Program-made: the position numbers and the translations under genes
Notes under the pieces: generated by a model
What the model was told of the DNA's origin: nothing
Database searches by the model: none
Seen by the model: only the letters and a program-made list of their open reading frames with translations
NCBI RefSeq assembly: GCF_001632845.1
Contig: NZ_CP011994.1
Span: 992,001-1,056,000 of the forward strand
From: Ectothiorhodospira sp. BSL-9
GTDB lineage: Bacteria > Pseudomonadota > Gammaproteobacteria > Ectothiorhodospirales > Ectothiorhodospiraceae
Direction: 5' to 3'
Length of the DNA stretch: 64,000 bases
Shown here: in pieces, positions 1 through 64,000 of the stretch
Layout: each line of letters begins with the position of its first letter
Numbering within the stretch: position 1 is the first letter of the stretch

Positions 1-1188
1 GTGTCCATCGACCCCAATCGGGTGGAGGGCGAGTTCCGCCGCATGCTGGAAAATGCCTCTACCGGGATGCATTCGCTGGATGACAGTACCAAGGGCATCA
101 TCAGCGTCATGGAGCATATGGCAGGCGGCGTGTTTCGACACCGGATCGAGGCCGATGCCGCCGGGCAGATGTTGAAACTCAAACACATGGCCAACGACTC
201 CGTCAGCGCCCTGGAAGAGGCCATCCACGAGATCCAGACGGTCATGATCGCCCAGGCCCGGGGTGATCTGAGCCTGCGCGTTGAAGGCCAGTACGCCGGT
301 GATCTGGCGGTACTGGCCACATCAGCCAACGATACAGCGGAAAAACTCTCCGACATCATCCTGAAGATCAACGACGCGGTCCTCTGCGTGAGCACGGGCG
401 CCGGGCAGATCTCGACGGGCAACACCAACCTGTCCCAGCGGACCGAGGAACAGGCTGCCAGCCTGGAAGAGACCGCCACCAGCCTGGAGGAAATCACCAG
501 CACGGTCCGGCAAAATGCCGATAACGCCCGCCAGGCCAGCCAGCAGGCCGATCAGGCAAAGACCATGGCGGAATCAGGGGGGCACAAGGTCAGACAGGCC
601 ATGGAGAACATGCGCGAACTCACCGCCAGTTCCGAAAAGATGACCAACATCATCAGCGTCATCGACGGCATCGCCTTCCAGACCAACATCCTGGCGCTCA
701 ATGCTGCCGTTGAGGCTGCCCGGGCGGGTGAACAGGGACGAGGCTTTGCGGTGGTCGCCAGTGAAGTCCGCACCCTGGCACAACGGTCTTCAGCCGCCGC
801 GAAGGAGATCCAGTCGCTGATTAGAGAAGACGTCAGCATCGTGGAGGACGGCACCCGCGCGGTGCATGAAACCAGTGCATCCATGGAGGAAATCATCCGG
901 GCCATCAAGCGCATGAGCGACATCAATGGAGAAATCGCGGCAGCATCGGATGAACAGACCCAGGGCATTGAGCAGATCAACCAGGCAGTGTCGCAGATGG
1001 ACGACGTCACCCAGCAGAACGCGGCCTTGGTGGAAGAGGCTGCCGCCGCGGCAGAATCCCTGGTGGATCAGGCAGAACAGCTTTCTGCCGCCGTTTCCGC
1101 ATTCCAACTCAGGGAGGCACAGCCCGATCGCCAACAACTTCTGATGCATGATAAAGAGGTTGAACTGATCCCCAAAAGGTGGGAATAG
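1..1188 (+). CDS. Methyl-accepting chemotaxis protein, 5' truncated by window edge
   Basis: The visible 395 residues are the cytoplasmic part of a chemoreceptor that passes signals to CheA/CheW. A HAMP-like coiled segment occupies about the first 120 residues, followed by the long antiparallel signalling coiled coil. The hairpin tip ([20 protein letters not shown] and the following [18 protein letters not shown]) near residues 222-258 is the strongly conserved CheA/CheW-contacting motif. Methylation-type Gln/Glu-rich helices flank it. No sensory domain or membrane segment is visible, so the gene almost certainly begins upstream; the GTG at base 1 is probably an internal codon. The C-terminus shows no pentapeptide CheR tether. 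Confidence 0.93.
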
Positions 1189-1243
1189 CCTGCCCGGTTC
1201 AAAGCGGTTTGCGGCCGCTGGTCAGCGCAGGCCAAATGCCCGG

Positions 1244-1405
1244 TTCGGGTCGGCAAGAGACAGCAATCGGCAAGGCACGGCCTAGATCGCGCCCCGCCTT
1301 GGGAGTCGTAGAGTCCGGAAGCTGGCCAACCACGGGCGGTCTCGGCAGTGGCCAGGACATCAAACCCAGCTTACCCTGCTCGCTAACAACCCCACGGTCC
1401 GACGG
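1244..1405. repeat. Dispersed repeat R1, left end of island copy A
   Basis: This noncoding stretch follows the chemoreceptor and starts at a GGGTCGGCAAGAGACAGC motif. It recurs almost base for base at 41384-41545, in part at 53042-53100 and weakly at 47634-47690. It marks the left limit of the duplicated toxin-antitoxin island; bases 1189-1243 show no gene. Confidence 0.8.
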
Positions 1406-1406
1406 G

Positions 1407-2336
1407 CTACGAGGTGCGGCAAAGATTTTCGAGTTCCACGCGCTGCGCGGCATGCTTGGCTGCGTTCTCATGCGCAAGCTTTTTCAGGTTGAAGAGTTTC
1501 CAGCGCACGGCTGGAAGGGTTTGTGCCTGCGGCAAGCCGATCGCTTCGAAATCAGGTTCGCCGTCGTGCAGGCTGAGCAGGAATCGCGCGGTGTTGTCAC
1601 ACAGTCGACCGCGGATATCGGTGATGAGCCGAACTCTGGTCGCTTCGAGCTCGTCGACGGAGATCGGGATGGTCGTCATGCCGACGAATTCCTTGGCATA
1701 GGGTTCGTTCAGATCGCTCAGTCCGGGCGCGAGCAGTTCATGCGTCGGGCGCGGGGAGCTGGCGATATAAACCAGGAAGGTGCGGAACAGCGCGTCGGTC
1801 AGTCCTTCGTGTTCGTAGAGCAGCTTGATATCGAAAAGGTCGCGCGGGTGCTGGCGATCGACCGCCGCATGGAGTTTGCCACCGAACAAATCCTCAAATG
1901 ACACGACCTGGACGGTGGCATAGCCGAATTCGTCTTCGACCGTTGGGGATACCGCGCGGCGTTCAGGATCGTGCACGACGCCACGCGTGACGGGTGAGAT
2001 TTCAATTTTGACTTCGGCGCTGTCGAGCCGGGCTCGGATACGGGTGGCGCCGCCACTACCACCCTCGATGCGCTGCGCGCGGAGACGCGGAATGCCGGCG
2101 TTGGCCGCGTCCATGATCCTGTCGAGCGTCTCGTTGATCTCCCTCAGACTTTCCGCTCGGTCCTTGACCGGCAGGTAGGTCAGGTCGATATCTACCGACA
2201 GGCGCGGCATGTCGCGGTAGAACAGGTTGATGGCAGTGCCGCCCTTGAGCGCGAACACGGATTCCGCCTCGATGAAGGGCAGCAGGCGCACCAGAAGCGC
2301 GACCTGTGCACCATAGGCGTCACGGGCCATCGGCAT
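1407..2336 (-). CDS. AbiEii/AbiGii-type nucleotidyltransferase toxin (copy A, intact)
   Basis: A 309-residue protein of the AbiEii toxin family, the nucleotidyltransferase half of type IV AbiE abortive-infection toxin-antitoxin pairs. The signature is clear: KGGTAINLF at residues 31-39 followed by SVDIDLTY with Asp49 and Asp51 as predicted metal ligands, and the family's GGKLHA and HPRDLFDI motifs further on. It starts inside the end of the antitoxin reading frame (17-base overlap), the usual antitoxin-first arrangement. Here that antitoxin gene is cut by an IS3 element, so this full-length toxin sits behind a broken partner. A shorter copy lies at 41624-42133. Confidence 0.88.
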   Translation of the reverse strand: MPMARDAYGAQVALLVRLLPFIEAESVFALKGGTAINLFYRDMPRLSVDIDLTYLPVKDRAESLREINETLDRIMDAANAGIPRLRAQRIEGGSGGATRIRARLDSAEVKIEISPVTRGVVHDPERRAVSPTVEDEFGYATVQVVSFEDLFGGKLHAAVDRQHPRDLFDIKLLYEHEGLTDALFRTFLVYIASSPRPTHELLAPGLSDLNEPYAKEFVGMTTIPISVDELEATRVRLITDIRGRLCDNTARFLLSLHDGEPDFEAIGLPQAQTLPAVRWKLFNLKKLAHENAAKHAAQRVELENLCRTS

Positions 2337-2530
2337 CTCCCGTTGGGATATCGACGAATTCGGGCGGGACCATGATGCGGTAGCGTGGATGAATTTTGCC
2401 GCCCGTTATCAGGGCGCGGTCACCCGTGCCGAGGTTGAAGTCGTCGGGGTTAAGACGCTCGCGCCATACATGTTTGTGGCGGTCGGCGAAGACGAAGAAT
2501 AGACGTCTGAGCTTGATCTTGCGGCAGCTC
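2320..2530 (-). pseudogene. AbiEi antitoxin copy A, 3' fragment beyond the IS3 insertion
   Basis: Codes for the last roughly 70 residues of the antitoxin (CRKIKLRRLFFVFADRHKHV onward to the C-terminus) in the same form as the intact copy at 42117-42935. It is separated from the rest of its gene by the IS3 element that starts at 2531. The trinucleotide CTC at 2528-2530 is the target duplication. Confidence 0.85.
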
Positions 2531-2595
2531 TGAGGTGGACCCCAAGATTCGGACCAGGGGTTAAGCTCTGATCATTCCGACAGGAGAATCTGATC

Positions 2596-2883
2596 ATGAG
2601 CAGGAAACGCAAGCAATACAGCGCCGACTTCAAGGCCAAGGTGGCCCTTGAAGCCCTCAAAGGGGAACAGACCACCTCGGAGCTGGCAGCCCGCTTCGAG
2701 ATCCATCCGACCATGGTGAGTCAGTGGCGGCGTGAGTTGCTGGACAAGGCGACGGGGATCTTCGAGGGCAAGGGTGGGGGCAAGGCGGCCCAGAAGACTC
2801 AGGAGGAGATCGACACCCTGTACCGTGAGATCGGCAAGCTGACGGTGGAACGCGATTTTTTATCACGCAGGCTCGGTCGTTGA
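2596..2883 (+). CDS. IS3-family transposase OrfA
   Basis: A 95-residue protein with a helix-turn-helix near the N-terminus (YSADFKAKVALEALKGEQTT to MVSQWRRELL) and a C-terminal leucine-rich helix typical of OrfA, which binds the element's ends. Just before its end lies T TTT TTA (2856-2862) in the correct phase for -1 slippage into orfB. The stop codon at 2881-2883 overlaps the possible TTG start of orfB. Confidence 0.93.
   Translation: MSRKRKQYSADFKAKVALEALKGEQTTSELAARFEIHPTMVSQWRRELLDKATGIFEGKGGGKAAQKTQEEIDTLYREIGKLTVERDFLSRRLGR
2856..2862 (+). other. Candidate -1 frameshift heptamer T TTT TTA
   Basis: The heptamer is in the X XXY YYZ phase of orfA (codons TTT TTA), and the -1 frame is open from here into orfB without a stop. 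IS3-family elements make their OrfAB transposase by -1 slippage, most often at A AAA AAG; this T-rich version is an inference from phase and position. Confidence 0.6.
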
Positions 2884-3731
2884 GCCGGGCCCAGCGACAG
2901 GCCCTGGTGGAGCCGCAGGCGGTTGATGTCAGCGTCCGGCGACAGTGTCAGTTGCTCGACATCAGCCGTTCTTCGGTGTACTACCGGCCCAAGCCGACCC
3001 AGGATAGCGACCTGGAGCTGATGCGCCTGATTGACGAGGAATACCTGCGAAGGCCGTTCTATGGTTCGCGGCGGATGAGGGCCTACCTCAACCGCTTGAG
3101 CCACCCGGTAAACCGCAAGCGAGTCCAGCGGCTGATGCGCCAGATGGGCCTGCACGCCGTGTATCCGAGGCCGCGCACCAGTCGACCGGGCGAGGGCCAC
3201 CAGATCTATCCCTACCTGCTGCGGGATCTGGTGATCGATCGTCCCAACCAGGTCTGGGCGACCGATGTGACGTTCATCCCGATGGCCCGGGGGTTCATGT
3301 ACCTGGTGGCCATCATGGACTGGCACAGTCGTCGTGTGCTCTCCTGGCGTGTGTCGAACACCCTGGACACCGACTTCTGCATTGATGCCCTTGAGGAGGC
3401 TCTGGCACGCCATGGGCGACCCGAGATATTCAACACGGACCAAGGCTGCCAGTTCACCAGCAAGGCGTTCACCCAGGTGCTGAAAGACCACAAAATCCAG
3501 ATCAGCATGGACGGTAAGGGCTGTTACCAGGACAACATCTTTGTGGAGCGGCTCTGGCGCAGCGTGAAGTACGAGTGCGTCTACCTGAAGGCCTTTGATA
3601 ATGGCGTCCACTTACGCCAGGATCTGAAGCAGTACTTCACCTGGTACAACGCCGAGCGGCCCCATCAGGGGCTGGACGACGCAACACCGGATGAGGTTTA
3701 CTTCAACCAACCTCTGACTCGGGCGGCCTGA
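2880..3731 (+). CDS. IS3-family transposase OrfB (DDE catalytic subunit)
   Basis: A 283-residue integrase-core protein. An N-terminal helix-turn-helix region (LDISRSSVYYRP) precedes the rve domain, with the acidic triad visible as D in WATDVTFIP, D in NTDQGCQFTS and E in DNIFVERLWRSVKYE. A start at TTG 2880 is weak; synthesis as an OrfAB fusion through the upstream slippery heptamer is more likely. The frame is full length for the family. Confidence 0.94.
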   Translation: MSRAQRQALVEPQAVDVSVRRQCQLLDISRSSVYYRPKPTQDSDLELMRLIDEEYLRRPFYGSRRMRAYLNRLSHPVNRKRVQRLMRQMGLHAVYPRPRTSRPGEGHQIYPYLLRDLVIDRPNQVWATDVTFIPMARGFMYLVAIMDWHSRRVLSWRVSNTLDTDFCIDALEEALARHGRPEIFNTDQGCQFTSKAFTQVLKDHKIQISMDGKGCYQDNIFVERLWRSVKYECVYLKAFDNGVHLRQDLKQYFTWYNAERPHQGLDDATPDEVYFNQPLTRAA

Positions 3732-3803
3732 CGCCTGAGAGCTACAACCCCGGTTAGAGCTTAACCCCCCTGTCAGGTGGTCCAGTGGATGGGGTCCACT
3801 TCA

Positions 3804-4414
3804 CTCTGCAGCAGCGCCGTCAGCTGGCGAGGCCGCATCGTCGCCAGCCCCTCGAAAACCATGTCAAGGTTATGGAAACTCTCATGCGCGGGCAGTTCGT
3901 CAAGTGCTTCGAGGATCGCGCGCTCCGGCGAAGATATTCGGAGCGTCCAGCCCCAGGGCAGAGTCGGGGCATTGCCGTGTTTGTATTCCGTCAGACCGAG
4001 CGACGGGTCATCAAACAGGGACAGGGGGCGGCTGATGAGCGGTGCGTCGAGGGTGAGGCGCGACAGCCAGCTTGGCGTGTCACTGCCGTAGACCCACACG
4101 GGCGGATACGCACCCAGCGGAAGATAGTGGCGGTAACCCTGGAGGTCAAGGGCGGACGTGCCGCCGACATGGACTTGATAACCCATGATTTTCTGGAGAG
4201 ACAGGATGCAACTCTTCCAGTCTGGAGGGGCTGGCTGCGGCATGGGGCGACGGAAGACACCGCGCTCCAGCCGCTCCAGCCAGCCGCGATCCACGTATTT
4301 CCGGGTGAGGAACCGGTTGACGCCGTGGTTCTCCAGCCAGCGCGCATCCACCACAAAACCGGCGGGAACAGCTTCCAAGACACTCTTCAGCTTTCCCTCT
4401 TTTTGTGCACTCAT
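3804..4414 (-). pseudogene. AbiEi antitoxin copy A, 5' part interrupted by IS3
   Basis: From ATG 4414 this codes for about 203 residues of the antitoxin, including the N-terminal winged-helix region (VLEAVPAGFVVDARWLE, then RKYVDRGWLERLERGVFRRP), which in AbiEi proteins binds the promoter. Reading then runs into the IS3 end and stops after a few foreign residues. The missing C-terminal part lies at 2320-2530. In the family the C-terminal half is needed to neutralise the toxin, so loss of antitoxicity is likely while DNA binding may persist. Confidence 0.85.
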
Positions 4415-4600
4415 GGCACACATTATGGGTAATGCTCGAAGATTAATGCAAGCCTGCTTCGGACTCGCAAGATTATGGGCGCTTCCGGTCGCCGGCACGA
4501 ATTGCATGCAATATCCCAAAAAAGGATGCCCGCAATATGGAAGTTTTCGGGCGTCCGCAGGGCAGCAGTGAGGAGTCGTTCGTGAGCAACGGCTCGGCGG

Positions 4601-4680
4601 CCGCTCCGGGTCGCACACCGCCATCCCACTGGGCCCATGCTTGTGTTTCCTCCACCTCAAACGAGGAAACTGACCATGAA
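4601..4680 (+). repeat. Dispersed repeat R2, integrase leader (copy A)
   Basis: An 80-bp sequence beginning CCGCTCCGGGTCGCACACCG and ending at the integrase start codon. Near-identical copies are at 43122-43201 and 6020-6103, with a short partial copy at 53344-53372. It appears to be the upstream region of a multicopy tyrosine integrase. Confidence 0.75.
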
Positions 4681-4806
4681 AGATTCGGAAAAGACTGCCC
4701 CCCGTGGAACAAGGGCAAACTCATTGGCCAGCTGGAAAGTACCGTCCGCTACCTCGGCATCGAGGTCGATGACGCCCTGGAGATGGCCGAACGCACCGAA
4801 TGCTGA
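4676..4806 (+). pseudogene. Tyrosine integrase remnant, internally deleted and frameshifted (copy A)
   Basis: The text PWNKGKLIGQ belongs to the N-terminus and LESTVRYLGIEVDDALEMAE to the C-terminus of a tyrosine recombinase of about 200 residues, from general familiarity with that family. Here they are joined directly, so the whole catalytic middle is missing. Compared with the copy at 43197 this one has also lost 13 bp after codon 7, which puts the start out of frame with the rest. Confidence 0.75.
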
Positions 4807-4816
4807 TACGCCTGGG

Positions 4817-4854
4817 CCGGTCAGCGCCCCTCCCCCGTCAGGTGCGCTGACCGG
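4817..4854. terminator. 11-bp perfect inverted repeat after the integrase remnant
   Basis: CCGGTCAGCGC at 4817-4827 pairs with GCGCTGACCGG at 4844-4854 over a 16-base loop. It follows the integrase stop and may be a terminator or part of the element's recombination end. The same hairpin is at 43351-43388. No T-run follows. Confidence 0.5.
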
Positions 4855-4942
4855 TACTGGACAGCCAGCGATGCGCGCATGCCCCCGAGAAGGCAACCGA
4901 CAGATGATGGTAGGCCGGCGGCGCCAATGGTATGCCAGGTCA

Positions 4943-5459
4943 TCAGCGCACCCAACTGGATTGGTCGCGGGGAAACCGCCTGTCCGGATCGTTCACCATG
5001 ACCGAATTCCCATCCTTGAGACGGGCTGAGTACACGATGAGGTTCGTACCGCCTTCATGCACCTGGCTCGGGAAAAGGATGCCGGTGCAGCCACGGGCCA
5101 ACACCATGTCTGCAAGAACCCAAGTGGGGGGGTTCGATGTGAAGATCGAACTTCAGGTGCCGCCAATCATGCCAGAGGTCGTCCCAGGGCTCCCCACGAT
5201 ACAACTGGCGAAGGTCGACCAGATCTCGGAGCGTCACAGTGTAGGAGCACATCGTACAGGGCGGCAGGAAGGGTGAGGTCTGCTGGTACTCACGCAACGC
5301 AGTCACCTCGTCCAGCGATAGATAGAGTGCCTCAACGCCGTCTCGGTTAAAGCGTCCCCCTTGGATTGCGGCACCCGCGCCGCTTGTCGGTCTGCTGGCC
5401 CACTGCGGGGTATGCGCCCGGAATAAGATAGTACCGGCAGGGAGGTTAACGAGGATCAC
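4943..5459 (-). pseudogene. RES-domain NAD-targeting toxin, frameshifted (copy A)
   Basis: RES toxins degrade NAD+ and are held in check by an Xre/MbcA/ParS antitoxin. Reading from GTG 5459 gives the RES N-terminal half, with LFRAHTPQWA, GGRFNRDGVEALYLS and EVTALREYQQ. At a run of seven C (coding strand; G-run near 5126-5132) the frame slips and ends at 5055. Removing one base restores a frame through TWVLADMVLARGC and VHEGGTNLIVYSARLKD to a stop at 4943, about 172 residues. The start overlaps the antitoxin stop as GTGA, showing translational coupling. Copy B has the same seven-base run. Confidence 0.8.
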
Positions 5460-5824
5460 CCGACGAAACCGGTGCTGATCGACTCCAGATAGCCAATCAC
5501 GTCGTCGGTGCGACCTTCCTGTACGAGTTGCAACAGGGTCTTGTGGCGGAAGGCGGGAATGGGCTCGTTCTTGACCAGGAAGATGGCTCGCTGCAGATCC
5601 GACTCCACTGCCATGGCCGCCGACAACACCCGCATGAGATCACGCAGTGCGGATTGGAGTTTTGGGGATTCCGGGTGGGTGCGAAGGGTGTTGCGATGGA
5701 CACCCGCCAACTCGGCCAGGTCTTGCTGCTGCATGCCGAGAATGTTGGCGACATTCGACGCGGAGAACCGCGAAGTACCGACTTCGCGCGTCGATTCGAG
5801 CACGTCTGCGAAGATGGCGGTCAT
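5456..5824 (-). CDS. Xre/MbcA/ParS-type antitoxin of a RES toxin pair (copy A)
   Basis: A 122-residue protein starting at ATG 5824 (MTAIFADVLESTRE). A helix-turn-helix region (FSASNVANILGMQQQDLAEL to AGVHRNTLRTHPESP) is followed by the C-terminal toxin-binding domain (DLQRAIFLVKNEPIPAFRHK to QEGRTDDVIGYLESISTGFVG). Such proteins bind their own promoter and block the RES active site. The stop overlaps the toxin start by four bases. With the toxin frameshifted this looks like an antitoxin without a working partner. An identical copy is at 43878-44246. Confidence 0.85.
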   Translation of the reverse strand: MTAIFADVLESTREVGTSRFSASNVANILGMQQQDLAELAGVHRNTLRTHPESPKLQSALRDLMRVLSAAMAVESDLQRAIFLVKNEPIPAFRHKTLLQLVQEGRTDDVIGYLESISTGFVG

Positions 5825-6019
5825 GACGTTACTCCAGACAGGATAATCTAGGGATGCACATTTTACGCACAGAATACGCACTCAGCAAGTATAGTTCCAC
5901 TGTGCTGATGAGCTCCTCCAGCGCGAATACAGTCGGTCACATCGTGCCTAAACGGGGGGGGGCGTTCGACTGTCAGCTGTGCAGGCAATTGGAGTCTCTC
6001 ATCCACTCCTACCGAGCGA

Positions 6020-6103
6020 CCGCTCTGGGTCGCACACCGCCATCCCTGTGGGACCATGCTTGTGTTTCCTCCACCTCGAACGTGGCAGCCGATCATGAAA
6101 GAT
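6020..6103 (+). repeat. Dispersed repeat R2, third copy with integrase start stub
   Basis: Starts CCGCTCTGGGTCGCACACCG and continues with the same leader as 4601-4680, ending at an ATG AAA GAT that corresponds to the integrase start but meets a stop after a few codons. Homology between island copies A and B ends near 6032, inside this repeat. Confidence 0.7.
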
Positions 6104-6148
6104 GCGGCCTGAATTTGGCTTTTCTGGATCCTGAGCGGGCACAGTGCG

Positions 6149-6640
6149 TTACGGATTCGCTTCAGAGTCGCGCTCAATGAAATGACGCAGATTGATGGTG
6201 TCTCTCAGAGTCGCCCGCTCCATACTGGTCGGGCTACTGAAGGGCGGCACCCAGAAATCCAGCGCAATGTGCATGCCTGCCTTCAGACTGGTTGCGTCAC
6301 CGGCTGGCTCCAATTCCCAGGGGGTGGAACCGGCGCGCAGATCTAACCAGGCATCGGGCATACGTCCTGACCGCTGCAGGAAGCCAAGCCGACCAGTGGG
6401 CCGCGTTGCCAGGCCTAGTATCGGGCATCGACATCCGGACCTGTCACAAGTGCGGGGTGCGCGGGCAGGATCAGTCCAGGCCCCCTCCGTCTCGTCGCAG
6501 TGGTGTAGTGGCTTGCGGCGCCCCTTCCCAACTGGGGTCCAACCCAAGAAAGGTCTGGATATCTGATACTTCGCTTGGTCCGACTGTGCATGCGATGAGT
6601 TCCGTTTCGGACACGGATCGGCGTTGGAACCTCTTTTCAA
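6149..6640 (-). pseudogene. Unidentified coding remnant with apparent frameshifts
   Basis: The last 75 residues of this frame (PDAWLDLRAGSTPWELEPAG onward to NLRHFIERDSEANP) read like real protein. Over 6471-6640 a different frame of the same strand reads more like protein (VSETELIACTVGPSEVSDIQ, TFLGLDPSWEGAPQ), while the present one is Arg/Pro-rich noise. This suggests one gene broken by at least two frameshifts, perhaps continuous with the gene upstream. The family is not recognised. Confidence 0.4.
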
Positions 6641-7392
6641 TTCGATTCGTGATCTTCCAGTGGATCCTGCGGCTGTTCGACCGAGACCCAGTGCAGATCG
6701 GCGACCGGCTCCTTGAAACCAAATTCAACGGCATGATTGCCGATGAAAAATTCGCCTCGGGCATGAGACCAGCCATGGTCTTTCACCCGCGTATCCATCC
6801 ACTCAAAAAGTGCCTGCAGCGCAAGGGCGATGCGTGGACGCGCCTCATAGTCCAGCCCGTGCGCTTCCCAGGTGGTCCGGGCAGTGTCCCACCGCAGCCA
6901 GCCCTCGCGCACGAACCCGGCGGTGAACAATGCCCGGAGAAGGCCGTCGCCGAGTTTGCAACGTAAATCCTGGATGCCCGCGCTGGGGCTGGCTGCGGTG
7001 GGAATCGACACTATCAGCGGCGCCGGTAGCAGAGTTTGCCAGTCCCGCCCCTCGACAGTTCCGGTGAGCAGGTCCTCGTCGATAATCTGCTGGAAATCTG
7101 GCACTGGGTCCGACCCGGTACGCTGAGCCAACTGGATCAGCGCGCCGGCCTCATCGAGGTAGCCAGACAGCTGAAAGCCACATAGGTGGTGATCGACGAG
7201 GTCGTGGACGAAGACAGAGGTGGGGATTCGCTCCCCCGTGTATGGGGTCGTGGCTATCACGTCGGGCCCCGCGCCAGGCACATCAAGCTTCCAGCCCCGG
7301 GCACCAAACCCGTCATCCCATTGCTCGGCGAAGATGGCCGATACCCGGACCTGACGCCGGCTAGCGCAAGGGGGCGGCGCAGCAGAAGACAT
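6637..7392 (-). CDS. Hypothetical protein, 251 aa
   Basis: The family is not recognised. The protein is acidic and soluble, without signal peptide or membrane segments, and contains a readable central stretch (FVHDLVDHHLCGFQLSGYLD) and an aromatic C-terminal third (FEWMDTRVKDHGWSHARGEF). Its stop overlaps the TTG that opens the broken frame downstream, so it may be the 5' part of a larger damaged gene. It lies between the degraded toxin-antitoxin island and the bufferin operon. Confidence 0.5.
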   Translation of the reverse strand: MSSAAPPPCASRRQVRVSAIFAEQWDDGFGARGWKLDVPGAGPDVIATTPYTGERIPTSVFVHDLVDHHLCGFQLSGYLDEAGALIQLAQRTGSDPVPDFQQIIDEDLLTGTVEGRDWQTLLPAPLIVSIPTAASPSAGIQDLRCKLGDGLLRALFTAGFVREGWLRWDTARTTWEAHGLDYEARPRIALALQALFEWMDTRVKDHGWSHARGEFFIGNHAVEFGFKEPVADLHWVSVEQPQDPLEDHESN

Positions 7393-7697
7393 CTCGGCTT
7401 ACCCAATGAATTTGTCCCTCAGTCTAGCGGCCAATGCAGTATTTTTCAGCACCCGCTCACCCGCATCCGTTCGCCAGCGGAGGTCCTCCTCCGAACCTCA
7501 TAGTCCGGAAAAATCCGCCTTGCATCCAGAATCAGCGTGGGACAAGGAGCTTGGAGTAATCCGGGAAACAACAGGCGGCAGCGAAGCATCTTTTCCCGAT
7601 CGTTGAACATGCCCGCCTCTCCTGACTCACGCATGGATTAATGGCCTTGTTCCAGCCAGCGTGAAACGCCCTGCCAATGCCTCGTCGAGCCGCCTCA
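7393..7697. other. Intergenic stretch without recognisable gene
   Basis: Only short, low-quality frames occur here. The stretch separates the island-side hypothetical genes from the bufferin operon and probably holds part of the latter's upstream control region. Confidence 0.5.
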
Positions 7698-7712
7698 CTA
7701 GGTATTCCTACG
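7698..7712 (+). promoter_or_regulatory. Shared 15-bp motif upstream of bufA
   Basis: CTAGGTATTCCTACG, 96 bases before the bufA start. It is one of five matches to YTANGTATTCNYMCG in the window, each in an upstream region. The following GAATTACC makes a rough dyad with GGTATTC. Confidence 0.6.
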
Positions 7713-7807
7713 AATTACCCCTTCAGGCCGTGCCCCCTAATCTAAAACCAGGCTTGGAGCAAACCCCAGGCCCCGCGCGTTCTATTCATTGATCAAGGAG
7801 CACCCTC

Positions 7808-8125
7808 ATGACCCAACATACCGCCCAATCCCTCTCCGCCGCCAGCATGGCCGGTGCCTTTGCCCTGGCCGTGGCGGGCGCCGTGTATGCACCCAGCGCC
7901 GTGGCGTCCTCGGCCACCATGGAAAAATGCTACGGCGTTTCACCTGCAGGCGAGAATGACTGCGCCGCCGGGCCGGGCACCTCCTGCTCGGGGACCTCCA
8001 CCCAGGACTACCAGGGCAACGCCTGGAGCCTGGTACCCGCTGGCACCTGTGAAGAGCTTGAACTCCCGGGCGACCGGCAAGGCAGCCTGGAACCGCTGGA
8101 CCGGGATCTGCCGAGCCGGTCCTGA
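7808..8125 (+). CDS. bufA1: Bufferin-type metal-binding peptide precursor (DUF2282)
   Basis: A 105-residue precursor with an N-terminal signal region ([20 protein letters not shown]) and a mature part holding four cysteines at 41, 52, 60 and 81 in the conserved setting [30 protein letters not shown]2282 proteins are bufferins: secreted peptides that bind copper after their cysteines are modified by a BufB-BufC pair. Both partner genes follow directly. An AAGGAG ribosome site precedes the ATG. A 15-bp motif shared with other promoters in the window lies 96 bases upstream. Confidence 0.9.
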
Positions 8126-8197
8126 GAGACCGGCCCGGCATCGTCTTGATATCCACACCGCAAGGATGCGGTACTCCAATTCATCGCGGGAGGTTTC

Positions 8198-9100
8198 ATG
8201 TCTGATCCGACGCGCCCCCTCACATTGGCCGGTGCAGATGCCATCCCCCCATCGGCTGGCGTGGGCCTCAAACCGGCACACTACCGGACGATCCTTGAAC
8301 AAGCTCCCCAGATGGGTTGGTTCGAGGTCCACGCCGAGAACTACATGGGCGCCGGTGGTCCGCCTCATCGTTACCTGACGGCCATCCGCGAGCGCTACCC
8401 CCTCTCCATTCATGGTGTGGGGCTTTCCATCGGTGGCGCACAGGCACTGGACCGCCAGCATCTCAACCGACTGGCTGAGCTGGTGCGCCGCTATCGCCCC
8501 GGGCTGTTTTCGGAACACCTGGCCTGGTCCACTCACTCGGGTGGATTCTTGAACGACCTGCTGCCCCTGCCCTACACCGACGAGACCCTGGATCGCGTCT
8601 GCCGCCACATCGATCAGGTGCAGGACGTGCTCGGACAACGCCTGTTGCTGGAAAACCCGTCCACCTATGTGGACCTGGCAGACAGCACCATCAGCGAGAT
8701 CCAGTTTCTCGATGCCGTATCGCACCGCACTGGCTGCGGATTGTTGCTGGACGTGAATAATGTTCAGGTCTGCGCCACCAACCATGGCTTTGAGGCCCAG
8801 GCGTATCTGGATGCGTTCCCCATGAATCGGGTGGCCGAGATCCATGTGGCCGGCCACGATCAGCAACAGGACGACGGGGGTCGGCCGCTGCTCATCGACA
8901 CCCATGACCGCCCCGCAACCGCCGGGGTCTGGCAGTTGCTGGACCACACCCTGGCACTCACCGGCCCCCTGCCCGTGCTCATCGAATGGGACAACCACAT
9001 CCCCTCGTGGCCAACCCTGTTCGATGAGTCCCGCAGGGCTCAGCATCTGCTGGATCGCCATATCCTGGATGAGGAGGCAGGCCATGCCCTTGCAAGCTGA
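8198..9100 (+). CDS. bufB1: MNIO-family (DUF692) multinuclear iron oxygenase for bufferin maturation
   Basis: A 300-residue TIM-barrel enzyme of the DUF692/MNIO family, which modifies peptide cysteines with an iron cluster. Metal-ligand segments of the family are present: EVHAENYM, SIHGVGLSIGG, SEHLAWS, LLDVNNVQVC, EIHVAGHD and IDTHDRP. It sits 72 bases after bufA and overlaps bufC by 17 bases, matching known bufA-bufB-bufC operons. Substrate assignment to the bufA product rests on this context. Confidence 0.92.
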   Translation: MSDPTRPLTLAGADAIPPSAGVGLKPAHYRTILEQAPQMGWFEVHAENYMGAGGPPHRYLTAIRERYPLSIHGVGLSIGGAQALDRQHLNRLAELVRRYRPGLFSEHLAWSTHSGGFLNDLLPLPYTDETLDRVCRHIDQVQDVLGQRLLLENPSTYVDLADSTISEIQFLDAVSHRTGCGLLLDVNNVQVCATNHGFEAQAYLDAFPMNRVAEIHVAGHDQQQDDGGRPLLIDTHDRPATAGVWQLLDHTLALTGPLPVLIEWDNHIPSWPTLFDESRRAQHLLDRHILDEEAGHALAS

Positions 9101-9848
9101 ATACGAGGCCGATTTCGTGCAGGCCCTGCGCCAGCCCGACACCCCGCTGCCCGTGGGGGTTCGCGGCCATGGTTCCCTGCCGCCAGTACTGCGGTTTGGC
9201 GTTTATCGCAACAATGTGCACGTCAGCCTGGTGGAAGCCGTGACCCGGCTCTACCCCGTGGTCCAGCGGCTGGTGGGAGAATCATTCTTTCATGCCCTTG
9301 CCCGCCGCTTTGTGGGGCAGGTGCTGCCTGAAAGCCCGGTACTCATCGACTATGGAGAGGCATTTCCCGATTTTATCGACTACTTTGAACCGGCCGCTCG
9401 CCTACCCTATCTTGGCGATGTGGCGCACATCGAGTGGGCCTGGCACCGTGCCTATCATGCCCAGGATCAGACGCCACTGCCGCCCCAGGCACTGTCCCGG
9501 ATACCGCCCGAACAAGTGGGGCACCTGCACCTTGGGTTGCACCCCTCCCTGCGCGTGCTCGAGTCCCCCTGGCCGGCCCGTTCCATCTGGCATACCAATC
9601 GCCATGATGCCCAGGTGAAGCGTATCGATCTGGAGAGCGGCGCTGAGGCCACCCTCGTCTGCAGGCCCCACATGGATGTCCAGGTTCACCGGGTTCCCTT
9701 GGGCACGGCAACCTTTGTCAAGGCCCTGAGCGCAGGTTGCCGCCTGGCACAGGCGGTCGACCAGGCCACCCAGCACCCCGGTTTCGATCTGCAGGCCAGC
9801 CTTGAGAGGCTGGTGGGCAGTGGCGGCGTCACCGCGTTTCGGTTCTGA
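9084..9848 (+). CDS. bufC1: Bufferin maturation partner (DUF2063/HvfC family)
   Basis: A 254-residue protein of the DUF2063 family, which presents the precursor peptide to the MNIO enzyme. The family N-terminal domain is visible (FVQALRQPDTPLPVG, LRFGVYRNNVHVSLVEAV, LYPVVQRLVGESFFHALARR), followed by DYGEAFPDFIDYF and LPYLGDVAHIEWAWHRAYHA. The ATG at 9084 lies inside the end of bufB, implying translational coupling. The C-terminal half is the more variable domain. Confidence 0.88.
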   Translation: MPLQAEYEADFVQALRQPDTPLPVGVRGHGSLPPVLRFGVYRNNVHVSLVEAVTRLYPVVQRLVGESFFHALARRFVGQVLPESPVLIDYGEAFPDFIDYFEPAARLPYLGDVAHIEWAWHRAYHAQDQTPLPPQALSRIPPEQVGHLHLGLHPSLRVLESPWPARSIWHTNRHDAQVKRIDLESGAEATLVCRPHMDVQVHRVPLGTATFVKALSAGCRLAQAVDQATQHPGFDLQASLERLVGSGGVTAFRF

Positions 9849-9861
9849 CAGGCCCACGCAC

Positions 9862-11538
9862 ATGAACACACTCCCCCTCTCCCTGAGTCGACATCACTGG
9901 CGCCGGGTGGTATCGGTCAACGGCATGGCCCTGTTACTGCGCAGCCTGATGCTGGTCACCCTGTATTATGCCGTGGGCATGTGGGGGTTCGTCTTTACCC
10001 CCGATGCCCATGGCATTCCCCTGGTGTGGCCTGCCACCGGTGTGGGACTGGCCTTCGTGTTTCTCTACGGCTACTGGATGCTGCCTGCTGTGGGCATCGC
10101 CGCCGCCCTGATCACCTGGCAGTTCACTCTGGAAGTGGTGCCCCCGCTCGAAGCGGTCGGGATCGTCGCGGCCACGTTGATGGGGGTGGCCTTGGGCGGT
10201 CACCTGCTGCGGCGCCTGATCATGAGGCCGCGACTGGATCGGTTGCGGGATGTGTGGCTGTTCCTGAGCGTTGGCGCCGTGGCGTCCTCAGGGCTGGCGG
10301 CCCTGGCCGGGGCCTGGGGCATGGCCGTGGGCCTGGAGGAGGTGCGCTTCACCCAGACCTGGTGGCTGTGCTGGGTGGCGGACCTGATGGGACTGGTGCT
10401 GGTGGCGCCGGCGCTCATCAGTTGGCTGGGGGCGCCGGTCCGTCTCAGCCGACCGGTATGGATCAAGGCGGTGGTCCTCACGACCGGCATTACCGGCATT
10501 GCTGCGCTCGTGTATTCCGGCGTGCTGCCTGCGGGGATCGCCATGCCGCTGTCCTACGCGGTCTTTCCACTCATCATGCTGGCAGCGGTGCGCTGCCCTG
10601 TTCAGATCACCGTAACGCTCACCCTGATCGCCGGGCTCATCGCCCTGTCCGGGACCGGCTGGGGCTTGGGGCCATTCGTTGACATGGGTCTGGACGAGAG
10701 CCTGTTGTCCCTCAATGCCCAACTGGCCCTGCTGGTCCTGACCGGACTGGTGCTCAACGCCCTGAGCCATGAGCGCGAGGCGGCAGAGCAGCGGGCACGT
10801 CACTACCTGGAGGATCTCGCCCGGGCGGGACGACTGAGCACGCTGGGCGAGTTGTCCTCCAGTCTAGCCCATGAACTCAACCAGCCCTTATGTGCCTTAT
10901 CAAGCTATGCCCAGGCCTGCAAGCGCCTGCTGGCCCAGGGCAAGATGGATGCCCTCCAGGAGGCACTGGGGCAGCTGGACGCCAGTGCCCACCGGGCTGC
11001 AGAAACGGTGCGACAGATGCGTGCCTTTGCAGCCGGTCAAACCCCCGAGCAACAACCCGTATCGCCCCGTGACCTGGTGCATCCGGTACTTGAACTGCTG
11101 CGACCGGAACTGAACCGGCGCCATATCCCATTGACGGTCCATCTCCCCGACGCGCTGCCCAGGGTCTCCGTGGTTCCCCTACAGGTGGAACAGGTGCTCA
11201 TCAACCTGCTGCGCAATGCCATGGACGCCGTCCAGGGCAGGAGTCCAGCGCGCATTGATCTTCAGGTGGCCTCCACGCGCGATGGCCTGACCATGATTGT
11301 CACCGACACGGGACCGGGGATCCCCCCCGAACGCCTGCCCCGACTCTTCGATCCTTTCGCCACCTGGAAGGAAGGGGGACTGGGGTTGGGCTTGTCCATC
11401 AGCCGATCCCTGATCGAGGCCCACGGGGGGCAATTGACCGCACGCAACCTGCCGGAAGGCGGGGCCGAATTTCGTTTCAACCTCCCTTTGGAGACGCATC
11501 ATGCCAACCCAAACACCCCATATTCATCTCGTGGATGA
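9862..11538 (+). CDS. Membrane sensor histidine kinase with MASE1 domain
   Basis: A 558-residue kinase. The N-terminal half is a MASE1-type integral membrane sensor with about eight hydrophobic segments (for example FTPDAHGIPLVWPATGVGLA). It is followed by a HisKA domain with the phospho-acceptor in SSLAHELNQPLCALSSYA, an N-box (LINLLRNAMDAVQ), and G-boxes (DTGPGIPPERLPRLFDPF, GLGLGLSISRSLIEAHGG). ATG 9862 was chosen because it lies 13 bases after the bufC stop. It overlaps the regulator gene by 38 bases, so the two are a cotranscribed two-component pair; the signal is unknown. Confidence 0.9.
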   Translation: MNTLPLSLSRHHWRRVVSVNGMALLLRSLMLVTLYYAVGMWGFVFTPDAHGIPLVWPATGVGLAFVFLYGYWMLPAVGIAAALITWQFTLEVVPPLEAVGIVAATLMGVALGGHLLRRLIMRPRLDRLRDVWLFLSVGAVASSGLAALAGAWGMAVGLEEVRFTQTWWLCWVADLMGLVLVAPALISWLGAPVRLSRPVWIKAVVLTTGITGIAALVYSGVLPAGIAMPLSYAVFPLIMLAAVRCPVQITVTLTLIAGLIALSGTGWGLGPFVDMGLDESLLSLNAQLALLVLTGLVLNALSHEREAAEQRARHYLEDLARAGRLSTLGELSSSLAHELNQPLCALSSYAQACKRLLAQGKMDALQEALGQLDASAHRAAETVRQMRAFAAGQTPEQQPVSPRDLVHPVLELLRPELNRRHIPLTVHLPDALPRVSVVPLQVEQVLINLLRNAMDAVQGRSPARIDLQVASTRDGLTMIVTDTGPGIPPERLPRLFDPFATWKEGGLGLGLSISRSLIEAHGGQLTARNLPEGGAEFRFNLPLETHHANPNTPYSSRG

Positions 11539-12163
11539 CGATCCGGATGTGCGCGCCGGGGTGAGCCTGCTGCTCAAGAGCGAGGACTTTCATGTCCGCG
11601 CCTTCGGCGACGCCCAGGCGGTGCTCGAGTTCGTGACACCAAAGACCCCCGGCTGCCTGATCCTGGATGTGCGCCTGCCGGACATGGATGGTCTCACCCT
11701 GCAGCGTCGGCTGAAGGAGCAGGACATCCGTATGCCCATCGTGTTCATTACCGGCCACGGAGACATTCCCATGGCGGTGCGGGCACTGAGTGAAGGCGCC
11801 CTGGATTTCCTGGAAAAGCCCTTCGGCGATGAGGCGCTGCTCGACGCGGTGCGCGATGCCCTGGAGCGGGATGCCGAACAACGGGCCGGTGCCCAGGAAG
11901 TCGCCCATCTGCAAGCGCGGCTCGACTCACTGACCCCACGGGAGCGTGACGTTCTGGAGGGTCTGCTGGATGGCAAACCCAACAAGCTCATCGCCCGGGA
12001 TCTGGATGTGAGCGTGCGCACCGTGGAGATCCATCGCAGCAATCTCATGCAAAAGATGGGGGCCAAGAGCGCATCCCACCTGGCTCGGTTGGCCCTGGCC
12101 TGCAGCGAGTATCAACACCGCATGCTGCCGACGACGGCCATCGATGAAAAGTCCTTGTCCTGA
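11501..12163 (+). CDS. FixJ/NarL-type response regulator
   Basis: A 220-residue regulator. The receiver domain has the acidic pocket HLVDDDPD, phospho-acceptor Asp56 in LILDVRLPDMDG, Thr84 and Lys106 (LEKPF). The C-terminal LuxR-type helix-turn-helix is plain (LTPRERDVLEGLLDGKPNKL, VSVRTVEIHRSNLMQKMGAK). It is the partner of the overlapping MASE1 kinase. Its position in the buf cluster makes it the best local candidate for binding the five-times repeated 15-bp motif upstream of bufA and other genes, but that link is inferred. Confidence 0.92.
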   Translation: MPTQTPHIHLVDDDPDVRAGVSLLLKSEDFHVRAFGDAQAVLEFVTPKTPGCLILDVRLPDMDGLTLQRRLKEQDIRMPIVFITGHGDIPMAVRALSEGALDFLEKPFGDEALLDAVRDALERDAEQRAGAQEVAHLQARLDSLTPRERDVLEGLLDGKPNKLIARDLDVSVRTVEIHRSNLMQKMGAKSASHLARLALACSEYQHRMLPTTAIDEKSLS

Positions 12164-12210
12164 GCCGAGCCACATCGGCGACAGGCAACCCCTGGCAGAG
12201 GAGAGTGTCC

Positions 12211-12714
12211 ATGAGCACGTCGATCCATCATCCGGGCAAATCAGCCGGCCAGTCCCTGGTGCGCCTTGTCGACGCCACCGCGCGGGGATTTGGGTATCTG
12301 CCCGCCTCGCTATCGGCCCTTCTGCTGCGGATCGCCGTGGCCATCCCCTTCTGGCGATCGGGGCTGACCAAGTGGGACGGCCTGCAACTCTCCCCGGGGG
12401 CCCGCTGGCTATTCGAGCACGAGTTCCAGCTGCACCTGTTCGGCGAGACCTATACCATGCCCCTGCCCGTTCTCAGTGCTTATCTGGCGGCCATCGGCGA
12501 AATCCTCTTGCCAATCCTGCTGATCCTGGGGCTGGGCACCCGCTTTGCGGCCCTCGGCCTGCTATTGATGACCCTGGTGATCCAGCTGACCATCCCCGAT
12601 GCGTGGGCCACGCATCATTTGCCCTGGGCCGCCATGCTGCTGGCCATCATGACCTGGGGGCCAGGAAGGGCCTCCCTGGATCATGCCCTGGCGCGGTGGT
12701 ACCGCCGCCCATGA
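12211..12714 (+). CDS. DoxX family membrane protein of the buf cluster
   Basis: A 167-residue integral membrane protein with four hydrophobic helices and the DoxX pattern (LLLRIAVAIPFWRSGLTKWD, AAIGEILLPILLILGLGTRF, WAAMLLAIMTWGPGRASLDH). DoxX proteins are common last members of bufferin operons; they are thought to act at the membrane with redox partners. ATG 12211 is preferred over GTG 12205 because the AGAGGAGA ribosome site at 12197-12204 fits it. A second DoxX gene is at 21305. Confidence 0.87.
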   Translation: MSTSIHHPGKSAGQSLVRLVDATARGFGYLPASLSALLLRIAVAIPFWRSGLTKWDGLQLSPGARWLFEHEFQLHLFGETYTMPLPVLSAYLAAIGEILLPILLILGLGTRFAALGLLLMTLVIQLTIPDAWATHHLPWAAMLLAIMTWGPGRASLDHALARWYRRP

Positions 12715-12812
12715 CGACCACCCAGGCGGGCACTACGTAACACGACGTGACGTAGCGGCCGCCACTTTCTCCCAACAGGGAACGACACTCAGATCCATCA
12801 CGAGAGGCCACC

Positions 12813-13370
12813 ATGACCCAAGACCGTTTTCCCCTGCACGAGGATGCTCAAGTCCCTGAGCCTGCGCGTGAACTCAGCATGAGCAAGTTCGGCATGATCC
12901 CCAACCTGATTCGCTCCATGTCCACTTCCCCTCAACTGGCCGAGGCCTATCTCACCCTGAATAACCTGTTCGAACAGACCAGCCTGACGGTGATCGAGCG
13001 CCACGTGATCCTGCTCACCATCAGCGCGCGCCACCAATGCCACTACTGCGTCGCGGCCCATAGCATCACGGCGGACATGTCGGAAGTGCCGGCAAAGATC
13101 ACCCAGGCGCTGCGGGCGCAAGAAGTGCTCGAGGATCCGCGTCTGGAGTCATTGCGCCAGTTCACCCTAGCGGTGGTGGAACAGCGTGGCTGGGTGTCGG
13201 ATGCACAGGTGGAGGATTTTCTGGGCGCCGGGTTCACTGACCAACAGGTGCTGGAAGTCATCCTGGGGGTAGGCCTCAAGACCCTGAGCAATTACACCAA
13301 CCACGTCACCGCGACCACGCTGGATGAACCCTTTGCGGCTCGCCGCTGGGAACCTTCGGCATCGGGTTGA
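12813..13370 (+). CDS. AhpD-like carboxymuconolactone decarboxylase family protein 1
   Basis: A 185-residue all-helical protein of the CMD/AhpD family with the redox CxxC pair at Cys76 and Cys79 in SARHQCHYCVAAH, followed by the conserved His. Such proteins serve as thiol peroxidase partners or peroxidases. GAGAGGCC precedes the ATG. It lies after the DoxX gene in the same direction with a 98-base gap. A paralogue of related size and motif is at 14699, and a kinase gene lies between them on the opposite strand. Confidence 0.85.
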   Translation: MTQDRFPLHEDAQVPEPARELSMSKFGMIPNLIRSMSTSPQLAEAYLTLNNLFEQTSLTVIERHVILLTISARHQCHYCVAAHSITADMSEVPAKITQALRAQEVLEDPRLESLRQFTLAVVEQRGWVSDAQVEDFLGAGFTDQQVLEVILGVGLKTLSNYTNHVTATTLDEPFAARRWEPSASG

Positions 13371-13386
13371 CCGCCGAGCCGAGGGA

Positions 13387-14478
13387 TCAGGGCCTAGGCA
13401 TCGGGTCACCATCAGGGCGCTTGGCGCCAGGCTGAGGCCTTGATGGTGTCCCTTCCAGCGTCGGCCCTGCAGGCAATACCAGCCGAAAGGTGGTTCCCTC
13501 CAGACCCGAGTTCAGGAGGAGCAGATCTCCCTGGTGATTACGCGCCAACTCCCACGCGATGGCCAGGCCCAGCCCCGCCCCTCCAGGCGTTCGTGAGCCG
13601 GACTTTTCCGAGAACAAGCGAGCGCGCATCGCCTCCGGGATACCCGGGCCGTCATCCGACAGGTCGATCAGCAACGAGTCGGCTTCACGACTGGCGATCA
13701 CCTGGAGGCGCGAGGCACCTGCGGCCAGCGCATTACGGACCAGGTTCAGCAGAATACGGTAAACCTGATCGAAGTCCGCATCCACCTCTGCATCCGCTGC
13801 TTGCGAGGTATCCAGGGAGGCACGGGCCACCTCTTCGGGGCCGATGGCCGCACGGATCTCTTCAAGCACATCCCCCAGCAAGAACCGCTCCCGCTGGGGT
13901 TGCTGCTCTTCGGCATTGCCCACCTCCAGGGTTTGCTGGCACATGTTCACGGCACGGTCCACCGAACGCGTGATCAGTTCCGCACTGCGCCTGACCATGG
14001 GATCTTCATGACGGCAGAGTCGATCCCCCATCAGGCGGGATGCCACCATGGTGTTACGCAGGTCGTGGGTGAGCTTGCGGATGGATCGACCCAATTCCGC
14101 CAGTTGTTCCTCGCGTCGATCACGGACGACAGTCAGGACGTAGACGTGCCCCCCGATGCACACTTCGGTTGCCCGCACCTGCGCAGGCAACAGGGATCCA
14201 TCCCGGGTGCGACAGGACAGATCATCGGCCACCCAACGGCCATGCTCACGCACGGACACCATGAAGGCATCCAGCCGCGGGATCTCGTGGGGGTGTATGT
14301 CCGTGGGGGTCAGCTGGGTGAATTCCTCGGCCGAATACCCCAGAAACCGACAGGCCGCCGCATTGGCGCCAATGAAACGCCCTTGAGCCGGGTCGATCAG
14401 GAATGCCGGGTCGTAGAGCTCCTCGAACAACTGAGCAATGCCCTGTGCGCTGTTCGCAATGGCGTCGGCAAGGATCAT
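13387..14478 (-). CDS. PAS-domain sensor histidine kinase, soluble
   Basis: A 363-residue kinase with one PAS domain (ELYDPAFLIDPAQGRFIGAN, ACRFLGYSAEEF) and a PAC-like end (DLSCRTRDGSLLPAQVRATE), then a HisKA-like helix with the acceptor in IRKLTHDLRNTMVASRL, an N-box (ILLNLVRNALAAGAS) and G-boxes (LSDDGPGIPEAMR, GAGLGLAIAWELARNHQG). No membrane segment is seen, so it senses in the cytosol. ATG 14478 has a GGGAA ribosome site. No regulator gene is adjacent. It is convergent with the AhpD-like gene at 12813 and divergent from the one at 14699. Confidence 0.88.
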   Translation of the reverse strand: MILADAIANSAQGIAQLFEELYDPAFLIDPAQGRFIGANAAACRFLGYSAEEFTQLTPTDIHPHEIPRLDAFMVSVREHGRWVADDLSCRTRDGSLLPAQVRATEVCIGGHVYVLTVVRDRREEQLAELGRSIRKLTHDLRNTMVASRLMGDRLCRHEDPMVRRSAELITRSVDRAVNMCQQTLEVGNAEEQQPQRERFLLGDVLEEIRAAIGPEEVARASLDTSQAADAEVDADFDQVYRILLNLVRNALAAGASRLQVIASREADSLLIDLSDDGPGIPEAMRARLFSEKSGSRTPGGAGLGLAIAWELARNHQGDLLLLNSGLEGTTFRLVLPAGPTLEGTPSRPQPGAKRPDGDPMPRP

Positions 14479-14698
14479 AAGTGATTCCCGGACAGCGTCT
14501 TTACCCAACCCTTCATGGCTGACCCTCGACCCGATGCACCAATCCTGTGCCCCAAGCCATGTATGGCGGGCGTTGAAGCCCAAGGGCCAGCATTGTGGTT
14601 ATCCCGGATAGCCAAGCTGGCCAGGCAGTGCCATCCTTGAACCACGACCGGGACCTTCCCCAAGGCGCGCAGCGGGCGCAATGCAAAGGCCGACACCC

Positions 14699-15220
14699 AT
14701 GACACAATACGATCATGATAGTGAAACAAGTCGTAGCACCCTGCAACAGGTGGCTGCGGATTTTGCGGGCACCGTTCCCAATCTCTACCGCACACTCGAT
14801 CGTCATTCGCTGTCACTGGAGGCCTTTGTACAACTGGAGCATCTGCTTGAGCGCCATGGCAGGCTCCCCCCGGATGAGCAGGCCCTGGTGGTTCTCGAGG
14901 TGGCCGTGCACAACGAGTGCACCTATTGCCAGGGCGTCTTCTCCAGGGAGGCTGCCCGGGCCGGTGTCGACACCCGAACCATCGCCGAAGTCGTGGCCAG
15001 GCGGCCACTGGGTCAGCATCGCTACCGATACCTACTCGAGGCCACGCGCCAGATCATGGAGCGTCGCGGTTGCCTGGGTCGGGCGCAAGTGGGGCTCTTC
15101 GAGGAACGGGGCGTGTCCCACGAGGACCTGCTGGAGATCATCACCATCATCTCCACATTCACCCTGGCCACCTATGCCAACAATCTGCTTCACACCCGGA
15201 TTGATCCCGAATACCGTTAA
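14699..15220 (+). CDS. AhpD-like carboxymuconolactone decarboxylase family protein 2
   Basis: A 173-residue helical protein with the AhpD-type CxxC at Cys74 and Cys77 (VHNECTYCQGVFS). In this copy the position usually held by His after CxxC reads Gln-Gly-Val-Phe-Ser, as in a subset of CMD proteins. It differs clearly from the protein at 12813, so this is not a recent duplication. The 3' end overlaps the end of the convergent FMN-enzyme gene by four bases. Confidence 0.82.
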   Translation: MTQYDHDSETSRSTLQQVAADFAGTVPNLYRTLDRHSLSLEAFVQLEHLLERHGRLPPDEQALVVLEVAVHNECTYCQGVFSREAARAGVDTRTIAEVVARRPLGQHRYRYLLEATRQIMERRGCLGRAQVGLFEERGVSHEDLLEIITIISTFTLATYANNLLHTRIDPEYR

Positions 15221-16854
15221 ACCCGCTCCAGCACCTCTTCAGTGCCAGAGCGGGTGCGGGTGAGACAATGCCGGGGCAGGAAGTGGTCCACGTCTGCCTC
15301 CTCCCAATAGAGGGCAAACTCCGGTGGCAAGGGCTGTTTGAGCAGTGCGCCATAGGGCATGTAAGGGAAGATCTCGTCATAGCGCCTGATGGCATGCTGA
15401 TCAATCCGGCGGTGTATGTGAGTCCTGTTCAACTCCAGGGTGTGACACAGGCCGGCAGAGGCGATCAGTTCAGCGGTCGCCCGCAGGGTCCTGGCATGGT
15501 AAGAGGCGACTCGATCCCCCTTGTCACTCACCACCAGACCTCGTTGCAATCGGGAATTCTGCGTGGCTACCCCCGTTGGGCAGTGGTTGCTGTTGCACAC
15601 CAGTGACTGCACGCACCCCAAGGCCAGCATCATGCCCCGGGCGCTGTTGCACAGATCGGCGCCCAGCGCCAGATTCTTGACCAGGTGAAATCCCGTCAGA
15701 ATCTTTCCCGAGGCGATCACGGTGACCGAGGATCTGAGCCCAAAACCGGTCAGGCAGTCGTCAACGAACGCCAGGGCGGCGCGCAGTGGCATGCCCACCG
15801 AGTTGGTGTATTCCAGGGGCGCAGCCCCCGTACCGCCCTCCCCGCCATCCACCGTGATGAAATCCGGGGCAATTCCGGATTCCACCATGGCCTTGCACAG
15901 GGCGACAAATTCGCTGCGCCGGCCGATGCACAGTTTGAAACCCACGGGCTTGCCGCCGGAGAGTTCCCGCAGGCGCCCAATGAAAACCATCAGACCCAGG
16001 GGAGAATCAAAGGCGCTATGGGTGGGTGGAGACTCCACCTCCACACCCACCGGAACGTCGCGGATCGCGGCAATCTCCGGTGTATTCTTGGCGGCGGGCA
16101 GGATACCCCCGTGGCCGGGCTTGGCCCCCTGAGAGAGCTTGATCTCGATCATCCTGACCGAATCCCTGACTGCATTCTCCCTGAATGTGTCGGGACAGAA
16201 TCGGCCCGCGCGATCCCGGCAACCGAAGTAGCCGGTGCCGATCTGCCAGATCAGATCGCCCCCCTCCCGCAGGTGATAGGGGCTGATACCCCCCTCCCCC
16301 GTGTTGTGGGCAAAGCCGCCCTTGCAAGCCCCCCGATTGAGCGCCAGAACGGCATTCTGACTCAAGGCACCATAGCTCATGGCAGAAACGTTCAGGATGC
16401 TGGCCCTGTAAGGCTGACGACAGTCGGGCCCACCCACCTTGACACGCAGCGGTTCGACCTTATCCACGGGAATGGCCGCCAGGGAATGGCCGATCCACTC
16501 GTAGCCGCTGCGATAGACATCCACCCGGGTGCCAAAGGGCACACTGTCGATCTCCCCCTTGGCCCGCTGATAGACGATGCTGCGAAACATGCGGCTGATG
16601 GGCGCCCCATCGATGTCCGACTCGATGAAGTATTGCCGCACGAAAGGCCGTAACGCCTCCATCATCCAACGCCCGCGGGCAAACAAGGGAAAATTGCGGC
16701 GCAGGGAGTGGCGGGTTTGAAAATGATCCCGCAGGGCCACCAGGGCCAGGACGACCCCCGCCACCGTAGCCAGGATCACGGGCGGCCAAAACCAGAATAG
16801 CGATGCGACAGACAGCGCCACGATGCCGGCCAGGATCAATACAACGATGGGCAT
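15217..16854 (-). CDS. FMN-binding glutamate synthase family protein, membrane anchored
   Basis: A 545-residue protein whose core is the FMN/2-oxoglutarate domain of glutamate synthase: SAMSYGALSQNAVLALNRGA, HNTGEGGISPYH, KLSQGAKPGHGGILPA, EVESPPTHSAFDSP, FITVDGGEGGTGAAP. A cluster-type cysteine region (CVQSLVCNSNHCPTGVATQ) is present. Two N-terminal hydrophobic segments suggest membrane attachment, and there is no glutaminase domain, so the natural substrate is uncertain. ATG 16854 follows GGAG at good spacing. It is divergent from the porin gene, with a shared regulatory motif between them. Confidence 0.88.
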   Translation of the reverse strand: MPIVVLILAGIVALSVASLFWFWPPVILATVAGVVLALVALRDHFQTRHSLRRNFPLFARGRWMMEALRPFVRQYFIESDIDGAPISRMFRSIVYQRAKGEIDSVPFGTRVDVYRSGYEWIGHSLAAIPVDKVEPLRVKVGGPDCRQPYRASILNVSAMSYGALSQNAVLALNRGACKGGFAHNTGEGGISPYHLREGGDLIWQIGTGYFGCRDRAGRFCPDTFRENAVRDSVRMIEIKLSQGAKPGHGGILPAAKNTPEIAAIRDVPVGVEVESPPTHSAFDSPLGLMVFIGRLRELSGGKPVGFKLCIGRRSEFVALCKAMVESGIAPDFITVDGGEGGTGAAPLEYTNSVGMPLRAALAFVDDCLTGFGLRSSVTVIASGKILTGFHLVKNLALGADLCNSARGMMLALGCVQSLVCNSNHCPTGVATQNSRLQRGLVVSDKGDRVASYHARTLRATAELIASAGLCHTLELNRTHIHRRIDQHAIRRYDEIFPYMPYGALLKQPLPPEFALYWEEADVDHFLPRHCLTRTRSGTEEVLERV

Positions 16855-16937
16855 GGCAGATCTCCAGGTCCTGTCCAGGTCGAGCACGGCAACGACCTAC
16901 AGGGACAGAGTAGGCCGCCACCACCCAGACACCCATG

Positions 16938-16952
16938 CGTAGGAATACTTAC
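16938..16952 (-). promoter_or_regulatory. Shared 15-bp motif between FMN enzyme and porin genes
   Basis: Read on the minus strand this is GTAAGTATTCCTACG, identical to the bufA site over its last 11 bases. It is 84 bases from the FMN-enzyme start and 162 bases from the porin start. Confidence 0.6.
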
Positions 16953-17113
16953 CCAGAGGCGCGCCAACGCCAGCCTCTAAGCAAAAACACTTAAGTAAAA
17001 CAACGCATTACCCCACTCACCCCGGAATCCTACGCTCCTGTTGAGCCCGGGATTCAAGGCCTTTCTCCCTGGCTCCGGCATCCCTAAGACCGCTGACTCC
17101 GGGAGTGAAAACC

Positions 17114-18328
17114 ATGAAGCACCCAAACAAGCCTTGCACCGCCCGCCCCACCCGACTCATGGCCTGCATCACCGCCAGCTTGCTGGCAGGCGGGTCCACC
17201 GCGGCCTGGTCCCAGACGGAGATCGACTTTGGCGGCTACGTGAAGATGGATGCCATGTTCACGGACCGCACCAACGACGCCGCCGACGATGCCAGTGAGA
17301 CCTTTCTGGTCCCCGCGTTGATCCCGCTGGATGGGCAGGAAGACACTCGAAACGTCACCCGTTACAGCGTGCGCGAGTCCCGGTTCTATCTGCGAACCCG
17401 CACACCCACCGACGGGGATGACCTGGTCACCCATATCGAACTGGATTTCATGGACAGTCGCGAACTGAACCGCAATCGACTGGTGGGTAACCAGGCGCCG
17501 CGACTGCGCCATGCCTTCGTCAGCCTGGGCCCTTGGACTGCGGGCCAGACCTGGGGCACCTTCTACAACGTCACCACCAAGCCCGAGACGCTGGACTTCG
17601 TGGGTCCGGTGGGCACTCTGTTCAACCGGAATATCCAGATCCGCTACACACGCCCCATGGGCGAATCCGACAACCTGATGCTATCCCTGGAACAGCCCTT
17701 CACCACGTTGACGGTGGAAGACAGTGGCACCAACGTGCGCAGTGGCCGGGATGATCGCTGGCCGGACATCGTCGCCCGGTACAACGTGCATCGTGATTGG
17801 GGACATGGCTCAGTGGCAGGCATCGTGCGCAACCTGCGGGCCGAACGCAGCACCTCCGACGACATCGACCGGGACATCGATGACGACGTGTGGGGGGCGG
17901 CCTTGAGTCTGACAGGCCTGGTCAAGATCGGCGCGAGCGATGATCTCAGGTTTCAGCTCAATTACGGCAATGCCATGGGTCGTTATCTGGGGCTGAACGT
18001 GTTCCCCGATGCCTTCATCGAGGCGGACGGCACGCTCGATACCCTGGAGGCCTATGGAGGCTACGTGGCCTATCGCCACTGGTGGAACCAGAACACGCGC
18101 AGCAATGCGGTCGTCAGCTATGCTGCGGCCGACAACCCCGGAGATGCCTACGCGGGGGTCAACCAGGAGGTTCAATCCGTGCACCTGAACCTGCTACACG
18201 ACGTGATGGACAACGTGATGGTCGGACTGGAATACATCTGGGCCGAGCGCTCCATCGAGGGGCGCATCAACGGTCAAGGAAGTGGTGACGTCAACCGGGT
18301 GCAGGGGTCCGTGCGGGTGAGCTTCTGA
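17114..18328 (+). CDS. DcaP-like outer-membrane porin
   Basis: A 404-residue protein with a signal peptide ending near STAAWSQ, then beta-strand-rich sequence starting EIDFGGYVKMDAMFTDRTND, the DcaP-type opening. Features of the family include YSVRESRFYLRTRTP, HIELDFMD, LRHAFVSLGPWTAGQTWGTF and a terminal Phe (VQGSVRVSF). These are trimeric channels for small anionic compounds. ATG 17114 has GGGAG eight bases upstream, better than GTG 17105. A strong hairpin follows the stop. Confidence 0.87.
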   Translation: MKHPNKPCTARPTRLMACITASLLAGGSTAAWSQTEIDFGGYVKMDAMFTDRTNDAADDASETFLVPALIPLDGQEDTRNVTRYSVRESRFYLRTRTPTDGDDLVTHIELDFMDSRELNRNRLVGNQAPRLRHAFVSLGPWTAGQTWGTFYNVTTKPETLDFVGPVGTLFNRNIQIRYTRPMGESDNLMLSLEQPFTTLTVEDSGTNVRSGRDDRWPDIVARYNVHRDWGHGSVAGIVRNLRAERSTSDDIDRDIDDDVWGAALSLTGLVKIGASDDLRFQLNYGNAMGRYLGLNVFPDAFIEADGTLDTLEAYGGYVAYRHWWNQNTRSNAVVSYAAADNPGDAYAGVNQEVQSVHLNLLHDVMDNVMVGLEYIWAERSIEGRINGQGSGDVNRVQGSVRVSF

Positions 18329-18351
18329 ACCCATGCATGCCCACGATTGCG

Positions 18352-18408
18352 GTGATCCGATCGCCACATGGCCCGTTTGTCCACGCCATGGGCGGGCGAT
18401 CGGATCAC
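18352..18408. terminator. Bidirectional hairpin between porin and glucosidase genes
   Basis: GTGATCCGATCGCC (18352-18365) pairs perfectly with GGCGATCGGATCAC (18395-18408); a nested CATGGC/GCCATG pair lengthens the stem. It lies between two converging genes and touches the glucosidase stop codon, as expected for a shared terminator. Confidence 0.75.
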
Positions 18409-21123
18409 TCATCGCCCGGAGGAGCCCTGCCAATAGTCGGGTACTTCCTCCCGATACCGTCTCAGAAGAAGATTGGCCACCAGCGCCGTCCATCCGGTCT
18501 GGTGCTGAGCCCCCAGCCCCCGGCCGGTCTCGGCGTGAAAGTATTCGTGAAACAGCATCATGTCCTGCCAGTGGGGGTCATTCTGCAACGGCGAATCCGG
18601 GGGGAATGCCGGGATCAGGCCCCGAGCATCCCGCCGGAAGAGATTCACCAGGCGCTGGGCGATGACTTCCCCTGCCTGGCGCAGGGTGACGGGCTCACCA
18701 TCCAGACAAGGGGCCGGCAGGGTCAGGCTTGCACCGGCATAGCGGTGGTATTTCTCCAAGGTCTGCACCAACAGATAATTCAGTGGTAACCAGATAGGTC
18801 CACGCCAGTTGGAGTTGCCGCCGAACATGCCGCTGTCGGCCTCGCCTGGTTGATAGGCGATGTGCGCGTGTCCAATACCCGGCAGGTTACCCAGATCCTG
18901 ATGCGTGGCGTGTTCGCGGGAGAGGCTGCGTACGCCAAACCGGGACAGCAACTGTCCCTCGTCCAAGACCCGCTGCAGGATACGTGTCACCTGTTCGGGC
19001 GAGGCCAGGGCCAGCAGATGTTCACCCCGTTCGTTTTCGTGTTCCGGACAGGCACACACCACATGACCATCGAAACCACCGCCACCGTGCTCGGCCAGCA
19101 ACCGGGCGAAGCGGGGCGCCGACCGCAGCAGACGCTGATCCACCACTTCACAGGCAAACAGCGGCACAATGCCTACCCAGGAGTACACGTCCACATGCGC
19201 CGACTGGCCATCGGGTGCCAGCACCAGGTCCTTGTAAAACCCGTCAGCCTCGTCCCAGAGCGAGGGTGCTCCGTCGCGACCACCGGACAAGGCCGCGGCA
19301 ATGTTCAAGAACTGCGTATAGCACTGGATGGCAATGTCCTCGCAATCGGAATCCTCCGTCGTCAGTTCCAGCGCCATCAGGGTGAGATTGAGGGCGAACA
19401 TGGCCATCCAGCCAGTGGCATCGGCCTGCTTGAGCACATGCCCCGGCGGCAGTGGCTCGGACCGATTGAACACGGAGATGTTGTCCAGCCCTAGAAAACC
19501 GCCCTCGTACAGGTGATGTCCATCAGGATCCTTGCGGTTCATCCACCAGGCAAAGTGCAGCAACAGTTTGTGGAGCACGCGCTTGAGAAAACGGTGATCC
19601 TGGCACCCGGACTGCACCCGCTCAGCCCGAAAAACCTTCAGGGCCGCCATGGCGTGGACCGGTGGATTGGCATCACCGAAATCCCACTCGTAGGCAGGGA
19701 TCAGTCCATGGGGGTGCAACAATTGCTCCCCCAGCAACAACTCCAACTGCTGCTTGGCCACACCCACGTCCACCAGCGCCAGGCTGGCGCTGTGAAAGGC
19801 CAGGTCCCAGGCCGCAAACCAGGGGTATTCCCACTTGTCCGGCATGGAAATGATCGCCTGCACCTTGAGGTGGCGCCAATGGCCATTGCGAACCTTCCCC
19901 CGCTCCGGGGGCGGGGGATGCTGGTCGCCATCGAGCCATCGGGCCACATCAAGGGAATAGAACTGCTTGTTCCAGAGCAGCCCCGACAGTGCCTGGCGCA
20001 GGATGCGACGGTCCTGCGGGTCGGCGTTGGGCAGCAGACCGTCGAAAAACCTGTCCGTCTCCTGGCGACGGTGACGGCGCACCGACTCCCAGTCGGCAAA
20101 GGGTGTCTGCACAGAGGCTTCACTGAGCACCATATGAAGGCGCGCGCTCCCGCCCGCCTCAACGGTGAGGCGGTGGCAAGCCATGAAGGAGGTACCCACC
20201 CGTTCAGGATTCACGGCTTTCGCCTCCCCCGCGATGAGATAACGATGAAACGCATCCTTCACGAAGGGCTGAGGATTGGGCTCTCCCCATAGTCGCTCGA
20301 AATTGGTCTCATTTTCGGTGAACAGGCTGTCGGCTGCCTCCTGTCCCTGAAGCAGGTAAGTGCCCAACGTGGCGTGCTCGGCACGAACCGCCCAGGCGGC
20401 CCCCTCCAAGGGCTCAACAGCGCGCAGCCGGGGCCGTTGGGTGGCGTCGCCCCAACTCCAGGTGTTGCGAAACCACAGGCGCGGCAACAGATACAAGGTC
20501 TCCCGCACCGGCCCCCGGTTGTGCACCTCAAGGCAGATGAGGATCTGCCTTGAACCGGCCTTGGCGTAGGTGATCTCCAGATCCCAGTAACGATCCTCAT
20601 CAAATGCGCCGCTCTCCAGTAGATCGACCGGTGTGTCACGACGACCGCGGCGAGCGTTCTCCGCCTTGAGCCAGTCGTAGGGAAACGCGGCATGGGGATA
20701 CTTGTAACGGTAAGCGAGCCAGCGATGGCCAGGTTCGGCATCCAGGTGGAAGTAGTATTCCTTGACGTCTTCTCCATGGCTGCCCTGCAGTCCGCTGAAC
20801 CCGAACAGACGTTCCTTCAGGATCGGATCCCGACCGTTCCACAGGGCCGGCGCGAAGATCAGACGTTGTTGTGCATCGCACAGCCCACCGATGCCGTCCT
20901 CGCCCCAGCGAAAGGCCCGCATGATCGCATCGTCATGGCCGAAGTAATCCCAGGCTTCGCCGTCCGCACTGTAATCCTCCCGCACGGTTCCCCAGGCCCG
21001 TTCCGACAGATAGGGCCCCCAGAGACGCCAGTCTGCGGATGCCTCTGAGTCTGTGCGGTGATCACACAGGCCATGGCTTTGAGTCGATGCGGCCGGTTTG
21101 TTCGATGGATTCACAGTGAACAT
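18409..21123 (-). CDS. MGH1-like glycoside hydrolase (GH63-related glucosidase)
   Basis: A 904-residue predicted cytoplasmic glucosidase. The C-terminal (alpha/alpha)6 domain carries family motifs: WEYPWFAAWDLAFHSASLAL with a likely catalytic Asp, NWRGPIWLPLNYLLVQTLEK, and LFHEYFHAETGRGLGAQHQ then TGWTALVANLLLRRY. The N-terminal part is beta-rich. Related proteins act on glucosides such as mannosylglycerate or glucosylglycerate, so release of hexose for the nearby pentose phosphate genes is plausible. The start is ATG 21123, or GTG 21114, which fits the GGAGG site better. It is divergent from the DoxX gene. Confidence 0.82.
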   Translation of the reverse strand: MFTVNPSNKPAASTQSHGLCDHRTDSEASADWRLWGPYLSERAWGTVREDYSADGEAWDYFGHDDAIMRAFRWGEDGIGGLCDAQQRLIFAPALWNGRDPILKERLFGFSGLQGSHGEDVKEYYFHLDAEPGHRWLAYRYKYPHAAFPYDWLKAENARRGRRDTPVDLLESGAFDEDRYWDLEITYAKAGSRQILICLEVHNRGPVRETLYLLPRLWFRNTWSWGDATQRPRLRAVEPLEGAAWAVRAEHATLGTYLLQGQEAADSLFTENETNFERLWGEPNPQPFVKDAFHRYLIAGEAKAVNPERVGTSFMACHRLTVEAGGSARLHMVLSEASVQTPFADWESVRRHRRQETDRFFDGLLPNADPQDRRILRQALSGLLWNKQFYSLDVARWLDGDQHPPPPERGKVRNGHWRHLKVQAIISMPDKWEYPWFAAWDLAFHSASLALVDVGVAKQQLELLLGEQLLHPHGLIPAYEWDFGDANPPVHAMAALKVFRAERVQSGCQDHRFLKRVLHKLLLHFAWWMNRKDPDGHHLYEGGFLGLDNISVFNRSEPLPPGHVLKQADATGWMAMFALNLTLMALELTTEDSDCEDIAIQCYTQFLNIAAALSGGRDGAPSLWDEADGFYKDLVLAPDGQSAHVDVYSWVGIVPLFACEVVDQRLLRSAPRFARLLAEHGGGGFDGHVVCACPEHENERGEHLLALASPEQVTRILQRVLDEGQLLSRFGVRSLSREHATHQDLGNLPGIGHAHIAYQPGEADSGMFGGNSNWRGPIWLPLNYLLVQTLEKYHRYAGASLTLPAPCLDGEPVTLRQAGEVIAQRLVNLFRRDARGLIPAFPPDSPLQNDPHWQDMMLFHEYFHAETGRGLGAQHQTGWTALVANLLLRRYREEVPDYWQGSSGR

Positions 21124-21193
21124 CCTCCATACGGGCGAAACGGGGCCCACGTTGCTGGGCACAGCATAGCCCCCTCCCCCTCCCACGCGCATT

Positions 21194-21208
21194 CGGGGGA
21201 ATACGTAG
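21194..21208 (-). promoter_or_regulatory. Shared 15-bp motif between glucosidase and DoxX genes
   Basis: Read on the minus strand: CTACGTATTCCCCCG. It lies 71 bases from the glucosidase start and 97 bases from the DoxX start, and could serve both. Confidence 0.55.
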
Positions 21209-21304
21209 GTAGAACACCGGATACCTGTGGCAATACAGCAGGCCTAGGCTTTACACCGTAGGGCGCGAAAGCGCCTGCATCCAGACAATCCGGAGGATTC
21301 AGAC

Positions 21305-21751
21305 ATGAACACCCGTATCGACACAAATCACTATGAAGCCACCTCTCAAAACGTCAATGCCATCCTTGCGCGCCACGGCCACTGGCTCCTGCGCGCCGGG
21401 TTTGCCAGTGTCTTTTTGTTTCACGGGGTGGAGAAGTTCGTCATGGGCATTGGCGGCTTTGCCGCCATGATGAACCTGCCGGTGACGGTCGCCTTCCTGG
21501 TCGCTCTGGCGGAGGTGCTGGCGGGCGTGGGCATCATTGTCGGTGCCACCGTGCGTAACCGCCTTGGTGACATCGTCACGCGACTGGCGGGGCTGGCCGC
21601 CGCGCCGGTGCTGGTTGGCGCCATCGCCATGGTCCATTGGGGGCAGTGGAGTTTCGTCGCCAGCGACAGTCACCCCATGGGCGGCATGGAGTTCCAGGTG
21701 GTGCTCTTGTTGCTGGCACTGAGCTTCATCCTGCGCGGCAACCAATCCTGA
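21305..21751 (+). CDS. DoxX family membrane protein 2
   Basis: A 148-residue protein with four hydrophobic helices and the DoxX opening WLLRAGFASVFLFHGVEKFV. The final loop and helix contain MGGMEFQVVLLLLALSFILR. It heads the row DoxX, NDH-2, tal, gnd, zwf, pgl on one strand. Its start is preceded by GGAGG. A hairpin lies between it and the NDH-2 gene, so downstream genes may be partly uncoupled. Confidence 0.87.
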   Translation: MNTRIDTNHYEATSQNVNAILARHGHWLLRAGFASVFLFHGVEKFVMGIGGFAAMMNLPVTVAFLVALAEVLAGVGIIVGATVRNRLGDIVTRLAGLAAAPVLVGAIAMVHWGQWSFVASDSHPMGGMEFQVVLLLLALSFILRGNQS

Positions 21752-21762
21752 GTCACCGCGAC

Positions 21763-21805
21763 TGATCGGGGCTTGGGCGAAGCCTGATTCGCCAGGCCCC
21801 GATCA
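21763..21805 (+). terminator. Hairpin between DoxX and NDH-2 genes
   Basis: TGATCGGGGCTTGG (21763-21776) pairs with CCAGGCCCCGATCA (21792-21805) with one G-T pair; an inner GCGAA/TTCGC pair extends the stem. It ends shortly before the next ribosome site, so attenuation or messenger processing is as likely as full termination. Confidence 0.6.
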
Positions 21806-21825
21806 CTGACCGGGGAGCATGAGTC

Positions 21826-23190
21826 ATGACCCTGATCTCGAACAGTGCCAACCACCGCCATCGCGTGGTGATCCTGGGTGCCGGATTCGCCGGACTGAGC
21901 GCAGCACTGAAGCTCGCCCGGGCACCGGTGGATATCGTCATCATCGATCGTCACAACTACCATCTTTTTCAACCCCTGCTCTACCAGGTGGCCACCGCGG
22001 CCCTGTCACCGGCTGACATCGCCGCGCCCATTCGCGGCATTGTGGGCCGGTTTCCCAACGTTCGTGTGCTGCTTGACACCGTCGAGGATATCGACCGGCG
22101 GACACGACAGGTTCACACCGTGGGCGGGCGCAGCCTGCCCTATGACGACCTGATCGTGGCCACCGGGGCCACGCACAACTATTTCGGCAAGGACCACTGG
22201 CAGCAGTGGGCACCCGGTCTCAAACGCATCGAAGACGCCATCGAACTGCGTCGCCGCATCCTTCTGGCCTTCGAGCAGGCGGAAATGGAAGAAGATATCC
22301 CCGCACGGGAGGCCCTGATGACCTTTGTGGTCGTGGGAGGCGGCCCCGCCGGCGTGGAAATGGCGGGAGCTGTGGCCGAACTGGCCCGGTTCACCCTGGC
22401 AAGGGATTTTCGGAACATTCAGCCGGAGAATGCCCGTGTCGTCCTGGTAGATGCCAACGAACGCCTGCTTCGCCCCTTCCCACCCTCCTTGTCGCGCAAG
22501 GCCGCCAAGACCCTCAGTCGACTGGGCGTGGAACTGATCCTGAACGCCCGGGTGGACGGGATGGATGCGAACTGCGTCAGAATCGGATCACGCGTGCTCC
22601 CGACACATACGGTCATCTGGAGCGCCGGGGTTCGGGCCTCCCCCGCCGGGCGATGGCTCAAGGTGGAAACAGACCCCGCTGGACGGATACCGGTGGACGC
22701 GACACTGCGTCTGCCCCAGGACCCGACTATCTACGTATTGGGCGACGTCGCCAGCCACCGCAACCCTGACGGATCACACACACCGGGCGTGGCGCCCGCC
22801 GCCAAGCAAATGGGGCGCTATGCGGCGCGTCACATTGCCTCGCGCCTCAGGGACCGTCCTGCTCCCGGCCCCTTCCGTTTTCGTAATCCGGGCCAACTGG
22901 CCACCATCGGTCGCCACTCGGCACTGGGCCATTTTGGGCGTTTGAAGGTCTCGGGCTACCCGGGTTGGTGGCTGTGGGGCCTGGCCCACATCTATTTCCT
23001 GATCGGCTTTCGCAATCGCCTGATGGTGGCAGCCAACTGGTTCTGGTCCTACCTCACCTTCGGCCGCGGCGTCCGCCTCATCACCGGTGATGTGCAATCC
23101 AGCGAGGCGTCATCTCAAAAGACCGCAGGAGATTCATCCGCAGGACAATTGCCAACGGCAAAATCAGCCCGCCCAGGAGGCCCGTCATGA
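21826..23190 (+). CDS. Type II NADH dehydrogenase-like FAD oxidoreductase
   Basis: A 454-residue flavoprotein. The FAD Rossmann motif VVILGAGFAGLSAALKL opens the protein, the second dinucleotide motif FVVVGGGPAGVEMAGAVAEL is central, and IYVLGDVAS binds FAD. The C-terminal region WWLWGLAHIYFLIGFRNRLM, then VAANWFWSYLTFGRG, is the membrane-attaching part of bacterial NDH-2, which passes electrons from NADH to quinone without proton pumping. The stop overlaps the tal start by four bases (ATGA), so the genes are translationally coupled. Confidence 0.88.
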   Translation: MTLISNSANHRHRVVILGAGFAGLSAALKLARAPVDIVIIDRHNYHLFQPLLYQVATAALSPADIAAPIRGIVGRFPNVRVLLDTVEDIDRRTRQVHTVGGRSLPYDDLIVATGATHNYFGKDHWQQWAPGLKRIEDAIELRRRILLAFEQAEMEEDIPAREALMTFVVVGGGPAGVEMAGAVAELARFTLARDFRNIQPENARVVLVDANERLLRPFPPSLSRKAAKTLSRLGVELILNARVDGMDANCVRIGSRVLPTHTVIWSAGVRASPAGRWLKVETDPAGRIPVDATLRLPQDPTIYVLGDVASHRNPDGSHTPGVAPAAKQMGRYAARHIASRLRDRPAPGPFRFRNPGQLATIGRHSALGHFGRLKVSGYPGWWLWGLAHIYFLIGFRNRLMVAANWFWSYLTFGRGVRLITGDVQSSEASSQKTAGDSSAGQLPTAKSARPGGPS

Positions 23191-24353
23191 CACACGCGTT
23201 ACAGCAGCTACAAACCGCCGGGCAATCCCCGTGGCTGGATGCCATCGATCGCACCATGATCGCCGACGGCACCCTCGAACGTCTCATTCGGGAGGACGGT
23301 TTGTGCGGCATCACCTCCAATCCAGCCATCTTTCAGCAGGCCTTCGCCTCCGGCACTGGCTATGAACGGGCCATTGAGAGCAAAGTGGAACAGGGTGAAC
23401 TTGACCCGCTCAGCGTGTATGAATCCCTGGCTTTGCAGGATATCCGCGATGCCGCCGATCTGCTGGCACCCGTCCATGCGAGGACCTCGGGTACGGATGG
23501 TTATGTGAGCCTGGAAGTATCACCCACGTTGGCGGAGTCAGCCCGGGAGACCTACCAGGAAGCACACCGGCTCTGGGAGGCACTGGAACGCCCCAATGTC
23601 ATGATCAAGATCCCTGGGACCCGCGAAGGTCTTGACGCCATCGAAAAGCTGATCGCCGATGGCATCAACGTGAACGTGACCTTGTTGTTTGACCGGGCCC
23701 TGTATCGGCGCGCGGCAGAGGCCTATTTGAGTGGCCTGGAACGTCGTGCCGTGTCGGGCAAGTCCCTGAACACGGTCTCCTCGGTAGCCAGTTTCTTCAT
23801 CAGCCGCATCGACACGGCGGTGGACGCCGCGTTACAGCAAAGGCTCGATACTCGGCTTTCCGGCGAAAATGCCCGTCAAGCCACAAAACTCATGGGCCAG
23901 GTCGCCGTGGCCAATGCCCGCCTGGCTTACAGGGATTACCTTGGTCTCGTGGCCACGCCTCGCTGGAGAGCGCTGGCGGAGATGGGCGCACGACCGCAGC
24001 GTCTTCTGTGGGCCAGCACCGGCACCAAAAGCAAGGCGATGTCGGACGTCCATTACGTGGAATCCCTCATCGGATCACAGACGGTCAACACCATGCCCCC
24101 GGCAACCTACCGGGCGTTCCGTGATCATGGTCGGGTCGACCCGACATTATCGGAGGGCGTGGCCAAGGCCGAACACGCGTTAACGACCTTGACCCTGCTG
24201 GGTATCCCTCTGAAGAGTATTACGGCGCGGCTGCGCCAGGAGGGGATCGACGGTTTCAAGTCGGCCTATGCTCAGTTACTTGAAACCGTTGCAGGCAAGA
24301 TTGAGGCAAATACCCATCCCACCACAGGAGAACACCCATGCAAATTGGCATGA
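23187..24353 (+). CDS. tal: Transaldolase
   Basis: A 388-residue transaldolase that exchanges a dihydroxyacetone unit between sugar phosphates. Conserved segments: SPWLDAIDRTMI, GITSNPAIFQ, VSLEVSPTLA, NVMIKIPGTREGL with the Schiff-base Lys, and INVNVTLLFD. The length matches the longer class found with gnd and zwf in bacteria. It overlaps NDH-2 by four bases upstream and gnd by 16 bases downstream, inside one operon. Confidence 0.95.
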   Translation: MTHALQQLQTAGQSPWLDAIDRTMIADGTLERLIREDGLCGITSNPAIFQQAFASGTGYERAIESKVEQGELDPLSVYESLALQDIRDAADLLAPVHARTSGTDGYVSLEVSPTLAESARETYQEAHRLWEALERPNVMIKIPGTREGLDAIEKLIADGINVNVTLLFDRALYRRAAEAYLSGLERRAVSGKSLNTVSSVASFFISRIDTAVDAALQQRLDTRLSGENARQATKLMGQVAVANARLAYRDYLGLVATPRWRALAEMGARPQRLLWASTGTKSKAMSDVHYVESLIGSQTVNTMPPATYRAFRDHGRVDPTLSEGVAKAEHALTTLTLLGIPLKSITARLRQEGIDGFKSAYAQLLETVAGKIEANTHPTTGEHPCKLA

Positions 24354-25318
24354 TCGGACTCGGGCGCATGGGCGCCAACATGGCGCGACGCCTGGCACGC
24401 AATGGCCATGAGTGTGTGGTCTATAACCGGGATCCGCAGGTCGCCAATGCCCTGGCACAGGAACAACCCGGGGTGCATCCGGCAAAATCCCTGGACGAAC
24501 TTGCGGCAACCTTGCGTCCCCCTCGCAGCATCTGGCTGATGGTCCCGGCCGGTGCGGTCACTGACTCGGTCATTGAGACACTGACTCCGCATCTGAGCCC
24601 GAACGATGTGCTCGTGGACGGCGGCAACAGTTATTTCAAGGACACTGTCCGCCGCTCACGGGCGCTGGCAGAGCAGGGCATTCTTCTGCTGGATGCAGGG
24701 ACCAGTGGCGGTATCTGGGGCCTGGAGCGTGGCTATTGTCTCATGGTGGGCGGCGCCGAACAGGCCTTCCAGCAATTGGAGCCCGCGCTGGAAACCCTGG
24801 CCCCCGGTAACGACCACAGCGCACGCACGCCGGGACGCGAAGGGGCGGTGGCACCGGCGGAGAAGGGTTATCTGCGCTGCGGCCCCTCGGGGGCCGGGCA
24901 CTACGCGAAGATGGTTCATAACGGCATCGAGTATGGGCTGATGCAGGCCTATGCCGAGGGTTTCAACATCCTTGAAAGCGCGGCAACGTCCGAGGCGCCC
25001 GAGCCCTATCGCTATCAATTCGATGTGGCTGCAATCGCTGAGCTGTGGCGACGCGGCAGCGTGGTGGAATCATGGCTTCTGGACCTGACGGCGGCAGCCC
25101 TGCAAGCAGATCCGGATCTGCGTGGCTTTACCGGCCATGTACAGGACTCGGGCGAAGGGCGCTGGACCGTCCAGACCGCCGTGGAACAGGCCGTGCCCGC
25201 TCAAGTGCTCACGGCGGCCCTGTATGCGCGTTTCCGTTCGCGCCAGGAGCACAGCTTCTCCGACAGGATCCTGTCGGCCATGCGTCATCAGTTTGGTGGC
25301 CATACCGAGTCCCAATGA
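24338..25318 (+). CDS. gnd: 6-phosphogluconate dehydrogenase, decarboxylating (short type)
   Basis: A 326-residue enzyme converting 6-phosphogluconate to ribulose 5-phosphate, CO2 and NAD(P)H. The N-terminal Rossmann motif is MIGLGRMGANMARRL, followed by VDGGNSYFKDTVRR and the catalytic CGPSGAGHYAKMVHNGIEYG. The short length is that of the GndA-like class, which often prefers NAD+, whereas classical enzymes are about 470 residues. A ribosome site CAGGAGAA precedes ATG 24338 within the tal end. Confidence 0.95.
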   Translation: MQIGMIGLGRMGANMARRLARNGHECVVYNRDPQVANALAQEQPGVHPAKSLDELAATLRPPRSIWLMVPAGAVTDSVIETLTPHLSPNDVLVDGGNSYFKDTVRRSRALAEQGILLLDAGTSGGIWGLERGYCLMVGGAEQAFQQLEPALETLAPGNDHSARTPGREGAVAPAEKGYLRCGPSGAGHYAKMVHNGIEYGLMQAYAEGFNILESAATSEAPEPYRYQFDVAAIAELWRRGSVVESWLLDLTAAALQADPDLRGFTGHVQDSGEGRWTVQTAVEQAVPAQVLTAALYARFRSRQEHSFSDRILSAMRHQFGGHTESQ

Positions 25319-25350
25319 GTGGAAATCACGCCGATGCAGGAGTCCGTCAA

Positions 25351-26871
25351 ATGCAGAACCCCACCCTTTCGGTACCCAGGGCCCCCGCTTCCGGGCTAAT
25401 GATCATCTATGGCGCCTCGGGCGATCTCGCCCAGCGCAAGCTTCTACCCGCCCTCTATCACCTGGCCCGCGACGGTTTGCTCCAGGACGCCTTCGGGGTC
25501 ATCGGTGTGTCGTCCAAGGCCTTCACCGAACAAGGCTTTCGGGAATATCTGAACGAGACCGTCCGCCCACACCTCAAGGGGGGACTCGATGAAGCGAGCT
25601 GGCGCTGGCTCCTGGAACGGGTGAGCTATGTTTCCCTGAACTGGGACGATCCTGAAGGCTTCAAGCGTCTGGCCCAACAAATACGCGAGATGGACGCACA
25701 CTGGGGAACCGATGGCAACCACGTGCACTATCTGGCGACGCCCCCCAGTCGCGTTGCGCCCCTGGTAACACACCTGTGTGAGGCCGACATCCTGAGGCGA
25801 GATCCGCAGGCCGGGAAACGGGTCATCATCGAAAAACCCTTTGGCCATAACCTGGATTCGGCCATCGCACTGAACAGGCGCCTGCTGGAAGGCCTGGATG
25901 AAGGCCAGATCTACCGGATCGATCACTATCTGGGCAAGGAGACCGTGCAGAATCTGCTGGTGTTTCGCTTTGCCAACGCCATCTTCGAGCCCATCTGGAA
26001 TCGCCGCTATGTGGACCACGTGCAGATCACCGTGGCCGAAGATCTGGGGATCGGCCATCGCGCCGGTTATTACGACAGCGCCGGCGCACTCAGGGACATG
26101 ACCCCCAACCACGTGATGCAACTGCTCTCCCTGATCGCCATGGAGCCACCTGCCTCCTTCAGTGCGGAAGCCGTGCGCAACGCCAAGGGTGACGTGCTCA
26201 AGGCCATACCGCCCCTGACGCCCGATCAGGTTCTGAACAGGACGGTACGGGGCCAGTATGGTCCGGGACACCTGGAGGACGAGGGAAACGTATCGGGCTA
26301 TCGCGAGGAGTCGGGCACCGCCCCGACCTCCACCACGGAGACCTTCGCCGCCATGCGCCTGGAAATCGACAACTGGCGCTGGGCCGGCGTGCCCTTTTAC
26401 CTGCGAACCGGAAAACGCATGCCCGTGCGCCAGACAGAAATCATGATTCAGTTCAAGTCAGTGCCCTCCATGATGTTCCGCAGCACCGGCGTGGAGGACC
26501 TGACCCCGAATCGACTGCTGTTGCGGATTCAGCCCAGAGAGGCCATCGTCCTGAGCTTTGGGGCCAAGCAACCCGGGCCCTCGGTGCGTATTGCCGATGC
26601 AGATCTGGAATTCTGTTATCGGGACCGCTTCGGACTCGGGCCCAGCACCGGCTATGAGACCCTGCTGTTCGATGCATTGCGCGGCGATGCCACGCTGTTC
26701 CAGCGGGCCGACAGCATTGAAGGGGGCTGGGCGGTCATCGAACCCATTCTCCAGGTATGGGGTGAGATGCCACCCGGGGAATTCCCCAATTACGCCGCTG
26801 GCACCTGGGGCCCCGAGGCGGCCGAGCAACTCATGCAACGCGACGGCCGCCAGTGGAAAAATCGGCCCTGA
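25351..26871 (+). CDS. zwf: Glucose-6-phosphate 1-dehydrogenase
   Basis: A 506-residue enzyme catalysing the first oxidative pentose phosphate step and making NADPH. Motifs are the coenzyme site IYGASGDLAQRKLLPALYHL, the active-site RIDHYLGKETVQNLLVFRFA and IIEKPFGHNL. ATG 25351 is chosen for its AGGAG ribosome site at 25337-25341. ATG 25315 overlaps the gnd stop but lacks one. It is flanked by gnd and pgl. Confidence 0.96.
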   Translation: MQNPTLSVPRAPASGLMIIYGASGDLAQRKLLPALYHLARDGLLQDAFGVIGVSSKAFTEQGFREYLNETVRPHLKGGLDEASWRWLLERVSYVSLNWDDPEGFKRLAQQIREMDAHWGTDGNHVHYLATPPSRVAPLVTHLCEADILRRDPQAGKRVIIEKPFGHNLDSAIALNRRLLEGLDEGQIYRIDHYLGKETVQNLLVFRFANAIFEPIWNRRYVDHVQITVAEDLGIGHRAGYYDSAGALRDMTPNHVMQLLSLIAMEPPASFSAEAVRNAKGDVLKAIPPLTPDQVLNRTVRGQYGPGHLEDEGNVSGYREESGTAPTSTTETFAAMRLEIDNWRWAGVPFYLRTGKRMPVRQTEIMIQFKSVPSMMFRSTGVEDLTPNRLLLRIQPREAIVLSFGAKQPGPSVRIADADLEFCYRDRFGLGPSTGYETLLFDALRGDATLFQRADSIEGGWAVIEPILQVWGEMPPGEFPNYAAGTWGPEAAEQLMQRDGRQWKNRP

Positions 26872-26889
26872 AACCGATGGTGAACCCCC

Positions 26890-27651
26890 ATGCTTGAGCG
26901 GATAGACAATCCCCGGGTCTTCAACGACCCTGACACTCTGGCACGCACTGCGACCGCCGATTGCCTGAGGCTGGCCAATGACATCATCGCCAAGCGCGGT
27001 CACTTTTACATGGCCCTCTCCGGTGGCAGCACGCCACAGCGATTGTATGAAGAGCTGGCAGCCGCCGCTGGACAGACCGATTGGTCCTGCTGGCACATCT
27101 ATTTCGGTGACGAGCGCTGCGTGGCACCCGATCATCCCCGCAGCAACGCGGGCATGGCCCGCAAGGCCTGGCTCTCGCGAGTACCGATCCCGTCATCCCA
27201 GGTACACATCATGTTCAACGCCGGTAACGATCCCGACAGCGCCGCAGCTGAATACGCGGCCCGCCTTCAATCCTTGCCAAGGAGTGCTGACGGGTGTTGG
27301 CCGATCTTTGATCTGGCCCTGATGGGTTTGGGATCGGATGGACACATCGCCTCGTTATTCCCGCACACGGATGCCCTGCATGAAGATCGCCACCCTGTGG
27401 TGGCAGTGCAACCCTCGGAGGGGGAAGAATGGCGCATCACCCTCACCTATCCGGTCTTCAATCATGCCCGGAACCTTTGGTTCATGGTGGCGGGTGCGGA
27501 GAAACATGAGGTGCTGGCACGTATCCAGCGGGGTGAGCATCGGGCGACACCGCTGCCGGCACAGCGACTGAAGCTCATGGCTCAGCCGCGCTGGTACCTT
27601 GATCTGGCTGCCGCCCACGGTACCTCGGACCACAGCGACTCTGCATCCTGA
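26890..27651 (+). CDS. pgl: 6-phosphogluconolactonase
   Basis: A 253-residue DevB-type lactonase linking Zwf and Gnd. Family motifs are FYMALSGGSTPQRLYEEL, HIYFGDERCVAPDHPRSNAG, and LALMGLGSDGHIASLFPHTD. It follows zwf by 18 bases and ends the operon; a hairpin lies directly after the stop. Confidence 0.95.
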   Translation: MLERIDNPRVFNDPDTLARTATADCLRLANDIIAKRGHFYMALSGGSTPQRLYEELAAAAGQTDWSCWHIYFGDERCVAPDHPRSNAGMARKAWLSRVPIPSSQVHIMFNAGNDPDSAAAEYAARLQSLPRSADGCWPIFDLALMGLGSDGHIASLFPHTDALHEDRHPVVAVQPSEGEEWRITLTYPVFNHARNLWFMVAGAEKHEVLARIQRGEHRATPLPAQRLKLMAQPRWYLDLAAAHGTSDHSDSAS

Positions 27652-27666
27652 GGGTTCATCCTGCCA

Positions 27667-27698
27667 CCCCTGGAGGTGCCGACCGGCATCTCCAGGGG
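27667..27698. terminator. Hairpin terminator after pgl
   Basis: CCCCTGGAGGTGCC (27667-27680) pairs with GGCATCTCCAGGGG (27685-27698) over a four-base loop, with one G-T pair. It lies between the converging pgl and small exported-protein genes and has no long T-run. Confidence 0.75.
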
Positions 27699-27709
27699 GT
27701 CGGCGATCA

Positions 27710-28063
27710 TCATTCAACCGTGGCCACAAAGGCCTGCAGCTGAGGGTCGTAATGGCTACCCGTGATGGTGACGGCCTCGGCGGGTTGGGAGGGTGCGGGT
27801 GAACGGATTGATCCCACCGGCTGGCCCTCCACCTTGCCGACGAAGGCCTGCAGGTGCGGGTCATAGACTGAACCGACCACCCTATTGCCCTCCGAGCGCG
27901 TCTCGCTGGGCGGCGTGGTCAGGGTGGTCTGGTATGCCGCGCCTGCCGGCACGTAGATCTGCAGCAGGTGGTCCCACTCGGAACCAATGGCCTGGCCGGT
28001 GGTGGCGATCATCATTGTGGCGGCACCGGCAATGAGGCTGTTTTTCAAGGTCAGGGTTTTCAT
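27710..28063 (-). CDS. Small exported protein with repeated YDPxLQAFV motif
   Basis: A 117-residue protein with an N-terminal signal peptide (LKNSLIAGAATMMIATTGQA). The mature part holds two copies of a short unit, YDPHLQAFVGKVEG and YDPQLQAFVATVE, plus a diverged third, WDHLLQIYVPAGA. The family is not recognised. ATG 28063 has the ribosome site GGAGAAT. Two tandem copies of the shared 15-bp motif lie 106-135 bases upstream, so it likely belongs to the same regulon as the buf and porin genes. Confidence 0.65.
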   Translation of the reverse strand: MKTLTLKNSLIAGAATMMIATTGQAIGSEWDHLLQIYVPAGAAYQTTLTTPPSETRSEGNRVVGSVYDPHLQAFVGKVEGQPVGSIRSPAPSQPAEAVTITGSHYDPQLQAFVATVE

Positions 28064-28168
28064 GGTGATTCTCCTTCCATTCGCGGTTTCTGGTCTCATC
28101 CCAAGGCGTTGTTGCTGTGTGCCTTGAGCTTGATTTCAGAATAGGTCGCATCACCTCTGAGCAACATT

Positions 28169-28198
28169 CGGATGAATACCTAACGGGTTAATACTTAG
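28169..28198 (-). promoter_or_regulatory. Two abutting copies of the shared 15-bp motif
   Basis: On the minus strand the units read TTAGGTATTCATCCG (28169-28183) and CTAAGTATTAACCCG (28184-28198), exactly adjacent. They lie between the divergent small exported-protein gene and the reductase gene at 28338. Confidence 0.6.
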
Positions 28199-28337
28199 AG
28201 ATATTTCTGCCCATCAAGGAAGCAAGAAGTGTTGCGGATACTACGGATGGTCATGGCATGAGTGCCATTGGATACCGGAGAGACGACAACGCAAATTTTG
28301 GACTACGCTCGTGGGCCTTGTGCAGAGAAAGAGCAAG

Positions 28338-29762
28338 ATGAATCAATCACATGACCTGATCCTGATCGGCGGTGGCGTGAGCGGACTGGTCATCGCCAGC
28401 GTCGCCGGGCAGCTGGGCCTCGACGTGGTGCTCATCGAACGTCGCGAGAAGCTCGGCGGTGACTGCCTCCACTACGGCTGTGTACCGAGCAAGACACTGA
28501 TCCGCTCGGCTGCGGTGGCACATCAGATGCGGCGCGCCGATCAATACGGTCTGCAGGCGATGACGCCAAAAGTCGATCTGGGCCGCGTGATGGATCGGGT
28601 GCGAGCATCCATCAACACCCTGGGGGAACACGATGACCCGGAACGCTTCCGCAACTACGGGGTTTGCGTTCGCTTCGGAATGGCCCGGTTCATCGACCCA
28701 CACACGGTCGAGGTCGATGGCGAGCGGATTCGGGGGCGGCGACTGGTCATCGCCACGGGCTCACGACCGGCGATGCCCCCCATTCCCGGTCTGGCCGACA
28801 TCGACTACTGGACCAACGAGACGGTTTTCGACCAGCGCCAGCTACCCGCGCGGCTGGCGGTGCTGGGGGGTGGCCCCGTGGGCGTGGAGCTCGCCCAGGC
28901 GTTCGCTCGACTGGGTAGCCGGGTAACGGTGCTCCAGCGTCCCTCCTCGCTTCTGCCGCGGGAAGACCCGGAGATCGCGCGAGAGCTTGCGCGGCAACTC
29001 AGCGAGGAAGGCCTTTCCGTGGCCACCGGCAGCGCGGTGGAATCCATCATCTCTGGAGAAGGGGAAATCCTTCTGCAGGGGCGAAATGCCGAAGGTGGCT
29101 TCCAGGTGCCAGCCGACGCCGTGCTTGTGGCGACCGGACGACGCCCCCAGATCGACGACCTGGGCCTGGAGGCGGCTGGCGTGGCGGTGGAAAACGGGCT
29201 GATCCGCGTGGATCGGCGCATGCGTACAAGCCAGCGTCACATCTATGCGTGCGGCGACTGCTGCGGGCCGTATCCTTTTACCCATGTCGCCGAGTATCAG
29301 GCCGGCATCATCATCGCCAATGCCGTCTTCCGCCTTCCCAAACGCGCCGACTATCGAGTGGTGCCCAGGGTGACCTATACGGCACCCGAACTGGCGCACG
29401 TGGGATTGACCGAGACCCAGGCGCAAGCCCTGGGCATGGCCATCGAGGTTGCGCGGTTCCCCTTCCGTGATGTGGACCGGGCGGTCTGTGACGGTGATAC
29501 GGCCGGTTCGGCCAAGCTGGTCATTCACAAGGGAAGGCTGGTGGGCGCCACCCTTCTGGGATCACAGGCCGGTGAGCTGATCCATGAACTGGTGCTGGCC
29601 ATGCAAGCCCGGCTCAAGATCAGTCAGATCTCGGCTGCCATCCATGCCTATCCCACGCGCGCGCAAGTCCATCGGCGAGCGGTGAACACGCTCTACGCCC
29701 CCAGGCTCTTCTCGCCGCGCACACGTCGCCTGGCCGGCTGGATCCAGCGAATACTCCCCTGA
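28338..29762 (+). CDS. FAD-dependent disulfide oxidoreductase, mercuric-reductase-like
   Basis: A 474-residue member of the pyridine nucleotide-disulfide family. FAD motif LILIGGGVSGLVIASVAG, redox pair Cys43/Cys48 in GGDCLHYGCVPSKT, NAD(P) motif VLGGGPVGVELAQAFARLGS and IYACGDCCG are all present. The C-terminal HAYPTRAQVHRRAVN departs from the His-Glu pair of lipoamide and glutathione reductases, as in the class that accompanies TVP38 membrane proteins. Here no TVP38 gene precedes it; one does precede an internally deleted copy of this gene at 47205-47461. It lacks the extra metal-binding domain of MerA. The substrate is unknown. Confidence 0.85.
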   Translation: MNQSHDLILIGGGVSGLVIASVAGQLGLDVVLIERREKLGGDCLHYGCVPSKTLIRSAAVAHQMRRADQYGLQAMTPKVDLGRVMDRVRASINTLGEHDDPERFRNYGVCVRFGMARFIDPHTVEVDGERIRGRRLVIATGSRPAMPPIPGLADIDYWTNETVFDQRQLPARLAVLGGGPVGVELAQAFARLGSRVTVLQRPSSLLPREDPEIARELARQLSEEGLSVATGSAVESIISGEGEILLQGRNAEGGFQVPADAVLVATGRRPQIDDLGLEAAGVAVENGLIRVDRRMRTSQRHIYACGDCCGPYPFTHVAEYQAGIIIANAVFRLPKRADYRVVPRVTYTAPELAHVGLTETQAQALGMAIEVARFPFRDVDRAVCDGDTAGSAKLVIHKGRLVGATLLGSQAGELIHELVLAMQARLKISQISAAIHAYPTRAQVHRRAVNTLYAPRLFSPRTRRLAGWIQRILP

Positions 29763-30102
29763 AGCCATCGGGACCATCCCGTTGGAAGTCCACGACAGCG
29801 ACACTATGGGCCACTCTACCAAGTCCTGAGCGAGTGGCACCCACAACCCAAAACAATGCCGGGTAAAACCCTCAAGGTCTCGGGCGTCAGCTTTACAGCA
29901 GACTGCAGCCTGTCACCACCTCCCACTGAATAGCCGCTTCGGTCGATTCGGGACCCCCGATCGCCAGCATTGGCGCTACTCGGCCGGAATGAAACCGTCA
30001 GTAGCGTGCGTCGCACCATGGCGCCGAAAGCATGTGCCCGCTTGCCATTGAGGTCGCCTCTGGGGAATCGTTCTACCACCCAAGATGGTGCAGGTGGATC
30101 CC
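29763..30102. other. Intergenic stretch; first part duplicated downstream of 47461
   Basis: Bases 29763-29931 recur at 47462-47629, directly after the deleted copy of the reductase. The rest to 30102 shows no convincing gene or RNA. Confidence 0.6.
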
Positions 30103-30447
30103 TTACCACTCGATCAACTCGCCCGGCATCACCGCGACCGGGGCCAGTGCAGTGGAACTGGCGCCCATCGGCTCGAGCAACAGACGCACCCCGCCTCCCG
30201 TGGAAATCTCAAGCAGGTAGATCCTCAACTCGGCCGCCGACAATTCCTTGGATTGCCAAGGCCACAGCGCTACGTGGTTACGTCCGGGCTCCCACTGTCC
30301 ATCCCGACAAATAATCTCCACCGGCGCCGCCATCGGCTTCACTTCCGGCGATTGCCCCCCAGAAAGCGCCAGCGCACGGTGTTCCTGCAACACACCCTGA
30401 ATTGGCAAACCACCAAGGCCAGCATAAGTTCGGGCTTCCATGCCCAT
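30103..30447 (-). CDS. Hypothetical protein, 114 aa, behind the haem peroxidase gene
   Basis: No family is recognised. The frame lies 39 bases downstream of the peroxidase gene on the same strand and has a protein-like composition (APVEIICRDGQWEPGRNHVA, LRIYLLEISTGGGVRLLLEP). No signal peptide is seen. It may be the second gene of a two-gene unit; a chance frame is not excluded. Confidence 0.4.
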   Translation of the reverse strand: MGMEARTYAGLGGLPIQGVLQEHRALALSGGQSPEVKPMAAPVEIICRDGQWEPGRNHVALWPWQSKELSAAELRIYLLEISTGGGVRLLLEPMGASSTALAPVAVMPGELIEW

Positions 30448-30486
30448 GGTGTCTTGCAGATCGACTACAAGGTCGTCACATGCTGA

Positions 30487-31878
30487 TCAGGCGGCGGCCT
30501 GGGATTGGTGACTGCGCTGGGCAATGTTGACCAGATCTTCCAGTGTGAAGTGCCCTTCTTCCTTGGAGGGCAAGGTGGGTCTCCAATGGGGGGCGTGATT
30601 AACGAAGCTCGCCCGATCTCCTTCCAGAAGACCAATCAGCACCTCGGCCACGATCTGGCCACCCACCTCGCCCAAGTGCTGGCCGGACTCGCGCATTTCG
30701 GCTTCGCGCAGGATGTAGTACCACAACGGTGCGGGTACTGGCAGGGGTGTTGGCAGTCCGGACACATGGCCCCAGAGTTCCTCCTGGCTGAGCACATCGG
30801 CCCCCATGCAGGCTGCCACCGATTGCCCCGACGGCAAGGAAAAGGCAGCACCCCGTTTGAGATTGCGGGCGGCGAGTGAGCGTGCCTCATCCGGTATGCC
30901 CGGTGGCACCACCGAATCCGGCAGAAATAGCAACGACTCATTGAGCCGGGAGTTGATCAGGCGACTGGGCTGAACACCCTGGCCATCTCCCAGAAAACTC
31001 GACCAGTCCACCGTGTGTTCCCTGGCAACAGGCACTCCGCCACGAAGATCGCTGAGTCCCTCGTCTCGCGGCGCATCTGCCTCGGCCGGGAACAGTCGTG
31101 CCCCACCTGCGGTGGCGTTGATGCGGTAGCCGGCCCGTACCTGACTGTGTCCGAAGCGGAAGGCGGCGACGCTAAATTCCACCGGCATGTATGGCTCTTC
31201 GGCAAACCAGTAGTAGCGGCGCCCGTGATCCAAGATGTCGTCCACCCGCGCCTGACCACAGATACGTGGCAAATAGTCGTGCAGGACAATCCACTGATAA
31301 TGCCACCGTACGAGTCTCTGGGCCTCCTCGAAATCCCGGGCTGCCTCCTCGTCAAATACCTGATTGTGGAATTTGGCAAAGGCCAGGTGCAGTTGGGAGA
31401 CAATGAGATTCTCATCGTTTCGGGGATCGCCAATGATGGCGGTGCCACGGTGGTTCCTGAGGACATCATGATCGCCCTCGGCCGATGTGAGGAACCGGCC
31501 CTCACCATCATAAAGGTAGGGCTGGGCCGCCGGACCTGCCCCGTAAAGGGAATCCAGTTCCATCATGGGGGTGCGGAAGTTACGCAACGCCTGAGGATCG
31601 TTCTGGGATTCCAGGCTGGAGGTGGGGTCGAAGGTAATGTCGTGATCGACAAACTGACCGAAGAAGGTGAAGCCGGCGGGGATGCCGGGATTGTCGCCCT
31701 CGTCCCCAAGTTCGTCCTTCATGGGGCCATCGGCGGCCCCCAGGGCATGAGGTTGTGCAGGTTGAGGGAGATGCGACTCCTTGAGGGAGCGCAGGTGCGG
31801 AAACATCCGGCCAAAACGACCGGGCTGGCCAAACACGCCCTTTTGAGGACAATGGCCCCGAAGATATTCACCATGCAT
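30487..31878 (-). CDS. Animal-type haem peroxidase (An_peroxidase superfamily)
   Basis: A 463-residue protein of the animal haem peroxidase superfamily. The distal region FTFFGQFVDHDITFDPTSSL supplies the distal His and calcium-site Asp; the LHLAFAKFHNQVFD segment and proximal His region FRFGHSQVRAGY are also present. No signal peptide or membrane segment is seen, so bacterial cytoplasmic action or non-classical export is possible. ATG 31878 is preferred because AGGAG lies seven bases before it. Related bacterial enzymes oxidise halides or organic substrates; the substrate here is not predictable. Confidence 0.88.
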   Translation of the reverse strand: MHGEYLRGHCPQKGVFGQPGRFGRMFPHLRSLKESHLPQPAQPHALGAADGPMKDELGDEGDNPGIPAGFTFFGQFVDHDITFDPTSSLESQNDPQALRNFRTPMMELDSLYGAGPAAQPYLYDGEGRFLTSAEGDHDVLRNHRGTAIIGDPRNDENLIVSQLHLAFAKFHNQVFDEEAARDFEEAQRLVRWHYQWIVLHDYLPRICGQARVDDILDHGRRYYWFAEEPYMPVEFSVAAFRFGHSQVRAGYRINATAGGARLFPAEADAPRDEGLSDLRGGVPVAREHTVDWSSFLGDGQGVQPSRLINSRLNESLLFLPDSVVPPGIPDEARSLAARNLKRGAAFSLPSGQSVAACMGADVLSQEELWGHVSGLPTPLPVPAPLWYYILREAEMRESGQHLGEVGGQIVAEVLIGLLEGDRASFVNHAPHWRPTLPSKEEGHFTLEDLVNIAQRSHQSQAAA

Positions 31879-31986
31879 GGGTATACTCCTCATGAAACTG
31901 CAACGTCATCTCGATAGGACTGTAGTGACCTCCTCTGTGTGTGACTCAAGGGTAATCCCTACTCTCTTGCTTGGCTTATAGCCCTT

Positions 31987-32262
31987 GTGTACAGAATGTC
32001 CAGTCCGATCCAGCGCTGCGGGGTGGGCCTCAGGCACGGCCTGTTCTGCCTGAGATGCTGCTGGGCCCTGATGCTGGTGATGTTCGCCGTGGGCATCGCC
32101 AACCTTGCCTGGAGTGCCCCTCTGGCACTGCTGATGCTCTACGAGAAAACAGACAGGGCTGGCGACAGGATCGTCCGCCCGGCGGGCGTGGTGTTGATCT
32201 TGCCAGGATTGCCCGTGATGCTATCCAGGGGCCCGATGACCTTTGAACATCATCATAGTTGA
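31987..32262 (+). pseudogene. Duplicated C-terminal fragment of a DUF2182 membrane protein
   Basis: From about 32018 the sequence matches the last third of the DUF2182 gene at 39339-40130 (GLRHGLFCLRCCWALMLVMF, LLMLYEKTDRAGDRIVRP), to near 32275. The match is close but carries several substitutions. The open frame adds ten foreign residues at its start. It lacks the rest of the protein and is probably nonfunctional. Confidence 0.8.
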
Positions 32263-32342
32263 TCCAGGCAACCGGGCAACGTCGCCTAAGATCCTTGTCC
32301 CACAGAATCGTAAGTGTCCGGTAGGGCACGTATACCCAACCC

Positions 32343-32590
32343 TCACTCCCCGCTGGCATTCTCCCCGCAGGCCTGGGTGCGCGGTTCCCAGTGATAGGGC
32401 AGCAGTTCGTGGAGGCGATTGGCGGGATGATCCTGGATGCGCTCAAGCACATCGATCAGGTACTGACGGGGGTTCACCCCGTTCTGCTTGCAGGTTTCCA
32501 GGAGGGTCAGCAAGATGGCCAGGGCGTGGCCACCATTCTCGGAGCCGGTGAAGTTCCAGTTCTTGCGGTTATGCGGAGCACAGCATAACC
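32343..32590 (-). pseudogene. IS66-family transposase (TnpC) C-terminal remnant
   Basis: About 75 residues match the C-terminus of IS66 transposases: RKNWNFTGSENGGHALAILL, then TLLETCKQNGVNPRQYLIDV and RIQDHPANRLHELLPYHW. Nothing of the DDE core, tnpA or tnpB is nearby, so this is an insertion-sequence scar. Confidence 0.85.
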
Positions 32591-32933
32591 GCAATTATGA
32601 CGAGTTCCGGATTATGTAGAGTCTCAACCCCAAGGGGGGGATCCGCGGGCTTCGAAACAGGCCGCAGTGAAAATAAACGGACATGTCTCCGATAGCAGCA
32701 GCTTAGGTGGTTGCCGCGCAGGTCGCTGTTTCGCCGTCCGCAGCAGCGGGAAGGCGAGAGGAATACGCCTGTTCTGTCTGGTCACCGCAGGACCAAGCGC
32801 AGCCCCGTCCGAGCGCAGAGTGAACTTCACGTAGGCGTCCCCCCCTGGGGCAATGGGATAGAGCCAGGCAGAGCCTTGGACGCCACGAAGCCCGGCAGCA
32901 CCTCTGGTCATTGTCTTTCTCGTGCCCATCGCA
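32591..32933. other. Intergenic stretch without recognisable gene
   Basis: Only short low-quality frames are present between the IS66 remnant and the lipoprotein gene. A run of seven G is at 32633-32639. Nothing else is seen. Confidence 0.4.
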
Positions 32934-33878
32934 TCAACGATGGGCCGCTTCGAAGCGCCAGCGCTTCAGACTGCTGCCGCCGCCTTCACTGCGCGGGCGG
33001 TTTGCGCAGCCGATCAGCTCGTCATCGCCGCGCCAGGCAAAAGCGTAGACCTGGCCGTCCAGCAGATCCGGCTGCTCAGGCTCCTCAAGGACGAAGCTGC
33101 GGGTCGGCTGTCCGAAGCGCCAGCTCGTTTCCTCGTGCAGCGTGTAAGCCAGCCGGGTTCTGGAATCCGACCAAGCGTAACTTCCGATCGAAACAAGATC
33201 CGACAGCGCGCTGCGGGCCTCGTGGCGAACCAGCAGACGACCATCCGCAAGTCGCAGTTCAGCCGTGCAGCAGCCGTCACGAATCACCTGCAGCCCGCCA
33301 CGGACTTCGGTGGGAATGACGACCTCGCGGTGCGACTGCCATTCCACCTCGGGTGAGCGGCGGCAGGACTCGGGCGGCGCGGAGACCGGAACCAGCCTCG
33401 AGTCGGGCCCGACATCGGCCCGATACCAGGCGCGGTTCGCATCACCTGGCTGGCCACTGCTGCGCACGAATACGCTGTCTCCGGCGTCGTCCCAGCACAG
33501 GCTGGATGGGGAGAAGGATGGGCCATCAAAGCGATCCACCGGCCCTGCAGGCAAAACCAGCCGCCGGCCATCCACCTCCAGCAGTGCCGGCGATGTGATG
33601 GGAGAGCGCCTGCCGGTATCGGCATCGCCATCGAAATATCGAGTCCAGAACACCATCCACTCCCGGTCGGCGGAAAAACTGACCACCGGGAGGGGACTGC
33701 AATACACTGAACCGAGGTCCACCAACCACTCGCCGGTCCTCTCCGGCAGATCCACCGATGCCGAGCAGGCCGTGACAAGCAGGGCCAGCGCAACCAGCAG
33801 AAAACCGCGACAACCTCCAACATGGCAGGTGGTCAACGGGTTCTTCGATGGGTTCAGGATCGACATGGTTCGTCGCAT
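32934..33878 (-). CDS. Hypothetical lipoprotein, 314 aa
   Basis: The N-terminus has a hydrophobic stretch and lipobox (GFLLVALALLVTACS), so the protein is probably lipid-anchored. The mature part alternates short beta-strand-like segments with Trp and Asp (VSFSADREWMVFWTRYFDGD, SLCWDDAGDSVFVRSSG, SYAWSDSRTRLAYTLHEE), resembling propeller blades, but no family is named. Start ATG 33878 or 33866; neither has a clear ribosome site. A remnant of its 5' region occurs at about 46027-46110. Confidence 0.6.
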   Translation of the reverse strand: MRRTMSILNPSKNPLTTCHVGGCRGFLLVALALLVTACSASVDLPERTGEWLVDLGSVYCSPLPVVSFSADREWMVFWTRYFDGDADTGRRSPITSPALLEVDGRRLVLPAGPVDRFDGPSFSPSSLCWDDAGDSVFVRSSGQPGDANRAWYRADVGPDSRLVPVSAPPESCRRSPEVEWQSHREVVIPTEVRGGLQVIRDGCCTAELRLADGRLLVRHEARSALSDLVSIGSYAWSDSRTRLAYTLHEETSWRFGQPTRSFVLEEPEQPDLLDGQVYAFAWRGDDELIGCANRPRSEGGGSSLKRWRFEAAHR

Positions 33879-33971
33879 CGCTCGACACCGGACATCCCTG
33901 GCATCAAGCCGGTACCGTGGTATGGGATCGGAGTAAGCCACCCCCGCAGACATTGGCCAGGAGCACAACCG

Positions 33972-34259
33972 GTGAATTCAACACGACACACTGTTCAACC
34001 CCCGCCCAGAAACCTCTGGCTTCATGGCCTCATCATGTTGATCCTGGTGCTGCTGGTCAATCTCGCCCAGACCGTGCTGGGAATTTGCGCGATCCTCCAG
34101 TTCTTCTGGATGCTGTTCACCAACGAGCGCAACGCAGGTATCGCCTGGTTCGGTCAAGGCCTCGCACGGTGGCTGGCCATCACCGCCCGCTTTCTCACGG
34201 GTGAATCGGACGAGCGTCCGTTTCCATGGACGAGTTGGTCAGAGTCGAAAGCCGATTGA
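33972..34259 (+). CDS. DUF4389-type small membrane protein (full copy)
   Basis: A 95-residue protein with one or two hydrophobic helices (WLHGLIMLILVLLVNLAQTV, LGICAILQFFWMLF) and the motif TNERNAGIAWFGQGLARWLA, as in DUF4389 proteins of unknown function. Start GTG 33972 follows AGGAG. Its upstream region overlaps that of the divergent lipoprotein. A second copy with an altered C-terminus is at 46129-46437. Confidence 0.75.
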   Translation: MNSTRHTVQPPPRNLWLHGLIMLILVLLVNLAQTVLGICAILQFFWMLFTNERNAGIAWFGQGLARWLAITARFLTGESDERPFPWTSWSESKAD

Positions 34260-34384
34260 GCAAAGGCCCACTGCGGCTGCACGCCGGGGCCTTTCAGCCC
34301 CCGTTGACTATTTTCCTCCCGACGAGCCCGAGGAATGCCTGCCGGTCCGTCTGTGTGAAGGGGCACAGGAGAATGTGGAGGCAC

Positions 34385-34770
34385 TTAGAATTCCACCCTG
34401 GCGAGGCGAGCACAAAAGAACGGAGCATAGTCAGGCGAGCCGTAGAGGTTGCCAATTTCCATAGTGGTGGGGATGGTGAAGCCCTGATGCGTGGCATGCG
34501 CCAGCATCCGCGCACCGAAGGGTTGTAGGCGATAGGCCCGGTCCGGATTGGCATGCGACCAACGCTGCGGCCCGGTTCGGTGAGCACGCGCACCACCATG
34601 GGGCCGACGTCGCAGGCATCCCCAATCGAGTCGTAGAAGGCATTGTCCTGGTGAATATCCTCGCCCATCACCCGCCCCGCCAGGATGCCAGATGCGGGCG
34701 GCAGGTTCGTTTTGGGACATGGCGGCCACGCCGTGCGCAGCGGGCCGGGCTGGCTGGACGTGCTTTTCGC
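34385..34770 (-). pseudogene. Unidentified gene broken by frameshift
   Basis: Two frames of the minus strand together read like one protein: DNAFYDSIGDACDVGPMVVR then VLTEPGR in one, and after a shift near 34570 DRAYRLQPFGARMLAHATHQ then GFTIPTTMEIGNLYGSPDYA to the stop. The end resembles that of a conserved family of unknown function. The last part, 34448-34567, recurs at 46351-46474. Confidence 0.45.
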
Positions 34771-34891
34771 ATTGACTGGGGTCGATTTATCAAGGGGCTG
34801 CGATCTACCGCAAGGGGAGTAGCAAGGGTCCACTCAATGTTTCCGGCGGTTGAAGAACGGATAATGTCATCATCAGCTCGCCTTACAGTTG

Positions 34892-36184
34892 CTATCCGTT
34901 TTCTCCATGCCATTGCGCCATGTGTTGTGCATGCGTTTCCAGGTACGCCCCCGGTTTGTAGAAGCGGTCATAAAACTCGAGATCCAGATGATGCGCCTGC
35001 AGATACGGCATCACGAAGATTGAGGGCACCGTCCCCGGAAACCTACCAAAGGTGTCGAAGACGTACTGGGCCTGCAGTGCCACACACGACCGGAATTCCT
35101 CATCATGTACCTGCGCAGCAGAGCGTACTCTTGCTGAGTCCTTCCAGGGCCCGGGGGTCTTCGGATTGAATGGACCGCCGGGGCCGAACTTCCTCTCGCA
35201 AACCGCCTCCACAGCCGCCCGCATGTCCGGGTAGTGAGGCGGGCAGAACGCTTCCATCACACCTTCCAGACCCGTGACATTGGGGTATGGCCATCGGTCG
35301 TCCATGTCGTAGCGAAAGCCCAAGCCGGGCACCGCGTCCTCGCCGCTCGCACCGAGCATGCTGAAGGGGTCGATGCCGTTGAACATCCAACCGCCCAACC
35401 CCATCGCTTGCAGCATCAACATGCCCGCGTAGCAGCTGGTGGAGAGCTCGGCCGTGAGCTCGGACAGGGACCACTGCTCGACGAAGGTAATCGGCCAGGT
35501 GTTCTCGACATCGACCATGCTGCTGAACCGCTCGATGCCGGGAATCGACCGCCCGTTGATGTCGTCGGTAAGGACGAGCCCGTTCTGCAGCATGTAGCAG
35601 ATGTTTAAGAGGACGTGCTGCGCCAGGTCTCCGACCGGGATCACCAGCAGCGTCCCGGAGTGATTGGCGGCCCAGGTGTTGTGGGCTTCGAGGTGCGGGA
35701 CCTCCGTCGGGAGGGGAAGCCGACCGTCCCGCAGCTTTCTGATGCAACCGCGGAGCTCGTCGAGCACGTCGTCGAGATCGAGTGCGCCGTCCTCACCCCG
35801 CTCGGCAGGGGGCGCACTATCGCGGTTCTCCAGCACGTAGACACCATCATCGTCCGTGAAGAAGGTTCGACTGGTGTGGAATCCGGCTGCCGAGGGGAAG
35901 GTTCTCCCGGCGGCTGCCCCTGCGTAGTTGGAAAGCTGGGGAGCGTAAAGCTCGGCGCGGTAAATCATGTTGTGCCAGCCCGTGTTGCCTGCACAAGCCG
36001 TGACCACAAGAAGTTTTTCCAGTTCGGATAAAGGCAGGTGCTCGTGCTGAGATTTATAGGCGAGGACACCATCGGGGATTTCGGCCCCTCGGAAGAAACG
36101 CCGGGAACGTCGGCCCAACAGGGCTGCGACCAGCGGGAACTCGAGCGCTTTTGTGAACCCGGGGGGAAGGGTCTTGGTCGCCAT
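34892..36184 (-). CDS. Nitroreductase-like protein, 430 aa
   Basis: The N-terminal region RRSRRFFRGAEIPDGVLAYK, then PLSELEKLLVVTACAGNTGW, has the look of the flavin-binding start of nitroreductase-fold proteins. Much of the remainder (TFFTDDDGVYVLENRDS, WAANHSGTLLVIPVGDLAQH, WPITFVEQWSLSELTAELST) does not match a family I can name. There is no signal peptide. Start ATG 36184. It is about 200 residues longer than simple nitroreductases, so a second domain is present. The role is unknown. Confidence 0.55.
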   Translation of the reverse strand: MATKTLPPGFTKALEFPLVAALLGRRSRRFFRGAEIPDGVLAYKSQHEHLPLSELEKLLVVTACAGNTGWHNMIYRAELYAPQLSNYAGAAAGRTFPSAAGFHTSRTFFTDDDGVYVLENRDSAPPAERGEDGALDLDDVLDELRGCIRKLRDGRLPLPTEVPHLEAHNTWAANHSGTLLVIPVGDLAQHVLLNICYMLQNGLVLTDDINGRSIPGIERFSSMVDVENTWPITFVEQWSLSELTAELSTSCYAGMLMLQAMGLGGWMFNGIDPFSMLGASGEDAVPGLGFRYDMDDRWPYPNVTGLEGVMEAFCPPHYPDMRAAVEAVCERKFGPGGPFNPKTPGPWKDSARVRSAAQVHDEEFRSCVALQAQYVFDTFGRFPGTVPSIFVMPYLQAHHLDLEFYDRFYKPGAYLETHAQHMAQWHGENG

Positions 36185-36382
36185 GTATAACCTCTTTGGT
36201 TTCGATTAAAAATGCGTACGACGCCATGTGGCCCGGTCCAGAGAGCAAGCGGAACGGTCTACCGGCGTGATTGGACGGTGACGCGCTCAATGTCGCAGAT
36301 CGGGACACCTGGGGCACATCGCCCCCAGACTGGCTAAGGGGGGGCGGACGATTCCATTAAGGGAAATCGGCCATGCAGCGTT

Positions 36383-36435
36383 GGCCGCTGGCTGCTGCGG
36401 TCGGTCATCGCCGAAGAAGCTACACGCCAGCGGCC
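36383..36435. terminator. 10-bp inverted repeat downstream of the TPR-protein gene
   Basis: GGCCGCTGGC (36383-36392) pairs with GCCAGCGGCC (36426-36435), beginning 30 bases beyond the TPR-protein stop. The loop is long (33 bases), so it is a weak terminator candidate. Confidence 0.35.
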
Positions 36436-36464
36436 GAAGGCCGGATGACTCCTGAAGGGTCGAC

Positions 36465-38084
36465 TTAGTCGCGCTGCGCCAGCATCCGGGCTTGGTCGAT
36501 GGTCTCTCGCTCGGCGTTCGGTGCCACCTCTACCAGACGCATTGCCCAGCGCGCCGCTGCTTCAGGGGCATTGTCCGTTTCGGCGGCATGGACGGCACCG
36601 ATCAGCGTGTTGTAACGACCCGGCCACATCCCGTCGGAGCGCTCGAAAGCGGACAGGGCCTCTCCTGGCCGATCCAGGGCCAACAACAGCTCGCCGAGCG
36701 CTTCGTAGGGTGGAAACAATGCGCCGGGCGTCACCGGATGCTTCTCGACCGAGGACTCCAGCTCGCCGGCCGTGCGCATCAATTCCACGGCGCCCTCGTT
36801 GTCGCCCTCGGCATGCGCGATGAAGCCAGCCAGGATGCGCCGGTCGGCCTCGATGTAGATCGAGAAGCGCTCGTCTGGGGCCGACTCGGCCCCTTCGGCC
36901 AGATCGGCCAGGCGTTGCTCGGCCTCGCGAGCCGCTTCCAGATCACCGGTATGGACCGCCCCCAGACCGCGGGCGAACCAGCTCAAGCCCTCGGCCCAAT
37001 GGAAGTTCTCCCAGGCGATGTAGTCGGGTACGCGTGGCTCAATGGCCGCCGCAGCTTCCCAGTCGCGCCGTTCTACCGCCAGCCGTGCCGGAATCGCGGC
37101 CAGGTGGAAAGCGCCGGGAAACGTGCCCTGGTGGCGACCCTGGTCGAAGGCAGTCTGTTGAATGTCCTCGGCGACCGAGTCCTCGCCGCGCTGCAGGTGG
37201 CCATAGACGAGATAGTCGACGGCATGGATGTAGTGGAAGGAGATTGCGCCGTTGACATCTTGTTCCCGCGCAGCTTCGGCCGAGCGCGCGTTCCAGTGGA
37301 TGACCTGTGGCCAGTCGCCGAGGCGCACGTAGATGTGCGAAGGCATGTGCAATGCGTGCGGCACGTTGGGCGCAATCTTGCCGTAGGACTCGACCATCTC
37401 GAGCGCGTTCTCGGCGCTGCCGTCGGCGTCGGTGGCGTGAATGGCGTAGTGGACGGCCCCGGGGTGGGTCGACTCTTCTTCCCACACGCGCTTGAGGATC
37501 ACCTCGGCCTCGTCATGCAGCGCGTGACGGTCTTCAGCCCGCGTGGCCTCGGTGAGCAGCGACAGGGCGTAGAGCGCGGCGATATCGTGATCATTCGGAT
37601 AAGCCTGATACGCGGCGGACATCCCATCGGTCCAGCCCGACAGACGATCCCAGACCCGGTCGGTTTCCGGCTCGAAGTAGGCCGCAGTCACCTCGATCAA
37701 CGCCTGTTCACGCTCATCGTCGACCGTAGCACGCGCCTGCTCAATGGCGTCTCGGGCACGGGCAATCTCGTCATCACTGGGCGTCGTGGCCCACAGCGGT
37801 TGGAACAGCGTGGTCGCCACGCCCCAGTGGGCCATTGCGCAATCGGGATGGGCGTCGGTAATGGCAGCAAACTCGTCACGCGCCTGCACATACATCATGT
37901 GGTGCATCAATCCCAGGGCATGATCAAACGCCTGTCGCGCCTCATCCACGCAGTCTGCCCCGAATGCGACCGTGCCAATCTGCTCTTTGGCATCCATCGG
38001 CACGTCGGTATGCATATCGTCGTGCTGGGCTGCTGCCCCGGCGACGAACAACACAGTTGACAAAGTCAGTAGGATTCTTTTCAT
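36465..38084 (-). CDS. Exported TPR-type protein, 539 aa
   Basis: Starts at ATG 38084 with a short signal peptide (MKRILLTLSTVLFVAGAAAQ). The mature protein is made of alpha-helical repeat-like units: QAFDHALGLMHHMMYVQARD, the HPDCAMAHWGVATTLFQPLW segment and many Ala/Glu-rich helices. His-rich spots (HDDMHTDV, HALHMPSHIYVRLGDW) might bind metal. Related tetratricopeptide proteins of about 550 residues are known without assigned function. It stands alone, with the hairpin above behind it. Confidence 0.7.
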   Translation of the reverse strand: MKRILLTLSTVLFVAGAAAQHDDMHTDVPMDAKEQIGTVAFGADCVDEARQAFDHALGLMHHMMYVQARDEFAAITDAHPDCAMAHWGVATTLFQPLWATTPSDDEIARARDAIEQARATVDDEREQALIEVTAAYFEPETDRVWDRLSGWTDGMSAAYQAYPNDHDIAALYALSLLTEATRAEDRHALHDEAEVILKRVWEEESTHPGAVHYAIHATDADGSAENALEMVESYGKIAPNVPHALHMPSHIYVRLGDWPQVIHWNARSAEAAREQDVNGAISFHYIHAVDYLVYGHLQRGEDSVAEDIQQTAFDQGRHQGTFPGAFHLAAIPARLAVERRDWEAAAAIEPRVPDYIAWENFHWAEGLSWFARGLGAVHTGDLEAAREAEQRLADLAEGAESAPDERFSIYIEADRRILAGFIAHAEGDNEGAVELMRTAGELESSVEKHPVTPGALFPPYEALGELLLALDRPGEALSAFERSDGMWPGRYNTLIGAVHAAETDNAPEAAARWAMRLVEVAPNAERETIDQARMLAQRD

Positions 38085-38212
38085 GGTCAGCCTCCGTCCA
38101 GTGTGGGTGTGCACATGGTGTCGGGTGCTTCTGTAACGACAACCCGGTGCCGCACGGGACGGGAAGGCCGCGGTTCGGGTTAGACTGGCACCCTTGATCT
38201 CGAGCCTAGTCG

Positions 38213-38448
38213 GTGGGTCGAATAACGGCTTGCAGAATCTTGCGCTCGGATAGCGGATCTTGCGGTTCAATGCTTTGCTCGCGCGTGCGCTCGGCACGCC
38301 GCTTGGCACGGTCTATCCTCGGAGCAGTTGGTCGAAGCGACCCAGGCTCGCGGCACACGACCTACTCGACACAATCCCAACAGGGGCTGCTTCAGCCAGG
38401 GGGGGGGCCACCCTGCCCCATCCGCTCACCAGACGCCCCGGTCGATAG
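38213..38448 (+). pseudogene. Coding remnant related to 40170-40245
   Basis: Bases 38263-38337 read FNALLARALGTPLGTVYPRSS, close to FETLLERVLGEPLETVYSRSS followed by a stop at 40181-40246. The two segments appear to be tails of one ancestral gene of unknown identity; here the frame runs on into unrelated sequence. The remainder to 38712 shows no gene. Confidence 0.4.
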
Positions 38449-38712
38449 TTGGCCCGGATGCATCACGGAAGTGACTGAACACGATCAGGTCCATGCTTCA
38501 CTTCTGGAAAATCTATGCTATTACTCGGGGCATAGTAGTTGATCTTTTGACTTGGGGATTATCCTCAAGAGGCCTCCGCTGCACTCATGATGGACATTCG
38601 CGCGGAGTTGCAAGTCTCATCCCAACTCGCCAAGAGGCCATCCTCGTACGAGTCAGAGAACCAATGACGGTATGTCTCGACGACCGGATCGACCGGCGAC
38701 AGGAGCGTACCC

Positions 38713-39342
38713 ATGCAACAATCAGCCGAATCCACCTACCAGCTCGACGGTACATTGCTGGAAATCTGCTCTTGCGGAGTCCCTTGCCCCTGTTTTATCG
38801 GTGAAGATCCCGATGGCGGCGAGTGCCTTGGCGTCATCGCCTTTCATCTGGATAAAGGAAGGATTGGCGATCAGGATGTCTCTGGCCGGACCGTTGTCAA
38901 TGTGGCACATATCCCCGGCAATGCCCTGGCCGGCGGCTGGCGCAGTGTCCTGATCATCGACGATGAAGCAACCGACGACCAGTACAACGCCCTGGTCTCC
39001 GCCTTTTCCGGTCAATTGGGCGGGGGCCTGGCTGACCTGGCGGGACTGGTGGGGGAACTGGTGGCCGTGGAGCGTGCTCCGGTGATCCACGAAGTGAATC
39101 AGGCGAGCGGTCAGTTCCGGATTCCGGGTATCGTCGAGGCGCAGATCTCCCCCATCCAGTCGTCTCCGGATGGCACGACAGCCACGCTGCGTGATAGTGC
39201 CTTCTCGACCATCAAGGATGCACCAGCCTATATCGGCAAATCGTCGGGTTATCGGGTCAACCTGCCGAATCACGACATGAGTTGGTCTTTCGAGGGGCGC
39301 AATTCAATTCAAACCGCCTGGCACATGGAGCACCAGCCGTGA
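38713..39342 (+). CDS. DUF1326 domain protein
   Basis: A 209-residue protein of the DUF1326 family, with the cysteine cluster LEICSCGVPCPCF (Cys19, 21, 25, 27) near the N-terminus suggesting metal binding. No signal peptide is present. It overlaps the DUF2182 gene (GTGA), the pairing commonly seen for these two families, and an AraC-type gene follows, so the three probably form one unit. Confidence 0.87.
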   Translation: MQQSAESTYQLDGTLLEICSCGVPCPCFIGEDPDGGECLGVIAFHLDKGRIGDQDVSGRTVVNVAHIPGNALAGGWRSVLIIDDEATDDQYNALVSAFSGQLGGGLADLAGLVGELVAVERAPVIHEVNQASGQFRIPGIVEAQISPIQSSPDGTTATLRDSAFSTIKDAPAYIGKSSGYRVNLPNHDMSWSFEGRNSIQTAWHMEHQP

Positions 39343-40130
39343 ATACGATGGCCCAGGCCCCAGCGCGGCGCGTATGGAGGGCGTCGCCGCTGGTGCTGAC
39401 AGCCATATTGTTGGCCTGGGCGCTGGCTCTGGCCTCCGAATTCACCGGCACCCCGGGTTGGGTCCATCATCATCACCTGCTGACTCCGGGCATGGCCGCA
39501 TGGGCGAGCGTCGGACTCTTTCTGGCGGCATGGCAGATCCATATCGCCGCCATGATGCTGCCTTCCACATTGCCCATGATCGGCCATTTTCGTCACATGG
39601 CCGCAGCACAGCCTCACCCCGTCGCAGCCAGATCTGTGTTCCTGGTGGGATATCTCATTGTATGGACAGGCTTTGGTATCGCGGCATCCCTGGCCTACCT
39701 GGGCGTTCACGCAGTGGTCGAACAATGGCACTGGCTGGCATCCCGGCCGCAGGTGGGTGTCGGTGGCGTGCTGATATTGGCGGGGGCCTTCCAGTTCTCG
39801 GGGCTGAAGGATCGCTGCATGGAAAAGTGCCGCCACCCGGTTGCCTTCCTGATGGCACACTACCAGCGGGGAATCCCCGCGGCACTGAGGGTGGGCCTTC
39901 GGCACGGCCTGTTCTGCCTGGGATGCTGCTGGGCCCTCATGCTGGTGATGTTCGCCGTGGGTATCGCCAACCTTGCCTGGATGGCCCCGCTGGCACTGCT
40001 GATGCTCTATGAGAAAACAGGCAAGGCTGGCGATAGGATCGTCCGCCCGGTGGGCATGGTGCTCATCCTGCTCGGATTGGCCATGATGCTATTCATGGGC
40101 CCGATGCCCGTTGAACATCATCACGGTTGA
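39339..40130 (+). CDS. DUF2182 integral membrane protein
   Basis: A 263-residue membrane protein with about six helices. Family features include WQIHIAAMMLPSTLPMIGHF and the Cys-rich GLRHGLFCLGCCWALMLVMF. The C-terminus ends in His residues (VEHHHG), which together with the cysteine-rich DUF1326 partner hints at metal handling. Start is GTG 39339 overlapping the DUF1326 stop, or ATG 39348. A duplicate of the final third is at 32018-32275. Confidence 0.87.
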   Translation: MNTMAQAPARRVWRASPLVLTAILLAWALALASEFTGTPGWVHHHHLLTPGMAAWASVGLFLAAWQIHIAAMMLPSTLPMIGHFRHMAAAQPHPVAARSVFLVGYLIVWTGFGIAASLAYLGVHAVVEQWHWLASRPQVGVGGVLILAGAFQFSGLKDRCMEKCRHPVAFLMAHYQRGIPAALRVGLRHGLFCLGCCWALMLVMFAVGIANLAWMAPLALLMLYEKTGKAGDRIVRPVGMVLILLGLAMMLFMGPMPVEHHHG

Positions 40131-40180
40131 TCCAGCAGCCCGTCAACATCTGCAGCGAGCTGTCGACAAGGCCGAGCCTG

Positions 40181-40246
40181 CATTTGAGACGCTGCTGGAG
40201 CGTGTGCTCGGCGAACCGCTTGAAACGGTCTATAGTCGAAGCAGTT
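40181..40246 (+). pseudogene. C-terminal coding remnant upstream of the AraC gene
   Basis: Reads AFETLLERVLGEPLETVYSR then SS and stop; similar to 38263-38337. It lies just before the AraC gene and may be the tail of an otherwise deleted gene. Confidence 0.35.
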
Positions 40247-40272
40247 GACTAGGACGACGCGGACTCAGACCC

Positions 40273-41163
40273 ATGCCGCAACCGTCGCAGAACATGCTGG
40301 AGTTCTACACCCAGGCCCGGGCCGCGCCGATGTTGCGTGAGTCGCGCACGGCCAAGGGTTTACCCGTGCCCATGGTCGAGTGCATCCAGGCTCCCGGCGA
40401 TCTGGTGATGCCCGTGGTCCCGGAATTGGTGTTGAGCCAATTGGTCGGGCCACCGTTCCGCTATGCCTGCGACCTGGGTGCGGGTCCGTTTTCCGGGCAT
40501 GCGCAGCCCATGAATTTCGTGGTGATCGCCCCGCAGGTGCATAGCTATTGTCACATGGCCGATCGGGCTTGCTTGCGGTTTGTCGGTATCCCCGGAGATG
40601 TGGCGCGTGCCTGTCTTGAGCGGGATGCCGACGACCCGCTGGACTTCGGTCCACTGCATACCCGGCATCACCACGACCCCTTGATTGCCCAGGCCCTGGA
40701 CGCCTTATGGCCGGAAATGGCGCGCGATGACCCCGCTGCACGCCTTTTCATCGACAGCATGATTGCGGCGCTGGTGGTGCGGGTGGCCCGATTGGCGGAG
40801 CAGGCGCGACATATCGACACGCACCGCGGCGGCCTGGCGCCGCACCTGTCCGCCCGCGTGATCGAGTACATGCAATGCCATCTGGATGAGCACCTTACGC
40901 TGCAGGATCTGGCCGACGTCGCTGGGTTGTCCCCCTGGCATTTTGCCCGAGCCTTTCGCCACAGCCATGGCCTGCCCCCACACCGCTACCTGACGCAGCT
41001 GCGCATCCAGCACGCCCGGACACTCCTGACCGATACCTCCCTGCCGGTAACAGCAGTGGCTGCCGCCGCCGGCTACTCCGTGGCGCAACTGGCGCGGCAC
41101 TTCCGCCACGTCGTGGGTATCTCACCTGAAGCGTACCGGCAGCACATCCTCACCCGGCCCTGA
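40273..41163 (+). CDS. AraC-family transcriptional regulator
   Basis: A 296-residue regulator. The N-terminal about 190 residues form the sensing domain. The C-terminal AraC DNA-binding domain shows both helix-turn-helix units: LTLQDLADVAGLSPWHFARA then FRHSHGLPPHRYL, and LPVTAVAAAAGYSVAQLARH then FRHVVGISPEAYRQ. It follows the DUF1326-DUF2182 pair in the same direction and is likely their regulator. Confidence 0.9.
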   Translation: MPQPSQNMLEFYTQARAAPMLRESRTAKGLPVPMVECIQAPGDLVMPVVPELVLSQLVGPPFRYACDLGAGPFSGHAQPMNFVVIAPQVHSYCHMADRACLRFVGIPGDVARACLERDADDPLDFGPLHTRHHHDPLIAQALDALWPEMARDDPAARLFIDSMIAALVVRVARLAEQARHIDTHRGGLAPHLSARVIEYMQCHLDEHLTLQDLADVAGLSPWHFARAFRHSHGLPPHRYLTQLRIQHARTLLTDTSLPVTAVAAAAGYSVAQLARHFRHVVGISPEAYRQHILTRP

Positions 41164-41383
41164 TTCCTGATAGACGACCGGAACCATCCCACTGTCCGGC
41201 TCAAACGGATGCTCAATCTTTCGTCATGCATGATCATGAATCTTGCCCGCAGCCTTTCTCATCGCATGCCCCCCGCCTCCACGCGATCGCGGCTATTGCC
41301 CTTGGCGCGGGAGTAAAGACGAGTCCAATGTCAGCTTTAAGTTGCGGTGCGGCCGTGCTTACGGTTCCAATCGACTGGCCGCT

Positions 41384-41545
41384 CCGGGTCGGCAAGAGAC
41401 AGCAATCGGCAAGGCACGGCCTAGATCGCACCCCGCCTTGGGAGTCGTAGAGTCCGGAAGCTGGCCAACCACGGGCGGTCTCGGCAGTGGCCAGGACATC
41501 AAACCCAGCTTACCCTGCTCGCTAACAACCCCCACGGTCAGACGG
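41384..41545. repeat. Dispersed repeat R1, left end of island copy B
   Basis: Nearly identical to 1244-1405. Homology of the two island copies begins here at CCGGGTCGGCAAGAGACAGC. Bases 41164-41383 before it hold no recognisable gene. Confidence 0.8.
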
Positions 41546-41546
41546 G

Positions 41547-42133
41547 CTACGAGGTGCGGCAAAGATTTTCGAGTTCCACGCGCTGCGCGGCATGCTTGGC
41601 TGCGTTCTCACGCGCAAGCTTTTTCAGGTTGAAGAGTTTCCAGCGCACGGCTGGAAGGGTTTGTGCCTGCGGCAAGCCGATCGCTTCGAAATCAGGTTCG
41701 CCGTCATGCAGGCTGAGCAGGAATCGCGCGGTGTTGTCACACAGTCGACCGCGCGGCGTTCAGGATCGTGCACGACGCCACGCGTGACGGGTGAGATTTC
41801 AATTTTGACTTCGGCGCTGTCGAGCCGGGCTCGGATACGGGTGGCGCCGCCACTACCACCCTCGATGCGCTGCGCGCGGAGACGCGGAATGCCGGCGTTG
41901 GCCGCGTCCATGATCCTGTCGAGCGTCTCGTTGATCTCCCTCAGACTTTCCGCTCGGTCCTTGACCGGCAGGTAGGTCAGGTCGATATCTACCGACAGGC
42001 GCGGCATGTCGCGGTAGAACAGGTTGATGGCAGTGCCGCCCTTGAGCGCGAACACGGATTCCGCCTCGATGAAGGGCAGCAGGCGCACCAGAAGCGCGAC
42101 CTGTGCACCATAGGCGTCACGGGCCATCGGCAT
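41547..42133 (-). pseudogene. AbiEii-type toxin with internal 343-bp deletion (copy B)
   Basis: Starting at ATG 42133, the first about 130 residues equal copy A, including the KGGTAINLF and SVDIDL nucleotidyltransferase motifs. Then 343 bp corresponding to 1608-1950 are missing. The deletion lies between two copies of ACCGCG and shifts the frame, giving a stop at 41624 after foreign residues. The original 3' end is still recognisable to about 41547. The family's central GGKLHA and RDLFDI region is lost, so activity is unlikely. Confidence 0.85.
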
Positions 42134-42935
42134 CTCCCGTTGGGATATCGACGAATTCGGGCGGGACCATGATGCGGTAGCGTGGATGAATTTTGCCGCC
42201 CGTTATCAGGGCGCGGTCACCCGTGCCGAGGTTGAAGTCGTCGGGGTTAAGACGCTCGCGCCATACATGTTTGTGGCGGTCGGCGAAGACGAAGAATAGA
42301 CGTCTGAGCTTGATCTTGCGGCAGCTCTGCAGCAGCGCCGTCAGCTGGCGAGGCCGCATCGTCGCCAGCCCCTCGAAAACCATGTCAAGGTTATGGAAAC
42401 TCTCATGCGCGGGCAGTTCGTCAAGTGCTTCGAGGATCGCGCGCTCCGGCGAAGATATTCGGAGCGTCCAGCCCCAGGGCAGAGTCGGGGCATTGCCGTG
42501 TTTGTATTCCGTCAGACCGAGCGACGGGTCATCAAACAGGGACAGGGGGCGGCTGATGAACGGTGCGTCGAGGGTGAGGCGCGACAGCCAGCTTGGCGTG
42601 TCACTGCCGTAGACCCACACGGGCGGATGCGCGCCCAGCGGAAGATAGTGGCGGTAACCCTGGAGGTCAAGGGCGGACGTGCCGCCGACATGGACTTGAT
42701 AACCCATGATTTTCTGGAGAGACAGGATGCAACTCTTCCAGTCTGGAGGGGCTGGCTGCGGCGTGGGGCGACGGAAGACACCGCGCTCCAGCCGCTCCAG
42801 CCAGCCGCGATCCACGTATTTCCGGGTGAGGAACCGGTTGACGCCGTGGTTCTCCAGCCAGCGCGCATCCACCACAAAACCGGCGGGAACAGCTTCCAAG
42901 ACGACCTTCAGCTTTCCCTTTATTTGTGAACTCAT
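42117..42935 (-). CDS. AbiEi-type antitoxin (copy B, intact)
   Basis: A 272-residue antitoxin from ATG 42935 (MSSQIKGKLKVVLEAV). An N-terminal winged-helix region (VDARWLENHGVNRFLTRKYV, DRGWLERLERGVFRRP) is followed by the AbiEi C-terminal domain (MGYQVHVGGTSALDLQGY, SPERAILEALDELPAHESFH, RKIKLRRLFFVFADRHKH). The stop overlaps the toxin start by 17 bases. It is the only uninterrupted antitoxin copy in the window; its own toxin is truncated, while the full toxin lies at 1407-2336. Confidence 0.9.
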   Translation of the reverse strand: MSSQIKGKLKVVLEAVPAGFVVDARWLENHGVNRFLTRKYVDRGWLERLERGVFRRPTPQPAPPDWKSCILSLQKIMGYQVHVGGTSALDLQGYRHYLPLGAHPPVWVYGSDTPSWLSRLTLDAPFISRPLSLFDDPSLGLTEYKHGNAPTLPWGWTLRISSPERAILEALDELPAHESFHNLDMVFEGLATMRPRQLTALLQSCRKIKLRRLFFVFADRHKHVWRERLNPDDFNLGTGDRALITGGKIHPRYRIMVPPEFVDIPTGDADGP

Positions 42936-43121
42936 GGTGCACATTATGAGTAAGGCTCGAAGAGCAACGCAACCCTGCTTCGGACTCGCAAGATTATGGG
43001 CGCTTCCGGTCGCCGGCACGAATTGCATGCAATATCCCAAAAAAGGATGCCCGCAATATGGAAGTTTTCGGGCGTCCGCAGGGCAGCAGTGAGGAGTCGT
43101 TCGTGAGCAACGGCTCGGCGG

Positions 43122-43201
43122 CCGCTCTGGGTCGCACACCGCCATCCCTGTGGGCCCATGCTTGTGTTTCCTCCACCTCAAACGAGGAAACTGACCATGA
43201 A
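43122..43201 (+). repeat. Dispersed repeat R2, integrase leader (copy B)
   Basis: Counterpart of 4601-4680, beginning CCGCTCTGGGTCGCACACCG. Confidence 0.75.
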
Positions 43202-43340
43202 CGATTCGGAAAAGACTGCCCGACACCACCCTGCCCCGTGGAACAAGGGCAAGCTCATTGGCCAGCTGGAAAGTACCGTCCGCTACCTCGGCATCGAGGT
43301 CGATGACGCCCTGGAGATGGCCGAACGCACCGAATGCTGA
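43197..43340 (+). pseudogene. Tyrosine integrase remnant, N- and C-termini fused in frame (copy B)
   Basis: A 47-codon open frame. Residues 1-23 (PAPWNKGKLIGQ at 12-23) match the integrase N-terminus and residues 24-47 (LESTVRYLGIEVDDALEMAE) its extreme C-terminus, including the region after the catalytic Tyr. The core with Arg-His-Arg residues is absent. Unlike copy A the frame is kept, so a peptide could be made. A hairpin at 43351-43388 follows. Confidence 0.75.
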
Positions 43341-43350
43341 TACGCCTGGG

Positions 43351-43388
43351 CCGGTCAGCGCCCCTCCCCCGTCAGGTGCGCTGACCGG
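43351..43388. terminator. 11-bp inverted repeat after the integrase remnant (copy B)
   Basis: The same CCGGTCAGCGC/GCGCTGACCGG pair as at 4817-4854. Confidence 0.5.
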
Positions 43389-43476
43389 TACTGGACAGCC
43401 AGCGATGCGCGCATGCCCCCGAGAAGGCAACCGACAGATGATGGTAGGCCGGCGGCGCCAATGGTATGCCAGGTCA

Positions 43477-43881
43477 TCAGCGCACCCAACTGGATTGGTC
43501 GCGGGGAAGCCGCCTGTCCGGATCGTTCACCATGACCGAATTCCCATCCTTGAGACGGGCTGAGTACACGATGAGGTTCGTACCACCTTCATGCACCTGG
43601 CTCGGAAAAAGGATACCGGTGCAGCCACGGGCCAACACCATGTCTGCAAGAACCCAAGTGGGGGGGTTCGATGTGAAGATCGAACTTCAGGTGCCGCCAA
43701 TCATGCCAGAGGTCGTCCCAGGGCTCCCCACGATACAACTGGCGAAGGTCGACCAGATCTCGGAGCGTCACAGTGTAGGAGCACATCGTACAGGGCGGCA
43801 GGAAGGGTGAGGTCTGCTGGCCCACTGCGGGGTATGCGCCCGGAATAAGATAGTACCGGCAGGGAGGTTAACGAGGATCAC
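43477..43881 (-). pseudogene. RES-domain toxin, deleted and frameshifted (copy B)
   Basis: Corresponds to 4943-5459, but 112 bp between two GGTCTGCTGG direct repeats are gone, removing the segment from PTSGAGA to ALREY with key RES residues. The seven-base C-run frameshift seen in copy A is present as well. The GTG start at 43881 still overlaps the antitoxin stop. Confidence 0.8.
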
Positions 43882-44246
43882 CCGACGAAACCGGTGCTGA
43901 TCGACTCCAGATAGCCAATCACGTCGTCGGTGCGACCTTCCTGTACGAGTTGCAACAGGGTCTTGTGGCGGAAGGCGGGAATGGGCTCGTTCTTGACCAG
44001 GAAGATGGCTCGCTGCAGATCCGACTCCACTGCCATGGCCGCCGACAACACCCGCATGAGATCACGCAGTGCGGATTGGAGTTTTGGGGATTCCGGGTGG
44101 GTGCGAAGGGTGTTGCGATGGACACCCGCCAACTCGGCCAGGTCTTGCTGCTGCATGCCGAGAATGTTGGCGACATTCGACGCGGAGAACCGCGAAGTAC
44201 CGACTTCGCGCGTCGATTCGAGCACGTCTGCGAAGATGGCGGTCAT
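43878..44246 (-). CDS. Xre/MbcA/ParS-type antitoxin (copy B)
   Basis: The protein is identical in sequence to the 122-residue antitoxin at 5456-5824, with the helix-turn-helix and the C-terminal toxin-binding domain. Its own toxin gene is deleted in part. Keeping two identical antitoxin genes while both toxins decay suggests either a very recent duplication or a retained repressor role. Confidence 0.83.
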   Translation of the reverse strand: MTAIFADVLESTREVGTSRFSASNVANILGMQQQDLAELAGVHRNTLRTHPESPKLQSALRDLMRVLSAAMAVESDLQRAIFLVKNEPIPAFRHKTLLQLVQEGRTDDVIGYLESISTGFVG

Positions 44247-44618
44247 GACGTTACTCCAGACAGGATAATCCAGGGATGCACAGTTTACGCACAGAATACG
44301 CACTCAGCAAGTATAGTTCCACTGTGCTGATGAGCTCCTCCAGCGCGAATACAGTCGGTCACATCGTGCCTAAACGGGGGGGGGCGTTCGACTGTCAGCT
44401 GTGCAGGCAATTGGAGTCTCTCATCCACTCCTACCGAGCGACCGCTCTGGGTCGTTTCCCGCCCCTAATCGCTGATCACCACCTGATTCGACGCGGACTA
44501 TTCCCCCGGTGGGGGAGTCGGGGCGGTGGCAGCATGCCCTGGCCATGCTTGATTTCTTGTAGAACCCTCGAATAGGGTCGAGGCATCGGTGGATATTGCT
44601 TTCGATCAAGGAGACCCC

Positions 44619-45992
44619 ATGAAACGCCGGCCGCTTCACCTGTCGGGTACGGTATTCACTGTCCTGGCGATGACCGTGACGGGTTCCGCCCTGGCCGCCG
44701 AGCCGGAGTTCGTCGACGAAGCCCGCAACGTGTACCTACCCGCCCAGGAGGAGCGTCTGCGCACCCTGCGGGTGGGAGCGGTCTACAACGACGAGCATAT
44801 CCAGATCCGTTACGAGTTCGAGACCGACAACCCCAGCTGGTATCACCAGTACTGGATTTTCGAGGACGGTGAATGGGTCCGTTACGGGCGCGGATCTCCA
44901 GGGCCGGATCCCCATGGACTTTACGAGGATCGGATCTCCATGATGCTGGACGACGGATCGGTGCCCCACTTTGGCAAACATGGCGCCTACATGACCGTCC
45001 ATGAGGGCATGCGCACACTCACCGATGCCGCGGATGGCGAGGCAGTGCGCGCGCATCCCGTGCTGGGCGAGGAAATGGGCCGCTCCGACGTGCGCAAGTA
45101 CCTGCCCGCCAGCCGCGACGCAGCCGATGATGAAGTCTCCTGGGACACGCTCAAGTCCGATGACGAGATACAGGCCCTGCGCGAACAGGGATATTTCCTG
45201 GACCTGTGGCAATGGCGCGCCCATCGCAGCCACCCGGTGGGGCATGCGGACAACAACTACGTGCTGCACTACCGCCTGAACAGCGATGGCCAGGGACCCT
45301 TCACCGACAACTGGGACAACAAGGCGGAACGCCCCGCCTGGATGTTCAATCCCGGCATCACCGGCTTCAAGGCCATGGATCGGCAACGCCTCATGGACCG
45401 TGACTACGGACAGGATGACTGGTACTACCTTTCCGAGGAGATCGCCGCCCCCTTCGACCCGGATCACGACTGGCAGGAGGGCGATGTCCTGCCCCAGCGC
45501 TTCCTGAGACAGCCCACCGGGAGCCGAGGCGCCATCGCCGCCGCGGGCGGCTACGAGGAAGGGGCCTGGCGCATTCGCCTGACGCGCACCCTGGACGCCC
45601 CCAACCCGCTGGACAGCAAGTCACTGGAGGACGGCGGACGCTATCAGGTGGCCTTTGCCGTTCACACCGATGCCTCCGGTGCCCGCTGGCACCTGGTCTC
45701 ACACCCGCAGACCCTGGGCCTGGGCGTGGACGACGCCGACATCGTGGCCCAGCGTGTGGAGGGCGACCTGGACACCGCCGAGGCGGAATGGACCGAATTG
45801 CAGGTGTATTACCCAGGCCAGATCACCTGGCAGTGGCTCAACCGCGACGACCACCCGGGCCGCGAGGCCATCGAGGAAGGAGACATCGGCATACGCGAGA
45901 TCCATCTCACCCTGGAAGAGATCGCGGCTTTCTCGGTGGCCTTCGAACGCCAGAAGTTGGGGGTCGAGCCCGAGGACGATGACCGGAACTGA
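44619..45992 (+). CDS. Ethylbenzene dehydrogenase-type haem b-binding protein, exported
   Basis: A 457-residue protein with a signal peptide (TVFTVLAMTVTGSALAAEP) and sequence like the gamma (haem-binding) subunits of DMSO-reductase-type dehydrogenases: AVYNDEHIQIRYEFETDNPS, LWQWRAHRSHPVGHADNNYV, DGGRYQVAFAVHTDASGARW, and ELQVYYPGQITWQWL. No molybdopterin subunit is adjacent, so it may act as a lone periplasmic cytochrome. ATG 44619 follows AAGGAGA. It begins 160 bases after island copy B. Confidence 0.75.
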   Translation: MKRRPLHLSGTVFTVLAMTVTGSALAAEPEFVDEARNVYLPAQEERLRTLRVGAVYNDEHIQIRYEFETDNPSWYHQYWIFEDGEWVRYGRGSPGPDPHGLYEDRISMMLDDGSVPHFGKHGAYMTVHEGMRTLTDAADGEAVRAHPVLGEEMGRSDVRKYLPASRDAADDEVSWDTLKSDDEIQALREQGYFLDLWQWRAHRSHPVGHADNNYVLHYRLNSDGQGPFTDNWDNKAERPAWMFNPGITGFKAMDRQRLMDRDYGQDDWYYLSEEIAAPFDPDHDWQEGDVLPQRFLRQPTGSRGAIAAAGGYEEGAWRIRLTRTLDAPNPLDSKSLEDGGRYQVAFAVHTDASGARWHLVSHPQTLGLGVDDADIVAQRVEGDLDTAEAEWTELQVYYPGQITWQWLNRDDHPGREAIEEGDIGIREIHLTLEEIAAFSVAFERQKLGVEPEDDDRN

Positions 45993-46026
45993 GGGGCATG
46001 GGCTCCGCACGGGGTGACCAATCCGG

Positions 46027-46128
46027 GTCGACCAAGAACCGGTCCTCTCCGGCGGATCGACCGATGCCGAGCAGGCCGTGACAAGCAGGGCCAGCGCAAC
46101 CAGCAGACATTGGCCAGGAGCACAACCG
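46027..46128 (-). pseudogene. Remnant of the lipoprotein 5' region
   Basis: About 75 bases match the lipobox region of the lipoprotein gene near 33720-33801. Then 149 bp are missing between two GCAGA repeats relative to 33797-33950, after which the match continues into the DUF4389 upstream region. The start codon of the lipoprotein is inside the deletion. Confidence 0.7.
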
Positions 46129-46437
46129 GTGAATTCAACCCGACACACTGCTCAACCCCCGCCCAGAAACCTCTGGCTTCATGACCTCATCATGTTGATC
46201 CTGGTGCTGCTGGTCAATCTCGCCCAGACCGTGCTGGGAATTTGCGCGATCCTCCAGTTCTTCTGGATGCTGTTCACCAACGAGCGCAACCCGGGTATCG
46301 CCTGGTTCGGTCAAGGCCTCGCACGGTGGCTGGCCATCACCGCCCGCTTTCTCACAGTTGCCAATTTCCATAGTGGTGGGGATGGTGAAGCCCTGATGCG
46401 TGGCATGCGCCAGCATCCGTGCACCGAAGGGTTGTAG
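46129..46437 (+). pseudogene. DUF4389-type membrane protein with replaced C-terminus
   Basis: The first 76 residues equal the protein at 33972 with three changes. A deletion of about 249 bp (34199-34447) then joins the frame to noncoding sequence, giving a foreign tail of about 26 residues (VANFHSGGDGEALMRGMRQH). The membrane helices are intact, so a product could still form. Homology to 34448-34567 continues to 46474. Confidence 0.65.
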
Positions 46438-46503
46438 GCGATAGGCCCGGTCCGAACTGCCATGCGACCAACGCTGTGTACTCATTTAAAACGGAGCCCT
46501 CCC

Positions 46504-47208
46504 ATGACAGGCTGGAACCGGCAATGGTTGGCACGCGGGATCCTGATCGTGGTCGTCGCGGCCGTAGTGACAATGGGCGTGCTGTACCGCGATGCCCTCA
46601 GTGTGGAGGCGGTGCGGCAGCAACTGGACAACCTGGGCGCCTGGGCGCCGATTGCTTTCATGGCTGCTTACGCCGTGGCCGCTGTGGCGTTCCTTCCGGG
46701 CTGGATCTTCACGGTGGCGGCCGGGGTGCTCTTTGGCCCGATCTTCGGGCTGATCTATGCGCTGCTCGGGGCAACACTGGGCGCGACCCTGGCATTCCTG
46801 GTGGCCCGCTACACCGCTTCCGACTGGGTTGCTGAAAAGGCCGGCGGCATGGTCAAACGCGTGATGGTCGGCGTGGAGCGTGAAGGTTGGCGCTTTGTGG
46901 CCTTCACGCGACTGGTGCCCCTGTTTCCATTCAATCTGCTGAACTACGCGCTCGGCCTGACCCGTATCAACCTGATGCACTATGTGGCTGCCACGCTGGT
47001 CTGCATGATCCCGGGGGCGATGGCCTATGTCTGGATCGGCCACGCCGGGGCAGAGGCCATCGCTGGCGGCGAACGAGCAGTCCAGGCCGTGCTGATCGCC
47101 ATCGGTCTGCTGGCCGTGGCCATCTTCCTGCCGCGACTGGTAAAGCGCATTCGTCGTGAACCGGTGCCGGGTGTGGATGACCCACCGGAAGAGGGTGAAG
47201 CAAGATGA
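46504..47208 (+). CDS. TVP38/TMEM64 (DedA-like) membrane protein
   Basis: A 234-residue membrane protein with about five helices. Family core: LPGWIFTVAAGVLFGPIFGL, GATLGATLAFLVARYTASDW, and FVAFTRLVPLFPFNLLNYAL GL. VTT-domain proteins are linked to lipid scrambling or transport. Its stop overlaps by ATGA the start of a deleted copy of the disulfide oxidoreductase, the usual partner gene. The intact oxidoreductase is at 28338, so this locus looks like the original home of the pair. Confidence 0.87.
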   Translation: MTGWNRQWLARGILIVVVAAVVTMGVLYRDALSVEAVRQQLDNLGAWAPIAFMAAYAVAAVAFLPGWIFTVAAGVLFGPIFGLIYALLGATLGATLAFLVARYTASDWVAEKAGGMVKRVMVGVEREGWRFVAFTRLVPLFPFNLLNYALGLTRINLMHYVAATLVCMIPGAMAYVWIGHAGAEAIAGGERAVQAVLIAIGLLAVAIFLPRLVKRIRREPVPGVDDPPEEGEAR

Positions 47209-47461
47209 ATCAATCACATGACCTGATCCTGATCGGCGGTGGCGTGAGCGGACTGGTCATCGCCAGCCCGGTGAGCTGATCCATGAACTGGTGCTGGCCA
47301 TGCAAGCCCGGCTCAGGATCAGTCAGATCTCGGCTGCCATCCATGCCTATCCCACGCGCGCGCAAGTCCATCGGCGAGCGGTGAACACGCTCTACGCCCC
47401 CAGGCTCTTCTCGCCGCGCACACGTCGCCTGGTCGGCTGGATCCAGCGAATACTCCCCTGA
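47205..47461 (+). pseudogene. Oxidoreductase copy with 1168-bp internal deletion
   Basis: The first 21 codons equal those of the gene at 28338, then sequence jumps to its last 64 codons (from GELIHELVLAMQARL to WIQRILP), losing bases equivalent to 28401-29568. The frame stops at 47279. Downstream homology continues to 47629. Confidence 0.9.
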
Positions 47462-47895
47462 AGCCATCGGGACCATCCCGCTGGAAGTTCTCGACGGCGA
47501 TACTATGGACCACTCCACCAAGTCCTGAGCGAGCGTCACACACAGCCCGAAACAATGCCGGGTAAAACCATCAGGGTCTCTGGCGTCAGCTTTACAACAG
47601 ACTACAGCCTGTCACCACCTCCCACTGAATGGATGCTCCGGGTCGCCAAGAGACAGCCATCGGCAGTGCTCGGGCCCTGAACGTGCACCGGAGGACATGA
47701 ATCTGCCGGGCTGGTCTTTGCACCCACTCAGGGGCGACCTGTCGGAGCATTGGTCCGTTTCGGTCAGCGGCCATTGCTGCTGAACTAGGACCGCTACTGT
47801 ATTTTCAGCGCGTGTCCCGACATACGCTCCTGGATATCAGCCTGGACACCATCAGCCGTCAGGAGTGTCCCTATTTTCATATGGACAATCTGGAT
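47462..47895. other. Duplicated downstream region and partial repeat R1
   Basis: 47462-47629 copies 29763-29931. A partial R1 repeat follows (47634-47690, GCTCCGGGTCGCCAAGAGAC). The remainder to 47895 holds no recognisable gene. Confidence 0.6.
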
Positions 47896-48222
47896 TTACG
47901 GCTGGTATGCAATAATGAACAGACAGAGCATGATGCCCGCAACGATTGCGTAGACCTGGCCAAAGGCCTGCAACCCCCGCATGAATGATCCCTCCAGGGT
48001 CTCGATCACCAAGAGCAGCAGGGCCGGCATCAGCGCCGCCAGCAGCGTGATCTTGAAAAGCCTCATGGGGATGACCGTATCCCGCCATAGACTGACGTCA
48101 TGAATCCATCGGTACTCCTTGCCGCACCTGGTGATATTTTCCGAAATCCTCTCGACGCTGGAACCGACGGGGCCTGTTGACCCATCGGCCATGTCACCGG
48201 TCGTGGTGGAACTGTCTTTCAT
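47896..48222 (-). CDS. Hypothetical membrane protein, 108 aa
   Basis: A Ser/Thr-rich start is followed by a charged region (CGKEYRWIHDVSLWRDTVIP) and two hydrophobic helices (LFKITLLAALMPALLLLVIE, AFGQVYAIVAGIMLCLFIIA). The family is not recognised. It lies 40 bases after the large exported-protein gene on the same strand and may be its last operon member. The abrupt end right after the second helix may indicate loss of the 3' part. Confidence 0.5.
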   Translation of the reverse strand: MKDSSTTTGDMADGSTGPVGSSVERISENITRCGKEYRWIHDVSLWRDTVIPMRLFKITLLAALMPALLLLVIETLEGSFMRGLQAFGQVYAIVAGIMLCLFIIAYQP

Positions 48223-48262
48223 GATTCTCTATCCAGCCCTTGTGTTTGCGGGGTGACCATTT

Positions 48263-51200
48263 TCAGTCAACACTGGGCGCCCAGCCGCCGAGTGGGTTGC
48301 TCGATCCTTGAGATGGTGCTCTTTCTACCAGCACACCGGTTTTACGGCCGCGCTCGAACTCATATTGATAATAAATCTCGCCATCCCGGTAGTATGTATA
48401 TATGCCATGCGGGACGAACCGCAGGGTCGGTGCCTGGTCTGGTGAACCAACCAGCAATTGTCGGCATTCATCCGGTATGATCTTCTCGACATGATATCCC
48501 GTGGCACCGCCCATATACGCCGAGAGATTTCGGAAAAGTCGTTGCCGCTCAGGGGCGGGCAGTTGGTCTATCCAGGCTCGACTGACCAGCATGAAACCCT
48601 GTTGCCTGTAGTCATCCTGAAGCTCGAATACCTGATTGATACAGGGGTCCTGCCAAGGTAGTTCATAGGTGACGCTGTGCAATGTGCGAACCAGATCTCC
48701 CCTCAGAAGACCGGTTGGCTCAACCCTTTTCTTGACCACTTCTGGGCCCAGGCCTTCATAATTGACATCGAATGAAGCCAGCGTGGTGCCTTCATACGTG
48801 AGGTTGAGCTGGTACCTCAGTGAAAGCTGCGGTGTATTTCCAGTGGCAAATGCCCATACCCATGTCGAATAGTCGCCGGTCGAATCTCGATCGGTCGCAT
48901 TGTGCATAGTCAGCATCTTATGGAGGGCGTCTACCTCGGGTGGGCTTTCGGTCATTCCCAGTCCGAAGCGATGTATTCCCGCACGGGAATCGGAAGCCTG
49001 ATGTAGACCCAGAAGATTGTTGTCGCCCATATACAGGTAAACAGGTCGGCCACTCTCGGGTACCAGTTCCACCTCGACGCGTTCCATCCATTCTTCGATG
49101 CTGGAATGTTCCGTTGCATCACGCCAGTGCTCCAGCAGTTCCTCTTCCAATGTGAACTGCAGCAACTTGCCGGAGGGGGCATTATCATGAAAGTTCACCT
49201 CGGCCCAGGCGGTGACATCTTGAGCCCCGATAAATCCGTTGGGACGGCGTACCGGAATACCCAATAGGTCATCCCGGCGCATGGAACCTCCACCCTCCGG
49301 TGACCCAAACACGATGCCATTGCCGATGCGACGCTCCGTCTCTCGGCTGAATTCGCGCACCACGAACTGCCTTGACAGGTCTTCCGCGCGCCTGAGGACA
49401 TCAAGTTTGTCGTAATCCACGAATAACTTGAATCGACCGAGGCCGCTCACCGTATAAGACCCGCTTGCCTGTTCCGGGCGGTGACTCGTGACTCCATCCA
49501 TGTTGATAACGAAAGCCATCGGCGGCCGGTGGAATCGGTCGTGTTGCCAGAGCCATGCACTGGCGTTTCGGTATCCTGAGGCGCTCCCTTCATTGCGTAG
49601 CGATTCAATGCTCTGCAATTCGGCGTGGTCAATGTAATAACTCATGACCATGTCAGTGAGCATGCCAGCGTATTCCAGGGTGTCCAATGAGAGCAAAGCC
49701 TCGGGGGTGCCGTCCAAAACCACCTTGCCCAGCAATTTGTTGCCGCTGTACAGCGTCAGGGTGCTGGATACGGAGGCGAACCCTGTGTCGGAAAGCCGCT
49801 GGGCTTGTGGCTCAACGAATGCGCGTTCGATGATGGGGGCCACCACAGAATACCCGGAATAGAGGGCGGCGCCCGTACCCGCAACCGGAGCGCCAAAGGC
49901 CAGCTTGCCAAGGCCCAGGAGATAGCTTGCGCCACCCACGGCATCCTTGAGCATCGAGTAGTATTCCGAGGTGCTGTATTCGTAGATCCTGGGGGAATAG
50001 AGCCGGAGCGTGACGTGGGTCTTGTGCTGACCGGGTTCGATTCGCAGGTAATCCAGCAGCTCTTGCTGGAAATAATCTATCGTCGGCTGATGAGGATAGG
50101 CGGCGGAGCTGATGACATAGTCCCCCGGAATCTGGAGGTCCAGGTGGGGCTCCTGGCCGAAGAAAGGCAATACACGCACATCAAAACCCGGTAGCAGCAC
50201 CTGATCCTCGCCTTCCAGTATGGCCTTTGTCAGACGCAGCCCCCAGGGCGCGAAGGTGCCCAGGTAGTATTCGGTCATGTCTCTCAGGGAGAGTTCACCC
50301 CCATAAACCTGGTCTCTTGAAAATCCCGCGAGGCGTGAATCGGTCCCGGTTTGGTCGGCAAACCGTTGAGCCTGCCCATCACGGCCCAGTGCATGGACGG
50401 CCCGGGCAGCACGATCCAGGTGGCGCAAACCGTCGAGATAGCGGTAGCTGGCCGTTCTGGCCCCCTGTTCATGTCCGAGGCGTAAGGCGGCATCGGCCCG
50501 CAGGAACATGAGGCGGGCACATAGCAACTCCTGGGCAGCGTCGACCTCGGTGCGTCCGCCGTCCTCCGCGCGACAGAGCAACTCCGGGACGATGCCGCGT
50601 CCGTGGCCGCTTCTCGCGGTGGCCGAACGAACAAGCAGACGAAGCCAGGGCGGTGGTGTGGCTGAAGGGTGCAGGCCCGCAAGGGAATCCTGTTCAAACG
50701 CCGCCAGGAAGGCGGCCTGGTCGGTAACGCGGAGTTGTTCAAGGTATGCCAAACGGGCCAGTGGATGTTCCGCGCCTGCGAGTTGAATTTCGCTCGCCTT
50801 GGGCGCATCGGCCACCGTCAACAACCAGGGCATGGGAACATGTTCGATGTTCACCAGGAGCACCGAGTCACCGTCGGGCAGGGATACAGTCCGGGCCGGC
50901 AACCGAATCCACTCACCAAAGGAAAAGAACATGACCGCCGGATTATCGCCAGAGGCGGGCAACTGGATCTGAACGGGTTTGCCGGGGGGTGTCGGCATCA
51001 CCCCCGTCACGGCGATGGCGGTTCCTTTTTGTTTGAAGGGCGCTGTGGAGGGTGGGTTGGATACCGCCTTGAGTTCCACCGCAACATCTTCATGCAAGGC
51101 CCCCTCGGGGGCGACCAGCACGGCTCCGGAGGCATGCTCGACCCGGTCCACCTTGGCGATGGGAGACAGCCCGGACTCGGGCAAGGAGGTCAATGAAGGC

Positions 51201-51682
51201 GGGGTGGGTCTGGCCGCGGGTTGCGGGTGCTGCGCCTTCAGTCGCTGGTAACGCTGATAGGCGTTCCGGTATTCCGTGAGCGCTTCCTGCTGAGCGCGTC
51301 CCAGGTCAGGCTCGTCCCGACCGCCCCCCGTGACAAGCGATGTATAGCGTTCGTATGCACGCCGAAACTCAATATAGGCCTGCTCCAGTTCAGACACGGC
51401 ATCCGGCGGGAGTCCGGAACCTTGCTGGGCCACCAGGATGGGATCCGAGGCCACAGCATCTTTCGAAAGGACGACGGTGCCGAGCAGGAGTATTGCCGTC
51501 AGCATCAGAACCAGGCATCGAGCGACCCCATGCACAGGGTCGGTGGCTGCACCCGTATTGGGCCACCTGAAGTGAACCCCGTCTGGTTGAGCGCCTGGGT
51601 TTACCGAACCAGTCCGGGTGCCGTGATGATTCGAAGGGGGCATCTGAGGCATGCGTGAGTTCTCTGGCAAGGGTCCGATCAT
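48263..51682 (-). CDS. Large exported protein of unknown function, about 1139 aa
   Basis: A hydrophobic signal-like helix lies near the N-terminus (CLVLMLTAILLLGTVVLSKD). A helical segment with ELEQAYIEFRRAYERY and YRNAYQRYQRL follows, then a ZU5-like beta domain (SGAVLVAPEGALHEDVAVEL, GEWIRLPARTVSLPDGDSVL), and a long C-terminal part of mixed structure (GRFKLFVDYDKLDVLRRAED, RPVYLYMGDNNLLGLHQ). No known family is recognised. The start is uncertain: ATG 51682 or 51652, neither with a strong ribosome site. It is encoded 47 bases after the propeller lipoprotein, so the two are likely cotranscribed. Confidence 0.7.
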   Translation of the reverse strand: MIGPLPENSRMPQMPPSNHHGTRTGSVNPGAQPDGVHFRWPNTGAATDPVHGVARCLVLMLTAILLLGTVVLSKDAVASDPILVAQQGSGLPPDAVSELEQAYIEFRRAYERYTSLVTGGGRDEPDLGRAQQEALTEYRNAYQRYQRLKAQHPQPAARPTPPSLTSLPESGLSPIAKVDRVEHASGAVLVAPEGALHEDVAVELKAVSNPPSTAPFKQKGTAIAVTGVMPTPPGKPVQIQLPASGDNPAVMFFSFGEWIRLPARTVSLPDGDSVLLVNIEHVPMPWLLTVADAPKASEIQLAGAEHPLARLAYLEQLRVTDQAAFLAAFEQDSLAGLHPSATPPPWLRLLVRSATARSGHGRGIVPELLCRAEDGGRTEVDAAQELLCARLMFLRADAALRLGHEQGARTASYRYLDGLRHLDRAARAVHALGRDGQAQRFADQTGTDSRLAGFSRDQVYGGELSLRDMTEYYLGTFAPWGLRLTKAILEGEDQVLLPGFDVRVLPFFGQEPHLDLQIPGDYVISSAAYPHQPTIDYFQQELLDYLRIEPGQHKTHVTLRLYSPRIYEYSTSEYYSMLKDAVGGASYLLGLGKLAFGAPVAGTGAALYSGYSVVAPIIERAFVEPQAQRLSDTGFASVSSTLTLYSGNKLLGKVVLDGTPEALLSLDTLEYAGMLTDMVMSYYIDHAELQSIESLRNEGSASGYRNASAWLWQHDRFHRPPMAFVINMDGVTSHRPEQASGSYTVSGLGRFKLFVDYDKLDVLRRAEDLSRQFVVREFSRETERRIGNGIVFGSPEGGGSMRRDDLLGIPVRRPNGFIGAQDVTAWAEVNFHDNAPSGKLLQFTLEEELLEHWRDATEHSSIEEWMERVEVELVPESGRPVYLYMGDNNLLGLHQASDSRAGIHRFGLGMTESPPEVDALHKMLTMHNATDRDSTGDYSTWVWAFATGNTPQLSLRYQLNLTYEGTTLASFDVNYEGLGPEVVKKRVEPTGLLRGDLVRTLHSVTYELPWQDPCINQVFELQDDYRQQGFMLVSRAWIDQLPAPERQRLFRNLSAYMGGATGYHVEKIIPDECRQLLVGSPDQAPTLRFVPHGIYTYYRDGEIYYQYEFERGRKTGVLVERAPSQGSSNPLGGWAPSVD

Positions 51683-51729
51683 GGTCTGCCTGGGCGCTGG
51701 ATTCAGGAGTCGCCGTCTGATGCGACGTC

Positions 51730-52860
51730 TCACAGTGTCTCCGGCAGGGCTGTCAGGTACAGGTCGTAGCCGCCGCTGCCGCCCGGGCGGTTGGATGAAA
51801 ACAGCAGCAGGCGCCAGGGGTAGTAGGGTTTGCCCTGGTCGAAGAACCATCGCTTCAGCAGGAGCGGACGGAACTCGTCCGCGGTGGTGTTGAGCGAGAC
51901 GCCTTCGGGCATGAAATGCTGCAGATCGCGGGGTGATTGCCAACGGCCGTCCTGGTGGCGCGTGACGAACAGATCGAACTGCCCATGGCGATCGGAAGCA
52001 AAGACAAGCAGATCTCCGGCCACATGAGGCGCCAGGGTGTCACCATGTTCGGCCCATTCGACAGGCTCGATGCTTCCTGCGAGCGTCTTGTCTCCCAGCC
52101 ATGACCGGAAGTCGGTGTTGCCATCCGGATTGTCAAACCGGTAGATGCGATACCGTCCCGAGCGGTTCGAACTGAAGTAGAGTTGGTGGCGACGGTAGTC
52201 GTAGGTGAGGTAGGCCTCATCAGACTTCTCAGTGTTGCCAAAAAATGGTCGTGCCTCACCCATCTCATCCACAAAGTAAAGGTTACGATTACCTTCGTGA
52301 TCGGAGTCGAACACCCACACAACGTCCCCCGCATCGGGCTCTCCTGTCCAGACCGCCGGGGCCGACCGCTGGGTCAGAGTGATCGCATGGGGATCGCCAT
52401 GTGTCCGTGGTGGTGCGTAGGAGACCGCTGATGTCTTTTCTGCCAGCAGGGCGGTCGGCCCCCGCTGGTTACCCGGAAGTTTGGGAATCGAGGGGAAGCG
52501 GCCCTGTCGATGGGCCTGGATCATCGGTGGCCCGGGCCCCTGGTCGCGACGATGGTGGTAGGGTCGCTGAAGGATCTCCAGATGGCCCTCGACAATATCA
52601 AATTCCGCACCGCGTTGGTGCGCATTGCTGGCGAAGACCAGAGGAATGACCGAATGTAGTGGCGGCGGTGGTGCGACCACGTTGAAATCGTCATAGGGTG
52701 TATTGAGGCCTTCGATCGGGTGAATGCCCGGTGCCATCTCCAGAGTGTTGTCCAGACCGTAATCCAGTACACAGCCCGTGGCAGCCAGGCAAAGGATGAG
52801 AAGAACCGGGAGCGCGCGGGTCCATCCCGTCAAGGCCTTGGCGCCATGGCAACTTTCCAT
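51730..52860 (-). CDS. PD40-type beta-propeller lipoprotein
   Basis: A 376-residue protein starting at ATG 52860 with lipobox LLILCLAATGC. The second half has repeated propeller strands: VVWVFDSDHEGNRNLYFVDE, QLYFSSNRSGRYRIYRFDN, LLVFASDRHGQFDLFVTRHQ and LLLFSSNRPGGSGGYDLYLT, the SSNR/SDR pattern of PD40 (TolB-like) blades. It is probably a surface- or periplasm-facing lipoprotein working with the large exported protein encoded next. It is distinct from TolB in length and context. Confidence 0.8.
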   Translation of the reverse strand: MESCHGAKALTGWTRALPVLLILCLAATGCVLDYGLDNTLEMAPGIHPIEGLNTPYDDFNVVAPPPPLHSVIPLVFASNAHQRGAEFDIVEGHLEILQRPYHHRRDQGPGPPMIQAHRQGRFPSIPKLPGNQRGPTALLAEKTSAVSYAPPRTHGDPHAITLTQRSAPAVWTGEPDAGDVVWVFDSDHEGNRNLYFVDEMGEARPFFGNTEKSDEAYLTYDYRRHQLYFSSNRSGRYRIYRFDNPDGNTDFRSWLGDKTLAGSIEPVEWAEHGDTLAPHVAGDLLVFASDRHGQFDLFVTRHQDGRWQSPRDLQHFMPEGVSLNTTADEFRPLLLKRWFFDQGKPYYPWRLLLFSSNRPGGSGGYDLYLTALPETL

Positions 52861-53462
52861 GGGCGAGCCCGCGCGATTGACCAGACCCAAGCCACAGCCG
52901 AAAACAGACCGTGATGTGTTTATCCAGTCGCGAAGGCAAGGGCGCTTTCGCGAACATGAATCGGTTTTCCCATTCATCCGTCCAGTGTCATGTGTCCATG
53001 GTACTTGGGCAAGTCGACTGACTGTCGACTAAACACCCGCTCGGTCTCGGCAGTGGCCAGGACATCAAACCCGGCTTAGCCTGCTCGCTAACAAGCCCAC
53101 GGCCTACTGGCGGAACAGATCCGCATGGCTAACGGTCCGGAGAAGGGCTCCGGCCCCACACGTCATCTCGGTTGACTCCAGTGAGGACATTTATAAGGCC
53201 GTCCTGAGGTATATTGTCTCGCAAACATATGTTAAATCTCTGTAATGAGCGATCCTCCTGCGGACGGGGTGTCGATACCGAAGCCGCTTTGCATGCGTCC
53301 CCTTCGCGCCGAACAGCAGACCCCGATCCGCTCCCACTGACTGCCCGCTCAGGGTCGCACACCGCCACCTTTTACCTCTTTCCGGGTGACAGGGCTTACG
53401 TCCCGAGGTAATCCCGACCACCTGCCCTGTCCCATCCCGGGCTCCTGTTCGAGCGCACTGGG
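52861..53462. other. Repeat-containing intergenic stretch
   Basis: It carries a partial R1 repeat (53042-53100) and a partial R2 repeat (53344-53372, CCGCTCAGGGTCGCACACCG), bracketing about 240 bp with no recognisable gene. The pieces are in the same order as the ends of the large toxin-antitoxin islands, so this may be an emptied island. Confidence 0.6.
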
Positions 53463-53951
53463 TCAGACCTGTTCGTTCAGGATCCTCTGGGATTCACCCT
53501 GAGGGGCAGCCGCATCCCCAAAAGCCCGCAGCAGAGCCTGCTGTCGCGGCTGCAGGGTCGCCTGGTCGGCATCTGGTCGCGCAGTAAAGTTGTTCGGGCC
53601 CTGCTGGCCTGCCTGGGGATCATTCAGCTGCGCCTGTGGGGTTTGACCCATTGCCAACTGGCTCAGAGTGGCCCGGTCCGCCCCAAAGCCCTGTGGTGCC
53701 TCGCTGCCTTCACGGGCGACCTGCAGACGCGCTTCACTGGCCAGCGCGGAGTCGTTGCGCCCAGTCATGCTGGTCTTGTGGGCCGCCTCCGGTGAGTTCC
53801 GGGACATATCCTGACCGAGGTTGGGGGTTCCCCGTTCGGTTTGCTGGGAGTTTGTTCCGGAGCGGGCGTTTCCCACCTCCCCGGCTGTACCCGATTGGCG
53901 ATCCTTGAGTGCCGGCATCACCGGGTTGAATGCGGGTATATTGACGTTCAT
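53463..53951 (-). CDS. Hypothetical Gln/Ala-rich protein, 162 aa
   Basis: Starts at ATG 53951 (MNVNIPAFNPVMPALKDR). The whole sequence is low in hydrophobic residues and rich in Gln, Ala, Ser and Asn (LSQLAMGQTPQAQLNDPQAG), so it is probably disordered. No signal peptide or known family is visible. It stands alone next to a repeat-rich gap. Confidence 0.5.
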   Translation of the reverse strand: MNVNIPAFNPVMPALKDRQSGTAGEVGNARSGTNSQQTERGTPNLGQDMSRNSPEAAHKTSMTGRNDSALASEARLQVAREGSEAPQGFGADRATLSQLAMGQTPQAQLNDPQAGQQGPNNFTARPDADQATLQPRQQALLRAFGDAAAPQGESQRILNEQV

Positions 53952-53960
53952 GGGTTCCAC

Positions 53961-54358
53961 CTTGCGTCTATGTGTTCATATGGATCTCGACATTCGTAGT
54001 TGCCGAAGCGGTTATCCGCCTGTGCAGAACAAGACGCAACCGTCATGCCACCTCCAGGACACGGGCGCCGGGAAGACTTCTTAACTCTCTGATTCAAGGG
54101 ACACATAACATCCACAGGGTCGCAACTTCCCGAGCCTGGATGACAGGTGCGAAATGGGCTCGCAGGCATCACCCCCCGGCAGAAACGGCCCGATTTTTCA
54201 GTGCGCGGCATGATTTTGCAGGCTTCTGCACAGACGTGCTCATCGCTGGCTGATACCAAGGGAAGCCGGGACTGCGCTTCTTCCGAAGGTCGTCGATCAG
54301 GCTGCTAAGATGAGGCTGAGAGAAAGCCTCTGTCTACTTTCGCTGCAAGGGAGTCCCC
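53961..54358. other. Intergenic stretch before the glutathione reductase gene
   Basis: No gene is recognised. The last 20 bases carry a GCAAGGGAG ribosome site for the reductase. Any promoter is not obvious. Confidence 0.4.
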
Positions 54359-55705
54359 ATGAACGACCATTACGATCTGATTGCCATCGGCGCCGGTAGC
54401 GGCGGCCTGTCCGTGGTGGAGCGCGCGGCCCGTTACGGGGCCCGCTGCGCCGTGGTGGAGTCGGGGCCGCTGGGAGGCACCTGCGTGAACGTGGGCTGCG
54501 TGCCCAAGAAGGTCATGTGGTATGCCGCCGACATGGCCCATCGGCTGGATGACGCCCCGGGTTACGGCTTCAAGCTGGCCCGGGAGGGCTTTGACTGGAG
54601 CGAACTGGTGGGTGCCCGGGATGCCTATATCGAGGGCATCAACACCTGGTATCACACCTATCTTGCGGACTCGGGCGTGGACGAGATCCCTGGCCGGGCC
54701 CATTTCGTGGACGCCCACACCCTGGAGGTGGAGGGTCGACGGGTGAGCGCGGATCACGTGGTGATCGCCGTGGGCGGCCGGCCCAGCGTGCCGGACATCC
54801 CGGGGGCCGAACTGGGCATCACCTCCGACGGATTTTTCCAGCTCAGGAGCCAGCCGCGGCGCGTGGCCGTCATCGGGGCAGGCTACATCGCCGTTGAACT
54901 GGCGGGCATGCTGCGTGCCCTGGGCTCCGAGGTGTCCATGTATCTGCGCCGCGAGACCCTGCTGCGCCCCTTCGACCCCATGCTGCGCGACACCCTGATG
55001 GAACAGATGCTGGCCGACGGGGTGAATCTGTTCCCCAGCACCCAGGTGGGACGGCTCATCGCCCATCCGGACAGCGTGGAGCTGTTCTGCGACCAGGGCG
55101 AGTGCCGCGGGGTCTTCGATCAGGTGATCTGGGCCACCGGCCGCACACCGGCCACGGAAGACCTGGATCTGCACAATGCTGGCATTGAGCCCGATGATCA
55201 GGGGTATATCCCCACGGATCTCTACCAGAACACCTCGGTGGACGGCGTTTATGCCATCGGCGACGTCACCGGGCGGGCCCAGCTGACGCCGGTGGCCATC
55301 GCCGCCGGTCGACGCCTGGCGGACCGGCTCTTCGGTGGCCAGACGGATCGGCACCTGAGCTATGAGACCATCCCGTCGGTGATCTTCACCCACCCCCCCA
55401 TCGGCACCGTCGGCCTCACCGAGGATGAGGCGCGGGCGGCCCACGGCGAGGCCGTGAAGGTCTATTCCACCCGCTTCACCTCCATGTATCACGCCATGAC
55501 CCCCCATAAGGTGGCCACCGCCATGAAGCTGGTCACCGTGGGGGCCCAGGAGAAGGTGGTGGGCGTTCATATCATTGGCCCGGAAGCCGACGAGATGCTG
55601 CAGGGGTTCGCCGTGGCCGTGCGCATGGGGGCCACCAAGCGCGATCTGGATGATACAGTGGCCCTGCATCCCACCAGCGCGGAGGAGCTGGTGACCATGA
55701 AGTGA
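54359..55705 (+). CDS. gorA: Glutathione-disulfide reductase
   Basis: A 448-residue flavoenzyme that reduces glutathione disulfide with NADPH. FAD motif [20 protein letters not shown], redox pair Cys42/Cys47 in [16 protein letters not shown] (the GOR-type signature), second dinucleotide motif [27 protein letters not shown], and the C-terminal catalytic [10 protein letters not shown] are all present. NADPH from the pentose phosphate operon elsewhere in the window would feed it. The gamma-carbonic anhydrase gene follows by 26 bases. Confidence 0.95.
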
Positions 55706-55731
55706 ACGATTCAAGCCACAGGAGCCCTCCC

Positions 55732-56286
55732 ATGATCCGAAGCTTTGAAGGCCATACACCGAAGATCGCACCCTCCGCCTGGGTGGATGACAGCGCCCTG
55801 GTATTGGGGGATGTGACCCTGGGTGCCGACAGTTCCGTGTGGCCCATGAGCGTGCTGCGCGGGGATGTGAACCGCATCCGTATCGGCGAATGCAGCAACA
55901 TCCAGGATGGCAGCGTGCTGCATGTCACCCATGACGGCCCCTATACCCCCGGGGGTCAGGATCTGGCGGTGGGTGACGAGGTCACCGTGGGCCACAACGT
56001 CACCCTGCACGCCTGCCACATCCAGGATCGGGTGCTGATCGGTATGGGCAGCGTGGTGATGGACGGCGCCATCATCGCCTCGGACGTCATCCTGGCCGCC
56101 GGCAGCCTGGTGTCACCGGGCAAGGTACTGGATTCGGGGTATCTTTGGCGGGGCAGGCCGGCACAGCGGGTGCGCCCACTCACCCAGGAGGAGCGGGACC
56201 ACCTGCGCTATTCGGCGGAACATTATGTGCGCCTCAAGCTGAGGCACGAGGGGCAGGGCAGGCCACCGGAAGGGATGAAGGTCTGA
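55732..56286 (+). CDS. Gamma-carbonic anhydrase family protein (YrdA-like)
   Basis: A 184-residue left-handed beta-helix protein of hexapeptide repeats (SALVLGDVTLGADSSVWPMS, VLRGDVNRIRIGECSNIQDG). Candidate zinc His residues are in VLHVTHDG and VGHNVTLHACHI. Family members bind metal as trimers; carbonic anhydrase activity is proven only for some. A ribosome site (AGGAG) precedes ATG 55732, 26 bases after gorA. Confidence 0.92.
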   Translation: MIRSFEGHTPKIAPSAWVDDSALVLGDVTLGADSSVWPMSVLRGDVNRIRIGECSNIQDGSVLHVTHDGPYTPGGQDLAVGDEVTVGHNVTLHACHIQDRVLIGMGSVVMDGAIIASDVILAAGSLVSPGKVLDSGYLWRGRPAQRVRPLTQEERDHLRYSAEHYVRLKLRHEGQGRPPEGMKV

Positions 56287-56320
56287 GCAGGACGCCCCCT
56301 TCATCCCCACCGGCACGCGG

Positions 56321-56980
56321 TCACTGAGTGAGCGGGATGAACGTCAGTTCCACGCGTCGGTTCTGGGCGCGGCCCTCGGGCGTGTGATTGTCCGCCACCG
56401 GACGATGCGGACCAAAGCCGATGGTGTCCAGCCGTACCGGTGACACCCCCTGACTCTGCAGATAGCGGGCCACGCTGCGGGCACGACGCTCCGACAGGTC
56501 CATGTTGTACTCCACGCTCCCGGTGCTGTCCGTATGGCCAGCCACTTCAACGGCGGTCTGGTCGAATTCCTGGGCCACCTTGGCCACGGAATTGAGCACC
56601 TCGTAGAACTGGGACTTCACCTCGTCGCGGTTCACGTCGAAGGTGACGTTACCCGGCATGTTCAATACCACATTGTCTCCCACGCGGGTCACGCTCACAC
56701 CCGTGCCTTCCAGTTCACGGCGCAGTTCCTGTTCCTGACGGTCCATGTAGTTGCCCACAGCGGCGCCGGCCAGGGCGCCGATGCCGGCACCGATCATGGC
56801 CCGCTTGGTGCGATCGCGGCGGGTGGTGAGATTGCCCACCAGGGCGCCGGCAGCCGCGCCGATGGCCGCACCGGTGGTGGACGCGCTGATTTTATCCTCA
56901 CGGGTATAGGGATCGATGGTGGTACAGCCGGCGAGGCCCACCAGGGCCGCCACGGCGATGATCAGCAATGGATGACGCAT
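56321..56980 (-). CDS. OmpA-family lipoprotein with glycine zipper
   Basis: A 219-residue protein. Lipobox IIAVAALVGLAGC gives an outer-membrane lipid anchor. A Gly/Ala-zipper region follows (GAAIGAAAGALVGNLTTRRD, MIGAGIGALAGAAVGNYMDR), then an OmpA peptidoglycan-binding domain with VEVAGHTDSTGSVEYN, the LSERRARSVARYLQSQGV segment and the ending AQNRRVEL. This matches YiaD/Pal-like cell-envelope proteins. Confidence 0.93.
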   Translation of the reverse strand: MRHPLLIIAVAALVGLAGCTTIDPYTREDKISASTTGAAIGAAAGALVGNLTTRRDRTKRAMIGAGIGALAGAAVGNYMDRQEQELRRELEGTGVSVTRVGDNVVLNMPGNVTFDVNRDEVKSQFYEVLNSVAKVAQEFDQTAVEVAGHTDSTGSVEYNMDLSERRARSVARYLQSQGVSPVRLDTIGFGPHRPVADNHTPEGRAQNRRVELTFIPLTQ

Positions 56981-57089
56981 GAAAAACTCCCGCAACGCTC
57001 AGTCAAGAGGCGGCCCGTCAAGGGCACGCCCCGGTTGTTTCGGTGGATAACCGCCTGGAAGCCAGGCTACCGCAGGCCTCATGAACCCA

Positions 57090-57902
57090 TCATGAACGGG
57101 GACGCAGGGCCTCCATGACCGGATCGGTCTGTGGGCGCTGGCCACGCCAGATGGCAAAGGCCTCGGCCGCCTGTTCCACCAGCATGCCCAGGCCATCCCG
57201 CGTCCAGGCCGCCCCCTGGGCATCGCCCCAGCGCACGAACGCGGTGGGGGTATCGCCGTACATCATGTCATAACAGCCGGCGCCGGGTGCCAGCAAACCG
57301 ACGGGCAGGGGAGGGATCTGATCCGACAGCCCGGCGGCCGTGCCGTTGATGATCAGATCGTGGGATTCCCCCGCAAGCGCCTCCAGTCCGCTGCCGGACA
57401 CCGGCCCCAGATCGGCAAAATCCCGAGCCAGATCCTGGGCCTTGGCGGCGGTGCGATTGGCGATGTGCAACCGTGCCGGCCCCTCGGCCAGCAGCGGGGC
57501 CAGCACACCGCGCACCGCCCCGCCGGCTCCCAGCAACAGGATACGGCTGCCGGCCAGGGGGGTGGGCTGGCGCTTCAGATCCGCCACCAGCCCAAGACCA
57601 TCGGTGTTGTCCCCGTTGAGCCCGTCGGCGGTGACCGTGAGGGTGTTCACGGCACCGGCCCGCCGGGCCCGGTCGGTCAGGGTATCGGCGACTTCGAAGG
57701 CCTCGTGCTTGAAGGGCACGGTGACACTGAAGCCCCGATACCCCGCATCCACCAGCCTGCGCACGGTGCCGGGAAAATCATCCTCCGGCGCCAGCACCGC
57801 CTCATAGACCATCTCCTGGCCCGTTTGCCGAGCAAACAGGGTATGGATCTGCGGTGACTTGCTGTGGCCGATGGGGTGGCCGATGACGGCGTAATGATCC
57901 AT
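57090..57902 (-). CDS. aroE: Shikimate 5-dehydrogenase
   Basis: A 270-residue enzyme reducing 3-dehydroshikimate with NADPH in aromatic amino-acid synthesis. Substrate motif [20 protein letters not shown], catalytic Lys in [35 protein letters not shown], and the coenzyme loop [18 protein letters not shown] are all present. It follows hemB on the same strand with a gap of a few bases. ATG 57908 two codons upstream is an equally possible start. Confidence 0.95.
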
Positions 57903-57914
57903 GGGCATGACGGA

Positions 57915-58919
<1,005 letters not shown>

Positions 58920-59088
58920 TCACTCCACGCCTTGATGGGCTGTCTTGGGATGGATTCGAAAGGGGCTCAGGATAGCCGATTTGCCCCGACGGAGCACGGC
59001 GTGGCGTCATGCCGGAGTCGCGGCCCGGGCCGCTGCCACCGAGGGTGGTGGCTCCCATAGCGATGACAAACCGGCTATCCTTGCCTCC

Positions 59089-59754
59089 ATGAATACACAT
59101 CCCTTTGAATCCGTCATCGTCGATACCGGCGAGAATCCCAAAACCTGCGTCATCTGGCTGCACGGCCTGGGGGCCGATGGCCATGACTTCGAGCCCATCG
59201 TGCCCGAGATGCAGTTGCCGCCCGGCAAGCCGATCCGCTTCATCTTCCCCCATGCCCCGGTGCGGCGGGTGACCATCAACAACGGCATGTCCATGCGGGC
59301 CTGGTACGACTTTCATGAGCTGGCGCCGGGCGAGGGCGAGGACCACAATCAGGTGGCGGAGGGGGTGGCTGCCGTGCAGGGGCTGCTCACCGAGGCGCGC
59401 CGCCATTACGATACCGTGTTGCTGGGAGGGTTTTCCCAGGGCGGCGCCATGGCCCTGCTGACCGGCCTGGTGGAAGGACCGGCCCCCGATGCGGTCTTCG
59501 GATTATCCACCTACCTGCCCAATCCGGCCAAGGCGGGCCTGAAGCTGTCTCCCCGGGCGGCCGGTCTGCCCGTGTTCATGGGCCATGGCAGCTTCGACCC
59601 GATCATTCCGCCGGATTTCGGCCGCCGCACCAGCGAGGCCCTGCGCACCATGGGGGTGAAACTGCAATGGCACGAATACCCCATGCCCCACAGCGTCTGC
59701 GCCGATGAGATCCGCGACCTGAGTCAGTGGATGGGGCCGCTCATTCAGGCTTAG
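59089..59754 (+). CDS. Carboxylesterase/phospholipase-type alpha/beta hydrolase
   Basis: A 221-residue hydrolase of the phospholipase/carboxylesterase family. The catalytic Ser116 is in LLGGFSQGGAMAL, Asp170 in MGHGSFDPIIP and His201 in YPMPHSVCADEI; the oxyanion loop is WLHGLGADGHDF. No signal peptide is seen. ATG 59089 was chosen because upstream codons are unlike the family. The 3' end overlaps the convergent sensor-kinase gene by 14 bases. Confidence 0.92.
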   Translation: MNTHPFESVIVDTGENPKTCVIWLHGLGADGHDFEPIVPEMQLPPGKPIRFIFPHAPVRRVTINNGMSMRAWYDFHELAPGEGEDHNQVAEGVAAVQGLLTEARRHYDTVLLGGFSQGGAMALLTGLVEGPAPDAVFGLSTYLPNPAKAGLKLSPRAAGLPVFMGHGSFDPIIPPDFGRRTSEALRTMGVKLQWHEYPMPHSVCADEIRDLSQWMGPLIQA

Positions 59755-62512
59755 GACTCTCCTGCGCCTCCCCGCCAGGGCTGTCCAGCAGTGGCAGGTT
59801 GAAGGCGAAGGTGGCGCCGGCACCTTGCTGACTATCTACCCAGATGCGTCCGCCCAGGTGCTGGATGATGTTCTTGCAGATGGCCAGCCCCAGGCCCGTC
59901 CCTTCGGGCTTTTCGGTCAGGGCATCCCCCACCTGGCGAAACTTCTCGAACAGGGTGGGCAGATCCTCGGTGGGGATGCCGGGTCCGTTGTCCTCCACCT
60001 CCACCTTGACGCCCCCTTCCTCCAGCGGCGTAAGCCTCAGGGTCACGCGCCCCGTATGGGCGGGTGTGAACTTCACCGCATTGGACAACAGGTTGATGAT
60101 CACCTGCATGAGCCGGTCACGGTCGGTATCCATGTGCACCGGGTGATCGGGCAGGTCCAGCCGCAGATCCACCGCCTTGGTCTTGAAGAGCTGTGACGTG
60201 GCCGTGGCAGCATCACTGAGGATGTCCACCAGATCATACGGGCGGATGTACCAGCGCATGGCACCGGATTCCAGCTTGGCCAGGTCCAGCACCTGGTTGA
60301 TCAGCCGGGTGAGGCGCTCGCTCTCGCTGATGATGATGCCCAGGAATTCCTGGCGCTTGTCCGGGTCCAGGTCCCGGTTGTCGTAGAGGATCTCGGTGAA
60401 GGAGCGGATGGAGGTGAGCGGCGTGCGAAGTTCATGGGTGACCGTGGAAATGAAGTCATCCTTCATCCGATCCAGCTGCTTGAGTTGCTCGTTGGCGGCC
60501 CGCAGCTCCCGGGTGGCCGTTTCCAGTTCCCGAGACTTGGTCTCCAGTTGCTGGCTGTAGGCGATCACCTGACTGGCCTCGTCCAGGATCTCCATCACCT
60601 CCTCCAGACTGACCACATCCCCCTTGGCCACGTTGGAGACCATCACCCGCGCCGAGGCGGCGCCGATGGAGCCGGCCAGCATGCGCTCACACATCTGAAT
60701 CAGATCCGAGTCCGCCTCGCGCATCTTCGCAAGATCCAGACCACGCCCCCGCGCATAGTGTTCGAAGGCCCGACGGGCACGGGCCTCCCCCACGAAGCGC
60801 TTGAGCAGGTCGAACAGGTCATCCACGGTGGCCGTGCCGCGCCAGAAGCGGGAGGTGCCGTAACGCTCGGCCGACAGCCGGAAGACGTCCACGAACAGGT
60901 TGGCCTGGATGCGCTCCATGGTGTTCTGCTGGGTGAGCAGGGAGACCGTCACGTAGGCCCCCAGGTTCACCAGCATGGACCAGACCAGGGAATGGGTGAT
61001 CTGATGCAGCCCGGACAACCCGAACAACTCATAGGGCTTGAGCAGTTCGATACCCCAGGGTCCATGGGTGATGAACGTGGCGGGCAGCCAGCCGGCCTGG
61101 GCGAAGGAGGGCAGCAACAGGGTGTACAGCCAGACCACGAAGCCAGCCGTCAGGCCTGCCAGGGCCCCCTTGCGGGTCGCCCCCTTCCAGAAGATGCCCC
61201 CGATCAGGGCCGGGGCGAACTGGGCCACGGCGCAGAACGACACCAGCCCCATGCTCACCAGGCCCACCATGTCGCCAGTCACCCGAACATAGGCATAGCC
61301 CAGCAGGATGCCGATGAGGATGGCGCCGCGGCGGATATACAGCAACAGCCGGGTGAGGTCCCGGCGACGCTCCAGCCCCAGCCAGCGGATGCGCAGCAGC
61401 GCCGGCATCACCAGGTCGTTGCACAGCATGGTGGCCAGGGCCACCGTCTCCACAATGATCATGGCCGTGGCCGCAGACAGGCCGCCCAGGAACACGATCA
61501 GGGCCAGCAGCTGCATCTCCTGGGACAGGGGCAGGGCCAGGACGAAGTTGTCCGGGTTCACCTCCCCGTATCCGAACATGAGCACGCCGGCAAAGGCGAT
61601 GGGCAGCACGAACAGGTTGATGAGGAACAGGTAAAGGGGGAACAGCCAGGCCGCCTTGCGCACGTGGCTTTCGTCCACATTCTCCACCACCGCCACCTGG
61701 AATTGCCGTGGCAGTACCAGCACCACCACCATGGCCAGCAGGGTGAAGGCGATCCAGTTGCCATAATCGGAGAGCTCTCCCACGTGGAAGAGTTCGGCAA
61801 GCTGAGGGTGGGCCGCCGCCTGACTGAACAGATCCCCCACGCCACCGAAGATCACGAAGGTGACCACCAGGCCCGCCAGTATGAAGGCCACCAGCTTCAC
61901 CACGGATTCGAAGGCGATGGCGGCCACCATGCCCGAGTGGTGCTCCGATGCATCGATGTGGCGGGTACCGAAGAGGATGGCGAAGGCGGCCAGGATCAGG
62001 GCCACATAGAAGGCGGTGTCGGCGTAGAAGGGCACGGTATGAGCCAGCTGCGAGGCCGACGTATCCGGATAACTGACCATCACATTGAAGGTGTCGGACA
62101 CCGCCCGGAGTTGCAGGGCGATATACGGCACCAGCCCCACCAGGGCGATGATGGTGACCAGGCCGCCCAGCATCTGGCTCTTGCCGTAGCGGGAGGCCAC
62201 GAAATCGGCGATGGAGGTGATGCGGTTGACCTTGGAGATGCGCACCATCTTGCGCAGCACGATCCAGAACAGGGCCGCCATGAGGGTGGGGCCCAGATAG
62301 ATGGGCAGGTAGTGGATGCCGCCCTCGGCGGCCAGGCCGACGCTACCGTAGAAGGTCCAGGAGGTGCAGTAAACGGCGATGGAGAGGGCGTAGACGTAGG
62401 GGCTGTTGATGATGCTGCGCCCCTGGTCCGAGCGCTTGTCACCCCAGTAGGCGATCCCGAAGAGGAGCAGCAGATACCCCAGGGAGACGCCAATGACCAG
62501 CCCGATGTTCAC
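59741..62512 (-). CDS. Sodium/solute symporter-type sensor histidine kinase (CbrA-like)
   Basis: A 923-residue fusion. The first about 570 residues form a sodium/solute symporter-like domain with about 13 helices (SIAVYCTSWTFYGSVGLAAE, VNRITSIADFVASRYGKSQM). After a linker comes a coiled coil, the HisKA domain with VTHELRTPLTSIRSF, the N-box NLLSNAVKFTPA, and G-boxes VEDNGPGIPTEDLP and GTGLGLAICKNIIQHLGG. This is the layout of CbrA, which links solute uptake to signalling in carbon/nitrogen control. No response regulator is visible in the window. It overlaps the small membrane-protein gene by four bases. Confidence 0.92.
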   Translation of the reverse strand: MNIGLVIGVSLGYLLLLFGIAYWGDKRSDQGRSIINSPYVYALSIAVYCTSWTFYGSVGLAAEGGIHYLPIYLGPTLMAALFWIVLRKMVRISKVNRITSIADFVASRYGKSQMLGGLVTIIALVGLVPYIALQLRAVSDTFNVMVSYPDTSASQLAHTVPFYADTAFYVALILAAFAILFGTRHIDASEHHSGMVAAIAFESVVKLVAFILAGLVVTFVIFGGVGDLFSQAAAHPQLAELFHVGELSDYGNWIAFTLLAMVVVLVLPRQFQVAVVENVDESHVRKAAWLFPLYLFLINLFVLPIAFAGVLMFGYGEVNPDNFVLALPLSQEMQLLALIVFLGGLSAATAMIIVETVALATMLCNDLVMPALLRIRWLGLERRRDLTRLLLYIRRGAILIGILLGYAYVRVTGDMVGLVSMGLVSFCAVAQFAPALIGGIFWKGATRKGALAGLTAGFVVWLYTLLLPSFAQAGWLPATFITHGPWGIELLKPYELFGLSGLHQITHSLVWSMLVNLGAYVTVSLLTQQNTMERIQANLFVDVFRLSAERYGTSRFWRGTATVDDLFDLLKRFVGEARARRAFEHYARGRGLDLAKMREADSDLIQMCERMLAGSIGAASARVMVSNVAKGDVVSLEEVMEILDEASQVIAYSQQLETKSRELETATRELRAANEQLKQLDRMKDDFISTVTHELRTPLTSIRSFTEILYDNRDLDPDKRQEFLGIIISESERLTRLINQVLDLAKLESGAMRWYIRPYDLVDILSDAATATSQLFKTKAVDLRLDLPDHPVHMDTDRDRLMQVIINLLSNAVKFTPAHTGRVTLRLTPLEEGGVKVEVEDNGPGIPTEDLPTLFEKFRQVGDALTEKPEGTGLGLAICKNIIQHLGGRIWVDSQQGAGATFAFNLPLLDSPGGEAQESPKPE

Positions 62513-62808
62513 GGCTCGTGCCCCGGATCATGGGTGCGATAGTCTCCCGGCTCCTCATGGGATGAGCGGGCCACAATCAGCACCACCAGAATGATCAGCG
62601 CCAGCCAGGCCCCATACAGATAGAAGAACAGCAGCGGGATGCCCAGGACAAATCCATCCGCATCAAAGACCACCAGCAAAGGCGGAAAAAACAGGACGAG
62701 CCCCAGCATGAAGGCCGCCACATAGCGCTCGCGGGCACCACTGGGCGGGGCCATGCGCAGATTCCGCTTACCCGGCGCCGTCTTGTCGGACAGCGGTGCG
62801 CGGGCCAT
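62509..62808 (-). CDS. Small membrane protein associated with the symporter-kinase
   Basis: A 99-residue protein with a basic cytoplasmic start and two hydrophobic helices (YVAAFMLGLVLFFPPLLVVF, PLLFFYLYGAWLALIILVVL), then a short hydrophilic tail. Its stop overlaps the symporter-kinase start, and it follows the exonuclease gene by five bases, so the three genes are one unit. It is probably an accessory subunit of the symporter-kinase, by analogy with small proteins encoded next to such transporters. Confidence 0.75.
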   Translation of the reverse strand: MARAPLSDKTAPGKRNLRMAPPSGARERYVAAFMLGLVLFFPPLLVVFDADGFVLGIPLLFFYLYGAWLALIILVVLIVARSSHEEPGDYRTHDPGHEP

Positions 62809-62813
62809 GGCGA

Positions 62814-64000
62814 TCAGGCCCCCGCCGCCGAGCCGCTGCTGTTCTGATGGGTGATGCTGCGCTCCCGCTGGCGCAGCTGGGCGGCCATGTTGGAGGAACG
62901 CATCACCTCGCCGAAGGTCTTGAAGCCCTGGGACTGCAGCCGTTCCACCAGGGTCACCAGCAGGTGGGCCGTGGCGATGGCATCCCCGAGCGCGGTATGT
63001 CGACCGGTGATCTGTATCCCGTAGCGTTCGATCAGGGCATCCAGGGAGTGGTCCTCATCTTCGTCCTCCACCATCACCGACAGCAGCAGGGTATCCAGCA
63101 CCGGATTGTCGAAGCTGACGCCGCAGCGCTTTTCCTTGAGGCTGATGAACTTCATGTCGAAGGCGGCATTGTGGGCCACCATCACCGCGTCGCCCACGAA
63201 GGTCTTGAACTGGGGCAGCACCTCGGTGACCGGAGGCTTGCCCTCCACCTGGTCGTCGGTGATGCCATGGAACCGGATCGACGCGGGGGGAATGGGGCGG
63301 CCGGGGTGGATCAGGCGCTCGAAGGTCTCGCCGCTGAGCACGCGGCCCTTGACCACGCGCACCCCGGCAATGGAGATGATCTCATCCCCACCCATGGGAT
63401 CCAGGCCGGTCATCTCGCAGTCAAAGACCACGAAGGTGAGTTCGTCCAGAGGGGTGGCAGCCAGTTCCGGGTCGCCCTCGTGTTCGCGCATCAGGCCGAA
63501 GTCGTAGAACTCGGGCCGTGGCGGCAGACGGTCGCCCTCGGGCAGGAACTGCGGCCGCTTGGGCGCAATCATGGGCAGGCGCAACAGGGACTCGCCATTG
63601 CGACCACAGGCCTGGCTCCACAACTCGATGCCATGGCGCTCAAGTACCTCGCGGATGGACTGGTGGGCCAGTTCCTCGCCGCAGGAACTGTCCAGCCAGT
63701 TTTCCAGGGCACTGGAGGGTACCGGCGGCCCCTGCCAGGAGAAGTCCATATAGACGCGCCGGTCCCCCAGCAGGGCTTCCGCATAGAAGGTATCGGCCCG
63801 GGAGAAACGCACCAGGTGGCGCAGCAGTCGTTCGATCACCTGCACCAGCGAGAGGCTGTCCCCCTGGATCCACAGCGGCTGCCCCACCGTGACCAGCTTC
63901 ACCTCGGGCAGATCCTCCAGACGCCTGGCCACACAGTTGACCAGGTCGGTACTCAGGAGATCGGACATGGGATAGCGCCCCAGGGCATGGCCACGGAAGA
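62814..64000 (-). CDS. DnaQ-like 3'-5' exonuclease domain protein, 5' end beyond the window
   Basis: The C-terminal about 200 residues are a DEDDh exonuclease: FVVFDCEMTGLDP with Asp and Glu, FHGITDDQVEGKPP, VAHNAAFDMKFI, and HTALGDAIATAHLLVTLV. The part before this (VQVIERLLRHLVRF region) resembles a degenerate histidine-kinase ATPase fold. ATG 63968 is possible, but the frame stays open to the window edge and reads FRGHALGRYP before that Met, so the gene most likely starts outside. Confidence 0.85.
   Translation of the reverse strand, partial: FRGHALGRYPMSDLLSTDLVNCVARRLEDLPEVKLVTVGQPLWIQGDSLSLVQVIERLLRHLVRFSRADTFYAEALLGDRRVYMDFSWQGPPVPSSALENWLDSSCGEELAHQSIREVLERHGIELWSQACGRNGESLLRLPMIAPKRPQFLPEGDRLPPRPEFYDFGLMREHEGDPELAATPLDELTFVVFDCEMTGLDPMGGDEIISIAGVRVVKGRVLSGETFERLIHPGRPIPPASIRFHGITDDQVEGKPPVTEVLPQFKTFVGDAVMVAHNAAFDMKFISLKEKRCGVSFDNPVLDTLLLSVMVEDEDEDHSLDALIERYGIQITGRHTALGDAIATAHLLVTLVERLQSQGFKTFGEVMRSSNMAAQLRQRERSITHQNSSGSAAGA

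Follow-up and report, generated by a model that had tools for sequence, protein, structure and literature searches.

The presence of a sensor kinase and a response regulator between the bufC and doxX genes of a bufferin operon in the purple sulfur bacterium Ectothiorhodospira sp. BSL-9 raises the question of whether this pair controls the operon that houses it and, if so, which signal it responds to. Bufferins form a large bacterial family of metal-binding peptides, and the account cited here describes the collection of thousands of Buf1 and Buf2 members (PMC12452194). In the accounts cited here, control is attributed to sigma/anti-sigma pairs, to RpoS in Legionella and to the global BvgAS system in Bordetella. 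If a dedicated sensor pair came with a promoter signature that can be read, regulons could be predicted from sequence and partner genes discovered, and one could ask what bufferin-bearing cells sense.

Within the window, that is the whole 64,000-nucleotide stretch of DNA that was analysed, profile searches place bufA, bufB, bufC, the kinase, the regulator and doxX consecutively on the + strand at 7808-12714, which bears out the six-gene operon of the original prediction. The first gene, bufA (7808-8125, +), encodes a Buf1-type bufferin precursor, in which the PF10048 (DUF2282) domain (84 bits, cut-off 22.4) is combined with the four conserved cysteines of such precursors, at positions 41, 52, 60 and 81, and with a hydrophobic N-terminus that was judged by eye to be a signal peptide. 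It is followed by bufB (8198-9100, +) for the MNIO bufferin maturase (PF05114, 362 bits), which also exceeds the cut-off of the BufB model for maturases of Buf1 clusters (NCBIfam NF050167, 386 bits, cut-off 310), and by bufC (9084-9848, +) for the DUF2063 protein that partners the MNIO enzyme (PF09836, 82 bits, cut-off 27.2). The doxX gene (12211-12714, +) matches PF07681 above its cut-off (68 bits), and its product falls below the cut-off of the HvfX model NF050144. A DUF2063 partner and a DoxX protein are thus both present, as in Buf1 clusters, and by gene content the operon is a Buf1-type bufferin cluster whose peptide would bind copper through modified cysteines. Downstream of doxX lies an AhpD-like gene of the CMD family (12813-13370, +; PF02627), homologues of which are found near bufferin genes in some relatives (L043, L091, L102 and L105).

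The genes had also been predicted to overlap at a scale of four to forty bases. This holds for two of the five junctions, bufB/bufC (17 bp) and kinase/regulator (38 bp); the other three are gaps, of 72 bp between bufA and bufB, 13 bp between bufC and the kinase and 47 bp between the regulator and doxX. A consensus scan of 7400-15300 returned no sigma-70 promoter (1.3 expected) and four terminator-like sites (3.8 expected). The 10 proteins scanned around the operon include neither a sigma factor nor NrsF, the components of a SigF-NrsF cluster.

The kinase (9862-11538, +) is a MASE1 sensor histidine kinase, with the MASE1 membrane domain (PF05231, 75 bits, cut-off 29.8) joined to HisKA (PF00512) and HATPase_c (PF02518) domains. 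Its phosphoacceptor-type His337 is intact, and a Pfam scan gave no PAS match. Alignment and a tree show that Cys170, which lies in the membrane domain, is conserved in the clade of this kinase: the position is Cys in 14 of 14 clade members and Trp in all eight of the other MASE1 proteins compared. The regulator (11501-12163, +) is of the FixJ/NarL type, with a PF00072 receiver, Asp56 and a PF00196 GerE helix-turn-helix (75 bits) beneath which Sigma70_r4_2 also matches (29.2 bits, cut-off 25.7). Its best sequence matches among solved structures are 5xso (FixJ) and 1yio, and it narrowly misses the FixJ equivalog NF006900 (252.4 bits, cut-off 255); it is FixJ-like and is not filed as FixJ.

Three other Ectothiorhodospira show the same order, bufABC-kinase-regulator-doxX; in these the kinase is 85% and the regulator 92-94% identical, and the arrangement is therefore not a matter of chance. 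The fourth relative, G001, has the order bufABC-doxX-kinase-regulator, with the pair behind doxX. Linkage recurs further afield, in a convergent arrangement in G029 and G058 and in a divergent one in G106, which belongs to another family. The genes of the relatives were called by a codon-usage gene caller written for the analysis, which replaced a longest-ORF listing that misread GC-rich frames; its starts are approximate, and two were set by hand, the bufA start of G005 from the alignment and that of doxX in G066 at a point further downstream than it had been called, the called start lying upstream of the promoter element described below. In Thioalkalivibrio the pair and the bufferin operon are mostly apart, the pair usually occupying an unrelated locus, so the notion of a kinase purely local to the operon was rejected. 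Bufferin genes are scattered in G015, G017, G019 and G021, and no MNIO match was obtained for two of the 18 genomes that carry the kinase, G061 (99% complete) and G062 (58% complete). In the control genome G355, matches to a kinase core and a receiver lie 2-4 kb past doxX.

Alignment of five Ectothiorhodospira bufA promoters reveals a common element, a tandem TACGTAT-TCC-TACGCAT followed, after 22 nt, by a -10-like hexamer TNNNCT. In the window, the operator core TAGGTATTCCTACGAAT before bufA (7699-7715, +) consists of two TACGYAT-like half-sites with a 10-bp period and scores 35.2 with a position weight matrix (PWM). The -10-like hexamer TAATCT (7738-7743, +) follows 22 nt after the core, the same spacing as at the sites of other operons.

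Within the family, the element follows the pair. It is present at 13 of 13 readable pair-positive bufferin operons, Thioalkalivibrio included, and at none of the 15 that are pair-negative, the PWM scores being 22.9-35.2 for the former and at most 1.2 for the latter with a matrix whose training set included several of these loci; leave-one-out scores are 15.7-33.4. In 3 Mb of simulated sequence there is one match of at least 15 and none of at least 18. When the core as defined in Ectothiorhodospira is allowed up to four mismatches, it is found before seven of the eight Thioalkalivibrio operons that are readable and pair-positive, and ahead of the first gene in 0/15 pair-negative family operons (Fisher 3e-5, which among related lineages is no clean probability). 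The pair-positive and pair-negative Thioalkalivibrio may represent two lineages, and few independent events may underlie the contrast. The 28 operons leave aside, because the contig ends in or before the operon, the loci of G058, G065 and G067 as well as the second ones of G060 and G021; also left aside is a third, weak MNIO match of G021. For G017 the PWM comparison covers 144 bp of upstream sequence, and in G015, G017, G019 and G021 every bufferin gene start was included in the mismatch scan because the genes are scattered.

Counted over whole genomes, core sites number 37 in 18 pair-positive genomes and nine in 26 of the 29 pair-negative genomes (G063, G064 and G021 being left out), as against 10 and 10 for a reversed-pattern control. 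The expected spacer and -10 accompany 25 of the 37, one of them with CTTACT instead of TNNNCT. The remaining 12 resemble chance occurrences: three yajC sites, eight that lie in genes or have no -10 (L152-L158) and one in G061 that is at a contig end and lacks TNNNCT. The yajC site, at G000:3496783 and with counterparts in G007 and G009, was rejected because it coincides with the ribosome-binding site and the start codon region of a gene that resembles yajC.

Genomes from outside the family, which did not contribute to the matrix, extend the comparison. In G118 and G247 the homologous pair and the bufferin operon lie on different contigs, and the bufferin promoters score 22.3 and 13.6, respectively. 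G106, with a more distant pair, has a weak same-strand site before bufA (8.4) and, on the opposite strand, one that scores 17.2. G235, which also has a more distant pair but a kinase within the clade, has no element (-3.3). All 16 outside controls score at most 0.6 on the same strand, so that, with G106 and G235 counted as failures, the test stands at 2/4 versus 0/16 (Fisher 0.03). No further genome for a blind test turned up in the family of G118, where the search returned G118 alone.

Beyond bufA, three further units within 20.5 kb are preceded by the element. Across the 3.55-Mb genome, five sites have at most two mismatches, and four of these lie before genes within 20.5 kb from the operon on, a clustering with a chance of roughly 6e-6. 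One of them (16907-16951, -; core 16935-16951, -10 TACTCT at 16907-16912) precedes an FMN-glutamate-synthase-like gene (15217-16854, -; PF01645) and is conserved in G007. Another (21163-21207, -; core 21191-21207, -10 TATGCT) precedes a glycoside hydrolase gene (18409-20985, -) and is also conserved in G007, where transposase genes sit between element and gene. A third (28138-28182, -; core 28166-28182, -10 TATTCT) precedes a small secreted-protein gene (27710-28063, -) and is conserved in both G007 and G009. A weaker element (16992-17036, +; PWM 15.2) faces the gene at 17159-18328 (+) and has a weaker counterpart of 13.3 in G007 (L107:1258). The weak element at 21206-21250 (+; PWM 9.9) is tentative, as matches of at least 9.5 arise 22 times per 3 Mb under the null and no counterpart reaching that score is found in G007 (L107); it faces 21305-27651, which holds DoxX2, an NDH-2-like gene and genes resembling tal, gnd, zwf and pgl.

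Because the same promoter signature is present with the pair and missing without it, in linked and unlinked arrangements alike, the pair is probably a dedicated two-component system that switches on the bufferin operon and further stress genes. The inner-membrane MASE1 kinase would sense a stress on the envelope, the likeliest being too much copper or thiol oxidation driven by it, and the intact His337 and Asp56 suggest that it phosphorylates the FixJ-type regulator. The latter is predicted to bind the tandem TACGYAT element, centred about 43 bp before the predicted transcription start, and, judging from the promoter anatomy, to help RNA polymerase at promoters with a -10 hexamer and no recognisable -35. 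The six genes from bufA to doxX would then be turned on as one transcript and, with the pair inside the operon in Ectothiorhodospira, the system would amplify itself. The FMN-glutamate-synthase-like gene, the glycoside hydrolase and the small secreted protein are likely to be turned on as well and, less surely, DoxX2 and the genes resembling an oxidative pentose phosphate set. Comparative genomics thus lends good support to the originally predicted control by the pair: the linkage looked for in related genomes recurs, and the kinase has no element of its own in the window. The putative regulon reaches beyond the peptide metallophore production that had been predicted.

The nature of the signal is less firmly placed. 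Metal or redox stress sensed at the membrane, as originally suggested, would fit both the putative targets and the clade-specific membrane cysteine; the stress may be one of copper or thiols, perhaps perceived via Cys170. There is nevertheless a considerable chance that the kinase responds to something other than copper, such as reactive chlorine, sulfur or quinone redox stress, and that bufferin is one output of a general envelope or thiol response. Such a signal would suit the FMN-glutamate-synthase-like gene and the glycoside hydrolase among the putative targets, the AhpD-like and DoxX genes that accompany the operons, three Thioalkalivibrio in which the element-linked genes resemble zwf or encode a small secreted protein, and a distant pair adjoining genes that resemble cydAB and cydDC. 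A sequence search of solved structures gave no match for the small secreted protein of L150. Against such a signal, metal handling is indicated by the Buf1 precursors, by HvfA-type precursors and by CzcE-family proteins. One CzcE gene lies behind the element in G027, assigned by Pfam and matching 2wto weakly (E 0.0028), and three look-alikes, classed by resemblance, do so in G061. If copper is retained as the signal, it may be tentatively proposed that a kinase clade spread over several gammaproteobacterial families perceives copper, or the thiol oxidation it drives, in the membrane via MASE1 Cys170 and commands an old regulon of two kinds of MNIO-made metallophores, CzcE-like proteins and NADPH-supply genes. 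This would give a MASE1 kinase a sensor role and provide a second dedicated logic of bufferin control beside SigF-NrsF.

The element is unlikely to answer to a different regulator with the same distribution as the pair, in which case the pair would ride in the operon and control something else. Co-distribution cannot separate two co-inherited regulators, and many Thioalkalivibrio have the pair away from their bufferin genes; yet in eight Thioalkalivibrio loci the kinase's own promoter carries a related palindrome, with TANGGnnnAnCCC(G/C)TA and a TAGACT-like -10 among its most invariant columns (the G023 and G031 kinase promoters, in which the spacer is one base longer, score no higher than about zero), and the element reappears with a homologous pair in two other families. 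The bufC product might be considered a binder, since Pfam describes DUF2063 as a putative DNA-binding domain, but bufC is also present in pair-negative operons, which are without the element, and so does not explain it. The regulator is the only protein with a response-regulator DNA-binding domain among the 10 scanned around the operon, and tandem TAC-type half-sites suit a GerE-domain regulator. Chance insertion of the pair into an ordinary bufferin operon, without regulatory meaning, is highly improbable, for although the region lies between duplicated, perhaps rearrangement-prone stretches (pieces within 1237-5688 and 41376-44110, 97-100% identity) and the position of doxX differs between G001 and the others, the order is kept in four species, the element co-distributes with the pair, and linkage arises again in G029, G058 and G106.

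With the SigF-NrsF bufferin clusters the locus shares its precursor, MNIO, DUF2063 and DoxX core genes, the SigF-controlled genes of Caulobacter being bufferin (Buf1) genes. As described in the cited accounts, the ECF sigma factor SigF and the anti-sigma factor NrsF control a small metal-stress regulon in Caulobacter, and two cysteines of NrsF matter for its function (PMC3511200, PMC12452194). The likeness to that description extends to a small metal-stress regulon, putative here, that has its own regulator and a single conserved promoter signature, whereas a membrane kinase and a FixJ-like regulator replace the sigma/anti-sigma pair and the putative regulon differs. The Bordetella pertussis bufferin operon bp2924-2927 is reported to be positively regulated by BvgAS, a two-component system activating a bufferin operon as predicted here; unlike the present pair, BvgAS is a global virulence regulator with its own locus, and the cited passages of that symposium report mention neither a common element nor co-evolution of BvgAS with such operons (PMC12188742). 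The gigPABT cluster of Cupriavidus metallidurans, described as having the same gene set, adjoins rpoQ-rsqA and is induced by copper and gold, with periplasmic Cu(I) as the proposed inducer; in contrast to the locus here, the neighbouring regulator is an ECF sigma factor, for whose control of gig that account reports that no evidence was obtained (PMC10304878). The bufferin promoter element is new here, as are the spacing within it and the way its distribution matches that of the pair, the cluster type itself being known, and Cys170 offers a concrete MASE1-domain residue of interest. The regulator comes close to FixJ but, unlike the PAS/haem sensor FixL, the kinase beside it is of the MASE1 type, and the putative targets of the pair are metallophore and stress genes.

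The bufferin operon on the plus strand of the window (7808-12714) runs from bufA, which encodes the Buf1 precursor (DUF2282), through bufB for the MNIO maturase and bufC for its DUF2063 partner, to a MASE1 histidine kinase (9862-11538), a FixJ-like response regulator (11501-12163) and finally doxX. Gene calls and profile matches agree with the original prediction on the six genes, their order and their common strand, but the predicted overlaps of four to forty bases are found at only two of the five junctions (17 and 38 bp), the other three being gaps of 13, 47 and 72 bp. All four Buf1 Cys are present in the precursor, BufB lies above the curated cut-off, and His337 of the kinase and Asp56 of the regulator are both intact. 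The genome is a single contig of 3.55 Mb. A simple scan of 7400-15300 gave no sigma-70 consensus promoter, and terminator-like sites no more frequent than in shuffles.

Alignment of the bufA upstream regions from five Ectothiorhodospira reveals conservation of TACGTATTCCTACGCAT, located 107-109 bp upstream of the start codon, with TAATCT or TATGCT 22 nt after it. This element, a tandem TACGYAT-like core followed by the spacer and a -10-like TNNNCT, occurs with up to two mismatches at five sites in the genome, four of which are in the window and precede bufA, an FMN-glutamate-synthase-like gene, a glycoside hydrolase gene and a small secreted-protein gene. TNNNCT is found at the same distance in all four, which are also kept in the compared genome G007, where one is separated from its gene by transposase genes. 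With up to three mismatches there are 40 genome sites versus 120 for the reversed pattern, so the loose matches are meaningless, and it is the clustering of the sites and the fixed -10 distance that carry the weight.

Within the Ectothiorhodospiraceae, operons of genomes with the kinase were compared with those of genomes lacking it. In pair-positive Thioalkalivibrio the Ectothiorhodospira core is matched with two (G023, G029, G031), three (G027, G059, G066), four (G060) or five (G035) mismatches, whereas the first genes of the 15 pair-negative operons have at least five, and one internal gene start, that of bufC in G010, has four. In G035, the miss, the element is at the same place with its left half changed, and scores 27.2 in a weight matrix built without that genome. 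With a matrix of 15 sites, all 13 pair-positive operons score 22.9-35.2 and all 15 pair-negative operons 1.2 or less; leave-one-out scores are 15.7-33.4, and 3 Mb of first-order Markov sequence contained one match of at least 15 and none of at least 18. Fisher values inside the family overstate independence because the lineages are related.

Outside the family, where DUF2282 is matched in 97 of 369 genomes of the class, 20 DUF2282 loci from 20 genomes were scored, six with a MASE1 match and 14 others. Four of the six (G118, G247, G106 and G235) belong to the clade of the window kinase. The bufferin operons of G118 and G247, which lie on different contigs from the pair, score 22.3 at -125 and 13.6 at -108, respectively; G106 scores 8.4 at -78 on the operon strand and 17.2 on the opposite one, which faces its kinase, and the best score in G235 is -3.3. 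The remaining 16 loci reach at most 0.6 on the operon strand and 9.7 on any strand, giving 2/4 versus 0/16 (Fisher 0.03, or 0.0065 for the two closer pairs only).

The kinase search returned 23 loci, comprising 11 orthologues (two cut by contig ends) and 12 matching over the kinase core only. The window kinase is 85% identical to those of Ectothiorhodospira haloalkaliphila, E. lacustris and E. marina and 62-66% identical to those of Thioalkalivibrio. Linkage of the pair to bufferin genes recurs in relatives: the window order is kept in G005, G007 and G009, doxX precedes the pair in G001 (bufABC-doxX-kinase-regulator), a convergent operon of different type (doxX-precursor-MNIO-DUF2063) adjoins it in G029 and G058, the G029 precursor being HvfA-family with KCGE repeats, and G106, which belongs to a different family, has a less similar pair (regulator 42%, kinase 28-34%) transcribed divergently from bufAB. 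In Thioalkalivibrio loci long enough to show this, the pair has a common neighbourhood between a presumed glnS and presumed maf, oadA and accC genes, mostly without bufferin genes. A small Gly/Tyr-rich secreted protein, which we take to be reminiscent of sulfur-globule proteins, is encoded near the pair in loci L037-L041. No bufferin genes were found within the 14-18 kb fetched around the distant pairs of G118, G405, G200, G247 and G310.

Across 47 family genomes the kinase is present in 18, an MNIO match in 31 and a DUF2282 match in eight. Kinase and MNIO gene occur in the same five of ten genomes of the genus; MNIO is matched in 16 of the 18 kinase genomes, the exceptions being G061 and G062, and in 15 genomes without the kinase.

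No element precedes the kinase in the window (best score -6.9) or G001 (-5.5), consistent with the kinase being transcribed from the bufA promoter. Among the invariant columns upstream of the kinase in eight Thioalkalivibrio loci are TANGGnnnAnCCCnTA and most of a TAGACT-like -10; on the kinase strand five score 12.8-19.7 and one 7.7, with G023 at 0.3 and G031 at -2.7, where the spacer is one base longer. This sequence, related but not identical to the element, may be read as autoregulation. The distant kinases of G118, G405 and G247 have no upstream score above 5.2.

The two TAC-type half-sites lie one helical turn apart, a spacing that would suit dimeric binding by a GerE-domain regulator, as with NarL and FixJ. 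With normal use of the -10, the core would be centred near -43, the place of class II activators, and the pair, lying inside its own target operon in Ectothiorhodospira, would form a positive loop.

In a tree of 22 MASE1 proteins, rooted at the midpoint only, the window kinase groups with 13 others (support 100/100). Position 170 is Cys in this clade and Trp in all eight other proteins, and Cys245 is common only to the seven closest sequences and G405. The putative targets make copper, or thiol damage that it causes, the first guess for the signal, with redox or chlorine stress a close rival. Next to the distant pair of G405 (L160) are what we take to be cydAB and cydDC, a hint that kinases of this branch may sense respiration or redox state.

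A degenerate core, designed after sites had been seen, gave 37 sites in 18 pair-positive genomes versus nine in 26 of 29 pair-negative ones (reversed-pattern control, ten and ten); 25 of the 37 were judged real and 12 chance. In Thioalkalivibrio, bufferin operons apart, the element with spacer and -10 precedes a zwf-like gene in G066 and G067, a small secreted-protein gene in G035, two genes in G027, one for a DUF3179 protein and one for a CzcE-family protein, and three CzcE look-alikes in G061, which has the pair and no MNIO match. The next gene is AhpD-like after the CzcE-family gene of G027 and at one of the G061 sites. The small secreted protein of window 27710-28063 (minus strand), with about three repeats of W/Y-D-x-x-LQ-x-Y/F-V and no Pfam or NCBIfam match, has a homologue (41%) divergent to bufA in G001 (L042:5973-6350). 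G310 has a DoxX gene (L163:7809-8360) sharing 66% identity with window 21305-21751; it runs divergently from the distant pair and is preceded by a weak element (11.6), a similar site (8.5) occurring in G200 (L161:9140).

BvgAS activates the bufferin operon of B. pertussis (PMC12188742), so two-component control as such has precedent. The accessible text on Buf1 clusters names sigma factors and NrsF, describes additional conserved genes as extremely rare and contains neither 'kinase' nor 'two-component' (PMC12452194); that of PMC13097082 likewise lacks both terms and states that unnamed 'transcriptional regulators' often co-occur with such clusters. PMC12538549 has no match to kinase, two-component or sigma factor. 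The available portions of PMC5413113 treat a letA mutant and RpoS, and those of PMC10304878 place rpoQ-rsqA beside gig. No report of the MASE1/FixJ pair or the element with bufferin genes was found in searches of an open-access collection of papers.

Duplicated pieces of 97-100% identity within window 1237-5688 and 41376-44110, with genes that look AbiE-like, flank about 36 kb containing the bufferin operon and its putative regulon; this stretch may be an island that is readily excised or rearranged. Direct repeats of 247-300 bp (89-97% identity) lie at 32021/39889, 33943/46100 and 29565/47264. In window 12813-15220 two AhpD-like genes enclose a PAS histidine kinase (13387-14583, minus strand). 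Homologues of this kinase and of the second AhpD-like gene are near Thioalkalivibrio bufferin genes (L081, L090), and those of the first near bufferin genes in L091, L102 and L105. The protein encoded divergently to bufA (6637-7392, minus strand), without Pfam or NCBIfam match, has homologues beside a bufferin locus lacking the kinase (L102, 38%) and beside a CzcE-type site (L149, 73%).
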